DNA of 64,000 bases, from NCBI RefSeq assembly GCF_000242915.1, contig NZ_AFRZ01000001.1, positions 2,232,001-2,296,000 on the forward strand, written 5' to 3'. The translations under genes and the position numbers were made by a program. This stretch comes from Sulfurimonas gotlandica GD1 (lineage in GTDB: Bacteria; Campylobacterota; Campylobacteria; Campylobacterales; Sulfurimonadaceae). The notes under the pieces are model-generated. The model saw only the letters and a program-made list of their open reading frames with translations. It did no database searches and was not told the origin of the DNA. Positions 1 through 64,000 of this stretch are shown piece by piece; position 1 is the first letter of the stretch; each line of letters starts with the position of its first letter.

Positions 1-1240
<1,240 letters not shown>

Positions 1241-1351
1241 CTAGAGTAAAGAGAGATCATTCGTTTGATCATCTTACAAAGAAAATCTCACAGAGATGTT
1301 AGTTATTAGTTTATTACTTGCTTAGTTTTCAGTGATCTAATCATTTGAAAT

Positions 1352-1427
1352 GGGGGGTTAGCTCAGCTGGGAGAGCGCCTGCCTTGCACGCAGGAGGTCA
1401 GCGGTTCGATCCCGCTACTCTCCACCA
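1352..1427 (+). tRNA. tRNA-Ala (UGC)
   Basis: This is a 76-nt cloverleaf with an encoded CCA end. The acceptor stem contains the alanine identity pair G3-U70. The anticodon TGC lies at 1385-1387 in a CTTGCAC loop, and the T-arm reads GGTTCGATCC. It sits in the 16S-23S spacer. I could not find the tRNA-Ile that usually follows it in this spacer between 1428 and 1664. Confidence 0.97.
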
Positions 1428-1526
1428 TTTCATTTTTTTATAAAGCGTTAAAATCAAATATAAGTTCTTAAATATAAGAGTTTATATTTGGTTTTAAAAC
1501 CAAAAAGTTCATTAAATTATAATTGT

Positions 1527-1649
1527 TAAAGTCAACATATATAAGAGATAAAAGAATTTATTCAATTATTAATTATATTACTAAATAACTACAAAATCAA
1601 CAGGATCTGTCTTGGATGATGTATAAGTACATTAAACAAGGTAGTGAAC
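1527..1649 (+). other. left side of the pre-23S processing stem
   Basis: Four segments here are complementary, in nested order, to segments downstream of 23S: 1527-1538 with 4613-4624 (12 of 12 bases), 1581-1590 with 4596-4605 (10 of 10), 1619-1625 with 4587-4593 (7 of 7) and 1629-1649 with 4557-4577 (20 pairs plus one G-U). Such a stalk is the usual RNase III substrate that releases pre-23S. The pairing is read directly; the processing role is inferred from known rRNA operons. Confidence 0.8.
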
Positions 1650-1664
1650 GCAAATTAGAAAAAA

Positions 1665-4552
<2,888 letters not shown>

Positions 4553-4556
4553 TTTA

Positions 4557-4624
4557 GTTCACTACCTTGTTTAGTGTATTACATAATATACATATAGTTA
4601 TTTAGAAAAAACATGTTGACTTTA
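4557..4624 (+). other. right side of the pre-23S processing stem
   Basis: This is the downstream partner of the segments at 1527-1649. The longest arm, at 4557-4577, is complementary over 21 positions to 1629-1649, and three shorter arms follow in nested order. It begins immediately after the mature 23S end. Confidence 0.8.
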
Positions 4625-4709
4625 GTCCTATGCTTTGAAATGGCATACGACACACGACAATCATAACTTAATGAGAAATCATTAATACCCCTTTATTGAC
4701 TCAAAACAG

Positions 4710-4745
4710 TCAAGTAAAAGAACATCTAGGTGTCTTTTTACTTGA
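4710..4745 (+). other. hairpin immediately upstream of 5S rRNA
   Basis: A perfect 10-bp stem (TCAAGTAAAA at 4710-4719 with TTTTACTTGA at 4736-4745) abuts the 5' end of 5S. Its loop contains CTAGGTG, which is also found at the start of 5S. It is probably an RNA-processing element in the 23S-5S spacer rather than a terminator, because 5S follows without a gap. Confidence 0.5.
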
Positions 4746-4866
4746 TTGTCTAGGTGGCTATAGAGAGAGGGAAACGCCTGGCTCCATTCCGAACCCAGAA
4801 GCTAAGCCTCTCATCGCTGATAATACTGATCCTTGCAGGATTGGAAACGTAGGTCGCTGCCTAGTT
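4746..4866 (+). rRNA. 5S ribosomal RNA
   Basis: The helix I strands CTAGG (4750-4754) and CCTAG (4860-4864) pair. The internal CCATTCCGAACCCAGAAG block and the total length of about 120 nt fit 5S. It is the last gene of the rRNA operon. No convincing intrinsic terminator is visible before the convergent gene that ends at 4931. Confidence 0.93.
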
Positions 4867-4930
4867 GATCAATTTTACTTTCTCTTCTTTACTTAATTAA
4901 TCATATTTATATTAAACATGACCTACATAT

Positions 4931-6013
4931 TTACTTTTCATATCTTATATTGTCAATATTTTCACTTAATAATGGAAAATAAAATATTTTTAATTTATTT
5001 ATTAACCCTTTTTTACTTATACTTTTATTTATTTTTTCTTTACGTATTTTACTGCATTCCTGTAAATCATTAAATGAAGTTAAAAAAACAATTACATTAA
5101 TTATATGTGTTTTTTTAAACACATCTATCCATACTTTTCTCTGTATTGGTCCAAGATTTGGATTATCTATGATAATATCAATGTTTTTAGAGTTAATTGC
5201 TTTATTTTTCATTTTTAAATCTAGAGCGTCTATTTTATTTTTTATATCTTGATTGTTTCTCATATAGTTATATGCTTCATCATAACTATTTTTGTTGTAT
5301 TGTTTTCCTATTTCTTCAACTGAAGAATCTCTATTTATTGCCAACGCACCATTATTATGCTTTTCTACCCAAGTACTTTTTTTAGAACATGGTGGCCCAA
5401 CTAAAATGGTTACTGTGTTTTTTTTATTTTTAGTGATTTTAGTTTTATTTTTGATACTTTTAAATAAATCTATAAATTCTTGCATATATTCTTTATTATA
5501 TAAATGAATTCTTGATTCATCTATCTTTCGTCCTTGTAAATCACACCGTACATATTGTGTTAACTCTATTAGTATATTCTCTTCATATTTGAATTGTTCT
5601 AGTAGTTTTTTCAGTGATGGTCTCTTATATTTTATGTGGTCAATAATTATATATTGATAAGAAATAATTTTAAAAATTTTTATCTTTTCATCATCTGTTA
5701 AGTCTGTTTTGTTTAATACATCTATTGATATGAAAACTGATACACCTTCAAAGTTTCCAAATGATACACGTTTATGTTCTTTATTTTCACTTCTAGTGTA
5801 TATTCTACCTATATCATGCAAGATGACTGCCCATTTAACAATATTTGAGCACTTGTATTTTACAGTATTGGTATATGCCATCATAGTGTGAGTCCATACA
5901 TCACCCTCAAGGTGATGCAGATTTAAATTATCTTTATCGTATGAGTAAGAACAAGCTTTCATCTGATCTACTAGATCATGATTTTTTTTAATAAACTCGT
6001 TTAGTATTTTCAT
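4931..6013 (-). CDS. HD-Pnk-like bifunctional nucleic-acid end-healing enzyme (copy A)
   Basis: The 360-residue protein has two domains. The N-terminal half is an HD phosphohydrolase related to the HD domain of tRNA nucleotidyltransferases: it has HHLEGDVWTHT (33-43), the LHDIGR metal motif (H66, D67) and a later RCDLQGR aspartate (D158). The C-terminal half is a T4-polynucleotide-kinase-like P-loop domain: GPPCSKKST (206-214), then an INRDS block (226-230) and DNPN (283-286). This order matches the HD-Pnk family described from Runella, in which the HD domain removes 2',3'-cyclic or 3' phosphates and the kinase phosphorylates 5'-OH ends. A close paralogue lies at 10263-11348. The gene is AT-rich and divergent from the giant repeat gene. 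The activity is inferred from the motifs. Confidence 0.8.
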   Translation of the reverse strand: MKILNEFIKKNHDLVDQMKACSYSYDKDNLNLHHLEGDVWTHTMMAYTNTVKYKCSNIVKWAVILHDIGRIYTRSENKEHKRVSFGNFEGVSVFISIDVLNKTDLTDDEKIKIFKIISYQYIIIDHIKYKRPSLKKLLEQFKYEENILIELTQYVRCDLQGRKIDESRIHLYNKEYMQEFIDLFKSIKNKTKITKNKKNTVTILVGPPCSKKSTWVEKHNNGALAINRDSSVEEIGKQYNKNSYDEAYNYMRNNQDIKNKIDALDLKMKNKAINSKNIDIIIDNPNLGPIQRKVWIDVFKKTHIINVIVFLTSFNDLQECSKIRKEKINKSISKKGLINKLKIFYFPLLSENIDNIRYEK

Positions 6014-6130
6014 AATATAGCTCTATTTATGGATTATATATTTAAACATAAGTTTGTGAAATTCAGTAAACTTAGGATAAAATTTTTCGTAATATCGTTA
6101 TATATTATAACCTCTTTAATATTATCTCTA

Positions 6131-6207
6131 TTGTACTTGAGTCCAATGTACAAATATCATTAATTATCGTACTATAATATAATTAATTTGTTTTCGAGGA
6201 GTATATT
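6131..6207 (+). promoter_or_regulatory. candidate promoter and palindrome upstream of the repeat protein
   Basis: A TATAAT hexamer lies at 6173-6178, with a strong ribosome binding site (CGAGGAG) just before the ATG at 6208. Upstream, TTGTAC (6131-6136) and GTACAA (6148-6153) form an interrupted palindrome that could be an operator. No clear -35 box is seen, which is common in Campylobacterota. The 194-bp gap also serves the divergent HD-Pnk copy A. Confidence 0.4.
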
Positions 6208-9200
6208 ATGTCTAAGGTAATAGGAAAAATAGAAAGTATAGATGGAAAGTTTTATGTAAAAGCTGAGGATGGTTCGCTTCGTGAGATTTCAAAAGGCGAT
6301 AATATCCATGAGGGAGAAGCTATTGTTGGAGATAGCTCAAATAAGGCTATTGATAGTGTAATTGTTTCTATGAAGGATGGTTATGGTGATATTGTAATTC
6401 TTGGAAATCAAGAGCAACTATTTGATTCTTCTTTAGCATCTGAAGAATTCGCTGAGAATGAGACAGTAACTCAGCCGAACTCTATAAAATCAATGTTAGA
6501 TGATCTTGGTGAAACAGATGATATTGATAACCTTGAAACTGCAGCTGGAGGAGAAGGTGGTCCTCAATCATCAGAAGGTGGTGAAGCTAATTTTGCTGAT
6601 GTAAATAATGCAAGTGTAGATATTAATGCAGATTTACGTGAACGAGAATTTGATAATACTCCAAGAGAAAAGCAAGATGAGAATGTTGAAGATAATGATC
6701 GTGCAGAAAGAGATAGATTATTAGACACTGACACAGATACTGACACAGACACTGACACAGATACAGACACTGACACTGACACTGACACAGATACAGACAC
6801 TGACACTGATACAGACACTGATACAGACACTGACACAGATACAGATACTGATACAGACACTGATACAGATACTGACACTGATACAGACACAGACACTGAC
6901 ACTGACACAGATACAGACACTGACACGGATACAGACACTGATACAGACACAGATACTGATACAGACACGGATACTGACACTGACACAGATACTGACACAG
7001 ATACAGACACTGACACAGATACAGACACTGACACAGATACAGATACAGATACTGACACGGATACAGACACAGACACTGACACAGATACTGATACAGACAC
7101 GGATACTGACACAGATACTGACACAGATACTGACACTGATACTGACACTGATACAGACACAGATACTGACACGGATACTGACACTGATACAGACACTGAC
7201 ACTGACACTGACACAGATACAGACACTGACACAGACACGGATACTGACACAGATACTGATACTGATACTGACACAGACACTGATACAGACACTGACACAG
7301 ATACTGACACAGATACAGACACTGACACTGACACTGACACAGATACTGACACTGATACAGACACAGACACTGACACTGACACAGATACAGACACTGACAC
7401 GGATACAGACACTGATACAGACACAGACACAGACACAGATACAGACACGGATACAGACACGGATACTGACACAGATACAGATACAGACACAGATACTGAC
7501 ACTGACACAGACACTGATACAGACACAGATACTGACACTGATACAGACACAGACACTGACACTGACACAGATACAGACACTGACACGGATACAGACACTG
7601 ATACAGACACAGACACAGACACAGATACAGACACGGATACAGACACGGATACTGACACAGATACAGATACTGATACAGACACAGATACTGACACTGACAC
7701 TGACACAGACACTGATACAGACACAGATACTGATACAGACACGGATACTGATACAGACACAGATACAGACACAGATACTGACACAGATACAGATACTGAT
7801 ACTGACACAGACACAGATACTGACACTGACACTGACACAGACACTGATACAGACACAGATACTGATACAGACACGGATACTGACACTGACACAGATACTG
7901 ACACAGATACAGACACTGACACAGATACAGACACTGACACAGATACAGATACAGATACTGACACAGATACAGACACTGACACTGACACTGACACTGACAC
8001 AGATACTGACACAGATACTGATACAGACACTGATACAGACACTGATACAGACACAGATACTGATACAGACACGGATACAGACACTGATACAGACACTGAC
8101 ACTGACACTGACACAGATACAGACACTGACACGGATACAGACACGGATACTGACACAGATACTGATACTGATACTGACACAGACACTGATACAGACACTG
8201 ACACAGATACTGACACAGACACTGACACAGATACAGACACTGACACTGACACTGACACTGACACAGATACTGACACTGATACAGACACAGACACTGACAC
8301 TGACACAGATACAGACACTGACACGGATACAGACACTGATACAGACACAGACACAGACACAGATACAGACACGGATACAGACACGGATACTGACACAGAT
8401 ACAGATACAGACACAGATACTGACACTGACACAGACACTGATACAGACACAGATACTGACACTGATACAGACACAGACACTGACACTGACACAGATACAG
8501 ACACTGACACGGATACAGACACTGATACAGACACAGACACAGACACAGATACAGACACGGATACAGACACGGATACTGACACAGATACAGATACTGATAC
8601 AGACACAGATACTGACACTGACACTGACACAGACACTGATACAGACACAGATACTGATACAGACACGGATACTGACACTGACACAGATACTGACACAGAT
8701 ACAGACACTGACACAGATACAGACACTGACACAGATACAGATACAGATACTGACACGGATACAGACACAGACACTGACACAGATACTGATACAGACACGG
8801 ATACTGACACAGATACTGACACAGATACTGACACTGACACAGATCCTGATCCTGACGGATCTAAAGATGGATCTAAAGATGGATCAAAAGATGGTTCAAA
8901 AGACGGATCAAAAGACGGATCAAAAGACGGATCAAAAGATGGTTCAAAAGACGGATCAAAAGACGGATCAAAAGACGGATCAAAAGATGGTTCAAAAGAC
9001 GGATCTAAAGATGGATCAAAAGATGGTTCAAAAGACGGATCTAAAGATGGATCTAAAGATGGATCTAAAGATGGATCAAAAGATGGTTCTAAAGACGGTT
9101 CAAAAGATGGTTCAAAAGACGGATCAAAAGATGGTTCAAAAGACGGATCAAAAGACGGATCTAAAGATGGTTCTAAAGATGGTTCAAAAGACGGATCAAA

Positions 9201-10176
9201 AGACGGATCAAAAGATGAAAAAGAAAAAGATGACAACTCTGATGCAAACGGTAAAGGTGGTAATAAACACGACCGTGATGACAAAGATAAAGACTCTCAA
9301 GAGAATGCTGAAGATAAAAAATCTGATGATACTAAAGAGTCAGTAGAGACAATTAGCTTTAAAGAATCATTTGAAGATAATAACTATAGTGGTACATGGA
9401 GAGTTGTTAACGATAAAGACTGGGATGAAACAAATGGTATTGAAGTTGAAGATTCAGGTTTAGTTACAACTGCAACAGATGGCGATAAAATTGCTGAGCT
9501 AGACGCTCATCAAAATACTACAATATCTAAAGACTTTGATACTTCTGGTACTGATGAACTTACTGTTTCACTAGATTATCAACCAAGACAAGATTCTGAA
9601 TCAAGTGATATGAGTATTACTATCAATGGTGAAAAATATGACCTAAGCCATGATGGTACAGCTTCTGAAGGCGTTGTGATTACAGAAGGTGAAAATGGTT
9701 GGTCAAACTACTCTATAACTCTTGATACAACTGATGTAGATGAAGTTTCTCTTGAAATAGCTGGAGAAGGTACAAGTGATAGTTACGGAGCATTAATTGA
9801 TAATATTGAAGTTCATGGTACTGCAGAAGTAGCTTCTGACGCGAATGCTGAAGATAACAATACTTTCATAATGCAAACAGAACCTGATATTGATTTTGCT
9901 AGTATGGATGGTGAAAGCATAGATACTATTGACATGACAGCAGGTAAACATGAAATTTCATTAAGTATCGGAGATGTTCTTGATATGACAGATTCTGATA
10001 ACACACTTCGTATAGATGGTGATGATAAAGATGAAGTGAATCTTGAAGGTGAATGGGTATTAGGAGAATCAGTAATAGTTGATAGTGGAGAAACGTATAA
10101 TGAGTACACTGCTACTCTTGATGATGGTACAGATGTTACACTAGAAATTAGTCAAAACATTGATGTAGAAAGTTAG
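6208..10176 (+). CDS. giant Asp-Thr repeat protein, LapA-like type I secreted surface protein
   Basis: The protein has 1,322 residues. Residues 1-75 resemble the retention module of LapA-type adhesins (beta-rich, with DGSLREISKGDNIHEGEAI). TAAG at 111-114 matches the LapG protease site of that family. Residues 173-878 are 353 uninterrupted Asp-Thr dipeptides, then a DPDPD linker, then 30 GSKD units to about 1003. A charged linker leads to a predicted beta-sandwich (about 1048-1205, starting ISFKESFED and ending ALIDNIEVHG). The end (about 1206-1322) contains IGDVLDMTDSDNTLRIDGDDKDEVNL, typical of type I secreted RTX proteins. It probably leaves through the exporter at 18382-23715 and stays anchored or is released. 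There are no nonapeptide RTX repeats; the acidic tract may take that Ca2+-binding or extending role. Confidence 0.85.
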   Translation: MSKVIGKIESIDGKFYVKAEDGSLREISKGDNIHEGEAIVGDSSNKAIDSVIVSMKDGYGDIVILGNQEQLFDSSLASEEFAENETVTQPNSIKSMLDDLGETDDIDNLETAAGGEGGPQSSEGGEANFADVNNASVDINADLREREFDNTPREKQDENVEDNDRAERDRLLDTDTDTDTDTDTDTDTDTDTDTDTDTDTDTDTDTDTDTDTDTDTDTDTDTDTDTDTDTDTDTDTDTDTDTDTDTDTDTDTDTDTDTDTDTDTDTDTDTDTDTDTDTDTDTDTDTDTDTDTDTDTDTDTDTDTDTDTDTDTDTDTDTDTDTDTDTDTDTDTDTDTDTDTDTDTDTDTDTDTDTDTDTDTDTDTDTDTDTDTDTDTDTDTDTDTDTDTDTDTDTDTDTDTDTDTDTDTDTDTDTDTDTDTDTDTDTDTDTDTDTDTDTDTDTDTDTDTDTDTDTDTDTDTDTDTDTDTDTDTDTDTDTDTDTDTDTDTDTDTDTDTDTDTDTDTDTDTDTDTDTDTDTDTDTDTDTDTDTDTDTDTDTDTDTDTDTDTDTDTDTDTDTDTDTDTDTDTDTDTDTDTDTDTDTDTDTDTDTDTDTDTDTDTDTDTDTDTDTDTDTDTDTDTDTDTDTDTDTDTDTDTDTDTDTDTDTDTDTDTDTDTDTDTDTDTDTDTDTDTDTDTDTDTDTDTDTDTDTDTDTDTDTDTDTDTDTDTDTDTDTDTDTDTDTDTDTDTDTDTDTDTDTDTDTDTDTDTDTDTDTDTDTDTDTDTDTDTDTDTDTDTDTDTDTDTDTDTDTDTDTDTDTDTDTDTDTDTDTDTDTDTDTDTDTDTDTDTDTDTDTDTDTDTDTDTDTDTDTDTDTDTDTDTDTDTDTDTDTDTDTDTDTDPDPDGSKDGSKDGSKDGSKDGSKDGSKDGSKDGSKDGSKDGSKDGSKDGSKDGSKDGSKDGSKDGSKDGSKDGSKDGSKDGSKDGSKDGSKDGSKDGSKDGSKDGSKDGSKDGSKDGSKDGSKDEKEKDDNSDANGKGGNKHDRDDKDKDSQENAEDKKSDDTKESVETISFKESFEDNNYSGTWRVVNDKDWDETNGIEVEDSGLVTTATDGDKIAELDAHQNTTISKDFDTSGTDELTVSLDYQPRQDSESSDMSITINGEKYDLSHDGTASEGVVITEGENGWSNYSITLDTTDVDEVSLEIAGEGTSDSYGALIDNIEVHGTAEVASDANAEDNNTFIMQTEPDIDFASMDGESIDTIDMTAGKHEISLSIGDVLDMTDSDNTLRIDGDDKDEVNLEGEWVLGESVIVDSGETYNEYTATLDDGTDVTLEISQNIDVES
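6724..8841 (+). repeat. 353-unit hexanucleotide array encoding (Asp-Thr)n
   Basis: These 2,118 bp consist only of GAY-ACN codons. Asp is GAC or GAT; Thr is ACA, ACT or, less often, ACG. Each ACG I examined lies in GAC-ACG-GAT. Longer blocks recur: about 430 bp at 7321-7751 reappears at 8245-8675 (shift 924), and the motif starting at 7381 recurs at 7567, 8305 and 8491 (186-bp tandem spacing). Unit length is a multiple of three, so expansion or contraction keeps the reading frame. Confidence 0.98.
8857..9216 (+). repeat. 30-unit 12-bp array encoding (Gly-Ser-Lys-Asp)n
   Basis: Thirty tandem GGN-TCN-AAA-GAY units directly follow the Asp-Thr array. Codons vary between copies (GGA or GGT, TCA or TCT, GAT or GAC). 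The tract alternates Lys and Asp and is therefore close to charge neutral, unlike the acidic tract before it. Confidence 0.97.
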
Positions 10177-10204
10177 TATTTAAATTATCTAACTAATTGA
10201 GCTT

Positions 10205-10231
10205 TAGAATCACTTTTACTCAGTGATTCTA
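10205..10231 (+). terminator. hairpin after the repeat protein gene
   Basis: A perfect 10-bp stem (TAGAATCACT with AGTGATTCTA) and a 7-nt loop lie 28 bp after the stop codon and 31 bp before the next gene. There is no clean U-tract after it, so it could be a weak terminator or an mRNA-stabilising structure between the repeat gene and HD-Pnk copy B. Confidence 0.55.
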
Positions 10232-10262
10232 GAGTATAAGTATTTTAAAGTATTGGTTAAAA

Positions 10263-11348
10263 ATGATAAAGTGGTTCATTGAACATTTCCCTGAATATGT
10301 TGCTAAAATGCGAGAGTGTAGTTACCATTATGAAAATATAGTTTTTAATCTTCATCACTTAGAAGGTGATGTATGGTCACATACTGTCATGTCTTATAAT
10401 TTAGGTATAAAGCATAAAGTAAAAAGAACTATTTTATGGGCTATACTTTTACATGACTTAGGAAGAGTATTCACAAGGAAAGTTGATTCTGAGAATTCTA
10501 AAGTAATATTTGGAGATTTTGAAGGTGTGTCTTCTTTTGTAGCTTTAGAAATTTTAAAAAAAGCAAATGTTCCAGAAAATGAAATCATAGAAATAATAAA
10601 AATAATTTCATTCCAATATACAATAATTGATCATATAAAATATAACGATCCTTCTTTTGATGAGCTGAGTAAAATGTTTATATATGAAGAAGATTTGTTT
10701 AAAGATCTATTTGAATATGTTAGATGTGACTTGTTTGGCAGAATAATAGACGAAAGTAAAATAGAATATTATGATATTAATAGGGTTGAACAATCAATAA
10801 AAAAAATAAACCAAATTTCTAAAAATAAAAAAATAAAAACTACTAAGAAAAATATTTTGTACATATTGGTAGGACCACCGTGTTCTAGAAAAAGCAGTTG
10901 GGTTAATAGAAAATCAAAAGAATTTATTATAATAAATAGAGACTCTTGTGATGAAGAAATAGGTAAAAAGTATGGGAAACATAGTTATGATGAAGCATAT
11001 GACTTTGTTAAAGAAAATCCTGATGTAGAAAAAGAAGCTGATGAACTATATAAAGCTAAAAGAGAGTTTGCTAAAAATTCAAAGAATAAAAATATAATTA
11101 TAGATAACCCTAATCTCATGCTCTCAAATAGAAAAAAATGGATAACACCATTTCTAGATACACATACAATAAAAGTAATTGTATTTTTAGATTCACTAGA
11201 AAATATAGTCAAGTGTAGTAAAAAACGTTCAATTGAAATAAATAAGTATATTGATGAAAAACTCATAATAAGTAAGTTAAAAACCTTTTATTTTCCACTA
11301 TATTCTGAAGGAATAGATGAAATAAAATATATCTTTAATAAAGAATAA
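10263..11348 (+). CDS. HD-Pnk-like bifunctional nucleic-acid end-healing enzyme (copy B)
   Basis: This 361-residue paralogue of the protein at 4931-6013 is clearly similar along its full length. The HD domain has HHLEGDVWSHT (31-41), LHDLGR (H64, D65) and D156 in RCDLFGR. The kinase domain has the P-loop GPPCSRKSS (204-212), INRDS (224-228) and IIIDNPN. The family reaction (healing of 3'-phosphate and 5'-OH ends) is inferred from Runella HD-Pnk. It lies on the same strand as the giant repeat gene, 86 bp downstream, with a hairpin between. No RNA or DNA ligase gene is present in the window, so a sealing partner would have to be elsewhere. A gene duplication around the repeat gene is the simplest explanation for the arrangement. 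Confidence 0.8.
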   Translation: MIKWFIEHFPEYVAKMRECSYHYENIVFNLHHLEGDVWSHTVMSYNLGIKHKVKRTILWAILLHDLGRVFTRKVDSENSKVIFGDFEGVSSFVALEILKKANVPENEIIEIIKIISFQYTIIDHIKYNDPSFDELSKMFIYEEDLFKDLFEYVRCDLFGRIIDESKIEYYDINRVEQSIKKINQISKNKKIKTTKKNILYILVGPPCSRKSSWVNRKSKEFIIINRDSCDEEIGKKYGKHSYDEAYDFVKENPDVEKEADELYKAKREFAKNSKNKNIIIDNPNLMLSNRKKWITPFLDTHTIKVIVFLDSLENIVKCSKKRSIEINKYIDEKLIISKLKTFYFPLYSEGIDEIKYIFNKE

Positions 11349-11394
11349 TATCTATTATAGTATTTTTGGTGTGGCTTGTTTGGTATAATAATAA

Positions 11395-12039
11395 ATGAAA
11401 AAAAATAATAGGATTCTATTTCAAGGTGATTCTATAACTGATATGAGAAGAAGTAGAGGTGATAATATAAGTCATAACTTAGGGCATGGCTATGTATATA
11501 TTATCGCTTCATATTTATCTTTGAACTATCATTTTAAAAATTACTCATTTATAAATAGAGGGGTAGCACAAGATAAAATTGAGGATATATCTAAACGATG
11601 GCAAAAAGATGCTTTGTCATTAAAGCCAGACACTCTTTCTATTCTAGCAGGCATTAATAACATAGGCTCTATAGTTAATGATAATGGCACTACAGATTTA
11701 ATTAAATTTAGAGATATTTATATAGAATTGTTAAATGACTTTAAAAAAGAGATGCCAGGTTCGTCTATAATTATTTGTGAACCATTTTCTCTACCTGTTG
11801 ATAAAAGAATGAAAAATTGGACTAAGAGAAAAGAAGTTCTAAATGAAACACATGATATATTAAAAGAGATATCGAGTGATTTAGATATACAATACATAGA
11901 ATTACAGTCTGTATTTGAAGAGGCTTCAAAACTTAAACCATACGAGTATTGGCTATATGATGGTGTTCATCCATCACCGGCTGGTCACGCATTAATAGCT
12001 AAAACATGGATAAAAGAAGTTTTGAATATAGAGTTATAA
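11395..12039 (+). CDS. SGNH/GDSL-family hydrolase
   Basis: The 214-residue protein carries the SGNH blocks: block I is ILFQGDSITD near residue 7 (nucleophile Ser), block III is LAGINNIGS near 83 (Asn), and block V is YDGVHPSPAGH near the C-terminus (Asp and His). It has no signal peptide, so it is probably cytoplasmic and acts on an ester or acetyl group. The ribosome binding site is weak. It lies 46 bp after HD-Pnk copy B and overlaps the convergent gene at 12034 by 6 bp. The substrate cannot be deduced. Confidence 0.8.
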   Translation: MKKNNRILFQGDSITDMRRSRGDNISHNLGHGYVYIIASYLSLNYHFKNYSFINRGVAQDKIEDISKRWQKDALSLKPDTLSILAGINNIGSIVNDNGTTDLIKFRDIYIELLNDFKKEMPGSSIIICEPFSLPVDKRMKNWTKRKEVLNETHDILKEISSDLDIQYIELQSVFEEASKLKPYEYWLYDGVHPSPAGHALIAKTWIKEVLNIEL

Positions 12040-13071
12040 TAATTTTGAATTTATTATTTTGAAAAATAAATTTTTAAATTCTTTTGTATTAATGCGATTA
12101 GATTTTTTTATATCTACTAGATGAACTATAACTATATTTAATTTTGGTAAAATAACAAGCCATTGTCCACCAAATCCTCTAGCACAATATATATCTTTAC
12201 TACTCCACCACATGTATCCATAAGAATTACAAAATTTATTATCAAGTATAGTATATTTTTTAAAACTTTCTTGAATCCATTGTTTAGAAATAATACTATT
12301 ATTATGCCATTTACCATTGTTTTCCATTAATAAACCAAATCTAGCTAGGTCTAAAATATTCATTCTAAAGGGGTATGCTGGATGTATAGATGATTTTTTA
12401 TCATATACATATCTCATGTCTTCTAATTTAAGGTTTTGCATTTTAATTTTGTCAGCGATATCATTTTTAAATGTTTTGAAAAATGATTTTTTTGTTTCTT
12501 GTTCAAATATTGTAAGTAGTGTATTAAAGTCCCAATTATTATAGTACCAATATTCATTTGCCTTATGACTTCCTCTTAAAGGTCTTATTTCTTTCATTTT
12601 TTTTGTTTCGTATGCTGCTGGATGATAAACACCGGATCTAGATTTTAATAAATCTGAAATTTTTGCTTCTCTCTCTGTATCAGTCAAGTTATTTATATCA
12701 TTTATATTTAATTTTTGTAGTGTAGAGTTAATATCAATAGTTTTGTTCAGTATATATTTTCCATATGTAGCACTTAATATACTTTTTCTTATTGAATATA
12801 AATTATATTTTTTTTTCAAGTCCCCCCAACTATATACTATAACACCATTTTCTATAATGAGAACGCTACTTCTTGATATGTTTTGTGAATATTTTTTTGC
12901 TTTTGCTAATTTATTTATTGACCAACCCATATAGCTAGGATGTTTTATTTGTTCCCAGCTTTTTTCTGGAAAATATATTTTTGATTTATTATAATCGCTT
13001 AGAAGTTCTAATGCATTTAGATTAAGTAATAATATAAAATAAAAAAATAATAATTTATATAAAAAATTCAA
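12034..13071 (-). CDS. serine hydrolase of the beta-lactamase/penicillin-binding-protein fold
   Basis: The 345-residue protein starts with a hydrophobic signal-like segment (LYKLLFFYFILLLNLNAL). It carries SIRKS, which fits the S-x-x-K catalytic motif of class C beta-lactamase-like enzymes, in the context IIENGVIVYSWGDLKKKYNLYSIRKS. A later block, GYMWWSSKDIYCARGFGGQWLVILP, resembles the C-terminal part of this family. It is likely exported and acts on an amide or ester in the envelope. Its start is 2 bp from the end of the CapA fusion gene upstream, so the two are probably co-transcribed. It is not evidence of drug resistance. Confidence 0.75.
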   Translation of the reverse strand: MNFLYKLLFFYFILLLNLNALELLSDYNKSKIYFPEKSWEQIKHPSYMGWSINKLAKAKKYSQNISRSSVLIIENGVIVYSWGDLKKKYNLYSIRKSILSATYGKYILNKTIDINSTLQKLNINDINNLTDTEREAKISDLLKSRSGVYHPAAYETKKMKEIRPLRGSHKANEYWYYNNWDFNTLLTIFEQETKKSFFKTFKNDIADKIKMQNLKLEDMRYVYDKKSSIHPAYPFRMNILDLARFGLLMENNGKWHNNSIISKQWIQESFKKYTILDNKFCNSYGYMWWSSKDIYCARGFGGQWLVILPKLNIVIVHLVDIKKSNRINTKEFKNLFFKIINSKLL

Positions 13072-13073
13072 AT

Positions 13074-15917
13074 TTATTTCTTACCATCCCAATCAATCCC
13101 TGAAGTATATTTTGGTACTCCATAACTTACTACTTCTATGTTTCCTATATATACTTGCTTGTCTAAATTATTCTTATTTAATGAATTAAATTTCATATGC
13201 TCTTTTTTTGAAAAATTATAAAATCCAAAATATAGTTTATAAATCCCAGTTGTCAGATTAGGTTTTGGTCTTACAACTGCGTAATCTAAAACTAAATCAT
13301 TTTTTTCCCAGTGTATAGGATTATATATTCCATTAGATATTGGATGAAAATCTTCGAAACTATCTAGGTTATCAATATGTTTACCATATATTTGTATTTC
13401 CCATCTATCCGTAGATAGTGAATGATATGGCATAAGTAGATTTTCAATTAAAAAACCTGTTCCCTGCCTAAATATTTCAGTTGTTTTAGATGCAATTAAT
13501 TTAAAGGAAGTATCAAAAATGATATCTATTTTATTGTTTGATACCCACTCTGGCATAGTCTCCAAAAGGATGTTTGGTTTTTGGATATTTTCTAGGTTTA
13601 TTGATTTTATTTTTTTAGTGCTATTATAAACTTTTTTTGGTGTTTTCTTATCTTCTATAGGTTTTGAATTATTATAAAATTCAATTACTAATTTATCATC
13701 TATATCTGCAAAGAAAATATCTTCAGATATTTGCTTTGTAAGATTGATGAATTTTTCTTTATATAGATTATTCTCTTTAACATTTTTTATAAAGTCAACT
13801 TGACCATTCTTAAGTTTTAGTGGATAAATTTCAACTTTATTAAATCCTGATTTATCAAACTCTAATACAAAACAAGCTGAATTATTTAGCTCTTTATGCC
13901 CAGAAATATTATCAACTAAAAAAGTACCCATATCATAGATGATAGGTTTATTTTTGTATAGTTCTATTCCATGTAATAGATGCGATGAATGACCAATAAT
14001 TGCATCGTACCCAATATCAATAATATCTCGTGCAAATTGTTTTTCTTCATAACTTGGATATGATGTCCAGTTTTTTGTCCAATGAGGAGACAAAATAATT
14101 AAATCAGCATAGTTATTTGCTTCTTTATATAATTTTGTAAGTTCATTAATGATTTTAACTTTATCGGTAATATGAAAAACACCTGCTTTTGATTTAGTAG
14201 CACAATATTTATCTGAATCCCAAAATGTGAAAATTGATATAAATGCTAAGGTGACATCCCCAACTTTTACATATTCTGGTTTTATAGCTTCTTCATAATT
14301 ACTACCACTTCCTGGAGTGGCTATATCTAAATCATTAAAAATATCTTTTTGTTGTTCTAGCGCAGAACTACCATAGTCAATACTATGATTATTTGCTGTT
14401 GTCAATATATTTATATCTAAATCAAGAAGTATATTAGCTAACTGAGGAGATCCTCTAAAGATAAATGGTCGTTTATCACCTTTTGGAGCGATAGTACCTT
14501 TGTTTGATATTACAGTTTCTAAGTTAGTCATTACAACGTCACATTGTTTTGTAAGTGAAGGTAAATCTCCTAGTATCCACTCTTTTCCATACTTTTCATA
14601 AAAGTGGTGCATTCGTCTTGCTAAAATACAATCTCCACTTGCAAATAGTTTATAAGAAGGTAGGTTGTTTGTAACTTTACTTAATTCAGTTTTAGCAATA
14701 TCATTAAACTTTGTCACAGTACTAGTATCTTTTTTAAATTCTAAAGCTTTATTGAAATATTTAATAGCAGAATAATAGTTCTTATTCAATAAATTCAACC
14801 TACCTGTTTGGAATAAAAAACCAAAGTTATTTGAATCTTTTTCTTGAATCTTTTTAAGATATTTCATAGCTTCATGATATTTACCTTCTTCCCTTAAAGA
14901 TATTATTAGTTTCATAATATGTGCTTTTTTCTCAATAGTAGAAAATTTGAGAGCATTTTTAAATTCTAGTGAAGATTTATGGTAGTCTTTTCGTTTAAAG
15001 TGAATTAAACCTGCATCAAAATGTGGATGTTCAGTATTGTAAAATATTTCAAATGATTTTTCAAGTGATTCGAGAGCATCATCATATAGCTTTAGTTTTA
15101 TTTGTATTTTACCTAAAAAAGCCCATCCTGCACTCCAAGATGGCTCAGCTAAAACTATTTCTGTTAAAGTATATAAGGCTTTGTCATATTCTTCGTTATA
15201 AAACTGGAGTACGCCTTCTCTTGTTAATTTAATAATTTTATCATTTGAAAATATATCATATGATGGTATGGAATACTTGAATTCATAATTTTCAAGTAAA
15301 TGAGAATTTAAAACTTTTTTCATGAGATTCATTTTATTGAAATAATACATAATATCATGCGGAGCACCATAGATACATTTTAGTGATACGTTCTCATAGT
15401 TATTCATATAAGACAAATGATAGATGTCGCCTAAATCTTCACTCCCAAAATATATGGTTAATTTACTTTTATTGTAATTATCTAATACTTTGTATAAGTT
15501 GTCATATATTATTTCATTCATTGTATATGGATTGTTAGGCATTCTAGAATCCAGCATTATTTGAGGTCCAAAAGCTACTATATAGCCAACATCTAATTTC
15601 AAACCAAATAAAATTGCGGCATATCCACCCATACTTGAACCAAACATGGTTATATTCTCTGGTATAAAATTATCTGTTATTTTTTTAATAATGCTTAGTA
15701 AATCATCTGCATCTTTTGAAAATTTTTCAATAAAACCGTTGTACCAGTTTTTTCTATGATCTCTAATGAAAAGTTTATTTGTTTTATAGTCGGAAAATAA
15801 TTTATAACCAGTAAAGCTATTTGCATTAACACCACTAAAAATTATTATAAGTTTATCAGAGGAGGGTTCTTCAATAAATAAACAATTTTCGTTGTTATAA
15901 ATATTTTTATTTATCAT
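13074..15917 (-). CDS. alpha/beta-hydrolase, TPR and CapA-like fusion protein
   Basis: The 947-residue protein has three recognisable parts. Residues 1-220 look like an alpha/beta hydrolase with the nucleophile elbow GSSMGG (93-98). Residues about 230-415 are TPR-like helical repeats (for example AGWAFLGKIQIKLKLYDDALESLEKS). Residues about 420-705 match the PGA_cap/CapA metallophosphatase-like fold, with ASGDCILARR, MTNLETVIS, ANNHSIDYG and GHSSHLLHGIELY. The last 150 residues are unassigned and may be a beta-rich binding domain. CapA proteins act in poly-gamma-glutamate or related polymer systems. No signal peptide is seen, which is unusual for CapA. It sits in an envelope gene run with its neighbours at 12034 and 15957. 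Confidence 0.75.
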   Translation of the reverse strand: MINKNIYNNENCLFIEEPSSDKLIIIFSGVNANSFTGYKLFSDYKTNKLFIRDHRKNWYNGFIEKFSKDADDLLSIIKKITDNFIPENITMFGSSMGGYAAILFGLKLDVGYIVAFGPQIMLDSRMPNNPYTMNEIIYDNLYKVLDNYNKSKLTIYFGSEDLGDIYHLSYMNNYENVSLKCIYGAPHDIMYYFNKMNLMKKVLNSHLLENYEFKYSIPSYDIFSNDKIIKLTREGVLQFYNEEYDKALYTLTEIVLAEPSWSAGWAFLGKIQIKLKLYDDALESLEKSFEIFYNTEHPHFDAGLIHFKRKDYHKSSLEFKNALKFSTIEKKAHIMKLIISLREEGKYHEAMKYLKKIQEKDSNNFGFLFQTGRLNLLNKNYYSAIKYFNKALEFKKDTSTVTKFNDIAKTELSKVTNNLPSYKLFASGDCILARRMHHFYEKYGKEWILGDLPSLTKQCDVVMTNLETVISNKGTIAPKGDKRPFIFRGSPQLANILLDLDINILTTANNHSIDYGSSALEQQKDIFNDLDIATPGSGSNYEEAIKPEYVKVGDVTLAFISIFTFWDSDKYCATKSKAGVFHITDKVKIINELTKLYKEANNYADLIILSPHWTKNWTSYPSYEEKQFARDIIDIGYDAIIGHSSHLLHGIELYKNKPIIYDMGTFLVDNISGHKELNNSACFVLEFDKSGFNKVEIYPLKLKNGQVDFIKNVKENNLYKEKFINLTKQISEDIFFADIDDKLVIEFYNNSKPIEDKKTPKKVYNSTKKIKSINLENIQKPNILLETMPEWVSNNKIDIIFDTSFKLIASKTTEIFRQGTGFLIENLLMPYHSLSTDRWEIQIYGKHIDNLDSFEDFHPISNGIYNPIHWEKNDLVLDYAVVRPKPNLTTGIYKLYFGFYNFSKKEHMKFNSLNKNNLDKQVYIGNIEVVSYGVPKYTSGIDWDGKK

Positions 15918-15956
15918 TATGTTCCCAATTATTTATTTATATAATTTACTAATAAT

Positions 15957-17768
15957 CTACAATGTTTTATAAAGCCTACTTAGAAAGCAAGCTGCATGTT
16001 GAACACTATCAACTCTAACCCACTGGCGAGTTAGTTTAAACCTAAAACTATGAAGAGCTTTGTTATTTGGATGAGAATATGTTGATTCTTCTGAATTAAA
16101 TGTTTTCATAAGTCCTTTTGCACTAAGTAGCATATTGTTCATAATCCATTTGGCTTTTTCTTCATCTTTAATGTATTTTGCTAAATAGTATGCACTTACA
16201 ATACCTTCACACCTTGAAGCATCGTGATATACATGATCACCATAATCGTAATAAAAACCACCAATATAGTCCTTATTTGTCTGTAGAGTATTTTCTTCAG
16301 TATACATGTGTTCTAGCATAGTTTTAGTATCATTAAATACAAAGTCAATATAATTTTGTTTTTTAAATCCATCTACTTTTATCCATTCCTCTATAGCTTG
16401 CATAAGCCAAGCATCTGCAGGAAGTGAATCAAATAAATAGTCATATTTAATCGGTCTCACATCAACTAAGAAATCAAGAGCCATTTTTGATTTTATCTTA
16501 ATATCTTCTTTTAAATTTTTTTCAATATCTTTTGTGTGTAAGTAGTAAAGAGCTAATCCTAATAGTGCTTCACCTGGATAGTAAAATGAAAATAATTCTT
16601 TTTTAATATCATCACTTGGATTTGTTATAGCTTTGCTATTATTGAATTTTGGGTGAATATAATAGCCTATTAATTCACCGTCTTTGTCTACTCTGCTTAA
16701 TATATGTCTGACAAGACCATCCATCTCTTTTCTGTAGCACTCATCACCTGTCTTTATATAGTAGTGCATTATAGCTACAAGGCCTATGCCAGCGCCGCCA
16801 AGTTTCGATTTTTTATTAAAAAACGGATAACAAGCAAACTCTTTTTTGTATTTATGAGTTCTAAATGTAGATAGTAAAAAATCTATAGACTCTTTTGCTT
16901 TTTGCAAATATAGTTTATTTCCATTAAGTTCATATCCACGTATTAATGTAACTGTTCCACCACTATGTCTTAGTATATTATTGTACAGTGGGTCTATCAT
17001 ATCTGGATGCATATCATCAACTATAGTATTTTTGTATGAATCATAGTAATATAAAAAACTTCCATCTTTATTCATGTTTTTAATAAGCCAGTCTATACTT
17101 TTTATAGTTTTTTTAGCAATAATGTCCTTGTTAAATTCAAGCTCTAATGGATAGCCTCTCTCTAATTCCATAATTCTATCTTCAAAAGAAACATATGCTT
17201 CAGACTCTATAAAAGTGTACTCTATAGGCTCGCATCTCATAAAGTTAACTCTCTCACTTATTTTATCTGTAAGTTTTGAAACTCCACACTGTTTAGAGAG
17301 ATAATTTAGTAATTGATTCACACTCATAATTGATTTTGTATATCCGTCTGTTGGCATAAAAAATCTAGTCACACCTTTGTATTTATATATTAATCCATTA
17401 ACACCAGGTTCAAATCTATTTGGAGAGTTCATATTTAATGTAGTTAAATTTCTTATATTACAGTCATATTCTTTAGTGACAATTTCAAAAAGAATACGGC
17501 ATTTTTTAGTATTGCTAATTGAGAAATTAGAAAAGTTATTATTTTCTTTTAGTTTTTCTATTACTCGGTTTAGTGTTTTTGAAAGTGTATCTCTTCTAGA
17601 ACCCCATCTAACAGAATTATTGTTTTCTTGAAAAAGAGTTATGTAGACTTGAGAAATAGTTTTGTCAAAATTAAATAATGAATCATACTTATCCATTAGT
17701 AAAACATCAGTTTCTAAGGAGATTCTGATGTCAGAGAAAAAAGAGTTTAAGTCTTTAGAATTTCTCAT
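15957..17768 (-). CDS. uncharacterised protein with a predicted alpha/alpha-toroid domain
   Basis: I do not recognise this 603-residue protein firmly. From about residue 210 to the end it has repeated helical segments rich in Trp, Tyr, Gly and Asp (IDWLIKNMNKDGSFLYYYD, GGAGIGLVAIMHYYIKTGD, YPGEALLGLALYYL, DASRCEGIVSAYYLAKY). This pattern is typical of six-hairpin glycosidase-like or prenyltransferase-like toroids. The first 200 residues contain FEPGVNGLIYKYKGVTRFFMP and LLNYLSKQCGVSKL, which faintly recall AMMECR1 domains. There is no signal peptide. It lies 39 bp upstream of the CapA fusion gene in the same direction, which suggests a joint role in a surface polymer or peptide-like product. 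Confidence 0.5.
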   Translation of the reverse strand: MRNSKDLNSFFSDIRISLETDVLLMDKYDSLFNFDKTISQVYITLFQENNNSVRWGSRRDTLSKTLNRVIEKLKENNNFSNFSISNTKKCRILFEIVTKEYDCNIRNLTTLNMNSPNRFEPGVNGLIYKYKGVTRFFMPTDGYTKSIMSVNQLLNYLSKQCGVSKLTDKISERVNFMRCEPIEYTFIESEAYVSFEDRIMELERGYPLELEFNKDIIAKKTIKSIDWLIKNMNKDGSFLYYYDSYKNTIVDDMHPDMIDPLYNNILRHSGGTVTLIRGYELNGNKLYLQKAKESIDFLLSTFRTHKYKKEFACYPFFNKKSKLGGAGIGLVAIMHYYIKTGDECYRKEMDGLVRHILSRVDKDGELIGYYIHPKFNNSKAITNPSDDIKKELFSFYYPGEALLGLALYYLHTKDIEKNLKEDIKIKSKMALDFLVDVRPIKYDYLFDSLPADAWLMQAIEEWIKVDGFKKQNYIDFVFNDTKTMLEHMYTEENTLQTNKDYIGGFYYDYGDHVYHDASRCEGIVSAYYLAKYIKDEEKAKWIMNNMLLSAKGLMKTFNSEESTYSHPNNKALHSFRFKLTRQWVRVDSVQHAACFLSRLYKTL

Positions 17769-17774
17769 ATTTTA

Positions 17775-18380
17775 TTATTTTAGTAAAAGGATTAATGAAA
17801 TTCTATCATTTATATGCAGTTTAGAAAATATAGAACTTATATGTGCTTTTACTGTTCTTGTAGTTATATTAAGCTCTGAAGCAATCACATCATTAGTTAA
17901 TCCATCTAGAATAAGGTATATTACTTCTAGTTCTTTTTGCGAAAGCCTATTTTCTATCAATTCCAAAGCATCTCTATTTAGAGATTGTTTATTGCTAGTT
18001 TTAGCAAGTTCTGCTGTTAGTTCAGGGTATGTCCAAATATTACCTTCAGAAACTGTCTTAATCATTTGATTATAGTGATGAGTTAGCATCCTTGAATTTC
18101 CATATGCTTTTATTCCACGCAATATTAACATTTTACCTGTCACAATTGCAGGAGATTTTTCTAAAACGATTAAGTTATTTGGAATTGAACCTGAAGATAT
18201 CATAGTGTTTAATTCAGAAGCAATGCTGTCATAGTCAGCAATGATAATTAAGTTATTGTAATCGTTAAGTTTATCACTTAAAGAATCAACATCTGAGCAT
18301 ACAATACTGTCTGTTACAGCATGTCTTTGTTTCCATTCATTTATAATATCCATATTAGAGCTGAAAAATAGAATATTCAT
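17775..18380 (-). CDS. LuxR-family transcriptional regulator with a degenerate receiver
   Basis: The C-terminal 60 residues are a LuxR-type helix-turn-helix (LSQKELEVIYLILDGLTNDVIASELNITTRTVKAHISSIFSKL). The N-terminal 120 residues look like a receiver fold, but the acidic pocket is missing (ILFFSSNMDI in place of the usual Asp pair), although an Asp is kept in IIIADYDS. I chose the start at 18380 because GGAGAG precedes it; a longer frame begins at 18401. It directly follows the HlyD gene of the secretion operon, 1 bp apart. It may therefore respond to something other than phosphorylation and regulate secretion or surface genes. Confidence 0.75.
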   Translation of the reverse strand: MNILFFSSNMDIINEWKQRHAVTDSIVCSDVDSLSDKLNDYNNLIIIADYDSIASELNTMISSGSIPNNLIVLEKSPAIVTGKMLILRGIKAYGNSRMLTHHYNQMIKTVSEGNIWTYPELTAELAKTSNKQSLNRDALELIENRLSQKELEVIYLILDGLTNDVIASELNITTRTVKAHISSIFSKLHINDRISLILLLK

Positions 18381-18381
18381 T

Positions 18382-19731
18382 TTATCTCTCCGTAAAAACA
18401 TATTGTTTTGATTTTAAAATAGGTTTTAAAATATACTGCATAACAGTTTTTTGGCCGGTTACAATATCAACATTTACAGTCATACCGGGAATGATTTGTA
18501 ATGGATGTTCTTTTGTTCCAAGGTAATTTTTCTCTGTCTCTATATGGATTATGTAAAAAGTATTTTCTTTGCTATCCGTAATAGTGTCAGGTGATATATT
18601 TACAACTTTTCCGATTAATCCACCGTGAATAGCAAAGTCATATGCTGATACTTTTACTTTAGCTTCTGCTCCAGGATGTAAAAATGCTATATCACTTGGT
18701 TTGATTTTTACCTCTAAAAATAGTTTCTCATTCGTTGGAACTATTTCAACTAAATCATCACCGGGCTTAATAACCCCACCAACAGTATTTATAAATAGCT
18801 TTTGAATGATACCATCAACCGGTGATTTAACCATAGTTCTTTCAACTTGATCACTAAAGGCAACTTGTTGCGTTTCAAGTCTTGATAGTTCAGCTGTAAC
18901 TTCGTTTAGCTCCTTTTTAGCATTGTTTATAAATAATTGTTTTGACTCTATACGTTTTTGTCTATATTCTGTAATAGCAGAAGCTAAACGAGGAAGTGAA
19001 AGTTCAGCTGCTTCTATGTCATTTTCTATGCCGTTAGCTTCTCTTTTAAGCTTTAAAAAATCAACTTTAGACTTTACACCTTCTCTTACCATAGGTGCAG
19101 TCATAGCAATCTCTTCAGAAACATATTCTAATGATTTTTTTAAAGATGCAACTCTGGCTTTAGCTTCTATATACTCTTGTTTTCTTTGCTCTATTTGTTC
19201 CAGAAAAGAGTTGTCTTTAGCATTAAATTCTAATTTAGATGATTCATAAAGCTCTTTTGCTAATTTTATTTGTGCTTTTAATTCAGGAAAAGTTGTTTCC
19301 ATATCTTTAAACTCTAGTTCATTTGCTTCAGCATAAAGTCTTAATCTTTTTGCTTGAAGCTCTTGAAATTTCATCTCATTTGTTTTTGATGAAGAGGTAG
19401 ATTTAGCATTACTGATTTTTAGGATTATTTGATCCTTTTTAACACTTTCACCCTCTTTTACCAAAATAGACTCAACTATACCACCCTCTAAATTTTGTAT
19501 AACCTGATTCTGACCATAAGGGATAACATCTCCATTACCTCTGGTAATCTCGTCTATCTCAGCTAAAGAAGCCCAAATTATAAGAAGAAAGATAGTAACT
19601 ATCCATATCTTAAGCACTCTACTAACTCTCGAAGGCGTTTGAACCAAAATAGCAGAACTAAGACTATTCATAAATTCATAGTCTTTTTCATTATACTCTA
19701 CAGGCTTATTTATTTTTTTCAATTTTGTCAC
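18382..19731 (-). CDS. type I secretion membrane-fusion protein (HlyD/LapC family)
   Basis: This 449-residue periplasmic adaptor has one N-terminal membrane span (VLKIWIVTIFLLIIWASLAEI), the HlyD biotinyl-lipoyl-like segment QVIQNLEGGIVESILVKEGESVKKDQIIL, a long coiled coil (about residues 120-290), and the C-terminal barrel motif VDGIIQKLFINTVGGVIKPGDDLVEIVP. It links the inner-membrane ABC transporter to the TolC-like duct. It overlaps the upstream ABC transporter gene by 26 bp, so the pair is translationally coupled. The length and order fit LapC-type adaptors. The likely cargo in this window is the giant repeat protein. Confidence 0.92.
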   Translation of the reverse strand: MTKLKKINKPVEYNEKDYEFMNSLSSAILVQTPSRVSRVLKIWIVTIFLLIIWASLAEIDEITRGNGDVIPYGQNQVIQNLEGGIVESILVKEGESVKKDQIILKISNAKSTSSSKTNEMKFQELQAKRLRLYAEANELEFKDMETTFPELKAQIKLAKELYESSKLEFNAKDNSFLEQIEQRKQEYIEAKARVASLKKSLEYVSEEIAMTAPMVREGVKSKVDFLKLKREANGIENDIEAAELSLPRLASAITEYRQKRIESKQLFINNAKKELNEVTAELSRLETQQVAFSDQVERTMVKSPVDGIIQKLFINTVGGVIKPGDDLVEIVPTNEKLFLEVKIKPSDIAFLHPGAEAKVKVSAYDFAIHGGLIGKVVNISPDTITDSKENTFYIIHIETEKNYLGTKEHPLQIIPGMTVNVDIVTGQKTVMQYILKPILKSKQYVFTER

Positions 19732-21880
19732 CTTTGCCTTGTAGTTTTTTTAATGCTTCCTCTTTTGGGGCATCTATATATATTTTACCATCATTGAGTA
19801 CAATAACTCTATCTACTATACTTAATAGTGTCATTTTCTGAGTCACAAAAATTGAAGTAGTTTCTTTTAGGTTTCTTTCTAAATTATCAAGAAGTTTTGA
19901 TTCTGTTAATTGATCCATAGAGCTACTTGGCTCATCCATTAACATAATAGGCGTGTCAACTAAAAATGCACGGGCAATACCAATACTTTGTCTTTGCCCA
20001 CCAGATAGACCTTGTCCTCTTTCTCCAATTGGCATCTCATAGCCTTTTGGATGTTTTTTGATAAACTCTGAAGTCCCACTTATATTTGCAGCACGTATCA
20101 TCTGCGCATCACTTGCATGCGTGGCACAAAAGGTGATATTGTCTTTAACTGTTCCTCGAAATAGCATGATATCTTGAGAAACGTAACCTATATTTTTTCT
20201 AAGGTCTGCAGGGTCTACCTGCTTAATATCAATACCATCTATAAGAATTTGTCCAGAATTTGGTTCATAAAGTCCTAAAATTAGTTTATGAATAGTACTT
20301 TTACCTGAGCCAATACGACCAATAATAGCAACACTTTCGCCTGGTTTTATTATAAAAGAGACGTTTTTAAGTGCTGGAACATCAGTATTTGGATAAGAAA
20401 ATGTTACATCAACAAACTCAATATGTCCACTAAAGTTTGGTCTTTCAAGGAATTTTTTACCATTTGGTCTTTCACTTGGTTGAGATATGATTTCATTGAG
20501 TGTATCATACGATGTTTTAGTATTTTCATAGTTAGTAAGTATAGAAGCAACTTGTCCCATTGGAGCTAGTGTTCTTGAGGTAAGAATTACTATCGCTATT
20601 AGTCCACCCATTGATAGTTCAAACTCTTGGATAAGATATACACCATAAACAATAATCATTACAGTATTTAATTGAATAAAAAGTTGAGTAATTGTAGGAA
20701 TTGAAGCAGAGAGTAAACGAGATTTAAAGCTTCTGTTAGCTATTTCTCCAGTAGATTCTTCCCATTTCCATTGCGATTGACCTAGACTTCCGAGTGTTTT
20801 TAAAGTCTCTATATTGTTAAGTGTCTCTATTAGGATAGAACTCTTCTTTGCGCTTGCTTCATGAGTGCTCTCAATACTTGCACGCAGAGGTTTTTTGATA
20901 AGTATTGCATAAAGAAGGATTAAAAACATAGTAGCGATAGGAATAAAGACAATACTTCCTCCGATATAACCGATTACAGCTAAGAATATAACAGCAAACG
21001 GAAGATCGATTACAGCAGCCATAGTAGCATTTGTTAAAAAGCTTCTAATGGAGTCAAAGTCTTTTAGATTACTAGAAAATGAGCCAACTGAAGCAGGATG
21101 GTGAGCCATTTTTAAATCTAGTACTTTTTCAAAAATGATAGATGACATGATAATATCACTTTTTTTAGCGGCACTTTCAAGGAGATAGGTTCGAGTGAAC
21201 TTTAAGAATGTATCGATTATGTAGATTATACTTACACCAATGGCAAATACCCAAAGTGTTTCAATAGCGTTATTTGGAACAACTCTGTCGTAAACATTCA
21301 TTGTAAAAAGTGGAGATGCTAGAACAAAAAGGTTTATAAGAAGTGAAGCGTAAAGAACATCTTTGTATACACCCGCAGATAATTTTATAGTACTCCAAAA
21401 CCAGTGCTTTTGATCCAAGTTTAGAGTTCTTGAATTTTCATTTGCATACTCAAAAGCTTTTTTAACCATAAAGCCATAACCTATATACTCATCTTCTAGT
21501 ACATCAAAATCTACCCACTGCTCAACTGCTTCTTCCGCTGGCATTATTATTTTTACCTGACTTCCATCTTCACTGTATCTATCTAAGATACAAGCACTTT
21601 GGTTTGAAAGTAAAATTATCATAGGAAGTTGTAGCGGTGATATTTGTGAAAGTGGTTTTCTAATAAGACTTGATTTCAAGCCTGCCTTTTCTGCTGCACG
21701 AGAGAAAAGACCTTTTGCATTGTTAATAGAAAAAAGTTCAGGTGCTTCAGCCCCTGGTTCTATAGGTAGTCCAGCAGTTAATGCTTCTGCTGAAAAAGGT
21801 TTGTGATATAACTTTGTAAATAGAACCAAGCACTCAAGCAAGGAGTCCATTCTTAAGTTATCTGCACTTGTTATAAGCAT
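19706..21880 (-). CDS. type I secretion ABC transporter (LapB/LssB-like)
   Basis: The 724-residue protein has an N-terminal C39-like domain (about 1-130; DSLLECLVLFTKLYHKPFSAEALTAGLP) of the non-cleaving type found in LapB exporters. A six-helix membrane domain follows (about 160-450), then an ATPase with Walker A GRIGSGKST (521-529), signature LSGGQ (625-629) and Walker B IMLMDE (645-650). The switch histidine is replaced by Gln681 in VTQKMTLL. It would drive one-step export from the cytoplasm of a protein with a C-terminal signal. It is 21 bp downstream of the TolC-OmpA gene. Confidence 0.92.
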   Translation of the reverse strand: MLITSADNLRMDSLLECLVLFTKLYHKPFSAEALTAGLPIEPGAEAPELFSINNAKGLFSRAAEKAGLKSSLIRKPLSQISPLQLPMIILLSNQSACILDRYSEDGSQVKIIMPAEEAVEQWVDFDVLEDEYIGYGFMVKKAFEYANENSRTLNLDQKHWFWSTIKLSAGVYKDVLYASLLINLFVLASPLFTMNVYDRVVPNNAIETLWVFAIGVSIIYIIDTFLKFTRTYLLESAAKKSDIIMSSIIFEKVLDLKMAHHPASVGSFSSNLKDFDSIRSFLTNATMAAVIDLPFAVIFLAVIGYIGGSIVFIPIATMFLILLYAILIKKPLRASIESTHEASAKKSSILIETLNNIETLKTLGSLGQSQWKWEESTGEIANRSFKSRLLSASIPTITQLFIQLNTVMIIVYGVYLIQEFELSMGGLIAIVILTSRTLAPMGQVASILTNYENTKTSYDTLNEIISQPSERPNGKKFLERPNFSGHIEFVDVTFSYPNTDVPALKNVSFIIKPGESVAIIGRIGSGKSTIHKLILGLYEPNSGQILIDGIDIKQVDPADLRKNIGYVSQDIMLFRGTVKDNITFCATHASDAQMIRAANISGTSEFIKKHPKGYEMPIGERGQGLSGGQRQSIGIARAFLVDTPIMLMDEPSSSMDQLTESKLLDNLERNLKETTSIFVTQKMTLLSIVDRVIVLNDGKIYIDAPKEEALKKLQGKGDKIEKNK

Positions 21881-21900
21881 ATGTTTTGGCCTTTAGATTC

Positions 21901-23715
21901 TTATTTTTTCAGTTTTCTTACAATAATATCTGCACGATTGTTTAACTCGATTGAGTCATCGCTTTCATTACTAAACATTGGAGCTGTGTCAGCTTTAGAA
22001 TGCAATACTATGAAATCAACATTCGCACCAGCTTCAGTAAGTTTTGTTTTTATTGTCTCTGCTCTTTGCTGTGAAAGTTGAAGTAATTGTTCTTCAGTCA
22101 TCTTTTCATCTTCAACATTACCTAAAACATCAAACTTAAGGTTATCCCAGCCATATGGTTGAATCTGAGTAATCAGTTTGTTAAGTCTGTCTTGCCCAGC
22201 TCCAGTTAGGTTAGCACTGCCGTCTTCAAATAAGAAACCGCTATATCTTTCAATACGCTTAGTATCTTCATACACAAATTTACAACCGAAAATATTGCGC
22301 ATCTCTGTAGATAGTGAGTTATTACAGATATCTTCTTCATCTACGATAAGGTCTCTATCTCTATCGAACGCTATTGGAAGGGCATCCTCATTTTTAGGTG
22401 TTTCACCTACAAGTCCAACATTTGAATAAACAATATCAGTATTTCCGATAACAGTTGGTACTAGTGTCCCCATAGCATCTAGGATTCTATATTTTGCAAA
22501 AAGCATACTGTACTCAGTGTTGATGATTTGGGATTTTGCACCGATGAAGTCATTTTGTGCAGCAAGTAGGTCAAGCAGTGAACGACGACCTAAATCATAC
22601 TCTTTTGCATAAAGAGTAAGAGTTTTTAGAGAGAATTTTTTATAATCATTAAGATGATTCAATTGGTCAGCTAGTTTTTCATTAGCTGCCCATGAAAGAT
22701 TAAGACCTTCTATAACTTCTCTTCTTAGAGTGTTTTTCAACTCTACTTCTTGATGGATTGTACTTACACTTTTTTGTAGTGCCGCTTCATCCGCAAAACC
22801 ATTGAAAAAGTTGTATGTTAAAAATGCCATTGCACGGAAACGGTCGTCTTCTCCCTCTACTGCGCTTAGGTTTTTGTTCATAGCTTGAGATATTTCTATG
22901 TCTAAATGAGGATAAAAAGGAGATTTTTTCTCTTTGTATGTAGCTTGAGCAAGTTTGATATTGTACTTACTTACTAAAAGTGATGGATTGTTTTGCATAG
23001 CGTATTGTGCTGCGTCTTCTATAGTGGCAGGAAGTGCTACATTAAGTTCCGGTCTGGTCATCTCCTCTGGGTTCAGGTATCTTCCTAAAACTCTTTGCAT
23101 ACTGTAAGTAGCATCCATAAGTGTGTTTTCTTGAACAACATAGTTTGACTTTGCAAGTGAAAGAGATGATTCTATTTTATTTACTTCTGAAAGAGTAGTT
23201 AGACCTGCATCATAAAGTTTTTGTACTTTATTGAAAATTTCTTTGTTTATATCGATATTTGCTTTTGCAGTATCTAAAAGTTCTTTGTTCTTCATAACTT
23301 GAAGGTAACTGTTTACCATCGTAAATGAAGTGTCGTTAACTTTTTCTATATAGCTGTATGCTGCTGCTACAGTTCTATTTTCTTGTTGTTCTACTTGGTA
23401 CTTAGTCTCAAAACCCTTAAAAAGATTATGAGTGTATGTTAATGAGTTTTGATATACAGAAAAATCAAATGAAGCATCTGCTAAACCAGGTCTAGCACGT
23501 TTTTCAGTATGTTCTGTACCAACACCTAAAGATAGGTCAACTTTTGGGTAGTATCCAGATTTTGCACTTTTAATATCTTCTTTTGTAGCGTTGTAGTTCT
23601 TTAGTCTTTCAAGAACAATAGGGTTTGTTGATAAAACTTCATCAACTGTAAGTTTTAAATCCTGTGCACTTAAAGATGCGACTACTGACAGAGCTAATAG
23701 TAATCTTTTTTTCAT
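21901..23715 (-). CDS. TolC-family outer-membrane factor fused to an OmpA-like domain
   Basis: The 604-residue protein begins with a signal peptide (MKKRLLLALSVVASLSAQ). It has the two TolC halves in residues about 20-425, with tell-tale ends such as YDLGRRSLLDLLAAQNDFIGAKSQIINTEYSMLFAKYRILDAMG. A linker with DRDRDLIVDEEDIC resembles a calcium-binding repeat. The C-terminal 110 residues form an OmpA-like fold (LTGAGQDRLNKLITQIQPYG ... LSQQRAETIKTKLTEAGANVDFIV ... RADIIV). The TolC part is the outer-membrane exit duct; the OmpA part probably holds it to peptidoglycan. It is the first gene of the secretion operon. Confidence 0.9.
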   Translation of the reverse strand: MKKRLLLALSVVASLSAQDLKLTVDEVLSTNPIVLERLKNYNATKEDIKSAKSGYYPKVDLSLGVGTEHTEKRARPGLADASFDFSVYQNSLTYTHNLFKGFETKYQVEQQENRTVAAAYSYIEKVNDTSFTMVNSYLQVMKNKELLDTAKANIDINKEIFNKVQKLYDAGLTTLSEVNKIESSLSLAKSNYVVQENTLMDATYSMQRVLGRYLNPEEMTRPELNVALPATIEDAAQYAMQNNPSLLVSKYNIKLAQATYKEKKSPFYPHLDIEISQAMNKNLSAVEGEDDRFRAMAFLTYNFFNGFADEAALQKSVSTIHQEVELKNTLRREVIEGLNLSWAANEKLADQLNHLNDYKKFSLKTLTLYAKEYDLGRRSLLDLLAAQNDFIGAKSQIINTEYSMLFAKYRILDAMGTLVPTVIGNTDIVYSNVGLVGETPKNEDALPIAFDRDRDLIVDEEDICNNSLSTEMRNIFGCKFVYEDTKRIERYSGFLFEDGSANLTGAGQDRLNKLITQIQPYGWDNLKFDVLGNVEDEKMTEEQLLQLSQQRAETIKTKLTEAGANVDFIVLHSKADTAPMFSNESDDSIELNNRADIIVRKLKK

Positions 23716-23761
23716 TTTCTTCCCTTATTTTAGTAGTATTTGTATTTAATTATTTTTTTTA

Positions 23762-23797
23762 CTTAATTATAGCCTAAAAAGATTGACTATAATTAAG
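23762..23797 (-). promoter_or_regulatory. inverted repeat and promoter between ompA-like and secretion genes
   Basis: Perfect 11-bp arms CTTAATTATAG (23762-23772) and CTATAATTAAG (23787-23797) flank a 14-nt loop. On the minus strand the second arm read contains TATAAT, usable as a -10 for the secretion operon, while the whole could end ompA-like transcription. Either role, or both, is possible. Confidence 0.45.
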
Positions 23798-23826
23798 CTC
23801 TTATTTTAAACTTAACATTTTTATAA

Positions 23827-24591
23827 CTATTGAAGTAGTTCTACTTCAATACGACGGTTTTCTGCACGTCCTGTTTTAGTCGTGTTATCAGCGATCGGGT
23901 TAGCTTCACCTTTTCCTATAGCAGTCATTCTCGTAGTTTTAATTCCATAACGAGATAGAGCTTCTTTTACAGCATTTGCACGGTTTTGTGAAAGTGTTTT
24001 GTTTGCTGCTGCACTACCGATGCTATCTGTGTATCCATAGATGAGTATTTGATATCCAGGATTTTCTTTTAAGAATAGTGCAAAGTTTTGAAGATCGTTA
24101 ACAAGTTCTTCTGAAACATTGTACTTGCTTGGTGCAAAGTTTACTTTAAGTGTCGCAGTCTGTGGACAACCATAACCATCAACAACAAAGTCTTTACTCG
24201 TATCAGGACATTTGTCTTTTGAATCTACAATCCCATCATCATCACTGTCTAGCTCACAGCCCCTGTAGTCAACTTTAGTTCCTGCAGGAGTGTTAGGACA
24301 TTTATCATCTGTATCTGGAACACCATCTTTATCTGAGTCAAGTTTAATCATACAACCACTTGCATCTACTTTTTCACCTGCTTGAGTGTTTGGACATTTG
24401 TCATCACGATCTAGTACACCGTCAGAATCACCATCAAGCTGTGCTTCTTCAACAGCTTTTACTACTGGTGCTTCTTCAACTGCTATTGGCTGAATGTAGG
24501 CAAATTCGCTATCTATTTTTGGTGTAACTTCGGATGCATTTAGCGAGAATACAAATAGAGATAGAATTAACGAAGTTTTTATGTATTTCAT
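23827..24591 (-). CDS. OmpA-family protein with calcium-binding TSP3 repeats
   Basis: I start this gene at 24591, where an AAGGAAG ribosome binding site precedes a normal signal peptide (MKYIKTSLILSLFVFSLNAS); the frame extends to 24648. Three repeats of the form DSDxDGVxDxxDKCPNT (about residues 55-145) are thrombospondin type 3-like Ca2+ sites with paired cysteines. The C-terminal OmpA domain has the peptidoglycan-binding NKTLSQNRANAVKEAL and GRAENRRIEVELLQ segments. The protein probably ties the outer membrane to the wall. It lies beside the secretion operon but is separated by its own inverted repeat. Confidence 0.92.
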   Translation of the reverse strand: MKYIKTSLILSLFVFSLNASEVTPKIDSEFAYIQPIAVEEAPVVKAVEEAQLDGDSDGVLDRDDKCPNTQAGEKVDASGCMIKLDSDKDGVPDTDDKCPNTPAGTKVDYRGCELDSDDDGIVDSKDKCPDTSKDFVVDGYGCPQTATLKVNFAPSKYNVSEELVNDLQNFALFLKENPGYQILIYGYTDSIGSAAANKTLSQNRANAVKEALSRYGIKTTRMTAIGKGEANPIADNTTKTGRAENRRIEVELLQ

Positions 24592-24731
24592 TTTAATCTT
24601 CCTTCTTAGGTTTTTATATAAAACTAATTTAAGTATGTTAACTAACAAAAGTGAGTTAGTAGTGAGTTTTATGCATGGATTAATATTTCTAAACTAGAAA
24701 AAAGCAATTTTTATGCCCAAACCATTTATGA

Positions 24732-24737
24732 TATAAT
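24732..24737 (+). promoter_or_regulatory. candidate -10 box for the MutS7 gene
   Basis: TATAAT in the context ATGATATAATCTC lies 33 bp before the start codon at 24771, in the gap between the divergent ompA-like and mutS7 genes. No clear -35 hexamer is visible. Confidence 0.4.
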
Positions 24738-24770
24738 CTCAATAAATAAATAACAGTGGAAAAGTAATTA

Positions 24771-27700
24771 ATGCTCTCATCAGATGTAAGTTCTATATTA
24801 AACAACAAAGATAAATTATTAACTCAAATATATTTCGATTTACAGAGATATTTTGAAGATAAGTATGGATCAAATACTGTAGTTTTCATGGAGATAGGAA
24901 CTTTCTTTGAAGTATACGAAGTTAACAATGATGATGAGCAGGTGGGAAAAGCTAAAGAGATAGCTGAACTTTTAAACATCCAACTAACTAAGAAAAACAA
25001 AAACATCATAGAAAACTCTGACAAAAACCCACTTTTAGCAGGTGTACCTGCAGTCTCTTTTGAACGCTATCTAAGTCGTCTCATCCAAGAGCAAAAATAC
25101 ACTATAATCGTAGTGAAACAAAAGGGCAATCCGCCAAAGATAAGCAGATATATCTCACAAATTGTCTCACCTGGAACAAACTTTGATCATATAGTTGATA
25201 ACGATGACAACTACATAGCTTCAATACTAGTAGACTGTTATAGGGGCATTTACAATGTCGGTTACTCTGCCATAGATGTGACAACTGGTAAAACTTGGCT
25301 CTATGAGACACACGGAACAAGTGAAGATCCTTCATACGCACTTGATGAGATATTCAATCTTTTAAATATCTACCGTACTTCAGAAGTGGTTATTAGCTTT
25401 TTGGATGGAGTTCAAGATCCCAAGCATGTGGTTCAGTATTTAGAGATTGCAGAACATTATCACTACTCTGTAAATAACCAGCGACCAAAGGTGGACTTTC
25501 AGAACAAACTTTTTGCTGAAGTTTATCAGATTCAGTCACTACTTTCTCCCATAGAGCATCTGGACTTAGAACGCAATCCGATGATAACAGAATCTCTTGC
25601 TGTCTTAGTTCACTTTGTTATAGAACATGACATACACATAGTTCAAAAACTAAACCGTCCAAACCTTATAGATAACCGCCGTTTTATGTATCTAGGTAAC
25701 AATGCACTAGAGCAAGTAGGAATCATCTCTAAAGACAGAAATGAGTTTACACTTTTAAAGATGCTGGACAAGAGTGCAACGGCAATCGGGCGAAGGCTTT
25801 TAAAAGAGAGACTTCTAAATCCTATTATGGAAAAAGATGAGTTGGAACGTCGTTATAACCTGATAGAGAGAGTATCATCTCACACAAGGTTTTTAGACGA
25901 GACTATGCGCGGAGTTTATGACCTTGAGAGACTCTCCCGCAGACTAAACCTCGGACGTCTACATCCATTTGAGATGAACCATGTTTTTGAGTCTATGGTT
26001 AGTGTAAAAGATCTGATGGGGTATGTGAAAAAACATAAGATTCAGAAGACTCCTTTTCATGAGTCAGAGCTTGATGAGTTTTTAAGAGATATAAGCAAGA
26101 GTATAGACCTTGATGTTTCCCGCCGTTTTACAAATGCAACCGTAGATGAAAACTTCCTTATGAGCGGAGTAGATGAAGCAGTAGATATTTTGGTAGAGCA
26201 AAACGCTACGATGCTCATAGCTTTTGAAGATATCATGAGTAAGATAGAGGCTCTTCTTGAAGCTTCAAATGCAAGTTCATCAAGTCGTCTTGTATCTTTG
26301 GGTGTTTTAGAAAAAGAGGGTTACTATATCTCTTTGAGTAAAAACCGTTACTCTATGATAGAGAGCGAGTTTAAAAACCATGAAGACTTTCAAGAGTTCA
26401 ATGTTAAAAAACTTACAAACAGCGTAAAAATAACATCTCCATTTACAGATACGCTCTCAGATAAGATCATGAAAAACCGCAGAAAGATTGTGGTTTTAGT
26501 AAAAGACAGATATATCCAGCTTCAAGCTCTGTATGAGAGACGTTACTCTCTGCTTTTCTCTCGTGTGATTGCTTATGTTGCAGATTTGGATGTTGGTGTG
26601 AGTTCATCTAAGGTGTCTCAGGAATACAAACACTCAAGACCGATGATAGTAGATGTAAAAGACGATGAAAACTTTATGCAGGTTATGCAGCTTCGTCATC
26701 CACTCATAGAAGTTCAAGAACGTGGCGGCATCTACGTACCAAACGACATAGTAATGGGAAATCGTGATTATATGGACTTACCACATCCTGAGACTGTTAT
26801 GCTAGAAGTCGGTGTACATGACGGACATGAGATAAACGGCGTTCTTCTTTACGGTATCAACTCTAGTGGAAAGTCTTCGCTTATGAAGAGTATCGGTATA
26901 GCAGTTCTGATGGCTCAGTCGGGCTTTTTTGTAAGTGCTGCTGTTATGAAGTTCTCTCTTTTTGACTCTATATTTACAAGAATCGTCTCAAAAGACAACC
27001 TAGCAAAAGGGCTTTCAACTTTCGCAGTAGAGATGCTAGAGCTTAAAAATATATTTAACCGTGCAACTGTTCGCTCACTCATACTTGGTGATGAGATAAG
27101 TCATGGAACTGAGACACTTTCAGGTGTTGCCATAGTCTCTAGTGCCATCATAAAACTCTCACGTCTTCGCTCACTTTTTCTCTTTGCAACTCACTTGCAT
27201 CAGCTCTCAACTATGAAAGAGATTACTACTCTTAACAACGTAGTAGACTTGCATCTAAGTGTAGAGTATGATGAAGAAAAAGATGCACTTCTGTTTAACA
27301 GAGTTTTACAATCTGGAAGTGGTAGTAGCATCTACGGTCTGGAGTTTGCTAAGTCTCTTCACATGGATGCAGAGTTTCTTGACATTGCGAACAAGATAAG
27401 AAAACGACTTGCAAATGACTTTGATGAGCTGGAACTGCTTGTGAAGAAAAAGAAAAGCAAGTACAACAAAGATCTATATGTAACTAAGTGTGTAATATGT
27501 GGAGCAGTGGCAGAAGATGTGCACCACATCTCACAACGCTCACTTGCTGATAAAGCCGGTTTCATAGGTCACTTTCACAAGGACAACAAACACAACCTTG
27601 TACCACTATGTAAAGAACACCACAACGACATACACAACGGAAAACTTCGTGTTGATGGTTTCATGATGACTTCAAACGGACTTGAACTTCAGTTTGAAGA

Positions 27701-27803
27701 GCAAATGAAAAAGCCTAAAACTGCTGAGGTAAACGAGCCGGAGATAAATGAGCCAAAAGCTAAAGACGCATCTGATGAATTTGTTTTGGATGATTGGGAT
27801 TAA
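24771..27803 (+). CDS. mutS7: MutS7-type mismatch-repair homologue with C-terminal HNH nuclease
   Basis: The 1,010-residue protein has an N-terminal MutS domain I ([13 protein letters not shown] near 40-53), connector and lever regions, and an ATPase with Walker [10 protein letters not shown] (about 694-702), [13 protein letters not shown] (Walker B) and [10 protein letters not shown]. At the end is an HNH zinc nuclease: CVIC (907-910), VHHIS, then [13 protein letters not shown]. This ABC-MutS plus HNH layout is the MutS7 subfamily known from Campylobacterota, marine giant viruses and octocoral mitochondria. It probably recognises mismatches and cuts the strand itself, so a separate MutL nuclease may not be needed. 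It is transcribed alone. Confidence 0.9.
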
Positions 27804-27824
27804 AATATTATCGTAATGTTTTAG

Positions 27825-29051
27825 TTAAATTTTTTTATAAATATATTTCATTAATGACGAACCTAAAATAGCTATTGCTAAGATTTCTTCTTTTTCTTTT
27901 TTAGTTAGTTCTCTATTGTCTTTAATTTGACCTCTATGAGCAATGTCATTTCTAAGTTTTCTTAGCCAATTGATTTTGCTAATCAATTCTTTTTCAATAG
28001 GTGTTAAATTATTGCTTTTACATATTAGTGAGAGTAAATGATTTAATTGATGTCCATAAGTTGCACCAGTAACTAAAAAATCTTCTACACTTTTTTTACC
28101 TTTGTTACTATCATTGTCTTTAACAAACTCTTTAAAGCAAATTTGGTTACATAATAGTTCTAGCGTTCTATTAGCATTCATAATTAGTTCTAATGGCTTG
28201 TTATCAATATAGTTATCCATAGCTTGAAGTAAATTAATATCTGAAATATCATCTTCTTCAAATAATATCCATTGTACAGATATTGATAAGCTATCTTCTC
28301 TTTCTGAAGGAATTATTTCCTTAAAAATATTAGAAGGAAAAAAGCTAAATATATTATTGTTAATTTCTTGCATATGACGAGGATTATTTGACATAAGTTT
28401 TAATGGAAATAAATTTCCAGATGGTGTTAAATTCATATCTAATATATTTGCATCTTTTGGTATTCCCATTTCTTCAAAATAAATATCATTGATTTGATTT
28501 TTTTTCATTAAAATCGTTCCAATATTTGTTTGAGAACCTAAAGTTTTATAAACCTCATTGAAAGCATTGTATTTAACAACTTCAATAAGCATTTTTAACA
28601 TTTTTATTTGCTCATTAATAGAACTATTAGCTGTACATTGAATACAATCTATATTATTTCTAAGACAGTACATGTCTTTTAAAATATGTACACCAAATAT
28701 ATTGTCTAGAGTTGGTTCATAATCCCTACATTTAGGGCAAGTATATTCCTTTAGATTGTCTGATATTGATTGAGTGAAACCTAATGGGTATTTTGTATTG
28801 AAATTTGCTTTTCTTTCTGTTTTTTGTTGTTTCAAAAACTGCTCTGATTTGACTTTTTCTTCTTCAATTTTTTCAATATTTGGTATATATTTACCGTCAA
28901 CTTTTTCTAACTTATAGTACCTATAAAATTTCTTATCTTTATCTTGCTCAAAATTTGATAGTTCTTCAAAGTCATCATGTTGGTTTGTAGCACTTATTAA
29001 AGAACCTTCACTATTAAGTTTTCCATATCCAAACATGTTGTTTATCTCCAA
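27825..29051 (-). CDS. uncharacterised zinc protein with a C-terminal HEPN-like motif
   Basis: The family is not recognised. The 408-residue protein has cysteine pairs CPKC (105-108) and CIQC (136-139) plus C129, which suggests a zinc ribbon split by an insertion. The C-terminal helical part ends with INWLRKLRNDIAHRG. RNDIAH (367-372) fits the R-x4-H signature of HEPN domains, many of which are RNases in toxin or defence systems. It has no signal peptide. The gene is strongly AT-rich compared with mutS7, stands alone between a convergent and a divergent neighbour, and may have been acquired by transfer. No antitoxin-like partner is adjacent. Confidence 0.5.
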   Translation of the reverse strand: MEINNMFGYGKLNSEGSLISATNQHDDFEELSNFEQDKDKKFYRYYKLEKVDGKYIPNIEKIEEEKVKSEQFLKQQKTERKANFNTKYPLGFTQSISDNLKEYTCPKCRDYEPTLDNIFGVHILKDMYCLRNNIDCIQCTANSSINEQIKMLKMLIEVVKYNAFNEVYKTLGSQTNIGTILMKKNQINDIYFEEMGIPKDANILDMNLTPSGNLFPLKLMSNNPRHMQEINNNIFSFFPSNIFKEIIPSEREDSLSISVQWILFEEDDISDINLLQAMDNYIDNKPLELIMNANRTLELLCNQICFKEFVKDNDSNKGKKSVEDFLVTGATYGHQLNHLLSLICKSNNLTPIEKELISKINWLRKLRNDIAHRGQIKDNRELTKKEKEEILAIAILGSSLMKYIYKKI

Positions 29052-29193
29052 ATACTATAATTCACAAATAGTACTATTTTTTAGATTAAAGGTTCATCCC
29101 TATATTTAGTCTCCACTTTTAAACCGAAAATCAATCAAAAGTCTTTTATAATCAAAAAAGTGTATAATTACTTTTTTTAGACAAGGAATAAAT

Positions 29194-29544
29194 ATGAAAA
29201 AATTAATAATATTAGCGACTATAGCGCTGACTTTGATGTTTAGCGGATGTACACAAGAGACACAAAACAAGATAGGTAGAAGCATCCAGAACTGGACAGG
29301 GACTGACGGTGTGCTTGATATCTATATGGGTGATAAACTTGTGAAGAGATTCATTAAAATTGACAAGCTTTCAACTGCTGAAGCTACGCAAGGAAACAAC
29401 CCAAGAACATACAGATATGGTTACGGTGTACTAGATTCAAACCAAAATTTGAAGGTAGATGCTGGAGAGAAAAAGCTTTACTTTGAGATAAGTGATTACT
29501 CTACTTCATACATCTTTTACGATAATCCAGGTGCTGAGAAATAG
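29194..29544 (+). CDS. small lipoprotein of unknown function
   Basis: The 116-residue protein has a signal peptide with a lipobox (LMFSGC, Cys at residue 19), so it should be lipid-anchored in the envelope. The mature part is compact, with LDIYMGDKLVKRFIKIDKLSTAEATQGNNPRTYRYGYGVLDSN. I do not recognise the family. It abuts dapE with no gap, and a likely -10 (TATAAT) lies near 29163, so it leads this operon. Confidence 0.75.
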   Translation: MKKLIILATIALTLMFSGCTQETQNKIGRSIQNWTGTDGVLDIYMGDKLVKRFIKIDKLSTAEATQGNNPRTYRYGYGVLDSNQNLKVDAGEKKLYFEISDYSTSYIFYDNPGAEK

Positions 29545-30642
29545 ATGAATATAATAGAACTTTTTAAATACTTAGTAGAGCAAAAAAGTGAGACACCGGA
29601 TGATGGTGGGCTACTAGACTTTATAGAAAACTACTTACCAGATTTTACTGCTGTGCGTGTTGACGAGGAAGATGTAAAAAATCTTTTTATCTACAAGAAG
29701 TTTGGAGAGGGTGAGCATCTATGTTTTGCAGGACACGTTGATGTTGTTCCTGCCGGAAAAGGTTGGGACACTGACCCTTATGAGGCAGTAGAAAAAGACG
29801 GATACATCTTTGGTCGCGGTACTCAAGATATGAAAAGTGGAGTAGCGGCATTTACTCAGGCTGTTAAAGAAGCTGAAAACTTCAACGGCACACTATCTCT
29901 TTTACTTACTTCAGACGAAGAGGGTGATGCTATAAACGGAACTGTAAAAGTTTTAGAGTACTTAAAAGAAAACTCAATGCTACCAGATGCTGTAGTAGTT
30001 GCAGAGCCGACATGTGAAGACAGGTTTGGAGATGCCATCAAAGTAGGGCGCAGAGGTTCTATTAACGGTTACATTACTTTAAAAGGAAAGCAGGGTCATG
30101 CTGCATATCCCGAAAAGGCTATCAATCCCATCCACAACATCGCACCTAGACTTTTAGGTATGGCCGGTGTGAACCTTGACAACGGAGATGAGTTTTTTAG
30201 TCCTAGTAAGTTTGTAGTTACAGACATTCGTTCTGGGATGCAGGTTACAAATGTAACTCCAAACCATCTTGATATGATGTTCAATGTTAGAAATACAACT
30301 CTTACAACTCAAAAAGAAGTTACAGAGTTTGTAGCTTCTAACTTAGACGGTTTAGACTATGATCTAAAGCTGACACAAGGCTCGTACCCATTTAAAACTG
30401 ACACAGATACAAAACTTGTCAGAAAGATAGATGAAGCCATAGAAAGCGTTACAGGTATCAAGCCGAAGCACTCAACAGCAGGTGGAACTTCAGATGCAAG
30501 GTTTATATCTCCTATGGGTATAGATGTTGTGGAGTTTGGTGTTATCAATGACACTATTCACGCGGTTAATGAGAGAACAACTGTTAAGGAAGTTCAAGAA
30601 CTATACCAAATCTTTAAAAATTTGATCAGTAACTGGAAGTAG
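29545..30642 (+). CDS. dapE: succinyl-diaminopimelate desuccinylase
   Basis: DapE hydrolyses N-succinyl-L,L-diaminopimelate in the lysine and peptidoglycan precursor pathway. The 365-residue protein has the M20 metallopeptidase blocks: GHVDVVPAGKGWDTDPY (H64, D66), GRGTQDMKSG (bridging D95), the catalytic pair SDEEGDAINGT (E125, E126), VAEPT, and a C-terminal GGTSDARFIS segment. The length is usual for DapE. It begins directly after the lipoprotein stop codon and 10 bp before the thioredoxin-like gene. Confidence 0.95.
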   Translation: MNIIELFKYLVEQKSETPDDGGLLDFIENYLPDFTAVRVDEEDVKNLFIYKKFGEGEHLCFAGHVDVVPAGKGWDTDPYEAVEKDGYIFGRGTQDMKSGVAAFTQAVKEAENFNGTLSLLLTSDEEGDAINGTVKVLEYLKENSMLPDAVVVAEPTCEDRFGDAIKVGRRGSINGYITLKGKQGHAAYPEKAINPIHNIAPRLLGMAGVNLDNGDEFFSPSKFVVTDIRSGMQVTNVTPNHLDMMFNVRNTTLTTQKEVTEFVASNLDGLDYDLKLTQGSYPFKTDTDTKLVRKIDEAIESVTGIKPKHSTAGGTSDARFISPMGIDVVEFGVINDTIHAVNERTTVKEVQELYQIFKNLISNWK

Positions 30643-30652
30643 GGAAATATAT

Positions 30653-31072
30653 ATGAAACATTTGTTTTTAATGCTAGTCCTGATTTCAATTCTATGGAGT
30701 GCAGAGCTTGATTGGTCAAATGATTATGAAGCGTCACTTGAAGTTGCAAAAAAAGAGAACAAGCATCTTTACGTGCTCGTTACTTCATCAACTTGTCGTT
30801 GGTGCAGAAAATTTGAAAGCACAACTTTGCAAAATGAAAAAGTTTTGAAGATGCTTAACGAAAAGTATGTTTTAGTTCATGCAGATAGGGACATAGATGA
30901 TTTACCTTCATGGTTTAATGTAAAAAGAGTTCCAAAACATTATTTTGTAACTTCAAAAGGTGAGGAGATTTACTCATTTGTAGGTTACTGGGATGAGTTG
31001 GACTTTAGATCGTTTTTAGGTGATGTAGATAAAGAATATGAAAAGAAAATAAAACAAGGAATTATAAAATGA
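30653..31072 (+). CDS. periplasmic thioredoxin-like protein
   Basis: The 139-residue protein has an N-terminal signal segment (MKHLFLMLVLISILWSAEL) and a thioredoxin fold with a CRWC active site (C48, C51) followed by RKFESTTLQNEKVLKML and the cis-Pro block VKRVPKHYFVTSKGEEI. It probably reduces or exchanges disulphides in the periplasm. It overlaps the RidA gene start by 4 bp. Confidence 0.85.
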   Translation: MKHLFLMLVLISILWSAELDWSNDYEASLEVAKKENKHLYVLVTSSTCRWCRKFESTTLQNEKVLKMLNEKYVLVHADRDIDDLPSWFNVKRVPKHYFVTSKGEEIYSFVGYWDELDFRSFLGDVDKEYEKKIKQGIIK

Positions 31073-31449
31073 AGTTCGTACAAACAAGCAAAGCACCATC
31101 AGCAATAGGACCATATTCACAAGCAGTAGTAGCAAATGGAATGGTATACACTTCTGGACAGATTGCACTGACGCCAGAGGGTAGTGATGAGCTTTTAAGG
31201 GAAGATGTAGTTGTTCAGGCTGTTGCAGTTTTGAGAAATCTTGAAGCGGTACTAATTGAAGCAGGCAGTTCACTAGATAATGTTATAAAAACAACAATAT
31301 TTTTAGCAGATATGAATGATTTCGCACTTGTAAATGAAGTATATGCAGAAGCTTTCGGTTCACACAAGCCGGCTCGCTCAACAGTAGCTGTAAAAACTCT
31401 TCCTAAGAATGCTCTAGTAGAGATAGATGCGGTGGCTTTAGTAAAATAA
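31069..31449 (+). CDS. ridA: RidA-family imine/enamine deaminase
   Basis: The 126-residue protein matches RidA throughout: APSAIGPYSQAVVANGMVYTSGQI, then NLEAVLIEAGSSLDNVIKTTIFLADMNDF, and the signature KPARSTVAVKTLPKNALVEIDAVA. RidA hydrolyses reactive 2-aminoacrylate-type intermediates released by PLP enzymes. It is translationally coupled to the thioredoxin-like gene. The size is typical. Confidence 0.95.
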   Translation: MKFVQTSKAPSAIGPYSQAVVANGMVYTSGQIALTPEGSDELLREDVVVQAVAVLRNLEAVLIEAGSSLDNVIKTTIFLADMNDFALVNEVYAEAFGSHKPARSTVAVKTLPKNALVEIDAVALVK

Positions 31450-31479
31450 TCGTATAATCATCTAAATAAAGGAGATAAT

Positions 31480-32877
31480 ATGGCTTTTGTAGAATCATTC
31501 GGAGCAGCCCAAGTTGTTACCGGTTCATGTCATTTACTTACATTAGAAGATGGAAAAAAAATACTTATAGATTGTGGAATGTTTCAAGGTGAACTTGAAG
31601 AAAAAAATGCAGAATCATTTGGTTTTAATCCAAAAGATATTAGCTATCTAATTCTTACCCATGCTCATCTAGATCATGTAGGGCGTGCGCCACTTTTATA
31701 TAAAAGTGGTTTTAGGGGAGAGATTATTTCTACCCGTTCTACATTGGGTCTTGCTAGTGTAATATTACTAGACAGTGCGCATCTGATGAAAGAGAATTAC
31801 TATCACCGTTTTAAAAAAGCACAAAGATGCGGTGAAGAAAACAAGCTTTTACAGCCTCTTTATACCTCTCTGGATGTTGAATCACTTCTTACATTACAAA
31901 AGTCTTTTATGAAATACGAAGAACCTCTAGTCCTAGATGATAATCTCAGTGTTACTTTTCATAATGCTGGTCATATTTTAGGTTCAGCTTTTGTAGAAAT
32001 AAGCTTTTTAGAGAGTGGTATGCAAAAGACTATTGTATTTAGTGGAGATCTTGGTAACAAAAATGACTTTCTTCTTCCTAAATTGGTTGACGGTAATGTC
32101 GCAGATGCTTTATATATAGAGTCAACTTATGGCGACAGAGAACATAAAAATATGGATGATTCTATTTCTGAGCTCAAAAAGATAGTCATAGAGACTCTCA
32201 AAAATGATGGAAATGTATTGATACCATCATTTGCTGTTGATAGAACTCAAGAACTGCTATGTATTTTTAAGCAAATGAGCATAGATGGTGAACTACCTAA
32301 ATGTAGGATTTTTTTAGATAGTCCTATGGCAATCCGTGCAACAAGGCTTTACAATAAACATGTAGATGAGCTAAGTCAAGGTTGCCAAGATTTTATGCAA
32401 GAGAGCGGCTCTATTTTTGATTTTGCCAATTTAGAATATATTCAAACCCCAGATGAGTCTAAAAAAATAAATGAAATTGCCAGCGGTGCAATCATAATAG
32501 CCGGAGCCGGTATGTGTAGTGGTGGCCGTATTTTGCATCACTTTAAACATCGTTTATGGAATGATAAAAATGCTGTAATATTTGTTGGTTTTCAGGCAAA
32601 AGATACACTCGGTAGAAAAATTGTCGAAGGTGCAGAGTTTATTGAACTTTATAATGAAAAAATTATAATAAATGCAAGCATACATACTGTCAACGGTTTC
32701 TCAGCCCACGGGGATCAAAAGCAGATGATAGAGTGGATGAACTCTTTTGAGAGAGTAGATAATATTTATATTGTCCACGGAGAAGAGAATCAACAGGTAA
32801 TATTTAAAGAAGAAATTTTAAAACAACTTGAGAAAAAAGCTCATATTGTTAAAGATAAGGAGCATATATATGTCTAA
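31480..32877 (+). CDS. beta-CASP metallo-beta-lactamase-fold RNase-like protein
   Basis: The 465-residue protein has the metal motif THAHLDHVG (H61, H63, D65, H66), a later GHILGSAF histidine, SGDLGN, and the beta-CASP motifs AGAGMCSGGRILHHFKHRLW, GFQAKDTLGRKI and NGFSAHGDQKQM. These are the marks of archaeal and bacterial CPSF-like nucleases that act on RNA. It has no RNase J-type C-terminal domain. It overlaps the downstream YceI gene by 8 bp. Confidence 0.88.
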   Translation: MAFVESFGAAQVVTGSCHLLTLEDGKKILIDCGMFQGELEEKNAESFGFNPKDISYLILTHAHLDHVGRAPLLYKSGFRGEIISTRSTLGLASVILLDSAHLMKENYYHRFKKAQRCGEENKLLQPLYTSLDVESLLTLQKSFMKYEEPLVLDDNLSVTFHNAGHILGSAFVEISFLESGMQKTIVFSGDLGNKNDFLLPKLVDGNVADALYIESTYGDREHKNMDDSISELKKIVIETLKNDGNVLIPSFAVDRTQELLCIFKQMSIDGELPKCRIFLDSPMAIRATRLYNKHVDELSQGCQDFMQESGSIFDFANLEYIQTPDESKKINEIASGAIIIAGAGMCSGGRILHHFKHRLWNDKNAVIFVGFQAKDTLGRKIVEGAEFIELYNEKIIINASIHTVNGFSAHGDQKQMIEWMNSFERVDNIYIVHGEENQQVIFKEEILKQLEKKAHIVKDKEHIYV

Positions 32878-33388
32878 AATATTGTTTATACTCATATTGT
32901 CACTTAGTGCAATCGCCGATACTTTTATCGTACAGAGTGATAGCTCAAATATAAATTTTTCCGTTGATAAATTTCTTTTTATAAGCGTAGATGGAAAGTT
33001 TAGTAAGTTTAAAGGCAAAATTACCATTGATAATAATATGGTTACTTCTATAGATGGAATTGTAGATATAAAGTCGGTGGACACTGATAACGAAAAAAGG
33101 GATGAAGATTTAAAAGGAGAAGGCTACTTTAACGTCACACAACATCAATATATTTATTTTAAAGCTATAGCTGTTGATGATAAAGAACTAGAAGCTGCAA
33201 TAACTATAAAGGGAATTACTAAAAAAATAAGATTTAATATAGATGAAATAAAATCTACAGGAACTAAATTAACATTAAAAATATCTTCAGTGGTAAATAG
33301 AGAAGACTTCATGTTAAATGGTTCTTTTAGTTCTGTAATTGCAAATGATGTAAAAGTAAGTGCTACATTACAGGCTTATCTTCAATAA
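32870..33388 (+). CDS. YceI-family periplasmic protein
   Basis: I place the start at 32870, where AAGGAG is spaced correctly and a signal peptide follows (MSKILFILILSLSAIADT); a longer frame from 32828 has no such support. The protein then has about 172 residues. It shows the YceI lipocalin-like pattern: SSNINFSVDKFLFISVDGKFSKFKGKI, VDIKSVDTDNEKRDEDLKGEGYFNV, then KGITKKIRFNI. Members bind isoprenoid-type lipids in the periplasm. It overlaps the upstream RNase-like gene. Confidence 0.85.
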   Translation: MSKILFILILSLSAIADTFIVQSDSSNINFSVDKFLFISVDGKFSKFKGKITIDNNMVTSIDGIVDIKSVDTDNEKRDEDLKGEGYFNVTQHQYIYFKAIAVDDKELEAAITIKGITKKIRFNIDEIKSTGTKLTLKISSVVNREDFMLNGSFSSVIANDVKVSATLQAYLQ

Positions 33389-33393
33389 ATTTC

Positions 33394-33413
33394 TCGTTAA
33401 CCTTCGTTAACCT
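33394..33413 (+). promoter_or_regulatory. tandem TCGTTAACCT boxes, candidate response-regulator site
   Basis: Two perfect copies of TCGTTAACCT lie head to tail (33394-33403 and 33404-33413), about 70 bp before the start at 33482. Similar boxes precede the second two-component locus at 42876-42918. The 10-bp phasing fits an OmpR-type dimer on one face of DNA. Confidence 0.55.
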
Positions 33414-33481
33414 TAGGTTTTACCTTAATTAATCCAATACAGTTAAGCTTTTAGTAGATTAAATTTTACTAGGAGTTTATT

Positions 33482-34126
33482 ATGAGTATCAGCAGTATAA
33501 ATAGTACGGTAAGTGGATTATCTCAATCAATGCAAATGCAACAAAGACCTGAACCGCCTTTAAAAGATCAAGTCGATGGAATGACTGCAGATCAAAAAGA
33601 AGAGTTTGATAGTAAAATATCTTCTTTTTCAAAAGAGCAGATGATGTACTTTATGAGTCTAATGAAGACAAATGAGAGTGAAATATCTGCAATGTCTCAA
33701 GATGAGGCAACATCGGCTATATTTGAGATTATGGATGAAGCCGGAAGTATTGAGAGTTTGAGTGAAGTTGAAGGTATATCTGTATTGGATATATTAGAAG
33801 ATGTTGGTCGTTCAGGACCTCCAGGTGGAATGAGACCACCTCCGCCACCAAGTGAAGAGTTACAAGATCCGTTGGCTAGTTTGACTGAAGAGAGTCTTAG
33901 TGAGTTTTTGGAGATGCTTCAATCTATGACGATTGAACAAAAGCAAGAGTTCGGTTTTTCTATGATGGAAGCAAAAGAGGAACTAGCTGGACTAGATGAA
34001 GAGTCTGCATCTGAGATGTTACTAGCATTGCTAGAAGATGCTAAAACATCTACTACAAACTCTTCAACCCAAAATGCTATGTCAAACTTCACACGCGGTG
34101 GTAGTTTTCTTGATATTTATTCATAA
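33482..34126 (+). CDS. Met- and Glu-rich small protein upstream of a two-component system
   Basis: The family is not recognised. The 214-residue acidic protein is predicted to be mostly helical, has no signal peptide and begins SISSINSTVSGLSQSM. It contains a proline stretch GPPGGMRPPPPPSEE near residue 115-130. Two similar helical segments (about 30-70 and 135-180: MTADQKEEFDSKISSFSKEQMM and MTIEQKQEFGFSMMEAKEELA) suggest an internal duplication. It has a good AGGAG site and lies 36 bp before the response regulator. It is probably the first gene of that operon and perhaps its target or modulator. Confidence 0.7.
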   Translation: MSISSINSTVSGLSQSMQMQQRPEPPLKDQVDGMTADQKEEFDSKISSFSKEQMMYFMSLMKTNESEISAMSQDEATSAIFEIMDEAGSIESLSEVEGISVLDILEDVGRSGPPGGMRPPPPPSEELQDPLASLTEESLSEFLEMLQSMTIEQKQEFGFSMMEAKEELAGLDEESASEMLLALLEDAKTSTTNSSTQNAMSNFTRGGSFLDIYS

Positions 34127-34162
34127 AGTAGATAGACTACATCAAAAGAAATTGAGGTAGTG

Positions 34163-34831
34163 ATGATAGATGTATTAGTCATAGAAGATGATAAAGAGAT
34201 AATAGATATCTTAAGTGAATACCTGCCTAAGTATGGCATGAAAGTCATAGGATATACAAACCCTTTATCAGCGTTAGAGTCTTTTAAAATAGATAACTAT
34301 GATATTGTGATTCTTGATCTCTCACTACCTGATATGGATGGCTTGGAAGTCTGTAAAATCATATCTCAAAAGTATAATATTCCTATTATCATATCAACTG
34401 CAAGAAGTGATGTCAGTGACAGAGTAAAAGGTTTAGAATTAGGTGCTGATGATTATCTTCCTAAGCCATACGATATAAGAGAACTTGTAGCTAGAATACA
34501 GAGTCTGCTTAGACGAGTAAAAGGTCTAAAAGCAAATCCCCAGAGTAGTTTCTCTATTAACGAAGAAAATATGACAATATCTAAGGATGCTGAAGCTCTT
34601 GATATGACTTTAGCAGAGTATGAAATACTAAAACTCTTTTTAGACAAAAAACAGATGGTGCTATCACGTGAATATATTGCAAACAATGTAAACTCTGTTC
34701 GCTGGGAGTCTACAGATAAAAGCATAGATGTAATCATAAGCAGAATCAGACATAAGATAAAAGACAGTACGAAACAGCCTAAATATATTAAGTCTATTCG
34801 CGGTGCCGGATATAAGTTTATAGGTGAGTAG
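34163..34831 (+). CDS. OmpR-family response regulator (system 1)
   Basis: The receiver has the acidic pair E8/D9-D10, the phosphoacceptor D52 (IVILDLSLPDMDG), the conserved Thr/Ser (STARSD) and KPYD lysine. The C-terminal winged helix contains LSREYIANNV and a GAGYKFIG wing. I use the ATG at 34163, which follows GAGG; an in-frame GTG lies at 34160. The gene is directly followed by its kinase with no gap. It is a close paralogue of the regulator at 43522. Confidence 0.95.
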   Translation: MIDVLVIEDDKEIIDILSEYLPKYGMKVIGYTNPLSALESFKIDNYDIVILDLSLPDMDGLEVCKIISQKYNIPIIISTARSDVSDRVKGLELGADDYLPKPYDIRELVARIQSLLRRVKGLKANPQSSFSINEENMTISKDAEALDMTLAEYEILKLFLDKKQMVLSREYIANNVNSVRWESTDKSIDVIISRIRHKIKDSTKQPKYIKSIRGAGYKFIGE

Positions 34832-36109
34832 ATGCTAAATCGACACTCAATACTTTTTAAATTAAATATTATATTTATAATAACAATCATATCTGTAACT
34901 GTTATTTTTTTAATGCTTGATGGATTTATTCATAAAAGAAGTAATTTTGATTTGGGTTTTCATCTAAGACATATAGATAGAAATCTACATCGAGATGGTG
35001 AGATAGAAATAAAAAACCTTATACTACCGCAAACTTTAGAAATTGTAGAAGATATGAGTATAGTTACTAAGGCAAAACCTATTGAAAAAAGAGATTTTTT
35101 TAAACAACCCCCAAAAGTACCGTTTATAAAAGAGCATGGAAAACCGCCGCCACCATTTTTTAAAAGAGAACATAGTTTTGATTTGCTTAGATATAAAGAT
35201 ACTATTTATGTACATATAAAAGAGAAAAATTTTGAACTTCTCTTAAGGTATCATGAACAAGAGTATAAGCAAATAGTTCTATTTATAAGAGTAGCTTACT
35301 TTGTTTTTTTAGGTATTTTAATTATAGTTTATTATATGATACGAAAAAATATTCAAAGTCTAAAAACTCTGCAAAATAGTTTAAAAGACTATGAAAACGG
35401 TGTTGTAGATGCTACAAAAGTATTAGATGGAAAAGATGAAATAGCCCTCGTTTCAAAGCAGTTTTATAAGGTTGCTTCAAAACTAGAAGCCGTAAATGAG
35501 TCGAGAAAACTTTTTCTTAGAAACATGATGCATGAGTTGAAAACACCTCTAACAAAAAGTAAGTTATATCTGGGATTTATGGAAGAGTCCAAGATAAAAG
35601 ACGGCTTGGAATTATCTTTAAACAAACTCGAACTTCTTATAGATGATATGGCAAATATTGAAAAAATCACGACCGATAATGTAGATATAGATAAAAAAGA
35701 TTTTAGAGCAATTGATATTATTGATAATGCCATGGATATGCTTTTTATAAATAAAAACGGGGTGATTATTAAAGATGAGTCAACTATGGTTATGTCTGTT
35801 GACTTTAAACTATTTAGCATTGTCTTAAAGAACCTCATAGATAATGGTATAAAGTATTCTGCAGATGGCATGGTTTTTGTAGAGTGTAAAGATGAAAAGA
35901 TATATGTAAGTTCAAGAGGGGAGAGGTTGGAATATAACTTTGTCAACTATCTTGAGCCATTTTTTAAGGGTGACTTGAATGAGATAAACCAAAGAGGGTT
36001 TGGTTTAGGACTCTATATAGTGAATGAAATCCTTCTTAAACATAGATTTGAGTTCCTATATGAACACAAAAACGATAAAAATATCTTCATTATAGATACA
36101 ACTGCATAA
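34832..36109 (+). CDS. sensor histidine kinase, ArsS-like (system 1)
   Basis: The 425-residue kinase has two membrane spans (about 10-32 and 150-170) enclosing a periplasmic sensor with a Pro/His/Lys-rich stretch (FKQPPKVPFIKEHGKPPPPFF). A HAMP-like linker follows, then the H-box RNMMHELKTPLTK (H234), the N-box LKNLIDNGIKYS and the G-box GFGLGLYIVNEIL. The usual DxGxG motif is degenerate, as in Helicobacter ArsS-type kinases. The stimulus is unknown. Confidence 0.92.
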   Translation: MLNRHSILFKLNIIFIITIISVTVIFLMLDGFIHKRSNFDLGFHLRHIDRNLHRDGEIEIKNLILPQTLEIVEDMSIVTKAKPIEKRDFFKQPPKVPFIKEHGKPPPPFFKREHSFDLLRYKDTIYVHIKEKNFELLLRYHEQEYKQIVLFIRVAYFVFLGILIIVYYMIRKNIQSLKTLQNSLKDYENGVVDATKVLDGKDEIALVSKQFYKVASKLEAVNESRKLFLRNMMHELKTPLTKSKLYLGFMEESKIKDGLELSLNKLELLIDDMANIEKITTDNVDIDKKDFRAIDIIDNAMDMLFINKNGVIIKDESTMVMSVDFKLFSIVLKNLIDNGIKYSADGMVFVECKDEKIYVSSRGERLEYNFVNYLEPFFKGDLNEINQRGFGLGLYIVNEILLKHRFEFLYEHKNDKNIFIIDTTA

Positions 36110-36174
36110 AACACTTTTTGATTTAATACACTTTATTTACACTATTTTAAGTTTGATAGTTATACAATTCTATA

Positions 36175-36195
36175 AATGACCGACGGTCAGTCATT
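36175..36195 (+). promoter_or_regulatory. TetR-type palindromic operator
   Basis: The core TGACCGACGGTCA (36178-36190) is a perfect 13-bp palindrome around its central base, and outer AATGAC/GTCATT arms extend it to 21 bp. It overlaps or follows TATACA/TATAAA -10 candidates (36161-36176) and lies 20 bp before the TetR gene. This suggests autorepression of the TetR-efflux operon. Confidence 0.7.
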
Positions 36196-36214
36196 TTAAG
36201 TAAAGGAAAATAAT

Positions 36215-36811
36215 ATGGCAATTATTGTAGACAAAGTACAAAAAAGAAAAGATATAGCACTGGCTTGTAAAGAGATTTTTTTTCAAAATGGTATTAATGA
36301 TCTTACTGTCTCTCAAGTGGCAAAAACTGCAGGGGTAGGTAAGGGAACTATATATGATTACTTTAAAAATAAAGAAGATATCGTTTTTGAGATTGTAAAT
36401 ATTTTAATGCAAGAGCATAATGAAACGATGCATAAGAAGTTAAAAAGTGAATCTACTACAAGAGAGAAAATAAAAGTCTTTGCAAGTATATTTTATGATG
36501 ATAATGAAAAAGAATTAAGACAACTATATAAAGAATTTATCTCTATATCTTTAACAAATCCGGATAAAGAGATGGTTGACTTTCAAACAGCTCATACTAA
36601 TCACTACTACAACTGGTTCGTAGAAATATTAAATGAAGGTATAGAGAAGGGCGAGATAATAGATGGTTCACAAGAGTTTGCAAGAGGGCTTTTTGTGATG
36701 GCTAAAGGTATGTTTATATCTAGCTCTGTTACAAATACTATTGATGATTTAAAATCAGAGATAGATAAGTTTACGGATGCACTATTTAATCTTATAGAGG
36801 TAAAAAAATGA
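36215..36811 (+). CDS. TetR-family repressor of the RND efflux operon
   Basis: The 198-residue protein has a TetR helix-turn-helix in residues about 10-55 (ACKEIFFQNGINDLTVSQVAKTAGVGKGTIYDYFKNKEDI), and the rest is a helical ligand-binding domain. It overlaps the start of the TolC-like gene by 4 bp, so it is co-translated with the pump. The palindrome just upstream is its likely operator. The ligand is unknown. Confidence 0.9.
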   Translation: MAIIVDKVQKRKDIALACKEIFFQNGINDLTVSQVAKTAGVGKGTIYDYFKNKEDIVFEIVNILMQEHNETMHKKLKSESTTREKIKVFASIFYDDNEKELRQLYKEFISISLTNPDKEMVDFQTAHTNHYYNWFVEILNEGIEKGEIIDGSQEFARGLFVMAKGMFISSSVTNTIDDLKSEIDKFTDALFNLIEVKK

Positions 36812-38034
36812 ATAAACTAATCCTTTTAATTATCCCTGCTTTTATATATGCAGAGAGTCTTAAGTCACTGCTTGATTACGCAACAGAGAATAGTGACTTG
36901 GTAGTTTCAAAGACTCTTACTCAAAAAGCAAAAGCGTCAGAAGTAGAATCTCGTGAGAGTGCTTACTTTCCAACAATAGATGCTGGTGCTTTTTATCAGT
37001 CTCTTGATGAAAAAACACCTATGCAAGCCGGTGATGTATATAGTGGGTTTGCAAAAGTATCTTTTGATATTTATGACGGTGGTAAAAAATCTTCACAGCT
37101 TTCTCAAACTGAGAACGAGTACAAGGCAAGCAGTTTTGATTCAGAGTCAACAAAAAAGAGTCTAAGCCTACAGATAGTTCAAGACTTCTTTAACATCAAA
37201 AGTCTAAAAGCATCTTTAGCATCTAGAGAAGAGGCAAGAAAGTCTCTACTAGAGCAACTAACTCGCATGCAAAGATTTTATGCAGCTAAAGTTGCAACAA
37301 GCGATGATGTAGATAGACTCCAAGCAGCTTACGATACAAACATATATGAGATGGAATCTATAAAATTTCAAATAGTATCTGCAAAGAAATCACTGGAGTT
37401 AAAGGTAGGAAAGAACATTGAAACTCTTGATGATTCAAAGTTTAGAGAGTTTTCAAAACAGACAAAAGAACTGATAGACAGTGTTAAATCTCTTATGGCT
37501 AAAAAAGATGCACTCGTAGATGGTGCTGAGTCGGTGGACAGTGCCTACTACCCGCAACTAAAAATAGAAGATACATTTAGTGTTTACGGTTATGAACGTT
37601 CAGATGCTCTGCATCCAGAAGGTGTGGACAATCAAAACAAACTACTACTTTCTTTAAACATGAGAATCTTTGATTATGGGACTGTAGCTAAGAGTAAACA
37701 GGCGTTAATAATTAATTCACAAGCTTTAAATACTCAAGTATCGTATTTTAAAAAAGAGCAGGCTATGCGTTATGACTTAGCACTCTCTGCTATAGAGACA
37801 AGTAACATAAAAATAAAAAGTGCCAAGAGTGCTTTAGTCTCAGCAACAAGTGCGTTTAAGACAATCAGCAAAAAGTATGATGCAGGAATTGTTGACAATA
37901 TAGTCTATTTAGATGCGCTGAGCTCTCAGACAGAGGCTAAAGCACTTTATGAGACATCGATGAATGACTTGGAAATCGCATATGCAGCGTATTACTACTA
38001 CGCAGGAAAAAAAATAGAGGAGTTTTTAAAATGA
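36808..38034 (+). CDS. TolC-family outer-membrane efflux protein
   Basis: The 408-residue protein has a short signal peptide (MNKLILLIIPAFIYA) and TolC-type helical repeats with a tail such as KYDAGIVDNIVYLDALSSQTEAKALYETSMNDLEIAYAAYYYYAGK. It provides the outer-membrane exit of the RND pump encoded by the next two genes. It overlaps both neighbours by 4 bp. Confidence 0.92.
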   Translation: MNKLILLIIPAFIYAESLKSLLDYATENSDLVVSKTLTQKAKASEVESRESAYFPTIDAGAFYQSLDEKTPMQAGDVYSGFAKVSFDIYDGGKKSSQLSQTENEYKASSFDSESTKKSLSLQIVQDFFNIKSLKASLASREEARKSLLEQLTRMQRFYAAKVATSDDVDRLQAAYDTNIYEMESIKFQIVSAKKSLELKVGKNIETLDDSKFREFSKQTKELIDSVKSLMAKKDALVDGAESVDSAYYPQLKIEDTFSVYGYERSDALHPEGVDNQNKLLLSLNMRIFDYGTVAKSKQALIINSQALNTQVSYFKKEQAMRYDLALSAIETSNIKIKSAKSALVSATSAFKTISKKYDAGIVDNIVYLDALSSQTEAKALYETSMNDLEIAYAAYYYYAGKKIEEFLK

Positions 38035-38783
38035 AGAAAATAATTTTAGTCACTTTAGCTTTAGTAGCTAGCCTAAGCGCACAAGAGATATACGCAACAT
38101 TTAATATAGAAGCTGACAAAAGTGCAAATCTTGCCTTTTACTCTAGTGGAATCATAGATAAAGTATATGTAGATGTAGCCAGTAGTGTGAAAAAGGGTGA
38201 CAAGTTAGTAGAACTTCAAAATGATGACTTAAAAGCATCTCTAAAGATTGCAACAGCATCACTATCTGAAGCAGAAGTTACTTTGAAGTTTGCTAAGAAA
38301 GACTATGACAGACAGCTTCTTATCAAAGACCTGATAGATGAAGCAAAGTTTGACCAGTATGAGCTTGTATATGAAAGATCAAAAGTAGCAGTAGCATCTG
38401 CAAAAGCAAACTTGGCTTATCAGCAGTCGCTTTTAGACAGAAGTATTATCTTGGCTCCATTTGACGGGATTATCTTTGAGAAGAGTGTTGAGGTGGGAGA
38501 TGTTGTAAGCGGGATGATGCTTCGTACTATTTTTAAAATACAGAGCCAGTCAAAAAGAAAATTGGTTTTTGAGTTTGATCAAAAGTACTGGAAGAGTGTA
38601 AAAGTTGGAGATAGTGTTAAGTACACAGTTAATGGTGATAAGGATAGTTACACAGGTAAGATATCTAAACTATATCCACATGCTAACAGTGATAACAGAA
38701 AGATAAAAGCAGAAGTTGTCGCTAATGGTTTTATAGTTGGTCTTTTTGGTGAAGGGTATATCATAGTACCTGATGAAAAGTAG
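38031..38783 (+). CDS. RND efflux membrane-fusion protein (short form)
   Basis: The 250-residue adaptor has a signal peptide (MKKIILVTLALVASLSAQ), a lipoyl-like segment SSGIIDKVYVDVASSVKKGDKLVELQNDDLK, a short coiled coil (about 75-125), and DRSIILAPFDGIIFEKSVEVGDVVSG. It is shorter than most RND adaptors because the C-terminal membrane-proximal domain is reduced. It couples the RND pump to the TolC-like duct. Confidence 0.9.
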   Translation: MKKIILVTLALVASLSAQEIYATFNIEADKSANLAFYSSGIIDKVYVDVASSVKKGDKLVELQNDDLKASLKIATASLSEAEVTLKFAKKDYDRQLLIKDLIDEAKFDQYELVYERSKVAVASAKANLAYQQSLLDRSIILAPFDGIIFEKSVEVGDVVSGMMLRTIFKIQSQSKRKLVFEFDQKYWKSVKVGDSVKYTVNGDKDSYTGKISKLYPHANSDNRKIKAEVVANGFIVGLFGEGYIIVPDEK

Positions 38784-38789
38784 TCTTAG

Positions 38790-41700
38790 ATGTATAAGTT
38801 TTCCATAAATAGACCTATAACAACATTGATGTATGTTGTTGCATTGATAATCTTTGGATTGATGAGCTTTAAGTCTATGCCATCAGCATTATTTCCTAAT
38901 ATTGACTTTCCGATGGTTACGATTAAAACAGTTTATCCTGGAGCAGAAGCTAGTACTATTGAGTCCCAGGTAACTGACAAGATAGAAGAAGCAGTTTCAA
39001 GAATCGGCGGTATTGATAACATCATATCTACTAGTAGTGAGGGTGTGAGTGTTGTAACTGTAAAGTTTTTTTTAGAGCGTGATATAGATGAAGCGACAAA
39101 TGATGTAAGAGATAAAGTCTCTGCAGTTATCATGCCTCGTGATGCAAAGACACCTCTTGTAAGTAAGCTCGATATTGGTGGAGCTTCTATAATCAACATC
39201 TTCTTAACTGCAAAAAATGAGACTATTCAAAATCTTATGCTTTTTGCAGATGAGAAGGTAAAACCAAAAATACAAAAGATAAATGGTGTAGGTGCCGTAA
39301 ATATCATCGGATACAAAGATAGAGAGATAAAGATATATCCAAACCCGAGACTTTTAAATAAGTTTGGCATCACAGTTCGTGAGTTAAATGAGATAGTCGC
39401 AAAAGAGAATGTAAAAATCGGTGGCGGTAAGTTAATAACCAATACTCAAGAGTTTATACTAAAAACCAAAGCAGATGCGCTGAGTGTACAAGAGCTTGAA
39501 AATATAAAAATAAAAGACGACATTAAACTAAAAGATATAGCAACAGTGACAGATGCCTTAAGTGATGCAAAAAGTTACGCTTCATATAATGGTGAAGAAG
39601 GCGTTATGCTAGAGGTTCAAAAAATCTCAGGAACTAATACTATAGATATTGTTAAAAATGTTAAAAAGGTGGTTCCCCAACTTCAGGGTTATGCAAAAGA
39701 TAATTATGAAGTAAAAATCTTAAATGACACTACACCATTTATCATACACTCGCTAGAAGATGTTGAGTTTGACCTTATCTATGGAGCATTTTTAGCGGCT
39801 ATTATTGTTTTAATATTTTTAAGAAACATGACAATTACTCTTGTTTCTGCACTATCTATTCCTGCATCTATCATGGGTACATTTGCTCTTATGGATTATA
39901 TGGGATTTGATTTAAACAGGATGACTCTTATCGGTCTTACTTTGGCTATTGGTATTATCATCGATGATGCTATTGTTGTCATCGAGAACATCTACAAAAA
40001 GATGGAAGAGGGTATGGGTAAGTTTGAAGCATCTGTAGAAGGTACAAAAGAGATGGCTTTTACTATCCTTGCAATTTCTGCGATGCTATTGGCTGTTTTT
40101 ATTCCTGTTTCATTTATGAGTGGAATTGTTGGAAAGTTCTTTGAATCATTTGCTATGACAGTTGGTTTCGCGATTATTATCTCATATACTATTGCACTTA
40201 GTTTTATTCCAAGTATTAGTGCCAGAGTTTTACATAAGGGTGAGAGCAAGTTCTATGACAAGACAGAGCCTATTTTTAAGGCGTTAGAAAGAGGTTATGA
40301 GAAGATACTAAAACTTGTACTAAGATTTAAAGTCTCAACTCTTATCTTAGTATTTGTAATCTTCTTCGCATCTCTTAGTCTATTTCCAAAGATCGGTATG
40401 GATTTTATCCCTAAAGAGGATAAGTCAGAGATAGAGATAAAGATAAAAGCAGATTCTGGCATCTCACTCCAAGAGATGATTAGAAAGTCTAAAGAAGTTG
40501 AGGACCTTATACGAGCAGATGAGAATGTTGTCTACACAACTTTGACTATCGGCTATAACACGGCACAAGAGAAACACAAGGCTCTTATGTATGTAAAACT
40601 AATAGAAAAAGATGAAAGAGAGTTAAATCAAGAAGAAGTTACTCAAAGTCTTAGAGCCAAGATGAAGCCATTTGCTAAAGATATGTTTATAACAGCCGCA
40701 GCTATTCCAAATATCAAAGGTGCCGGTGTATCTGTACCTTATCAGATAGTTCTAAAGTCAGACTCATTTGAGGACTTGCAAGTTGCAAAAGATAGACTAA
40801 TAGAGCATATGAAAAAGAAAGAGGGTTTTGTTGATATAGATACAAATTTAGATGATGCAAAACCACAAATAGATATAAATATTTTAAGACAAAATGCAAA
40901 TAGACTTGGCATCTCTGCATCTCAGATTGCAGAAGCTATCTCAACTGCATTTTCAAGTGATTTGGAGATATCATACTTTGAAGAAAACGGTAAGCAGTAC
41001 AATATTACTCTACGTTTTGATGATGAAAACAGAATAAGCATAGATGATATCAAAAAGATTCAGCTCCGTGCCCAAAATGGTCAGTTTATTTATCTTGATG
41101 GTCTTGTTACTTTTACACATAGTAAAGCACTATCTTCAATAAACCACTTTGATAGACAGAGACAGGTAACTATTTTCTCAGATTTGTTTGGGCTTGACCT
41201 TGGTGGAGCAGTTGCATATACAAGAGAGTCTATTGATTCCCTTATGCCAGAAGGTGTTACTTATAGATTTACCGGTTTTGCTGAAGAGATGGAAAAAACA
41301 GGTAAAGCTTTTGGTGTGGCGATTGGTCTATCTGTAATACTTATGTTTATCATTCTAGCGGTTCTTTATGAGTCACTCATTCAGCCGATAATTATTATGA
41401 TGGCGCTGCCTCTTAGTATCATAGGTGTTATGCTAGCTCTTTATGCATCTGGGTTGCAGTTTAGTCTATTTGTAATGATAGGGTTTATGCTTCTGATGGG
41501 TATGGTTGGTAAAAATGCCGTGCTTCTTGTTGACTTTGCGAACAACGCAGTAGAAAGCGGTAAAGACGCAGACTCTGCACTTATAGAAGCAGGGGAGAAA
41601 AGACTTAGACCGATTTTGATGACTACTATTGCCATGGTATTTGCTATGTTGCCACTGGCAATAGGTGATGGACTAGGTAGTGAGACAAAAGCACCGATGG

Positions 41701-41840
41701 CAATTTCAATCATCGGTGGACTTCTTAGTTCAATGGTTCTTACACTGCTTATAGTTCCTGTAATGTATAGACTTATCAATCCTTTTGACAGATGGTTGAG
41801 AAAGTTTTATGAAGTGAAACATATAAAAGATGGCAAATAA
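38790..41840 (+). CDS. RND-family efflux transporter
   Basis: The 1,016-residue pump begins MYKFSINRPITTLMYVVALIIFGLM and has 12 predicted spans in the usual 1+5+1+5 order. The proton-relay helix contains GLTLAIGIIIDDAIVVIENIYKKM. The C-terminal half has GFMLLMGMVGKNAVLLVDFAN and the repeat EAGEKRLRPILMTTIAMVFAMLPLA. It is an AcrB/MexB-like proton antiporter; the substrates are unknown. It lies 6 bp after the adaptor gene. Confidence 0.95.
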   Translation: MYKFSINRPITTLMYVVALIIFGLMSFKSMPSALFPNIDFPMVTIKTVYPGAEASTIESQVTDKIEEAVSRIGGIDNIISTSSEGVSVVTVKFFLERDIDEATNDVRDKVSAVIMPRDAKTPLVSKLDIGGASIINIFLTAKNETIQNLMLFADEKVKPKIQKINGVGAVNIIGYKDREIKIYPNPRLLNKFGITVRELNEIVAKENVKIGGGKLITNTQEFILKTKADALSVQELENIKIKDDIKLKDIATVTDALSDAKSYASYNGEEGVMLEVQKISGTNTIDIVKNVKKVVPQLQGYAKDNYEVKILNDTTPFIIHSLEDVEFDLIYGAFLAAIIVLIFLRNMTITLVSALSIPASIMGTFALMDYMGFDLNRMTLIGLTLAIGIIIDDAIVVIENIYKKMEEGMGKFEASVEGTKEMAFTILAISAMLLAVFIPVSFMSGIVGKFFESFAMTVGFAIIISYTIALSFIPSISARVLHKGESKFYDKTEPIFKALERGYEKILKLVLRFKVSTLILVFVIFFASLSLFPKIGMDFIPKEDKSEIEIKIKADSGISLQEMIRKSKEVEDLIRADENVVYTTLTIGYNTAQEKHKALMYVKLIEKDERELNQEEVTQSLRAKMKPFAKDMFITAAAIPNIKGAGVSVPYQIVLKSDSFEDLQVAKDRLIEHMKKKEGFVDIDTNLDDAKPQIDINILRQNANRLGISASQIAEAISTAFSSDLEISYFEENGKQYNITLRFDDENRISIDDIKKIQLRAQNGQFIYLDGLVTFTHSKALSSINHFDRQRQVTIFSDLFGLDLGGAVAYTRESIDSLMPEGVTYRFTGFAEEMEKTGKAFGVAIGLSVILMFIILAVLYESLIQPIIIMMALPLSIIGVMLALYASGLQFSLFVMIGFMLLMGMVGKNAVLLVDFANNAVESGKDADSALIEAGEKRLRPILMTTIAMVFAMLPLAIGDGLGSETKAPMAISIIGGLLSSMVLTLLIVPVMYRLINPFDRWLRKFYEVKHIKDGK

Positions 41841-41865
41841 ATAAAAAAATGGTTAGAATAACTGC

Positions 41866-42861
41866 ATGAAACATTATAAAAAATTATTATCATTACTGGT
41901 CGCATCTACACTAAATGCTGACCAGTTCTCATTTCAGCTTTATAATGATTTTTTTGCAGGGACTGACCAGCACTTTACAAACGGTGTAGCTTTTAGCTGG
42001 CTAAATGATACATATAAGCACGAAGATAATAGTTCTGTTAATGCATATGGTAATTTTATGGTCAATACATTTAAAGTAATAGCTCCAAATGGCCTTGATA
42101 AATCAAAGCGTTATAGTTCAGGTACAAGCCTTTCACAAATAATTATTACTCCAATAGACACAACTATTTCCACTCCTCAATATGATGATATTCCTTACGC
42201 CGGTTATTTGGCACTGGGATTGTATCTTTTTGAATGGGATGACAATAGTTTTAATGAGTATAGAGTTGACTTTGGTGTTGTAGGCAGAGAGTCCGGTGCT
42301 AAGCAGATGCAAAATACATTTCACTCTCTCATCGGCAATCCACATGCAAAAGGTTGGGATACTCAAATAGGCACAAAATATACAGTTAACGCTCTATATA
42401 GACGGGGGTATAGAACTTGGAAGACAAATAAAGTAGGTCGTCTCAGTATGGACTGGTTCAATCATTTTGGTGCTGAGTTAGGTAACTTTGAGATAGATGC
42501 TTTTGGTGGAACAATGTTTCGCATAGGAAAAAACTATATACAAAATTTTAATGTTCACTATCCATACTTAAGAGAAGAAGCGGGGCTTTTAGAAGTAGAC
42601 AAAATATGTCATGGCTTTGGCTGGTCGATAAGTGCTGGGATGAATGGAGCTGTTGTAGCTTATTCATATATAATCGATCAGGCTAAAAAAGATGGATATA
42701 ACATCAGTCAAAAAACTTTTAATGCTTCTTTATACTTAGGTGCAGAGCTTTACTACAATGTTCATAAACTATCATACTTCTACCAATCTCAATCCCCATA
42801 CACTAATGAGCAAAAGGGTGCTGATACTTATGGCTCTCTAATGTACTCATATCAGTTTTAA
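41866..42861 (+). CDS. lpxR: LpxR-like outer-membrane lipid A deacylase
   Basis: The 331-residue protein has a short signal region (cleavage near NADQ) and family motifs LYNDFFAGTDQHFTNG (N27, D28, T38), DDIPYAGYLALGLY and H153 within NTFHSLIGN, followed by GWDTQ. It ends in a beta strand with terminal Phe (YGSLMYSYQF), as outer-membrane barrels do. LpxR enzymes remove a 3'-acyloxyacyl chain from lipid A. The Glu that usually follows the GWDxQ block is not obvious here, so activity is less certain. It lies 25 bp after the RND gene. Confidence 0.8.
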   Translation: MKHYKKLLSLLVASTLNADQFSFQLYNDFFAGTDQHFTNGVAFSWLNDTYKHEDNSSVNAYGNFMVNTFKVIAPNGLDKSKRYSSGTSLSQIIITPIDTTISTPQYDDIPYAGYLALGLYLFEWDDNSFNEYRVDFGVVGRESGAKQMQNTFHSLIGNPHAKGWDTQIGTKYTVNALYRRGYRTWKTNKVGRLSMDWFNHFGAELGNFEIDAFGGTMFRIGKNYIQNFNVHYPYLREEAGLLEVDKICHGFGWSISAGMNGAVVAYSYIIDQAKKDGYNISQKTFNASLYLGAELYYNVHKLSYFYQSQSPYTNEQKGADTYGSLMYSYQF

Positions 42862-42875
42862 CTAAATTGTAGCTC

Positions 42876-42918
42876 TCGTTAATACTTCATTAACCTCAAA
42901 TTAAAGCATCGTTAATCT
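42876..42918 (+). promoter_or_regulatory. phased TCRTTAAYMY boxes, candidate response-regulator site
   Basis: Three related boxes lie at 42876-42885 (TCGTTAATAC), 42887-42896 (TCATTAACCT) and 42909-42918 (TCGTTAATCT), spaced 11 and 22 bp apart. The last is 8 bp before a TATACT -10 candidate (42927-42932). They resemble the boxes at 33394-33413, which fits paralogous response regulators. Confidence 0.55.
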
Positions 42919-42959
42919 TACAATCTTATACTTCTTATATCAAAAATAAGGAGTTCATC

Positions 42960-43445
42960 ATGAACAAGAAAATTATTATAAGTTTAACAGCAACGGCACT
43001 ACTGGCAACATCACTACTAGCTTTCAATGGGCAAGGACAGATGCAACAAGGAAATAACCAAGGAATTAAGCAAGGCAAGATGATGCAAGGTCAAATGGGT
43101 CAAAGAAGACCAATGTTTTTGCACATGATTATGAAGCTTGATTTGAGTGATAAGCAAAGAGCTGATATAAAAGCTATTGCAAAAAAGAGTATGCAAAATA
43201 TGCCAAATCCTCATGATGCATTTACAGATGCTACTTTTGACAAAGAAAAATTTGTTAAATTGGCAAATGAGAGAAGAGATTCTAAAGCTCAGAGAAAAGC
43301 AGAGATGATTGAAGAAATTTATGCAGTTCTTGATTCTTCTCAAAAGAAAGATTTAAAAACAATGCTTGATATGAAGGATATGATGAAAAAAAAGATGATG
43401 TTAAATAGTAATTGTAATATGCAAAATTGCAATAATAGAAGATGA
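42960..43445 (+). CDS. Spy/CpxP-like periplasmic protein
   Basis: The 161-residue protein has a signal peptide (about 1-22) followed by a Gln/Met/Gly-rich stretch. Its helical core, LHMIMKLDLSDKQRADIKAIAKKSMQNMP and then KAQRKAEMIEEIYAVLDSSQKKDLKTML, is the repeated LTxxQ-type segment of Spy and CpxP. Its C-terminus has Met and Cys residues (CNMQNCNNRR) that may bind metal. It precedes the two-component system by 76 bp and may modulate the kinase, as CpxP does. Confidence 0.8.
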   Translation: MNKKIIISLTATALLATSLLAFNGQGQMQQGNNQGIKQGKMMQGQMGQRRPMFLHMIMKLDLSDKQRADIKAIAKKSMQNMPNPHDAFTDATFDKEKFVKLANERRDSKAQRKAEMIEEIYAVLDSSQKKDLKTMLDMKDMMKKKMMLNSNCNMQNCNNRR

Positions 43446-43521
43446 CACTAATCCAAAAATGGATATCATAGTATCAGAGTATTGCAGATAATACAAAAAT
43501 AATTTAAGCAGGAATTTCTTA

Positions 43522-44199
43522 GTGATACATATTGCAATGGTAGAAGATGATACGGAGTTAGCCGATGTTTTAACTCAGTATCTATCAAAGTTTAACATCT
43601 GTGTTACAAATTATGAAGACCCTTTTATTGCACTTAGTGCTATCGCTTTAAAAGAGTTTGATTTAATAATATTAGATCTTACTCTTCCCGGACTTGATGG
43701 ACTTGAAGTTTGTAAAGAATTAGTTACAAAGTATGACATACCTATAATCATCTCAAGTGCCAGAAGCGATATAGCAGACAAAGTTATAGCACTGGAACTT
43801 GGTGCAGATGATTATCTTCCAAAACCTTATGATCCAAGAGAATTAGAAGTCAGAATCAAAACAATACTTAGAAGATTTAATAAGCAGATGCCAAAGGCTT
43901 TAGATGAGGTAAAAGAGATATTTACTTTAGATGAAGAGAGGCAAGAGATTAAAAAAAACGGCAAGTTTATAAAATTCACTCCCGCAGAATTTCAAATAAT
44001 GTCTCTGATGTGTAAAAGAAAAGGTTTTGTAGTTTCAAGATATGATATTTTGGATAGTTGTGACTTTCTAAATAGCGATGAAGATAGTGGAAGTATAGCG
44101 GTAATAATAAATAGAATTAGACATAAAATAGAAGAAGATTCTAAAAAACCGGAGTACTTTATAACTATTAGAGGTGTGGGGTATAAATTAGTAGAATGA
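43522..44199 (+). CDS. OmpR-family response regulator (system 2)
   Basis: The 225-residue regulator has receiver residues E8, D9-D10 and D52 (LIILDLTLPGLDG), SSARSD and KPYD. The winged-helix domain ends RGVGYKLVE. Translation starts at GTG 43522. The gene overlaps the kinase start by 4 bp. It is a clear paralogue of the regulator at 34163. Confidence 0.94.
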   Translation: MIHIAMVEDDTELADVLTQYLSKFNICVTNYEDPFIALSAIALKEFDLIILDLTLPGLDGLEVCKELVTKYDIPIIISSARSDIADKVIALELGADDYLPKPYDPRELEVRIKTILRRFNKQMPKALDEVKEIFTLDEERQEIKKNGKFIKFTPAEFQIMSLMCKRKGFVVSRYDILDSCDFLNSDEDSGSIAVIINRIRHKIEEDSKKPEYFITIRGVGYKLVE

Positions 44200-45425
44200 A
44201 TAAAAACTCAATAATCTTTACAATAACTATTACCTTTATTATTGCTCTTGTGCTGGTACTGGTAAGTTTTGGCATCCTTTATAAAGTCAGTGAAAAAAGA
44301 GAAGATTTTTTAATTGTTAAAAGAAATATGGAAGCTACTAATATGTTTTTTAGAGAGTTTAAACATGGTGGTTTAACTAAAAAGTTAGAAGAAGATTTAA
44401 AACTTATAAATTATTCTATAATCAGTGACCAAACAGAGCAAAATAAAATACTTAATGACCCAAACTTAAAACACAGTGAAGTTGAGACAAGAGGTAGAGG
44501 AAGAGCAAAGATTCAGCAACTCAGACTTGCAGATATCTCTTATGTATATATTCATACTATAAGAGGCAATGTCATTTTACTAAATAACAACCAAGCTGTA
44601 AGTCATAAAGGAACCATATTAATTGTATTTATTGTCATATTTTTAACATTTATTTTTTTATTCATAAATACTTTAAATAAATTAAGACCATTAAATATAT
44701 TAAAAGATAAAGTCCAGAATTTTGGAGATGAAGAATTTGATGTCTCATGTTCGAGTGATAAAAAAGATGAGATATCTCTTCTTGCCAATGAGTTTGACAA
44801 ATCTGCTAAAAAACTAAAAAAACTAAAAGAGTCTAGAAATATTTTCATACGAAATATTATGCATGAGTTAAAAACTCCAATCACAAAGGGCAAGTTTTTA
44901 ACAGAGCTACCACAAACATCAGAGAACAATGAAAAAATGCAAAAGGTCTTTTACAGACTGGAAACACTTATAAATGAGTTTGCATCTATTGAAGAGTTGA
45001 TGTCTACTAAAAAAGTATTAGATAAAAAAGATTATTATTTAGCTGATGTTATTGATAATGCAGTTGATATTTTGATGTGTGACGAAGAGAGTGTAGTTCA
45101 TGAGTATGAAAACATTAAAATAAATATTGACTTTAAACTCTTTAGTATCGCTATGAAAAACTTACTTGATAATGGTATTAAATACTCTCCGGATAAAAGA
45201 GTAGTAGTAAAAACTGAAGATGGCAAAATCATCTTTGAAAATATCGGTCAAGAGTTGCAACATTCACTGCAAGACTATTATGAACCATTCTTTAATGGAG
45301 ATAACGTAAAATCAAATCAAAGCTTCGGACTTGGATTCTATATCATCAGCAATATATTAAATGCAAATGGTTTTAAATTAATTTATAAACATGAAAATGG
45401 CATAAACAATTTTATTATATACTAA
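44196..45425 (+). CDS. sensor histidine kinase (system 2)
   Basis: The 409-residue kinase has membrane spans at about 8-30 and 143-162 and a small periplasmic loop between them. The H-box is RNIMHELKTPITK (H223), the N-box MKNLLDNGIKYS and the G-box FGLGFYIISNIL. As in its paralogue at 34832, the DxGxG motif is degenerate. With the Spy-like protein it may sense envelope stress or metal. Confidence 0.92.
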   Translation: MNKNSIIFTITITFIIALVLVLVSFGILYKVSEKREDFLIVKRNMEATNMFFREFKHGGLTKKLEEDLKLINYSIISDQTEQNKILNDPNLKHSEVETRGRGRAKIQQLRLADISYVYIHTIRGNVILLNNNQAVSHKGTILIVFIVIFLTFIFLFINTLNKLRPLNILKDKVQNFGDEEFDVSCSSDKKDEISLLANEFDKSAKKLKKLKESRNIFIRNIMHELKTPITKGKFLTELPQTSENNEKMQKVFYRLETLINEFASIEELMSTKKVLDKKDYYLADVIDNAVDILMCDEESVVHEYENIKINIDFKLFSIAMKNLLDNGIKYSPDKRVVVKTEDGKIIFENIGQELQHSLQDYYEPFFNGDNVKSNQSFGLGFYIISNILNANGFKLIYKHENGINNFIIY

Positions 45426-45564
45426 CTATAGTTGTTAAAAAATGCTCTACTCTCGATCCCTTGGTCTTTCTCACTACTCTATCACAATTCTTTGAAAAAT
45501 AAATAATATTTACACCTCGTAGTATAAGTATAAGTTAAGTTATCTTCCATTACAATTAACTTTA

Positions 45565-45604
45565 ATGAATACATATTCACATAATAAAATGAATGTTCAT
45601 TCAT
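45565..45604 (+). promoter_or_regulatory. two ATGAAT-N4-ATTCAT operators at the hyd1 promoter
   Basis: Site A at 45565-45580 is ATGAATACATATTCAC; site B at 45589-45604 is ATGAATGTTCATTCAT. Their starts are 24 bp apart. A TAAAAT -10 candidate (45585-45590) overlaps site B by two bases, the same geometry as at 63241-63260. The position fits repression. The rest of the 210-bp gap (45426-45635) shows no other clear element. Confidence 0.65.
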
Positions 45605-45635
45605 AAGCTTTGATTTCCAAGATAAGGGGTAGATC

Positions 45636-46862
45636 ATGATTGAAAAACGAGAGGCCTTAGCAAAAATGTTTAGTGCTAAAGGATCGAAAATTAATACCAA
45701 CCGTGGTGCTGAATATTACGATGCTTTAATGAAAACAATGACTAAAAGGCTAGATGAGCTAGAAAAAACACCAGCCGCGTCTAAAGCATCAATTCACGCT
45801 ATTTTAGATTCAGAAGGATTAGACAGAAGAGATTTTATGAAGTGGGCGAGTGCAGCGTGTGCAGCGTTAATGCTCCCATCTAACTTCACACCTCTTATTG
45901 CAAGGGCAGCTGAGCTTATGAATAGAGTTCCAGTTATATGGATAGAACTTCAAGATTGTGCAGGTAACTCAGAAGCAATCCTAAGAAGTGACGCTCCAAC
46001 AATTGATGAATTGATTCTTGAAACAATTTCATTAGAATTTAACGAAACATTAATGTCAGCAGCTGGTCATCAAGCTGAAGCACATTTAGAAGAGGCTATG
46101 CATACATTTAAGGGTAAATATCTTTGTGTTGTTGAAGGTTCTATTCCTTTAGCTATGAATGGTCTATATGGAACAATCGGTGCAAAGGGTGAGACTTTTG
46201 TAGATCACTTAAACCGAGTTGCAAAAGACAGTGCTGCTGTTGTTGCAGTTGGTACTTGTGCAACATTCGGTGGTGTTCCGGCAGCTTCTCCAAACCCAAC
46301 AGGTGCAGTTGGTGTTCAAGATGTTGTTCGTGGCAAGCCTATTATTAACATTCCTGCTTGTCCTGCAAATCCTGCAAACATTACAGGTACTATACTTCAT
46401 TATGTTCTCTCTGGACAAATTCCAGAACTAGATCACTTAAACCGTCCTAAGTTTGCATTTGGATATAGAATCCATGATAACTGTGAAAGACGTGCGCATT
46501 TTGACGCAGGTGAGTTTGTAGAAGAGTGGGGTGATAAAGGTGCTCAAAACAATTTCTGTCTTTATAAGATGGGTTGTAAAGGTCCTATGACATTTAACAA
46601 CTGTTCAATTGTTAGATACAACAGTGGAACAAACTGGCCTATTGGTGCTGGACACGGTTGTATAGGTTGTTCAGAACCACAATTTTGGGATAAATATGCT
46701 CAAGAGAGACCAATGGCTGATACTCACTTTAAAGCACCAGGCGGCGGAGTAGAAAAAACTGTAGATGAATTTGGTTTAGGACTGCTTACAGCAGCTGGTA
46801 TCGGTATTGGTATTCATGCGGCAGCAAGTGTTATAGCAGGGAAAAAAGAGGGGGATGAGTAG
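45636..46862 (+). CDS. hydA: [NiFe]-hydrogenase 1 small subunit, atypical proximal-cluster motif
   Basis: The 408-residue subunit carries the FeS relay of a membrane-bound uptake hydrogenase. A Tat signal (RRDFMKW, 64-70) sends the folded dimer out of the cytoplasm, and a C-terminal helix (about 383-402) anchors it. The medial and distal ligands are present (RIHDNCERR, CLYKMGC, NNC, GHGCIGC). The proximal motif reads DCAGNSE: Cys108 is kept but Asn111 replaces the second Cys (hyd2 has ECTGCTE). Asp or Asn at this position is known in group 1h and group 2 enzymes. It begins the hyd1 operon behind two ATGAAT operators. Confidence 0.93.
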   Translation: MIEKREALAKMFSAKGSKINTNRGAEYYDALMKTMTKRLDELEKTPAASKASIHAILDSEGLDRRDFMKWASAACAALMLPSNFTPLIARAAELMNRVPVIWIELQDCAGNSEAILRSDAPTIDELILETISLEFNETLMSAAGHQAEAHLEEAMHTFKGKYLCVVEGSIPLAMNGLYGTIGAKGETFVDHLNRVAKDSAAVVAVGTCATFGGVPAASPNPTGAVGVQDVVRGKPIINIPACPANPANITGTILHYVLSGQIPELDHLNRPKFAFGYRIHDNCERRAHFDAGEFVEEWGDKGAQNNFCLYKMGCKGPMTFNNCSIVRYNSGTNWPIGAGHGCIGCSEPQFWDKYAQERPMADTHFKAPGGGVEKTVDEFGLGLLTAAGIGIGIHAAASVIAGKKEGDE

Positions 46863-48614
46863 ATGGCAAGCAAACATATAATAGTAGATCCAATAACAAG
46901 GATTGAAGGACATTTAAGAATAGAAGCAGTTATTGATGAGAATAATGTAATTACAGATGCATTTGCCAGTTCAACAATGTTTAGAGGAATAGAGACAATA
47001 CTAAAAGGTAGAGATCCTAGAGATGCTGGACTTCTTGCAATGAGAATATGTGGTGTTTGTACAGGTACTCACTATCAAAGAAGTATTGAAGCAGTTGAAG
47101 ATGCTTTCAAACTAAAAATCCCTAAAAATGCAAGAATCGTAAGAAACTTGATTCAAGGTGCACTTTATGTACACGATCATGTTGTTCATTTTTATCATCT
47201 TCATGCACTTGACTGGGTAGATATTACATCTGCACTAAAAGCTGATCCAAAACTAGCAGCTGCAGAAGCACTAAAATGGGTAGATACCCCTCATGGAACT
47301 GGTGAAGGTGAACTTAGAGCTATTCAAGAAAGAGTTGGTAAATTTGTAGCACAAGGTCGTCTTGGTATTTTTTCAAACGCGTATTGGGGAAATAAAAACT
47401 ATAAATTATCACCTGAACAAAATCTAGTTGCAGTGGCTCACTACTTACAAGCACTTGATATGCAAAGAGATGCATCTAAAATGATGGCTATCTTTGGCGG
47501 TAAGATGCCTCACCCACAATCGTTAGTAGTTGGTGGTGTAACTTGTGTTCAAGATATTCAAAATCCTGCAAGAATTGCTGAATTTAAATCACTTCTAAAC
47601 AAGTTTAGAAATTTTATTAAAAATGCATATATTCCAGATGTTCTTATGGCTGGTACTGTTTATGCAGATGAGGCTCTTGATGGAACTGGTTCAGGACTTA
47701 AGAACTATATGAGTTATGGTGACTTTAAACTTGATGATACAGGATTTTATACATCATCTCAACTATTCCCAAGCGGTGTAGTACTAAATGGTGATTTGAC
47801 TAAACTTTATCCACTAGATCAAACTAAGATTACAGAAGATGTTTCTCATGCTTGGTATGAAGGTGCAAATGATAAAGGTCTTCACCCGTATGATGGTGTT
47901 ACTAACCCTAAGTATACAGGTTTAGAGAAAAAAGAAGATGGTTACTCATACTTAAAAACTAAAGAAAAATATTCTTGGATTAAGTCACCTCTATATGATG
48001 ACACAAGAATGGAAGTTGGTCCATTGGCTAGAATAGCTGTTGGTCTTGCAGCTGGTGATGAAAATATTACTAAGTATGCAGTTAGTTTTTTAACTAAGCT
48101 AGGAAAGACTTTAGGACTTAAGACTGCTGCTCCTGCATCTGTAATTTTCTCAACTGTAGGAAGAACAGCTGCTCGTGCTATTGAGACAGAGCTAATGGCT
48201 GATGTTATGATGGGCTGGGTTGATGAGTTGGCTGCAAATGTAGCATCTGGAGATATAAGTACTTGGACAGAGTTCGATTTTGACAAAGTATCTAAAGATG
48301 CTAGAGGTTTTGGTATGGCTGAGGCTCCTCGTGGTGGTTTAGGACACTGGGTCGTAATCAAAGACGGTAAGATAGAAAATTATCAAGCAGTTGTTCCATC
48401 AACATGGAATGCAGCTCCAAGAGATTACAAAGACAGAAAAGGTGCTTATGAATCAGCACTTATCGGCACAAAAGTAGCTGATCCTGAACAACCATTAGAG
48501 ATACTAAGAACTATACATAGTTTTGACCCTTGTATAGCGTGTGCTGTACATATTGTGGATACAAAAGGAAGAGAGCTTAGTAGTTTCAAAGTAAACACCA
48601 GCTGTGCCGTTTAA
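46863..48614 (+). CDS. hydB: [NiFe]-hydrogenase 1 large subunit
   Basis: The 583-residue catalytic subunit binds the NiFe(CN)2CO site through RICGVCTGTH (C63, C66, H70) and DPCIACAVH (C557, C560, H563). Twenty residues after His563 form the tail removed by the maturation protease. PRGGLGHWV is also conserved. It is exported with HydA and oxidises H2 at the periplasmic face. It begins directly after the hydA stop codon. Confidence 0.96.
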   Translation: MASKHIIVDPITRIEGHLRIEAVIDENNVITDAFASSTMFRGIETILKGRDPRDAGLLAMRICGVCTGTHYQRSIEAVEDAFKLKIPKNARIVRNLIQGALYVHDHVVHFYHLHALDWVDITSALKADPKLAAAEALKWVDTPHGTGEGELRAIQERVGKFVAQGRLGIFSNAYWGNKNYKLSPEQNLVAVAHYLQALDMQRDASKMMAIFGGKMPHPQSLVVGGVTCVQDIQNPARIAEFKSLLNKFRNFIKNAYIPDVLMAGTVYADEALDGTGSGLKNYMSYGDFKLDDTGFYTSSQLFPSGVVLNGDLTKLYPLDQTKITEDVSHAWYEGANDKGLHPYDGVTNPKYTGLEKKEDGYSYLKTKEKYSWIKSPLYDDTRMEVGPLARIAVGLAAGDENITKYAVSFLTKLGKTLGLKTAAPASVIFSTVGRTAARAIETELMADVMMGWVDELAANVASGDISTWTEFDFDKVSKDARGFGMAEAPRGGLGHWVVIKDGKIENYQAVVPSTWNAAPRDYKDRKGAYESALIGTKVADPEQPLEILRTIHSFDPCIACAVHIVDTKGRELSSFKVNTSCAV

Positions 48615-48624
48615 GGAGCCTGTC

Positions 48625-49320
48625 ATGAGTTATAAAAAAATTGAGAGGATGACCGGATTTATGAGAATCAACCACTGGGTGGTTGCTATATCAATGATCA
48701 TTGCTATTGCAACTGGTCTCTATATCGGTCATCCATATTATCAAAGTTTTATCGCAGATCCTGCGGTTGATAAATATGTAATGGCGTGGAATAGACTAGG
48801 TCACCTTATAGTTGCTATTATCTTTGATGTTAGCAGTATTATTGTCGCTTACTTATACTTCTTTTCAAGATTTGAAAAACCGTATAAAAAGTTAATTCCA
48901 AATGCTAAAAATGTAAAAGAGTTTGTAGATGTATTAATTAACCTTATTACATTAAATCGTGTAAAAGAGTTTGACTCATCTCATACAGATAGTTTTAACT
49001 CTATATTTTTCTTTGTATTTCACATAATGTTAGGTTGGCAGTTGTTTACAGGACTTCAACTATATGTACATGGACTTGCATCTGGACTCAGTTCAATCGG
49101 TTCTTGGTGGCCAACAATGCTTCACTTAACAACAGATTGGACTGTAGCAGTAACTGGCGGAACATATATGGATGTGAGAATCGCACATCACTATACAATG
49201 TATGCTATTATCGCTTGGATTATGTTTCATGTTTATTACCAAATATGGAGAACAATCTTCTGGAAAGAGGGAGATATCAACATTGTTGTTGGTGGAAATA
49301 AGTTTGTAGAAGAAAAATAA
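48625..49320 (+). CDS. hydC: hydrogenase 1 cytochrome b subunit
   Basis: I start at 48625, where AAGGAG is well placed; an in-frame ATG-like extension begins at 48604 inside hydB. The 231-residue membrane protein has four predicted spans with haem-b histidines (for example NHWVVAISMIIAIATGLYIGHP and HHYTMYAIIAWIMFHVYYQIW). It takes electrons from HydA to the menaquinone pool. Tandem terminator hairpins follow immediately. Confidence 0.93.
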   Translation: MSYKKIERMTGFMRINHWVVAISMIIAIATGLYIGHPYYQSFIADPAVDKYVMAWNRLGHLIVAIIFDVSSIIVAYLYFFSRFEKPYKKLIPNAKNVKEFVDVLINLITLNRVKEFDSSHTDSFNSIFFFVFHIMLGWQLFTGLQLYVHGLASGLSSIGSWWPTMLHLTTDWTVAVTGGTYMDVRIAHHYTMYAIIAWIMFHVYYQIWRTIFWKEGDINIVVGGNKFVEEK

Positions 49321-49375
49321 CTTCAAGGTTATTTTTCTTCAATAAGCCAAAAAGAATTATCTCTTTTTGGCTTTT
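49312..49375 (+). terminator. two tandem intrinsic terminators between hydC and hydD (hyd1)
   Basis: The first hairpin has a 10-bp stem (49312-49321 with 49328-49337), includes the hydC stop codon and ends in a T run. The second has a 12-bp stem (49344-49355 with 49362-49373), followed by TTTTTT. They should reduce transcription of hydD and hydE relative to hydABC. Confidence 0.8.
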
Positions 49376-49392
49376 TTAATTTAAGGACAGAT

Positions 49393-49953
49393 ATGAAAAC
49401 AGCAATTGTTGGCGCGGGTACAGTAATTTACCAAGATGAGGGTATAGGTGTATATGCTTCAAAGTATATAGAAGAGAATTATACATTTATGGATGATGTG
49501 ACATTAGTTGATGGCGGAGTACTTGGCTTTCAACTAATGACATACTATCAAGATTATGATAAGGTGATTATACTTGATACTATTACTATGGACGATGAGG
49601 TAGGCTCTATCTACAATCTTCCATCAGAGGAGTTGTTAGGTCTTGGAAGTTATAAGCAGACTGCTCATGAAGTTGAAATAATAGAGATGCTCGAGATTTG
49701 TTCACTCTTAGAGAGAATGGCGGATGTAAATATTGTAGGTATTGTTCCAAAAGATATAGTGAGTGTAAATATAGGTTTGAGTGATGAGATGAAAGAGAAG
49801 TTTCATAGCTTGATAGATGCAGCAGTAGTTGAACTAGATAAATCAGGCATAAAGTACACAAGAAACCCTGAAACAGTAATGTTAGATGATATCATCGAAC
49901 GTTATGCAAATCCACAAAGTGAGTTTAAAAATGGCTATCAAACAAGTAATTAA
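49393..49953 (+). CDS. hydD: hydrogenase 1 maturation endopeptidase
   Basis: The 186-residue protease belongs to the HybD/HyaD family and cuts the C-terminal tail of the large subunit after nickel insertion. The three Ni-sensing residues of the family are present: E16 (YQDEGIGV), D62 (VIILDTI) and H92 (TAHEVEI). It overlaps hydE and lies behind the tandem terminators. The substrate is probably HydB1. Confidence 0.93.
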   Translation: MKTAIVGAGTVIYQDEGIGVYASKYIEENYTFMDDVTLVDGGVLGFQLMTYYQDYDKVIILDTITMDDEVGSIYNLPSEELLGLGSYKQTAHEVEIIEMLEICSLLERMADVNIVGIVPKDIVSVNIGLSDEMKEKFHSLIDAAVVELDKSGIKYTRNPETVMLDDIIERYANPQSEFKNGYQTSN

Positions 49954-51346
49954 ATATAGAAGCGACAGTAAGTATTTTGCAGGATTTTTACAATCTATGA
50001 TAAAAGAGAGTGGTATTGTAGGCAGTGTCTCTCAAGCTGATGACTCTATAGTTATGAGGCTCAACGATACAGATGAAAAAGCTATCGCTGATTTTAGCCA
50101 ACTATCAAATAAATATCTGGCTCACTCTTTGTTTTTGGGTGAGATAGAGACTATACAGGTTGACTCAGAGAGTTTAGAATCAGATTTTAAATCACCAACA
50201 TATAATATATCTGCATGTCCTAGATGTTTAGAACGTTTAACAGATCCTGCTAGTGAAGACTATCTGAATGATTCTCTAAAGTGTACACACTACTCGAACG
50301 AGGAAAATGAAGACTTCCTTGATTCTAACTACTACTCTCCTCATTACAGCGAGGGAAGTGACCTCCTGGTAGTAGATCCAAGTAATATAAACAATCTTTT
50401 TATAATGACAGAAGATGAAATAAAAGCGCTCTTTAGTATAGAAAAACCAACCCTAAAAGTTACTATCAAAGATGAAGTACTAAAAGAGTTAACTGGAAAA
50501 ATATTTATAAATATCAAATCTCCATATAGTGTAAAAAGCAATCTTGTAGCACTAAATGCAAGAGAGAGTGAAGTTGAATATTTGTTTTTCCAAAGAAGTG
50601 ATGATTTAAAAGTAGTAGTTGTTCAAAAAAACACCACTGTTATTAGAGATTCCAGAGGTGTTTCTAAAAAGCTTAAAGAGTTAGATAGCGACAAGACTAT
50701 CAATAGATTTTTAAATATCGCACAAGAAGCAGGATTTGAGAAAGGCTCAATTGCAGCTAGTCTGAGTACAAGAGATGGCATCTCGTTTATAGTTTCAAAT
50801 GAGACTGGAGCTAAAAAAGTTATAACTTTTCAAGACTTTATACTAAAAGATGTTTTAGAGTTGATGAGTAAAGATGAAAACAAGTCAAAACTGCTTCCAA
50901 ACTTTGAGAAAAAGTTTCCTTCTGTAATGAAAGAGCTTAGAGAAAATGATGAGTATGGTTTGTTTGAGACAATATCTTCTATATTAGAGCTAAAAGAGAA
51001 AAACTTTGAGTCAGTAAGTGATAAGTCTTTAGAGTTCCATGGCAATGGCGGACTAAAGATAGACGCAAATTATGGTGATGAAGGTTTTGATTATGTATCT
51101 TTTATAGGCTCTATCATGAGCTTTAAACTTGCAGATACGGATGAACACTACTTAGCATACTCTATTTTTGAAGCTCTTGGCGATATGGCTATTTCAACTT
51201 TAGGCCAGCTAAAGACAAAATTTAAAATTGATAAGTTTGTTATGATGGGTGATATGTTTGAAAATAGTGTGCTTTATAGCCGGATATTAAGTAAGTTTCA
51301 ACTGAGTAATCCATATTTCTCAAAAGGTTTTGCACTAGATGAATAA
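49931..51346 (+). CDS. hydE: HydE-type hydrogenase accessory protein 1 (HypF-related)
   Basis: I start at 49931 (MAIKQVIKYR), by analogy with its paralogue; the open frame extends to 49886. The 471-residue protein keeps a HypF-like zinc-finger start, CPRC (C96, C99) ... KCTH (C118), but the fourth Cys is replaced by His120. The remainder resembles the HypF/TsaD-like half. In Wolinella, hydE belongs to the hydrogenase operon and its role is unclear. It overlaps hydD by 23 bp. Confidence 0.8.
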   Translation: MAIKQVIKYRSDSKYFAGFLQSMIKESGIVGSVSQADDSIVMRLNDTDEKAIADFSQLSNKYLAHSLFLGEIETIQVDSESLESDFKSPTYNISACPRCLERLTDPASEDYLNDSLKCTHYSNEENEDFLDSNYYSPHYSEGSDLLVVDPSNINNLFIMTEDEIKALFSIEKPTLKVTIKDEVLKELTGKIFINIKSPYSVKSNLVALNARESEVEYLFFQRSDDLKVVVVQKNTTVIRDSRGVSKKLKELDSDKTINRFLNIAQEAGFEKGSIAASLSTRDGISFIVSNETGAKKVITFQDFILKDVLELMSKDENKSKLLPNFEKKFPSVMKELRENDEYGLFETISSILELKEKNFESVSDKSLEFHGNGGLKIDANYGDEGFDYVSFIGSIMSFKLADTDEHYLAYSIFEALGDMAISTLGQLKTKFKIDKFVMMGDMFENSVLYSRILSKFQLSNPYFSKGFALDE

Positions 51347-51417
51347 TAGTTCAGGTTTAATTAAAAATGAGAACTAATTTATAGTATAATTGTGTAAGAA
51401 GATAAGGAGAAGATATA

Positions 51418-52005
51418 TTGTTAAGCAAAAAAGAGCAAAAAAAAGAACAAATAATGCAAAGCGCATTAGAACTTTTTTCTGTAAAAGGTTTTTACAACAC
51501 TACTATACCTGATATAGCTAACGCACTAAAGATGAGTGTTGGAAACATGTATAATTACTTTAAGTCAAAAGATATTCTTGCTAAAGAAATTATAAAATAT
51601 ATATCAGTGTATCTAGGTGGAAAGTTAAAAGAGATTAACGAACTAGATATATCTACAGAAGAAAAAACAAGAAAAATAATCGAAGTTTATTTCGAAACTG
51701 CTTCTAAGAAGCCTGAGATGATCGATTATTTTTTAAGAATCTACTTATCAACTCGTGATGTATTTAAAGAGGGCTGTGAAGGGATGATTTGTGTAAACGA
51801 GTTTGTTACAGAGATTATGATCTATTTCGAAGAAGGTGTAAAGTGTGGAGACTTGAGAGATCAAGACTTCTTTAGTGCTTTTGGGCTATTTATGGGTTAC
51901 CTTGGTGGAATGGTTTTCTTAAAAGGTGAAGATGTTTTACCAAAAGAGTTAGATGCTTATGTGGATGATATTTCATATAATATATATAAAGCCCTAAGCG
52001 TTTAA
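51418..52005 (+). CDS. TetR-family regulator encoded with hupSL
   Basis: The 195-residue protein has an N-terminal TetR helix-turn-helix (ALELFSVKGFYNTTIPDIANALKMSVGNMYNYFKSKDIL). The ligand domain contains three Cys residues (GCEGMIC and VKCGD). It starts with TTG at 51418 behind AAGGAGAAG. It lies 6 bp before hupS and is therefore almost certainly in one transcript with it. It is the best candidate in the window to bind the ATGAAT-N4-ATTCAT palindromes, but this is inference. A TATAAT-like stretch near 51380 may give it its own promoter. Confidence 0.88.
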   Translation: MLSKKEQKKEQIMQSALELFSVKGFYNTTIPDIANALKMSVGNMYNYFKSKDILAKEIIKYISVYLGGKLKEINELDISTEEKTRKIIEVYFETASKKPEMIDYFLRIYLSTRDVFKEGCEGMICVNEFVTEIMIYFEEGVKCGDLRDQDFFSAFGLFMGYLGGMVFLKGEDVLPKELDAYVDDISYNIYKALSV

Positions 52006-52011
52006 AATATT

Positions 52012-52893
52012 ATGAGCAACAAGGTGAGAGTGTTATGGCTTAGCTCCATAGCTTGTAACGGTAACACTCACTCCTTTTTAAACTATCCATTTATGGAACA
52101 ATTTCTAAACGATTTTGAATTCATATATCACCCAGTTATTGACTCCAACTACTCCCTTAAAGAAATTGTCTCAGAGACAATAGCCTGTGATATCATGCTT
52201 ATTGAAGGTACGATATCTGATGATTTTAAAAGAGCTGATGTTCTTGTTGTTGATATCATAAAAAAGTATGCAAAGATAGTTAAAAAAATTGTTACGGTAG
52301 GGACTTGTGCAACTTTTGGAGGAATATTCAAAGAGAGTGATTATGAAAACGCTACAGGACTTCATTTCGATAGGAATAAGCCTATAGATAGTTTTAAAAA
52401 TCTGCTTGATAAGACTATTTCTGTTTCAGGATGCCCAGTCCATCCTGAGACTCTGGTCAATACACTCTATGCAATTAAGAAAAGTGTTGATTTACAACTG
52501 GATAATTTCCTAAGACCAAAAGAGTTTTATGCTTATACAGTTCATAATGGTTGTACAAGAAACGAATACTTTGAATATAAAGTAGATAATCATAAGTATG
52601 GTGAGCTAGAGGGTTGTATGTTTTACGATCATGGATGCCAAGCACCATTTACACATGCAAGCTGTAACAAAACACTATGGAATGAGGTTAACTCAAAAAC
52701 TAGGGCAGGGATGCCATGTGTTGGATGTACCGAGCCTACATTTCCAAAAGAAAATCTTTTTAATACTAAAAAGAACATGGGTATACCACAAGATCTTCCA
52801 ATAGGTGTAGGTAAAAGAACATATCTTACTCTAGCTGGTATAACAAAAGCATTTACTATAGATAGATTAGAAAAGAAGTTATTTGATGATTGA
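52012..52893 (+). CDS. hupS: group 2-type cytoplasmic [NiFe]-hydrogenase small subunit
   Basis: The 293-residue subunit lacks a Tat signal and C-terminal anchor, so it should remain in the cytoplasm. The proximal motif ACNGNTHSF (C15, Asn18) is the group 2 form. GTCATFGG and SGCPVHPE follow, then HNGCTRNEYF, EGCMFYDHGCQAPFTHASC and MPCVGCTEPTF for the other clusters. Group 2 includes cyanobacterial uptake enzymes and H2-sensing enzymes. It overlaps hupL by 8 bp. Confidence 0.92.
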   Translation: MSNKVRVLWLSSIACNGNTHSFLNYPFMEQFLNDFEFIYHPVIDSNYSLKEIVSETIACDIMLIEGTISDDFKRADVLVVDIIKKYAKIVKKIVTVGTCATFGGIFKESDYENATGLHFDRNKPIDSFKNLLDKTISVSGCPVHPETLVNTLYAIKKSVDLQLDNFLRPKEFYAYTVHNGCTRNEYFEYKVDNHKYGELEGCMFYDHGCQAPFTHASCNKTLWNEVNSKTRAGMPCVGCTEPTFPKENLFNTKKNMGIPQDLPIGVGKRTYLTLAGITKAFTIDRLEKKLFDD

Positions 52894-54145
52894 GCTAATA
52901 GAAAAAATAGAGGGTGAAGCAAAACTAAATTTTAGTTTTGCTGGCGAAGAGATTGATTTTGTAGATATAGAGTTTATGACTGCAAGAAATATAGAAAAGA
53001 TATTAGAAGGCAAGTCTGCTTTAGATGCACTTGTAATAAACCCACGAGTATGTGGCATCTGTGGACATGCTCATCTAATAGCAACAGTCAAGGCTTTAGA
53101 AGATTGTTATGAAAATATAGAAATCTCCAAAAAAGCTGAAATTATTAGAGAACTTACTCTTACCTTTGAGCTAATACAAAACCACTTCAAATGGTTCTAT
53201 CTTACTATGAGACCTCTTTTTGGTAAAAAACAAGAGGTTTTAAAAGCTACATATCCAACTCAACTTATGGCAAAGGCAATAGCTGTCTTTGGAGGACAAT
53301 ATCCACATACTTCTTATGCTATTGTTGGTGGAGTTGTTTGTGATATTACAGAAATAGATATTATAAAAATAAAACATTACATAGAAGAGACTATAAAGTT
53401 TTTTGAGACTAATTTAGTACAAGCAGATACAAAAGACTTTCTAGTCTGTGACAATGTAGATAAAGTATTAAAGAAAAATGGTGACTTACCAGATATATTA
53501 AGAGAGATAAAGAAAAAGAAATATCTGGACCATGGCAAATCATATGACAGATTTATAGCATTTGGTGAGAATAGTTACTTTACAAAGGGCAAGTCACACA
53601 AGACAATAACTACACATAATATCTCCATAGATTATGTAAAAGAGCAAGATAATTTAAACTCTTTAGCAAAAAATGTGACTTATAAAGATAAATATTATGA
53701 AGTCGGTCCATTGGCTCGGGCAATGATAAATAAGGTTCCACTTGTTAAAGATTCGCATAGAAGATATGGAGATAATATCTTTAGTAGAATAATCGCTAGA
53801 GTTTGTGAAATACCGCAACTATTAAACCATTCAAAAGAGCTTTTAGAGAAACTAGACTTAAGTGAACCATCTTATATCGAGCCTAATATTGATATATCTC
53901 AAATAAATGCATCTGGAGAGAGCGCTGTAGAAGCAGCAAGAGGATCATTGATTCATAAAGTAGAGTTAGAAAATGGAATCATCAAAAATTATGAGATAAT
54001 AACTCCAACTCAGTGGAACTTAGGAAATGGAACAAGAGAAAATCTTGGAGTTTCACAACAGGCGATGGTTGGTTTAAAAGATGTTAAAACTGCCGAACTT
54101 GTATTTAAAACTTTTGATGTCTGTTCTGTTTGTACTACACATTAA
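52886..54145 (+). CDS. hupL: group 2-type [NiFe]-hydrogenase large subunit without a C-terminal tail
   Basis: I start at ATG 52886; an in-frame TTG lies one codon upstream. The 419-residue subunit has RVCGICGHAH (C56, C59, H63) and ends exactly with DVCSVCTTH (C413, C416, H419). It thus has no tail for an endopeptidase to remove, as in the regulatory H2-sensing hydrogenases HupV and HoxC. No third protease gene is present, consistent with that. It is short for a large subunit. A hairpin follows at 54166. Confidence 0.92.
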   Translation: MIELIEKIEGEAKLNFSFAGEEIDFVDIEFMTARNIEKILEGKSALDALVINPRVCGICGHAHLIATVKALEDCYENIEISKKAEIIRELTLTFELIQNHFKWFYLTMRPLFGKKQEVLKATYPTQLMAKAIAVFGGQYPHTSYAIVGGVVCDITEIDIIKIKHYIEETIKFFETNLVQADTKDFLVCDNVDKVLKKNGDLPDILREIKKKKYLDHGKSYDRFIAFGENSYFTKGKSHKTITTHNISIDYVKEQDNLNSLAKNVTYKDKYYEVGPLARAMINKVPLVKDSHRRYGDNIFSRIIARVCEIPQLLNHSKELLEKLDLSEPSYIEPNIDISQINASGESAVEAARGSLIHKVELENGIIKNYEIITPTQWNLGNGTRENLGVSQQAMVGLKDVKTAELVFKTFDVCSVCTTH

Positions 54146-54165
54146 CTCTCAATAAATAAAATTTA

Positions 54166-54184
54166 ACAAGGGAATCGCCCTTGT
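54166..54184 (+). terminator. hairpin after hupL
   Basis: A perfect stem ACAAGGG/CCCTTGT with a 5-nt loop lies 20 bp after the hupL stop codon. There is no strong U-tract, so termination is only probable. Confidence 0.5.
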
Positions 54185-54344
54185 ATACAATATATTCTTC
54201 ATAAAAGACTCTCCAAATATCAAATTAAAATCCAAAAATACTGATATATATTTGTTAAAATTATAACAGAGCCAGTCTTTTATTTGTCCCTAATTAAATT
54301 TTAATATTAAGCTACACATAAGTTATTTTTATATAAACTTCTTA

Positions 54345-54360
54345 CTGAATGATTATTCAT
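54345..54360 (+). promoter_or_regulatory. ATGAAT-N4-ATTCAT-like operator at the hyd2 promoter
   Basis: CTGAATGATTATTCAT matches the hyd1 and nickel-permease palindromes at 11 of the 12 arm positions. A TATAAA -10 candidate is at 54332-54337, so the site falls near the start of transcription. An extra ATGAAT half-site follows at 54363. The rest of the gap 54185-54344 is AT-rich without clear features. Confidence 0.6.
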
Positions 54361-54390
54361 TTATGAATATGAAGAGCAAAAGGAGAAATT

Positions 54391-55542
54391 ATGGTGAGTG
54401 ACACTCTATATAAAAAGTTGTCAGCTAGAGTCAACGAATTATCAAAGTTGCCTAAACTAGATGATCAAAAATCAATTCCAAAATTGATAGAAGAAAATGG
54501 GTTTTCTCGTAGAGAGTTTATGACATGGGCTGGTACTATGACAGCTATGTTAGCGCTTCCAGCGAGTTATACACCGTTGATAGCTAAAGCAGCAGAGGTA
54601 GCAGATAGACTTCCTGTTATCTGGTTGCACATGGCAGAATGTACAGGTTGTACTGAATCTTTATTAAGATCAGCATCTCCAAGTATAGACAGTTTGATTT
54701 TTGATCATATATCTTTAGAGTATCAAGAGACGATAATGTCTGCAGCCGGTTGGCAAGCAGAACAAAATCTTGAGAACGCTATAGAAAAATACAAAGATAG
54801 ATACGTATTAATGGTAGAGGGTGGTATTCCTCACGGAAAAGGTAGTCATTTCTTGACAATTGGCGGACATGGTAAGACAGGTGAGCAGAGTGCAATTGAT
54901 GCAGCTGAGCATGCAGCAGCAATCTTTGCTATTGGTACTTGTTCTTCTTTTGGTGGTGTTCAAGCAGCAGCTCCAAACCCTACAAATGCTACTTCACTTA
55001 GTAATGTTACTAGTAAGCCTGTTATTAATGTTCCAGGTTGTCCACCGAGTGAGAGCAACATAGTGGGAACACTACTGCACTTTCTACTTTATGGATCACT
55101 TCCAGCACTAGATGCTTACAACAGACCAAAGTGGGCATATGGACTAAGAATCCATGACATGTGTGAAAGACGTGGTCACTTTGATGCTGGTGAATTCGTA
55201 GAACAATTCGGTGATGATGGAGCTAAAAATGGCTTCTGTCTGTACAAAGTAGGCTGTAAAGGTCCTTATACATTTAACAACTGTTCTAGACAGAAGTTCA
55301 ATGAAGGTACATCTTGGCCAGTTCAAGCCGGACATGGTTGTGCTGGATGTAGTGAACCGGATTTCTGGGATACTATGGGTGTTTTACATGAACCTCTTGC
55401 CGACAGACTATTTCACACAACATTTGGTGGACTGGGCTCAGATGCAACGGCAGATAAGATTGGTCTAGGACTACTTACTGTTACAGCAGTGGGAATCGCA
55501 GCACATGCAGCAATATCAGCTGTTAAGAAACCAAAAGAATAA
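54391..55542 (+). CDS. hydA: [NiFe]-hydrogenase 2 small subunit
   Basis: The 383-residue subunit has the Tat motif SRREFM (39-44) and a canonical proximal motif AECTGCTES (C84, C87). GTCSSFGG, PGCPPSESN, the distal HDMCERRGHFD and CLYKVGC, and the medial GHGCAGC complete the relay. A C-terminal helix (VTAVGIAAHAAISAV) anchors it. It looks like a standard group 1b enzyme and differs from the hyd1 subunit at the second proximal Cys. The start is supported by AAAAGGAG. Confidence 0.95.
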   Translation: MVSDTLYKKLSARVNELSKLPKLDDQKSIPKLIEENGFSRREFMTWAGTMTAMLALPASYTPLIAKAAEVADRLPVIWLHMAECTGCTESLLRSASPSIDSLIFDHISLEYQETIMSAAGWQAEQNLENAIEKYKDRYVLMVEGGIPHGKGSHFLTIGGHGKTGEQSAIDAAEHAAAIFAIGTCSSFGGVQAAAPNPTNATSLSNVTSKPVINVPGCPPSESNIVGTLLHFLLYGSLPALDAYNRPKWAYGLRIHDMCERRGHFDAGEFVEQFGDDGAKNGFCLYKVGCKGPYTFNNCSRQKFNEGTSWPVQAGHGCAGCSEPDFWDTMGVLHEPLADRLFHTTFGGLGSDATADKIGLGLLTVTAVGIAAHAAISAVKKPKE

Positions 55543-55555
55543 TCGAGGAGTTAAT

Positions 55556-57289
55556 ATGTCAAAAAGAGTAATAGTTGATCCTATAACAAGAATAGAAGGA
55601 CACTTAAGAGCCGAGGTTATTGTTGGTGATGACGGAATTGTTCAAGATGCTTTCGTATCTTCAACATTATGGAGAGGATTAGAAGTAATCGCAAAAGGGA
55701 GAGATCCTAGAAACGTACCTCTAATGATGCAGAGAATTTGTGGTGTTTGTACATACTCTCACTACCTAAAAAGTACTATGGCAGTTGAAGATGCACTGGG
55801 AATAAAGATTCCTTACAATGCTGAGTTAGTAAGATCACTAATGAATGCAGCACTGTTTATTCATGATCATGTTGTTCACTTCTACCACTTACACGGTGTT
55901 GACTGGGTTGATATTGTATCAGCACTTAGTGCGGACCCTGCTAAAGCAAGTAAGTTAGCATTTAAATATTGTGACAATCCAATTGGTACAGGTGAAAATG
56001 AACTTAAATTAGTTAAAGAGAAAATAGGTAAGTTTGCTAAGAATCCTCAAGGACTTGGGCCATTTGCTAACGCATACTGGGGACATGGAACATATAGATT
56101 GACTCCAGAACAAAACTTGATTGCGCTTTCTCACTACTTAAAAGCATTAGAAGTTCAAAGAACAGCTGCTCAACTTTTAGCTATCTTTGGTGGTAAAAAT
56201 CCACACCCACAAAGTCTTGCGGTTGGTGGTGTAACTTGTGTTATGGATATTCTTAACCCAGCGAAAATGGGTGAATACATGACTAAGTTTAAAGTACTTG
56301 CTAATTTTATTAACAATGCTTACTACCCAGATATCGTTATGGCTGCTGAAATGTATAAAACTGAAGGTTCAGTCGTTAAACCAGCTGGTGTTAAAAACTT
56401 CATGGCACATGAAGATTTTATTGTAGGTCGTGGTGACAGACTTTTTGAAAGTGGAATCGTTTATGATGGAGATTTAAGTAAAGTTTTCGAAATAGATGAA
56501 GATCTAATTACAGAAGAAGCTACGCACTCATGGTACCAAAATGATAAAGCACTTCACCCATACGATGGTGAGACAGATCCTAAATATACAGGTTTTGTAG
56601 ATGGTGAAACTGTTGGACCAGATGGCAAAATGATTCATTCTAAGCAGATTAATGAAAAAGAAAAATATTCTTGGATCAAGTCACCTAGATATGATGGTAA
56701 ACCAATGGAAGTTGGGCCTCTGGCATGTATGGTTGTTAGTTATGCAAAAGGTAATGCAAAAGTTCAAAAAGTTGTAAATGACTTCTTAAAAACTACAGGT
56801 CTTCCTGCAGGAGCTCTCTTTACTACACTAGGTAGAACAGCAGCGAGAATGTTACAGGCAAAACTAATCGGTGATAATGCACTAATCGCATTTAACAACC
56901 TGATTGAAAATCTAAAAGTTGACCAAGAGACTTGTGCTACTTATACTATCGATAAAGACAAAGAGTATAAAGGTAGAGGTATCGGTGATGTTCCTCGTGG
57001 AATGTTGAGTCACTGGGTTAGAATCAAAAATGGTGTTGTTGAAAACTATCAGGCTGTTGTTCCTTCTACTTGGAATGCAGGACCTATGGATGCTAACGGT
57101 GTAAAAGGCCCTTATGAAGCTGATTTAATCGGTCTTAAAATTGAAAATTTAACACAACCACTAGAGATTATCAGAATTATTCACTCTTATGACCCATGTA
57201 TTGCATGTGCAGTTCACGTGATGGATACAAAAGGAAATCAACTAAGTGAGTACAAACTAGATCCTATTTATGGTGGATGTAGCGTATAA
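55556..57289 (+). CDS. hydB: [NiFe]-hydrogenase 2 large subunit
   Basis: I start at 55556 (MSKRVIVDPITRIEGH) behind GAGGAG; the open frame extends into hydA. The 577-residue catalytic subunit has RICGVCTYSH (C62, C65, H69) and DPCIACAVH (C548, C551, H554), then a 23-residue cleavable tail. The gap to hydA is 13 bp and to hydC 11 bp. Confidence 0.96.
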   Translation: MSKRVIVDPITRIEGHLRAEVIVGDDGIVQDAFVSSTLWRGLEVIAKGRDPRNVPLMMQRICGVCTYSHYLKSTMAVEDALGIKIPYNAELVRSLMNAALFIHDHVVHFYHLHGVDWVDIVSALSADPAKASKLAFKYCDNPIGTGENELKLVKEKIGKFAKNPQGLGPFANAYWGHGTYRLTPEQNLIALSHYLKALEVQRTAAQLLAIFGGKNPHPQSLAVGGVTCVMDILNPAKMGEYMTKFKVLANFINNAYYPDIVMAAEMYKTEGSVVKPAGVKNFMAHEDFIVGRGDRLFESGIVYDGDLSKVFEIDEDLITEEATHSWYQNDKALHPYDGETDPKYTGFVDGETVGPDGKMIHSKQINEKEKYSWIKSPRYDGKPMEVGPLACMVVSYAKGNAKVQKVVNDFLKTTGLPAGALFTTLGRTAARMLQAKLIGDNALIAFNNLIENLKVDQETCATYTIDKDKEYKGRGIGDVPRGMLSHWVRIKNGVVENYQAVVPSTWNAGPMDANGVKGPYEADLIGLKIENLTQPLEIIRIIHSYDPCIACAVHVMDTKGNQLSEYKLDPIYGGCSV

Positions 57290-57300
57290 AAGGAGAAGCT

Positions 57301-58002
57301 ATGATTAGTGAAGCTAATAACGACTTAGAATTAGAACACGAAATAGAACAAGAATTGGAATTTTCGTCTGCTTATAGATGGCAACATTGGATAAGAGCAG
57401 TTTCAATTGTTGTCTTGACAATAACTGGATTTTATATAGCTGTTCCTTTTTTAACACCGGCGGTAAATGCTGATCCGACAAATTTTATGCAGGCTTTGAT
57501 GAGATCATGGCACATAATTTTCGGTTTCGTACTAATATCTGCGGTGATGTTTAAAAGTTATCTTTTCATGTTTGGAAGAAAGCATGACATGGAAAGAGCG
57601 GCATTTAAAGATATATTGAATCCAAAAATTTGGATTAAACAAATAGGCTATTACATGCTTATTTCTAAGCATCCAAAACTGAGTGGGGTTTATAACCCGA
57701 TTCAGTTTATGGCTTATGCAACGTTATATATTATGTTGTTTGGTCTGATTATTACAGGACTTATTCTTTATGTTCATGTATATCATGACGGACTAGGTGC
57801 ATACCTTTATGATGTAATGAAAAGCATCGAGGTTATGATTGGTGGACTTGCAAATGTTCGCATTATTCACCACATCCTTACATGGGGTGTAATGTTATTT
57901 GTACTTGGTCATATTTATATGGCTATTTACAATGCTGTCTTTGGTAAAGAAGGCGGAATGGATGCTATTTTCAGTGGTATGAAGTGGCATAAAAAACACT
58001 AG
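57301..58002 (+). CDS. hydC: hydrogenase 2 cytochrome b subunit
   Basis: The 233-residue membrane protein starts with an acidic cytoplasmic stretch (SEANNDLELEHEIEQELEF). Four predicted spans follow with conserved haem histidines (RWQHWIRAVSIVVLTITG, MRSWHIIFGFVLI, HHILTWGVMLFVLGHIYMAIY). It passes electrons from HydA2 to quinone. A terminator hairpin follows within 10 bp. Confidence 0.93.
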   Translation: MISEANNDLELEHEIEQELEFSSAYRWQHWIRAVSIVVLTITGFYIAVPFLTPAVNADPTNFMQALMRSWHIIFGFVLISAVMFKSYLFMFGRKHDMERAAFKDILNPKIWIKQIGYYMLISKHPKLSGVYNPIQFMAYATLYIMLFGLIITGLILYVHVYHDGLGAYLYDVMKSIEVMIGGLANVRIIHHILTWGVMLFVLGHIYMAIYNAVFGKEGGMDAIFSGMKWHKKH

Positions 58003-58004
58003 CT

Positions 58005-58028
58005 AAAAGCAAGGATTTCCTTGCTTTT
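58005..58028 (+). terminator. intrinsic terminator between hydC and hydD (hyd2)
   Basis: A strong stem (GCAAGG with CCTTGC, extended by flanking AAAA/TTTT) is followed by a T run. It lies at the same operon position as the tandem terminators of hyd1, between the structural and maturation genes. Confidence 0.8.
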
Positions 58029-58037
58029 GTTAGAAGA

Positions 58038-58096
58038 AATAAGATTTTTATAAACAATCATAATGAGACTAAAATGATTGTTTACAAAATCTTATT
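58038..58096 (+). repeat. long inverted repeat upstream of hydD (hyd2)
   Basis: Arms of 24 nt (58038-58061) and 23 nt (58074-58096) are complementary except for about one indel, with a 12-nt loop. It comes directly after the terminator and 25 bp before hydD. It could be an RNA-processing or stabilising stem that separates the hydDE transcript, or a second terminator. Confidence 0.7.
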
Positions 58097-58121
58097 TATG
58101 ATTTATATATAGAGGTGAAAC

Positions 58122-58676
58122 ATGAAAATATTAATACTAGGCATAGGAAATGTACTCTTTGGCGATGAAGGTATAGGTGTTCATTTAGCTAATTATTTGG
58201 ATGAGAAGTATAACTTTATATCTGATGAACATACAGTAGATGTAGTAGACGGTGGAACTCTAGCTCAGATATTGATACCTATCATTACAGACTATGACAG
58301 AGTCTTACTCATAGACTGTGTTAATGTTCTTGATGGTGACATCGGAGATGTATACAGTTTTGACTTTGACGCTGTTCCTGATTTTATCACTTGGCAAGGA
58401 AGCGCTCATGAAGTTGAGATGCTACAAACTCTACAGATGATAGAGATGCTAGGTGACCTGCCTCCTGTAAAAATTGTTGGTGTCATACCTTATGTAATCG
58501 GTGAAGACACAACTTTTACTATTACAAATGAGGTTTTAGAAGCTAGTAAGACAATGGAGCACTCTATCATTAACTATTTAAAAGATTTAAAGGTAGAGAC
58601 AACTCTAAAAAATAGTGGTGCAATCTTGCAAGAAGTTGCAAGAACATCATACTTAAGGGGCACACAATGGTATTAG
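58122..58676 (+). CDS. hydD: hydrogenase 2 maturation endopeptidase
   Basis: The 184-residue protease has the family's nickel-binding residues E16 (FGDEGIGV), D65 (VLLIDCV) and H96 (SAHEVEM). It should remove the tail of HydB2. It overlaps hydE2 by 10 bp and lies behind the terminator and the inverted repeat. Confidence 0.94.
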   Translation: MKILILGIGNVLFGDEGIGVHLANYLDEKYNFISDEHTVDVVDGGTLAQILIPIITDYDRVLLIDCVNVLDGDIGDVYSFDFDAVPDFITWQGSAHEVEMLQTLQMIEMLGDLPPVKIVGVIPYVIGEDTTFTITNEVLEASKTMEHSIINYLKDLKVETTLKNSGAILQEVARTSYLRGTQWY

Positions 58677-60340
58677 AACTATTATTTGAATATTCGTCTT
58701 CTTCACTGGTATACGATAAGTTACTACTGAGAAAGCTTGAAGAGTCAAAACTTGAAGGTAGACTTGTTAAAACGGACAAAGATATTAAGTTATATGTTGA
58801 AGCTGATGATAGTGATGAGTTAGAGTTGTTCGCTAATGAGCTCTCACTAGAGCTGCCTCACTCTATTTTCTTGCGTAACACAGAAGTTAAAGTTGTAGAT
58901 GCACTGCCTGATAATGATTTTATTTTACCTCAGAGTGAAAAGTTGGCTATGCCATTTTGTCCAAGTTGTTTGAGTAAGGTTTTAGATGAATCAAGCCAAG
59001 ACTACTATAACCCGTATTGTGAATGTGAAGTGTGTGGATATGAAGCAGATGGAAAGAGCGGAAACTATCATAGTCTGTTTGAGCAAATAGCAAACGCTAT
59101 TAGCAGGGACTCTGTAGTAAAGGTAAATACATTTTACGGAGAGTATTACTTAGGTAAACTAAATGAAAAATGTAATGACATCTCTTTTGATATTTTAAGT
59201 TATGACCTGGCTACTATCTCAAAGTACACAAATGTAACAACACCTGAAACAGTTGCTTTAGGTGCGATTGAAAAACCACTTATAGGTCTAAAAACAAACC
59301 TTAAATTTAAAATGGATTTTGAAGGTGTAAAAGAAGAGCTGTTAAGATTCAAACTTGCAGATGACTTTATTTTGCACCTTACTTTAGTAGAGCTACATAA
59401 GCTTGGCGTTGATTGTGTTTTTATAACTAAAGATGAGATGAAATATGATACTGCTCTTCTTTTAGCTGATTTTAAAGAGAGTATGGAGCCAATAGAGTGT
59501 GTTGTTAGTGCGAAAAACATAGTTATTCTTCGTGGTACTAAAGGTCTTCCGACGTTTGAGCTTACAAATGAAGCAGTCATCCCATACATAGGGACATTTA
59601 ACTCTGTAATAAAAGAACATAACTTTTCAGATAAAACAGTTGTTGGACTCAATATAAGTAAGGATTCCCATAACAACATACTTGTATATGGTAAGAAGTT
59701 CGGACTCATTGAGTACTTGTCTTTTAAGTCTGAGTATAGCTCAGTTGAAGAGATTTTTAAAGCAATAGCACAGACAAATGAGTCAGGTATAAAACTTTTA
59801 ACTAATTACAAAAGTAAATTTACAGAGCTTTATGAAAAAGTTTCTTTGATTACATTTGATGAAAAAGAGCTAAATATTTATAAACTATGGGGAATTATTT
59901 CCATTATTTTAGGGTATAGTAACTCTAATGATATTTATGAATCAGCGGATATACTAGAGAATAATGCAAAATCTTTTGTAGGTACAAAAGGACCAAGAAT
60001 AGATTATAAACTGCAAAATATTAAATCAAAAGTTTATCTGGATCCATTGATGGTAATCAGAACAGCGATGACTTTTAAACTTGCCGGAGTTGATAGTCTA
60101 TGTTTATCATATGGAGTGGTTGAGAGTTTTGTAGAGTTCTTGTCAGGTCAGCTTGATGAGATAAAACAAAACATGAATAATGATGTCGTTGTTGCATCTG
60201 GTTCACTGCTTGGGAACAAACATTTATTTAGTAAGTTAGATAAAGAAGTTTCAGTAAATCATGAACTATATTTCAACAAAGAATTACCGGTAGATGGGAT
60301 AAACATTAGATATGGCGGAAATGAGCTACTTCACAACTAA
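58667..60340 (+). CDS. hydE: HydE-type hydrogenase accessory protein 2 (HypF-related)
   Basis: The 557-residue protein resembles the HydE1 protein but is longer. Its zinc-finger start is complete: CPSC (C98, C101) ... CECEVC (C118, C120, C123). The rest resembles the HypF-like C-terminal half (for example VVVASGSLLGNKHLFSKL at the end). Function in hydrogenase assembly is inferred from the operon position and the Wolinella name. It overlaps hypF by 29 bp. Confidence 0.82.
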   Translation: MVLELLFEYSSSSLVYDKLLLRKLEESKLEGRLVKTDKDIKLYVEADDSDELELFANELSLELPHSIFLRNTEVKVVDALPDNDFILPQSEKLAMPFCPSCLSKVLDESSQDYYNPYCECEVCGYEADGKSGNYHSLFEQIANAISRDSVVKVNTFYGEYYLGKLNEKCNDISFDILSYDLATISKYTNVTTPETVALGAIEKPLIGLKTNLKFKMDFEGVKEELLRFKLADDFILHLTLVELHKLGVDCVFITKDEMKYDTALLLADFKESMEPIECVVSAKNIVILRGTKGLPTFELTNEAVIPYIGTFNSVIKEHNFSDKTVVGLNISKDSHNNILVYGKKFGLIEYLSFKSEYSSVEEIFKAIAQTNESGIKLLTNYKSKFTELYEKVSLITFDEKELNIYKLWGIISIILGYSNSNDIYESADILENNAKSFVGTKGPRIDYKLQNIKSKVYLDPLMVIRTAMTFKLAGVDSLCLSYGVVESFVEFLSGQLDEIKQNMNNDVVVASGSLLGNKHLFSKLDKEVSVNHELYFNKELPVDGINIRYGGNELLHN

Positions 60341-62522
60341 AAGATTTGGTTTTAAGATATTTGGGCAAGTCCAAGGAGTTGGATTTCGTCCATTTATCTA
60401 CAAGATAGCAACTGAGTTAAATATAAATGGATTTGTGAAAAATAGCGAGAAGGGCGTAGATCTGGAGCTTGAAGGAGAGATTCTTCAAATAGAAGAGTTT
60501 ATGAATGTACTAAACTCAGATAGACTGCCACCACTTGCCCGTATAGATAAAATACAACAGATAGAGATAAAACCTCTTTATAGGGAACAGTTTGAAATAA
60601 TTCACTCTACTCTAAGTGTCAACAATGGCTCAAAAGTAGCATTGGTAATACCTGACACGGCGATTTGTGAAGAATGCTTATTTGATACTGACTCCCCTTA
60701 CAAGTTGAAATATTACGATTATTTTGCCACTACCTGCACAAACTGTGGCCCAAGATATAGCATAATTCAAACTGTTCCTTATGACAGAGAAAATACCTCT
60801 ATGAGTAAATTTAAGATGTGTACTTCTTGTGAAGAAGAGTACACAAACCCTCTTAACAGACGCTACCACGCACAGCCGATTTCATGTAATGATTGCGGAC
60901 CTACACTTACAGACACAATCGAGAAAACAGCAGAATTTATAAAAAATGGAAAAATTGTTGCCATGAAAGGTCTCGGCGGTTTTCATATAGTATGTGATGC
61001 AACAAATGATGAAGTCATAGAGAGGTTAAGAGTCCATAAAAACAGACCGACTAAACCATTGGCTATTATGTGTAAAGATTTGGAACAGGTAAAATTATTG
61101 GCATCTGCATCTACAAAAGAGCAAGAGCTTTTAGCATCTAAAGAAGCCCCAATTGTTATTTTAAATAAAGCCTTAGATGCGAAGATAAAAATATCAGACA
61201 AAGTAGCTCCAAATATAGATAGAATAGGCTGCTTCCTTCCATACACAGCTTTGCATCATCTTCTTTTCAAACAGCTTAAAAACCCAATAGTCGCTACGAG
61301 TGCGAATCTTGGAAGCGAGCCTATCATAATAAAGGCAGAAGATATTAAAGAAAAACTTCCATTTGTAGACTTTGTTCTTGATTTTGACAGGGATATTGTA
61401 AATGGAGTGGATGACTCTTTAGTCCAAGTAGTAAACGGTAATACCCAGATGCTAAGACTCTCTCGAGGTTTTGCACCAAAGGTGATAAAGCTTGGATTTA
61501 AGAGTGAAAAGAAAATCTTGGCAGTTGGTGCAAACGCTAAAAATGCCATAGCTTTTGTTATAGAAGACAACATCATACTATCTCCTCATATTGGGGATTT
61601 AGGTTCACTAAAAGCTTTTGAGTTTTTTGAGCGAACTATAGAGACTTTTAAAAGCTTTTATGACTTTGAACCTGACGTTATAGTCCACGATATGCATCCA
61701 AACTACGAGACTACAAAGTGGGCAAAAGCTCAAGGTAAAGAACTTGTAGAAGTTCAGCATCACTTGGCACATATCTATGCTTGTAAGGCTGAGTTTGAAC
61801 TTAGTGGAGATTACTTAGGGTTCAGTTTTGATGGAACTGGATATGGAAGTGATGGACAGCTTTGGGGTGGAGAGATTTTTGTTGGCGATGTAAGAAAGTA
61901 CAGCTTCAAATCTCTTAAACTTCTTGGTGGTGAAAAGGCGATAAAAGAGCCAAGACGGGTAGCTCTAAGTATGCTTTTTGACAAATATTCACTTGATGAA
62001 GTTCTAAGTCTAGATGCAGAGGTAGTTAAGTCGTTTAAAGAGAGTGAGATAAAGATACTTCATCAAAGTCACACTAAAAACCTAAATGCACCTCTTAGCT
62101 CATCAGTTGGAAGACTCTTTGATGCAATGGCGAGTTTTTCAAACCTCTTGCAGTTTCAAAGTTACGAGGGTGAAGCTGGACTTATCTGTGAGGAAAACTA
62201 TAAACAAGATGTAACTCAAACCCTTGAGTACAAAATTGTTGATGGCATCATAGACATAGAGTTTGACTTTTTTGACAAAAATATAGTCTCTAAATTTATA
62301 AACACACTAGCACAGATAGTTCTGGATATATCAAAAATAGAAAAGATGGAAGTCATCCTAAGCGGTGGAGTTTTTCAAAATAAAACACTACTTGAACTTG
62401 CGGCATCTAAGCTAAAAGATGCAGACATAAAATATTTCTATCAAAGTGAGACTGCAATCAATGACGGCGGTATCGCTTTGGGGCAGGCTTACTTTGAAGT
62501 TATGAATCATAAAGAGAGTTGA
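60312..62522 (+). CDS. hypF: carbamoyltransferase HypF
   Basis: HypF makes the thiocarboxamide on HypE that becomes the cyanide ligand of the NiFe site. The 736-residue protein has the acylphosphatase domain (FGQVQGVGFRPFIYKIA, about 17-33), two zinc fingers (C119, C122, C142, C145 and C170, C173, C192, C195), a YrdC-like domain (KGLGGFHIVCDATND) and the carbamoyltransferase domain (VQHHLAHIYA, GFSFDGTGYGSDGQLWGGE, LSGGVFQN). The length is normal. Translation probably couples to hydE2 by overlap. ATG 60312 or 60321 could be the start. Confidence 0.96.
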   Translation: MAEMSYFTTKRFGFKIFGQVQGVGFRPFIYKIATELNINGFVKNSEKGVDLELEGEILQIEEFMNVLNSDRLPPLARIDKIQQIEIKPLYREQFEIIHSTLSVNNGSKVALVIPDTAICEECLFDTDSPYKLKYYDYFATTCTNCGPRYSIIQTVPYDRENTSMSKFKMCTSCEEEYTNPLNRRYHAQPISCNDCGPTLTDTIEKTAEFIKNGKIVAMKGLGGFHIVCDATNDEVIERLRVHKNRPTKPLAIMCKDLEQVKLLASASTKEQELLASKEAPIVILNKALDAKIKISDKVAPNIDRIGCFLPYTALHHLLFKQLKNPIVATSANLGSEPIIIKAEDIKEKLPFVDFVLDFDRDIVNGVDDSLVQVVNGNTQMLRLSRGFAPKVIKLGFKSEKKILAVGANAKNAIAFVIEDNIILSPHIGDLGSLKAFEFFERTIETFKSFYDFEPDVIVHDMHPNYETTKWAKAQGKELVEVQHHLAHIYACKAEFELSGDYLGFSFDGTGYGSDGQLWGGEIFVGDVRKYSFKSLKLLGGEKAIKEPRRVALSMLFDKYSLDEVLSLDAEVVKSFKESEIKILHQSHTKNLNAPLSSSVGRLFDAMASFSNLLQFQSYEGEAGLICEENYKQDVTQTLEYKIVDGIIDIEFDFFDKNIVSKFINTLAQIVLDISKIEKMEVILSGGVFQNKTLLELAASKLKDADIKYFYQSETAINDGGIALGQAYFEVMNHKES

Positions 62523-63159
62523 GAATCTCTTTTTGTTCTTTATATGAGTAGTTAAACTTGAACTCTATCTCTTTTAAGTAGTAAAAGAAGTTTTCATCAT
62601 TTATTCCATTGTACTTCAATATGGAGTCCTCAAAATAATTCCAAAACTTTGTGATTAGGTTTTCTCTCTTTTGAGTTTTTGATATTTTGTTTAGCATCAT
62701 GAACTTTGAAAACTCTTTGAAGTGTGCCTCTTGTGCTCCGCTATCTAAAAACTCACTTTTATATCTTTTTAGATTTGGCATCAGTAGATTATATATCTTG
62801 TTTTCATAATGAAAAGTCAGAAAGTTTTGTGCATCGAAGATGTTTTCTTTGACCTTTTTTTTAGAGTGTTCTAAGTAGATGTATTCATCATATTCTAAGA
62901 CTGTTTTGTTTTGATACTCTTTTTCTAAATAGTTGGCTAAAAGTGCACGAAAGAGGTCAAATCTCTTTTTAACAGTAATATAATTAATGTCTAGTTTTTT
63001 GGAAGTTTGATTTGCGCTGAAGTTTTGCACAAAGCTATCAATAAGTGCTAAATCTCTTTGAATTTTTTTTGGAGAAAACTTTTTCTTGCACGCTGAACAC
63101 TTTAGTTGTCCGGATTTAAGCTCGTATAATTTTTTATTATTACAATAAATGCAGTTCAT
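62500..63159 (-). CDS. zinc-ribbon and helix-turn-helix protein resembling a transposase head
   Basis: The 219-residue protein begins with a zinc ribbon (CIYC ... CSACKKKFSP), then a helix-turn-helix-like part (FSANQTSKKLDINYITVKKRFDLFRAL). This is the typical head of IS1/IS1595-like transposases. No DDE catalytic block or flanking inverted repeat is clear, so it may be a domesticated or unrelated DNA-binding protein. It converges with hypF and overlaps its 3' end by 23 bp. Confidence 0.55.
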   Translation of the reverse strand: MNCIYCNNKKLYELKSGQLKCSACKKKFSPKKIQRDLALIDSFVQNFSANQTSKKLDINYITVKKRFDLFRALLANYLEKEYQNKTVLEYDEYIYLEHSKKKVKENIFDAQNFLTFHYENKIYNLLMPNLKRYKSEFLDSGAQEAHFKEFSKFMMLNKISKTQKRENLITKFWNYFEDSILKYNGINDENFFYYLKEIEFKFNYSYKEQKEILNSLYDS

Positions 63160-63240
63160 AGATAGATTTTAGCATAGTTTAGTCCCAAAAGTATATAAGA
63201 ATCTCTTTAATTAACATTAGATTAAAATTAAAAAATGTAA

Positions 63241-63260
63241 TATAATGAATACGTATTCAT
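63241..63260 (+). promoter_or_regulatory. promoter with perfect ATGAATACGTATTCAT operator
   Basis: TATAAT (63241-63246) overlaps by two bases the perfect 16-bp palindrome at 63245-63260. AAAAAGGA follows before the ATG at 63278. The palindrome matches the hyd1 and hyd2 sites, which links nickel supply and maturation genes to the hydrogenases. Confidence 0.75.
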
Positions 63261-63277
63261 AAAAAGGAATTTTGCAC

Positions 63278-63919
63278 ATGGAAAATTTAGGATTACTTCT
63301 TATATTCTGGTATGGAATCTTACATGCATTTGGACCAGATCACCTAACAGCAATAGCAGATTTCTCTATTGGCAAGAGTAAAAAAAAGACTATGACTATT
63401 ACAACTCTTTTTGCTATTGGTCATGGCTTGACACTTTTTATATTTGCAAAGATTTTAGATACTTACAATATCAGTGAGTCGATACTTGGGTATGGAGATA
63501 TTATCTCTGCATCTGTAATATTGGCGATGGGTATTTATCTTCTATATATGGTTTTTAACGATCGTATTCAACTTAAGAAACATATTCACGACGGTAAAGA
63601 ACATATTCATATCTGGTTTGGAAAAAATCATGAACATGATAACCGTGATACAGCTTCGGCATTTACTGTTGGAGCACTTATGGGAATCGGTGGAGTAAGA
63701 GGGATGCTTGTTACTCTTGGTATGGTCGAGGCAAACAGTGTTGATATGACAATGGTACTGGCATTTTCTCTTGGTGTTATGGTTATCTTCGTAGGTTTTG
63801 GTAGTGTGATATTGTATATCAATAAAAATCTATTAAACTCAAAACAAAATTTAAAAAGAGTATTTGCAACGGCTGGTGTAATATCAGTAGTTGTAGGCTC
63901 AAACATGCTTTTAGCATAG
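63278..63919 (+). CDS. nickel-permease-like membrane protein (NicO/UreH type)
   Basis: I start at 63278, with AAAAAGGA upstream; an in-frame TTG is at 63272. The 213-residue protein has about six spans. The first contains HAFGPDHLTAIADF, resembling the metal-binding H-A-x4-D-H motif of nickel/cobalt permeases. A cytoplasmic His-rich loop (KKHIHDGKEHIHIWFGKNHEHD) could bind metal. It precedes hypB by 23 bp and shares the hydrogenase operator, so nickel uptake is the likely role. Confidence 0.75.
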   Translation: MENLGLLLIFWYGILHAFGPDHLTAIADFSIGKSKKKTMTITTLFAIGHGLTLFIFAKILDTYNISESILGYGDIISASVILAMGIYLLYMVFNDRIQLKKHIHDGKEHIHIWFGKNHEHDNRDTASAFTVGALMGIGGVRGMLVTLGMVEANSVDMTMVLAFSLGVMVIFVGFGSVILYINKNLLNSKQNLKRVFATAGVISVVVGSNMLLA

Positions 63920-63942
63920 AAATAAAATTAAGGAATATAAAT

Positions 63943-64000
63943 ATGTGTAAAGATTGCGGTTGTAGTATAACAGATAGCGAGAGACACTCTCACGGGCATA
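63943..64000 (+). CDS. hypB: HypB nickel-insertion GTPase, 5' end only
   Basis: The first 19 residues (MCKDCGCSITDSERHSHGH) show the N-terminal nickel-binding CxxCGC motif followed by the start of a His-rich stretch, as in HypB. The gene runs off the window. HypB inserts nickel into hydrogenase large subunits with HypA. Confidence 0.9.
   Translation, partial: MCKDCGCSITDSERHSHGH

Follow-up and report, generated by a model that had tools for sequence, protein, structure and literature searches.

Comparison across genomes indicates that a TetR-family repressor, encoded directly ahead of the [NiFe] hydrogenase HupSL, very probably has hydABC and the hydrogenase maturation genes under its control, and we put at roughly 0.64 the probability that TetR and HupSL together provide a kinase-less, H2-responsive control of hydABC(D) and nicO-hypBCD. 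In the window (the whole 64,000-nucleotide stretch of Sulfurimonas gotlandica GD1 DNA analysed here), tetR, hupS and hupL form a conserved unit (51418–54145). The comparison supports conservation of this unit, co-inheritance of its parts without linkage, a TetR-dependent palindrome and an invariant Cys pair, and HupSL as the H2-sensing partner of TetR is the best explanation. We found no earlier report of the operator, the regulon or the TetR Cys pair in the literature searched.

The tetR gene (51418–52005, forward strand, TTG start) encodes a protein with a TetR_N domain (Pfam E 9e-13, above the cut-off). Its AlphaFold2 model (mean pLDDT 89) matches TetR-family folds in the PDB (TM up to 0.80), and these lines together give the helix-turn-helix (TetR_N) at the N-terminus and the all-helical domain at the C-terminus that are typical of the family. 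The open reading frame ends at 52005 and the ATG of hupS lies at 52012, confirming the 6 bp gap described in the original prediction. The hupS gene (52012–52893, forward strand; Oxidored_q6 plus NiFe_hyd_SSU_C) encodes the small subunit, with the proximal-cluster motif CNGN; a profile search found no Tat-signal match in HupS, whereas hydA1 has one, consistent with the cytoplasmic location proposed for HupSL. The large-subunit gene hupL (52886–54145, forward strand; NiFeSe_Hases; start taken as ATG 52886, not TTG 52883) encodes a recognizable [NiFe] hydrogenase, with C56, C59, C413 and C416 of the L1 and L2 CxxC motifs and R352 (which we take to be the conserved Arg of these enzymes) invariant in 26 aligned HupL. 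Among the matches listed, the nearest relatives outside Campylobacterota are from Aquificota (36–41% identity, likewise tail-less), which suggests that HupSL is a hydrogenase like those of group 2d (the 'Aquificae-type', HuaSL); Arcobacter and Sulfurospirillum members have been called group 2d huaSL in print. In Campylobacterales, by contrast with group 2d HuaSL elsewhere, hupSL adjoins tetR in all 108 same-contig pairs from 248 genomes.

HupL ends at the L2 motif (...DVCSVCTTH, then the stop codon), and the claim that it lacks a cleavable tail is therefore correct. Tail length is 0 in 107 of 111 orthologs, with start codons chosen by script and the remaining four cut or unreadable; in a second set 77 of 80 are tail-less, as is every readable end. 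The likeness to regulatory hydrogenases is real but not diagnostic: the trait is shared with the sensor HoxC but is general in the HupL clade, and since it also occurs in Aquificota whose hupSL is not beside tetR, we rejected it as a mark of H2 sensing by itself.

A known sensor system, HoxBC-HoxJ-HoxA (group 2b), resembles the unit in having two subunits with a tail-less large one, a regulator gene directly upstream and a nickel transporter in the cluster. On pHG1 the row comprises a sigma-54 regulator, small subunit, large subunit, ATP-binding protein and HoxN/HupN/NixA transporter, the first four of which are presumably HoxA, B, C and J. Unlike that system, tetR-hupSL has no adjoining histidine kinase in the window, and its regulator is a TetR protein rather than a sigma-54 activator. 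Identity is low (26% for HoxC and HupL, 31% for HoxB and HupS), and HoxB has a different proximal-cluster motif from the C-N-G-N of most HupS. The Ile of the HupL CGIC motif is present in 109 of 109 proteins, but most have Thr or Val at the Phe position; Ile and Phe at these positions presumably form the narrow gas channel of sensor hydrogenases. Group 2b sensors have a Gln where the window protein and 104 of 109 HupL have His (Gln in 5 of 109), and this Gln is described, in the portion of the account consulted, as replacing a His conserved in other [NiFe] hydrogenases (PMC5665086). On its low identity, its predominant His and the HupS motif, HupL is not a HoxC-type sensor. A response regulator/kinase pair (43522–45425) does lie upstream of hydA1, 6 kb upstream of tetR-hupSL, and could likewise control hyd. 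Relatives of the pair occur near tetR-hupSL in a few loci only, and we rejected it as a general partner of the unit.

Among the 248 Campylobacterales genomes, HupL was found in 115, TetR in 120 and both in 114. The 120 are strong matches, leaving out genomes in which all matches were weak or to paralogs; the tally at 1e-8 is 136. The single genome with HupL and without TetR (G109) has a contig that begins inside hupS. In the 136 Aquificota genomes, 54 have both, 4 TetR only, 2 HupL only and 76 neither, and the 54 pairs are often unlinked: 21 are adjacent, 12 lie on one contig 11.6–734 kb apart and 21 are on different contigs. An apparent group of Aquificaceae hupSL without TetR did not survive scrutiny, as a search of 10 Aquificota genomes located TetR elsewhere in every one. 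G147 and G231 of the Campylobacterales and four Aquificota (G284, G286, G309, in which the frame is broken, and G348) have TetR but no HupL match.

The candidate TetR operator is the palindrome TGAATnnnnATTCA. Palindromes had been predicted at three hydrogenase-related promoters of the window and are present at all three, with two rather than one at hydA1: TGAATACATATTCA (45566–45579) and TGAATGTTCATTCA (45590–45603) ahead of hydA1, TGAATGATTATTCA (54346–54359) ahead of hydA2, and TGAATACGTATTCA (63246–63259) ahead of nicO-like-hypB-hypC-hypD, all given on the forward strand. The presumed target operons, also on the forward strand, are hydA1-hydB1-hydC1-hydD1 (45636–49953), hydA2-hydB2-hydC2-hydD2 (54391–58676; group 1 hydrogenase, cytochrome b and protease) and the operon that begins with a nicO-like membrane protein gene (63272–63919; weak NicO/DsbD_2 matches, below the cut-off) and continues with hypB, hypC and hypD, as read in locus L353. 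The complete 2.95-Mb genome contains 9 copies of TGAATNNNNATTCA, no excess over the 10 of the reversed control, but 4 of the 9 fall within ~18 kb of this hydrogenase island (binomial P ~2e-7, for a region chosen post hoc).

Across genomes the palindrome follows TetR. A match of 9 or all 10 of its 10 bases lies no more than 300 bp from hydA in 94 of 99 TetR-positive loci (5.2 in shuffles), but in only 3 of 60 TetR-negative genomes (2.7 in shuffles, so at chance level), a difference with Fisher P 3e-33 when shared ancestry is ignored. The 99 promoters come from TetR-positive loci, among them G147 and G231, in which hydA follows tetR and a full 300 bp was available; the comparison set of 60 was drawn, from rows with listed coordinates, out of 82 hydA-positive, TetR-negative genomes. 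One TetR-negative genome (G091) has an exact site ahead of hydA. These counts make the palindrome a candidate TetR binding site at the target promoters, such binding being characteristic of the family. Ahead of a separate nicO-hypBCD operon the palindrome is present in 22 of 22 TetR-positive and 1 of 5 TetR-negative loci, and exact in 20 of 22 versus 0 of 5 (51 genomes have the nicO-like gene; 30 were taken as loci, of which 27 were scored and L377, L379 and L380 left out). Seven loci with two hyd sets, from a family (f9) that we infer to be Arcobacteraceae, have an exact site at the second hydA and 8–10 of 10 bases at the first. With hupSL located elsewhere, tetR can be a neighbour of hydA. 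In 23 Aquificota genomes hand-picked for both genes on one contig, tetR and hydA are 0.1–1.1 kb apart in 8, 3.2–5.1 kb in 8 and >50 kb in 7, and one of the close promoters (L392) has an exact palindrome. The motif TANNNT is commonest 8 bases upstream of the palindrome (28 of 94), making a fixed -10 box suggestive at most. Bacillus FadR and LuxR/SmcR/HapR share the fold of TetR, but at ~20% identity; the FadR operator (TGAATGA...TCATTCA) is similar to the palindrome, and the regulons of these proteins are unrelated. Of the originally proposed new type of hydrogen-responsive control, genome comparison strongly supports the TetR–HupSL association and, ahead of hydrogenase and maturation genes, a palindrome that depends on TetR; sensing by HupSL and signalling to TetR stand as the best explanation.

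A candidate receiver for such a signal is a Cys pair (C120-x4-C125; codons at 51775–51792, forward strand) in the loop between helices 99–115 and 127–142 of TetR. All 116 aligned orthologs have both residues, and the pair is also present in 61 of 61 rows of a second TetR alignment, in 33 of 35 Aquificota loci by strict pattern (L399 and L414 unmatched) and in the TetR of G147 and G231. A block of ten model residues, either 111–120 or one beside it, has a mean pLDDT of 53. In the mechanism that we infer, TetR would bind the palindrome ahead of hydABC(D) and nicO-hypBCD and repress both, with H2 as the signal and HupSL, a cytoplasmic, low-level enzyme mostly outside the same operator, as the sensor and partner of TetR. 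Oxidation of H2 by HupSL would alter TetR, most simply by reduction of, or docking at, the loop that joins helices 6 and 7 and carries the invariant Cys pair; the altered TetR would leave the DNA, allowing production of the respiratory hydrogenase and its maturation factors. More tentatively, HupSL might hand electrons from H2 directly to TetR, the Cys-x4-Cys loops serving as a redox switch or a metal or Fe-S centre. A sensor hydrogenase would then have TetR as its terminal electron acceptor, with no kinase or phosphorylation and with one Cys loop per subunit and two per dimer, in a system that spans two phyla and is sometimes carried on plasmids. If TetR–HupSL control is real, hydrogenase-based H2 sensing can proceed without a histidine kinase, and there would be an explanation for how many Campylobacterota and Aquificota regulate H2 oxidation.

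A less probable explanation is that TetR controls hyd and hyp in response to another signal (cell redox state, a metabolite, or nickel via the Cys pair). HupSL would then be an ordinary enzyme, retained simply as part of the H2 toolkit, whose low-potential electrons might go, for instance, to ferredoxin in the reductive TCA cycle. Such an electron supply has been proposed in print for Aquifex aeolicus, whose hydrogenase III is treated as a working enzyme, and for Sulfurimonas denitrificans; HydDB, in its entry as consulted, leaves the role of group 2d unresolved between reductant for carbon fixation and regulation, and the Sulfurimonas literature offers both roles for HupSL. The genomes that retain TetR without HupSL fit this explanation, and TetR may indeed function without HupSL in genomes like G147 and G231; a regulon with hypB and a weakly NicO-like protein is compatible with a nickel signal. 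However, the aligned TetR sequences contain no invariant or near-invariant His for a nickel site, and the pairing of TetR with HupSL far exceeds what hydA alone would predict. Among hydA-positive genomes, Aquificota have both in 50, TetR only in 3, HupL only in 0 and neither in 39, and Campylobacterales 113, 4, 1 and 81; the pairing is thus not merely a property of H2 oxidizers. The palindrome, regulon and co-inheritance make the group 2d role, reductant or regulatory, an experimentally decidable question.

Very low HupSL expression in Sulfurospirillum multivorans also speaks against this explanation: in the parts of the account consulted, hupL transcripts are close to or under the detection limit (PMC5357620). 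On the other side, hydB transcription there shows no significant H2 dependence (PMC5357620), which counts against H2-responsive control by TetR and HupSL. HupSL is reported missing from Sulfurospirillum proteomes (PMC6242987), and S. denitrificans is reported to have no soluble H2-uptake activity (PMC4149538), again as far as the consulted sections go; these findings and the low hupL transcripts are compatible with a scarce sensor. In line with the inferred control, Arcobacter butzleri hDNRA1 given H2 raises both hynAB sets and lowers huaSL (group 2d) (PMC12286921), in a comparison in which electron donor and nitrogen reaction, as described there, changed along with H2; A. butzleri itself lies outside the seven two-set loci scored for the palindrome. 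Against that control, the same report, in its available text, finds hynAB of Sulfurospirillum hDNRA2 not significantly different between H2 and formate, its authors remarking that formate gives rise to H2 (PMC12286921).

It is improbable that TetR is a local repressor of hupSL with little to do with hydABC. Gene order agrees with that role, which was proposed for a TetR-like repressor noted upstream of hupSL in S. multivorans, in the same arrangement, in an account whose consulted parts contain no operator, regulon or co-occurrence (PMC5357620). The best palindrome match ahead of tetR in the window (9 of 10, 51340–51353, overlapping the stop codon of the preceding gene) would also suit it. Yet only 14 of 118 regions ahead of tetR reach at least 9 of 10 bases (3.2 in shuffles; half share a TGAATaytCATGCA form), compared with the enrichment at hydA and nicO-hyp, and two genomes without hupSL (G147, G231) retain tetR and an exact site ahead of hydA. 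Autoregulation of tetR is, on the same count, weak.

Least probable of all is that the palindrome belongs to another TetR-family protein and is associated with this TetR indirectly: paralogs 40–48% identical to TetR share its recognition helix, and two (L343, L344) have an exact palindrome directly upstream of their own gene, but among the matches listed they occur in 10 of 248 genomes, and the site tracks this ortholog. To say that the paralogs lack the Cys pair would be too strong, as 7 of 15 carry variants of it: 5 have CX4C three residues earlier and 2 (L336, L337) have one added residue (CX5C), while 8 have neither form. Among the paralogs with a shifted pair, L343 and L344 are not beside group-4-like hydrogenase genes; L337, L346 and L347 adjoin such genes (Pfam was run for L346 and L347 only), and L336 and L337 each lie directly behind a hypF-like gene of a hyd cluster.

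Re-reading of the sequence confirmed the arrangement from which the original prediction had drawn a possible H2-sensing unit: tetR (51418-52005), hupS (52012-52893) and hupL (52886-54145) were correctly placed, with a 6-bp tetR-hupS gap, no C-terminal tail on HupL, and palindromes (presumed TetR operators) at three hydrogenase-related promoters. The window (positions 2232001-2296000 of a single-contig 2.95-Mb genome, which its relatives place in the order Campylobacterales) holds this unit between a first (45636-49953) and a second (54391-58676) group 1 hydrogenase operon, in an island that also contains hypF and a nicO-like gene running on into hypB, hypC and hypD. Besides HupL, the genome encodes three full-length [NiFe] large subunits, a set that recalls Sulfurimonas gotlandica, for which three group 1 enzymes are described in the literature text available.

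An LTXXQ protein, a response regulator and a histidine kinase (42960-45425) are found upstream of hydA1, the first gene of the first operon, and regulator or kinase matches occur near tetR in a few other loci (including L071, L078, L085, L100, L177, L179, L256, L279 and L291). A minus-strand ORF (62500-63159) with a zinc-ribbon-like N-terminus had no match in a Pfam search; its relatives adjoin tetR-hupSL in two fetched loci (L076 and L136), and a "transposase" holds a similar place on an S. paralvinellae plasmid. A second, weakly HypF-like protein (58667-60340) adjoins the full HypF, and its type accompanies the hydA2-type operon in many loci. The hydrogenase-cluster protein at 49886-51346 has relatives in many loci and no Pfam or NCBIfam match.

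Across 248 Campylobacterales genomes, HupL was found in 115, a close TetR ortholog in 120, and both in 114. All 108 same-contig pairs were adjacent on one strand with TetR first, the other six being split over contigs. The most frequent gene order was tetR-hupS-hupL-hydA-hydB-hydC, and the tetR/hupS and hupS/hupL frames, measured with script-chosen start codons, mostly overlapped or almost touched. Six genomes had TetR without a HupL match; four of these were contig ends where hupS was still visible, while in G147 and G231 hupSL was not seen and tetR was kept upstream of hydA, at a distance of 1.6 kb and 0.3 kb, respectively.

The same unit was seen in Nautiliaceae (L315-L317) and Hydrogenothermaceae (L320, L321 and L325). 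No TetR gene adjoined hupSL in the Aquificaceae loci; TetR was present elsewhere in the genome in 10 of 10 Aquificota genomes searched. Among 136 Aquificota genomes (cut-offs E <= 1e-40 for TetR and E <= 1e-60 for HupL), 58 had TetR, 56 HupL and 54 both, and only 21 of these 54 pairs were adjacent. Those with group 1 hydA comprised 50 with both, three with TetR only, none with HupL only and 39 with neither. In 23 Aquificota genomes, hand-picked because tetR shares a contig with hydA, the two genes were 0.1-1.1 kb apart in eight, 3.2-5.1 kb in eight and >50 kb in seven. This co-occurrence, with these distances, indicates that TetR tracks HupSL by inheritance and often hydA by location. P-values are inflated by the shared ancestry of the compared genomes; the stronger argument for a TetR-HupSL association is its occurrence in two phyla together with the lost linkage.

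The best match to TGAATnnnnATTCA was exact in 55 of 88 hupL-hydA gaps (50-400 bp) and at least 9/10 in 84, compared with 0.25 and about 3 after dinucleotide shuffling. Within 300 bp before hydA, 94 of 99 loci from genomes with the TetR ortholog had a palindrome of at least 9/10, 64 of them exact (shuffles, 5.2 and 0.13), versus 3 of 60 genomes lacking it, one exact (shuffles, 2.7; Fisher P 2.5e-33, inflated by shared ancestry). The genome with that sole exact site, G091, shares its genus with G231. The nicO-like promoter, whose operon is separate from tetR (mostly several to 42 kb away, or on a different contig), carried an exact palindrome in 20 of 22 TetR-containing cases and at least 9/10 in all 22, versus no exact match and a single 9/10 among five cases without TetR; hypB followed the nicO-like gene in all eight loci inspected. 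Twelve additional hydA genes in the fetched loci had eight exact sites, one 9/10 and three without. Upstream of tetR enrichment was slight (14 of 118 with at least 9/10, including the window tetR; shuffles, 3.2). In genome G000, exact palindromes precede, by ORF reading, a methyl-accepting-chemotaxis-like gene (G000:C1:461352, L349) and a small cytochrome-c-like gene (C1:2513880, L352), both possible further regulon members.

The tetR-hupSL-hyd cassette also occurs on plasmids of S. paralvinellae (L385, NZ_CP041407) and Sulfurovum mangrovi (L384, NZ_CP087125), where TetR is annotated merely as TetR/AcrR family. The tetR-hupSL set is a conserved, apparently transferable control unit. Sequence comparison strongly supports its predicted DNA half, TetR with the palindrome at hydrogenase and maturation promoters; for the other half, H2 sensing is a putative function, favored as the most parsimonious interpretation.

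HupL carries both the L1 and the L2 motif as well as the conserved Arg, and should therefore be able to handle H2. Its sequence stops at the L2 motif, as does that of HoxC from the H2-sensing regulatory hydrogenase of Cupriavidus necator; by contrast, the two HydB proteins encoded in the window continue for another 20 and 23 residues. The Gln/His position and the proximal-cluster motif set HupSL apart from HoxBC; the nearest solved relative of HupS, the hydrogenase-2 small subunit 7utd (mycobacterial Huc), has C-S-G-N, similar to C-N-G-N in HupS. HoxB and HupS share a C-terminal stretch not alignable with the group 1 small subunit.

In the text available from each source, Kruse et al. 2017 (PMC5357620) remarked on a TetR upstream of hupSL as a possible hupSL repressor, with hydB lacking significant H2 regulation and hupL almost silent; the paper on the genome of Nautilia profundicola (PMC2628731) termed the group 2 enzyme H2-sensing; a Sulfurimonas review (PMC4584964) weighed sensing against a catalytic role; and HydDB (PMC5037454) listed the role of group 2d as unresolved. 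For A. butzleri with H2, the available text of a 2025 ISME Journal study (PMC12286921) reported a rise of the two hynAB sets and a fall of huaSL; the words "TetR", "regulator" and "sensing" are absent from it. Among the papers listed by the literature searches, no title or abstract opening described this operator or regulon.

An AlphaFold2 model of the window TetR has a TetR fold (mean pLDDT 89) with ordinary TetR-family proteins as PDB neighbors; no NCBIfam model reached its cut-off. Only two Cys are conserved among orthologs, C120 and C125 in the numbering of the window protein, in all 116 aligned sequences and in 61 of 61 rows of a second alignment. In the model they lie at the loop joining helices 99-115 and 127-142, a region that in TetR itself relays ligand binding to the DNA heads. 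The high conservation of this loop, combined with its low model confidence, would fit a site requiring a partner or cofactor. TetR paralogs diverge in this region; some (L346:6394-12125, L347 and L337) adjoin a group-4-like hydrogenase cluster, perhaps a second TetR-hydrogenase pairing, and both clusters examined (L346 and L347) contain a flavoprotein.
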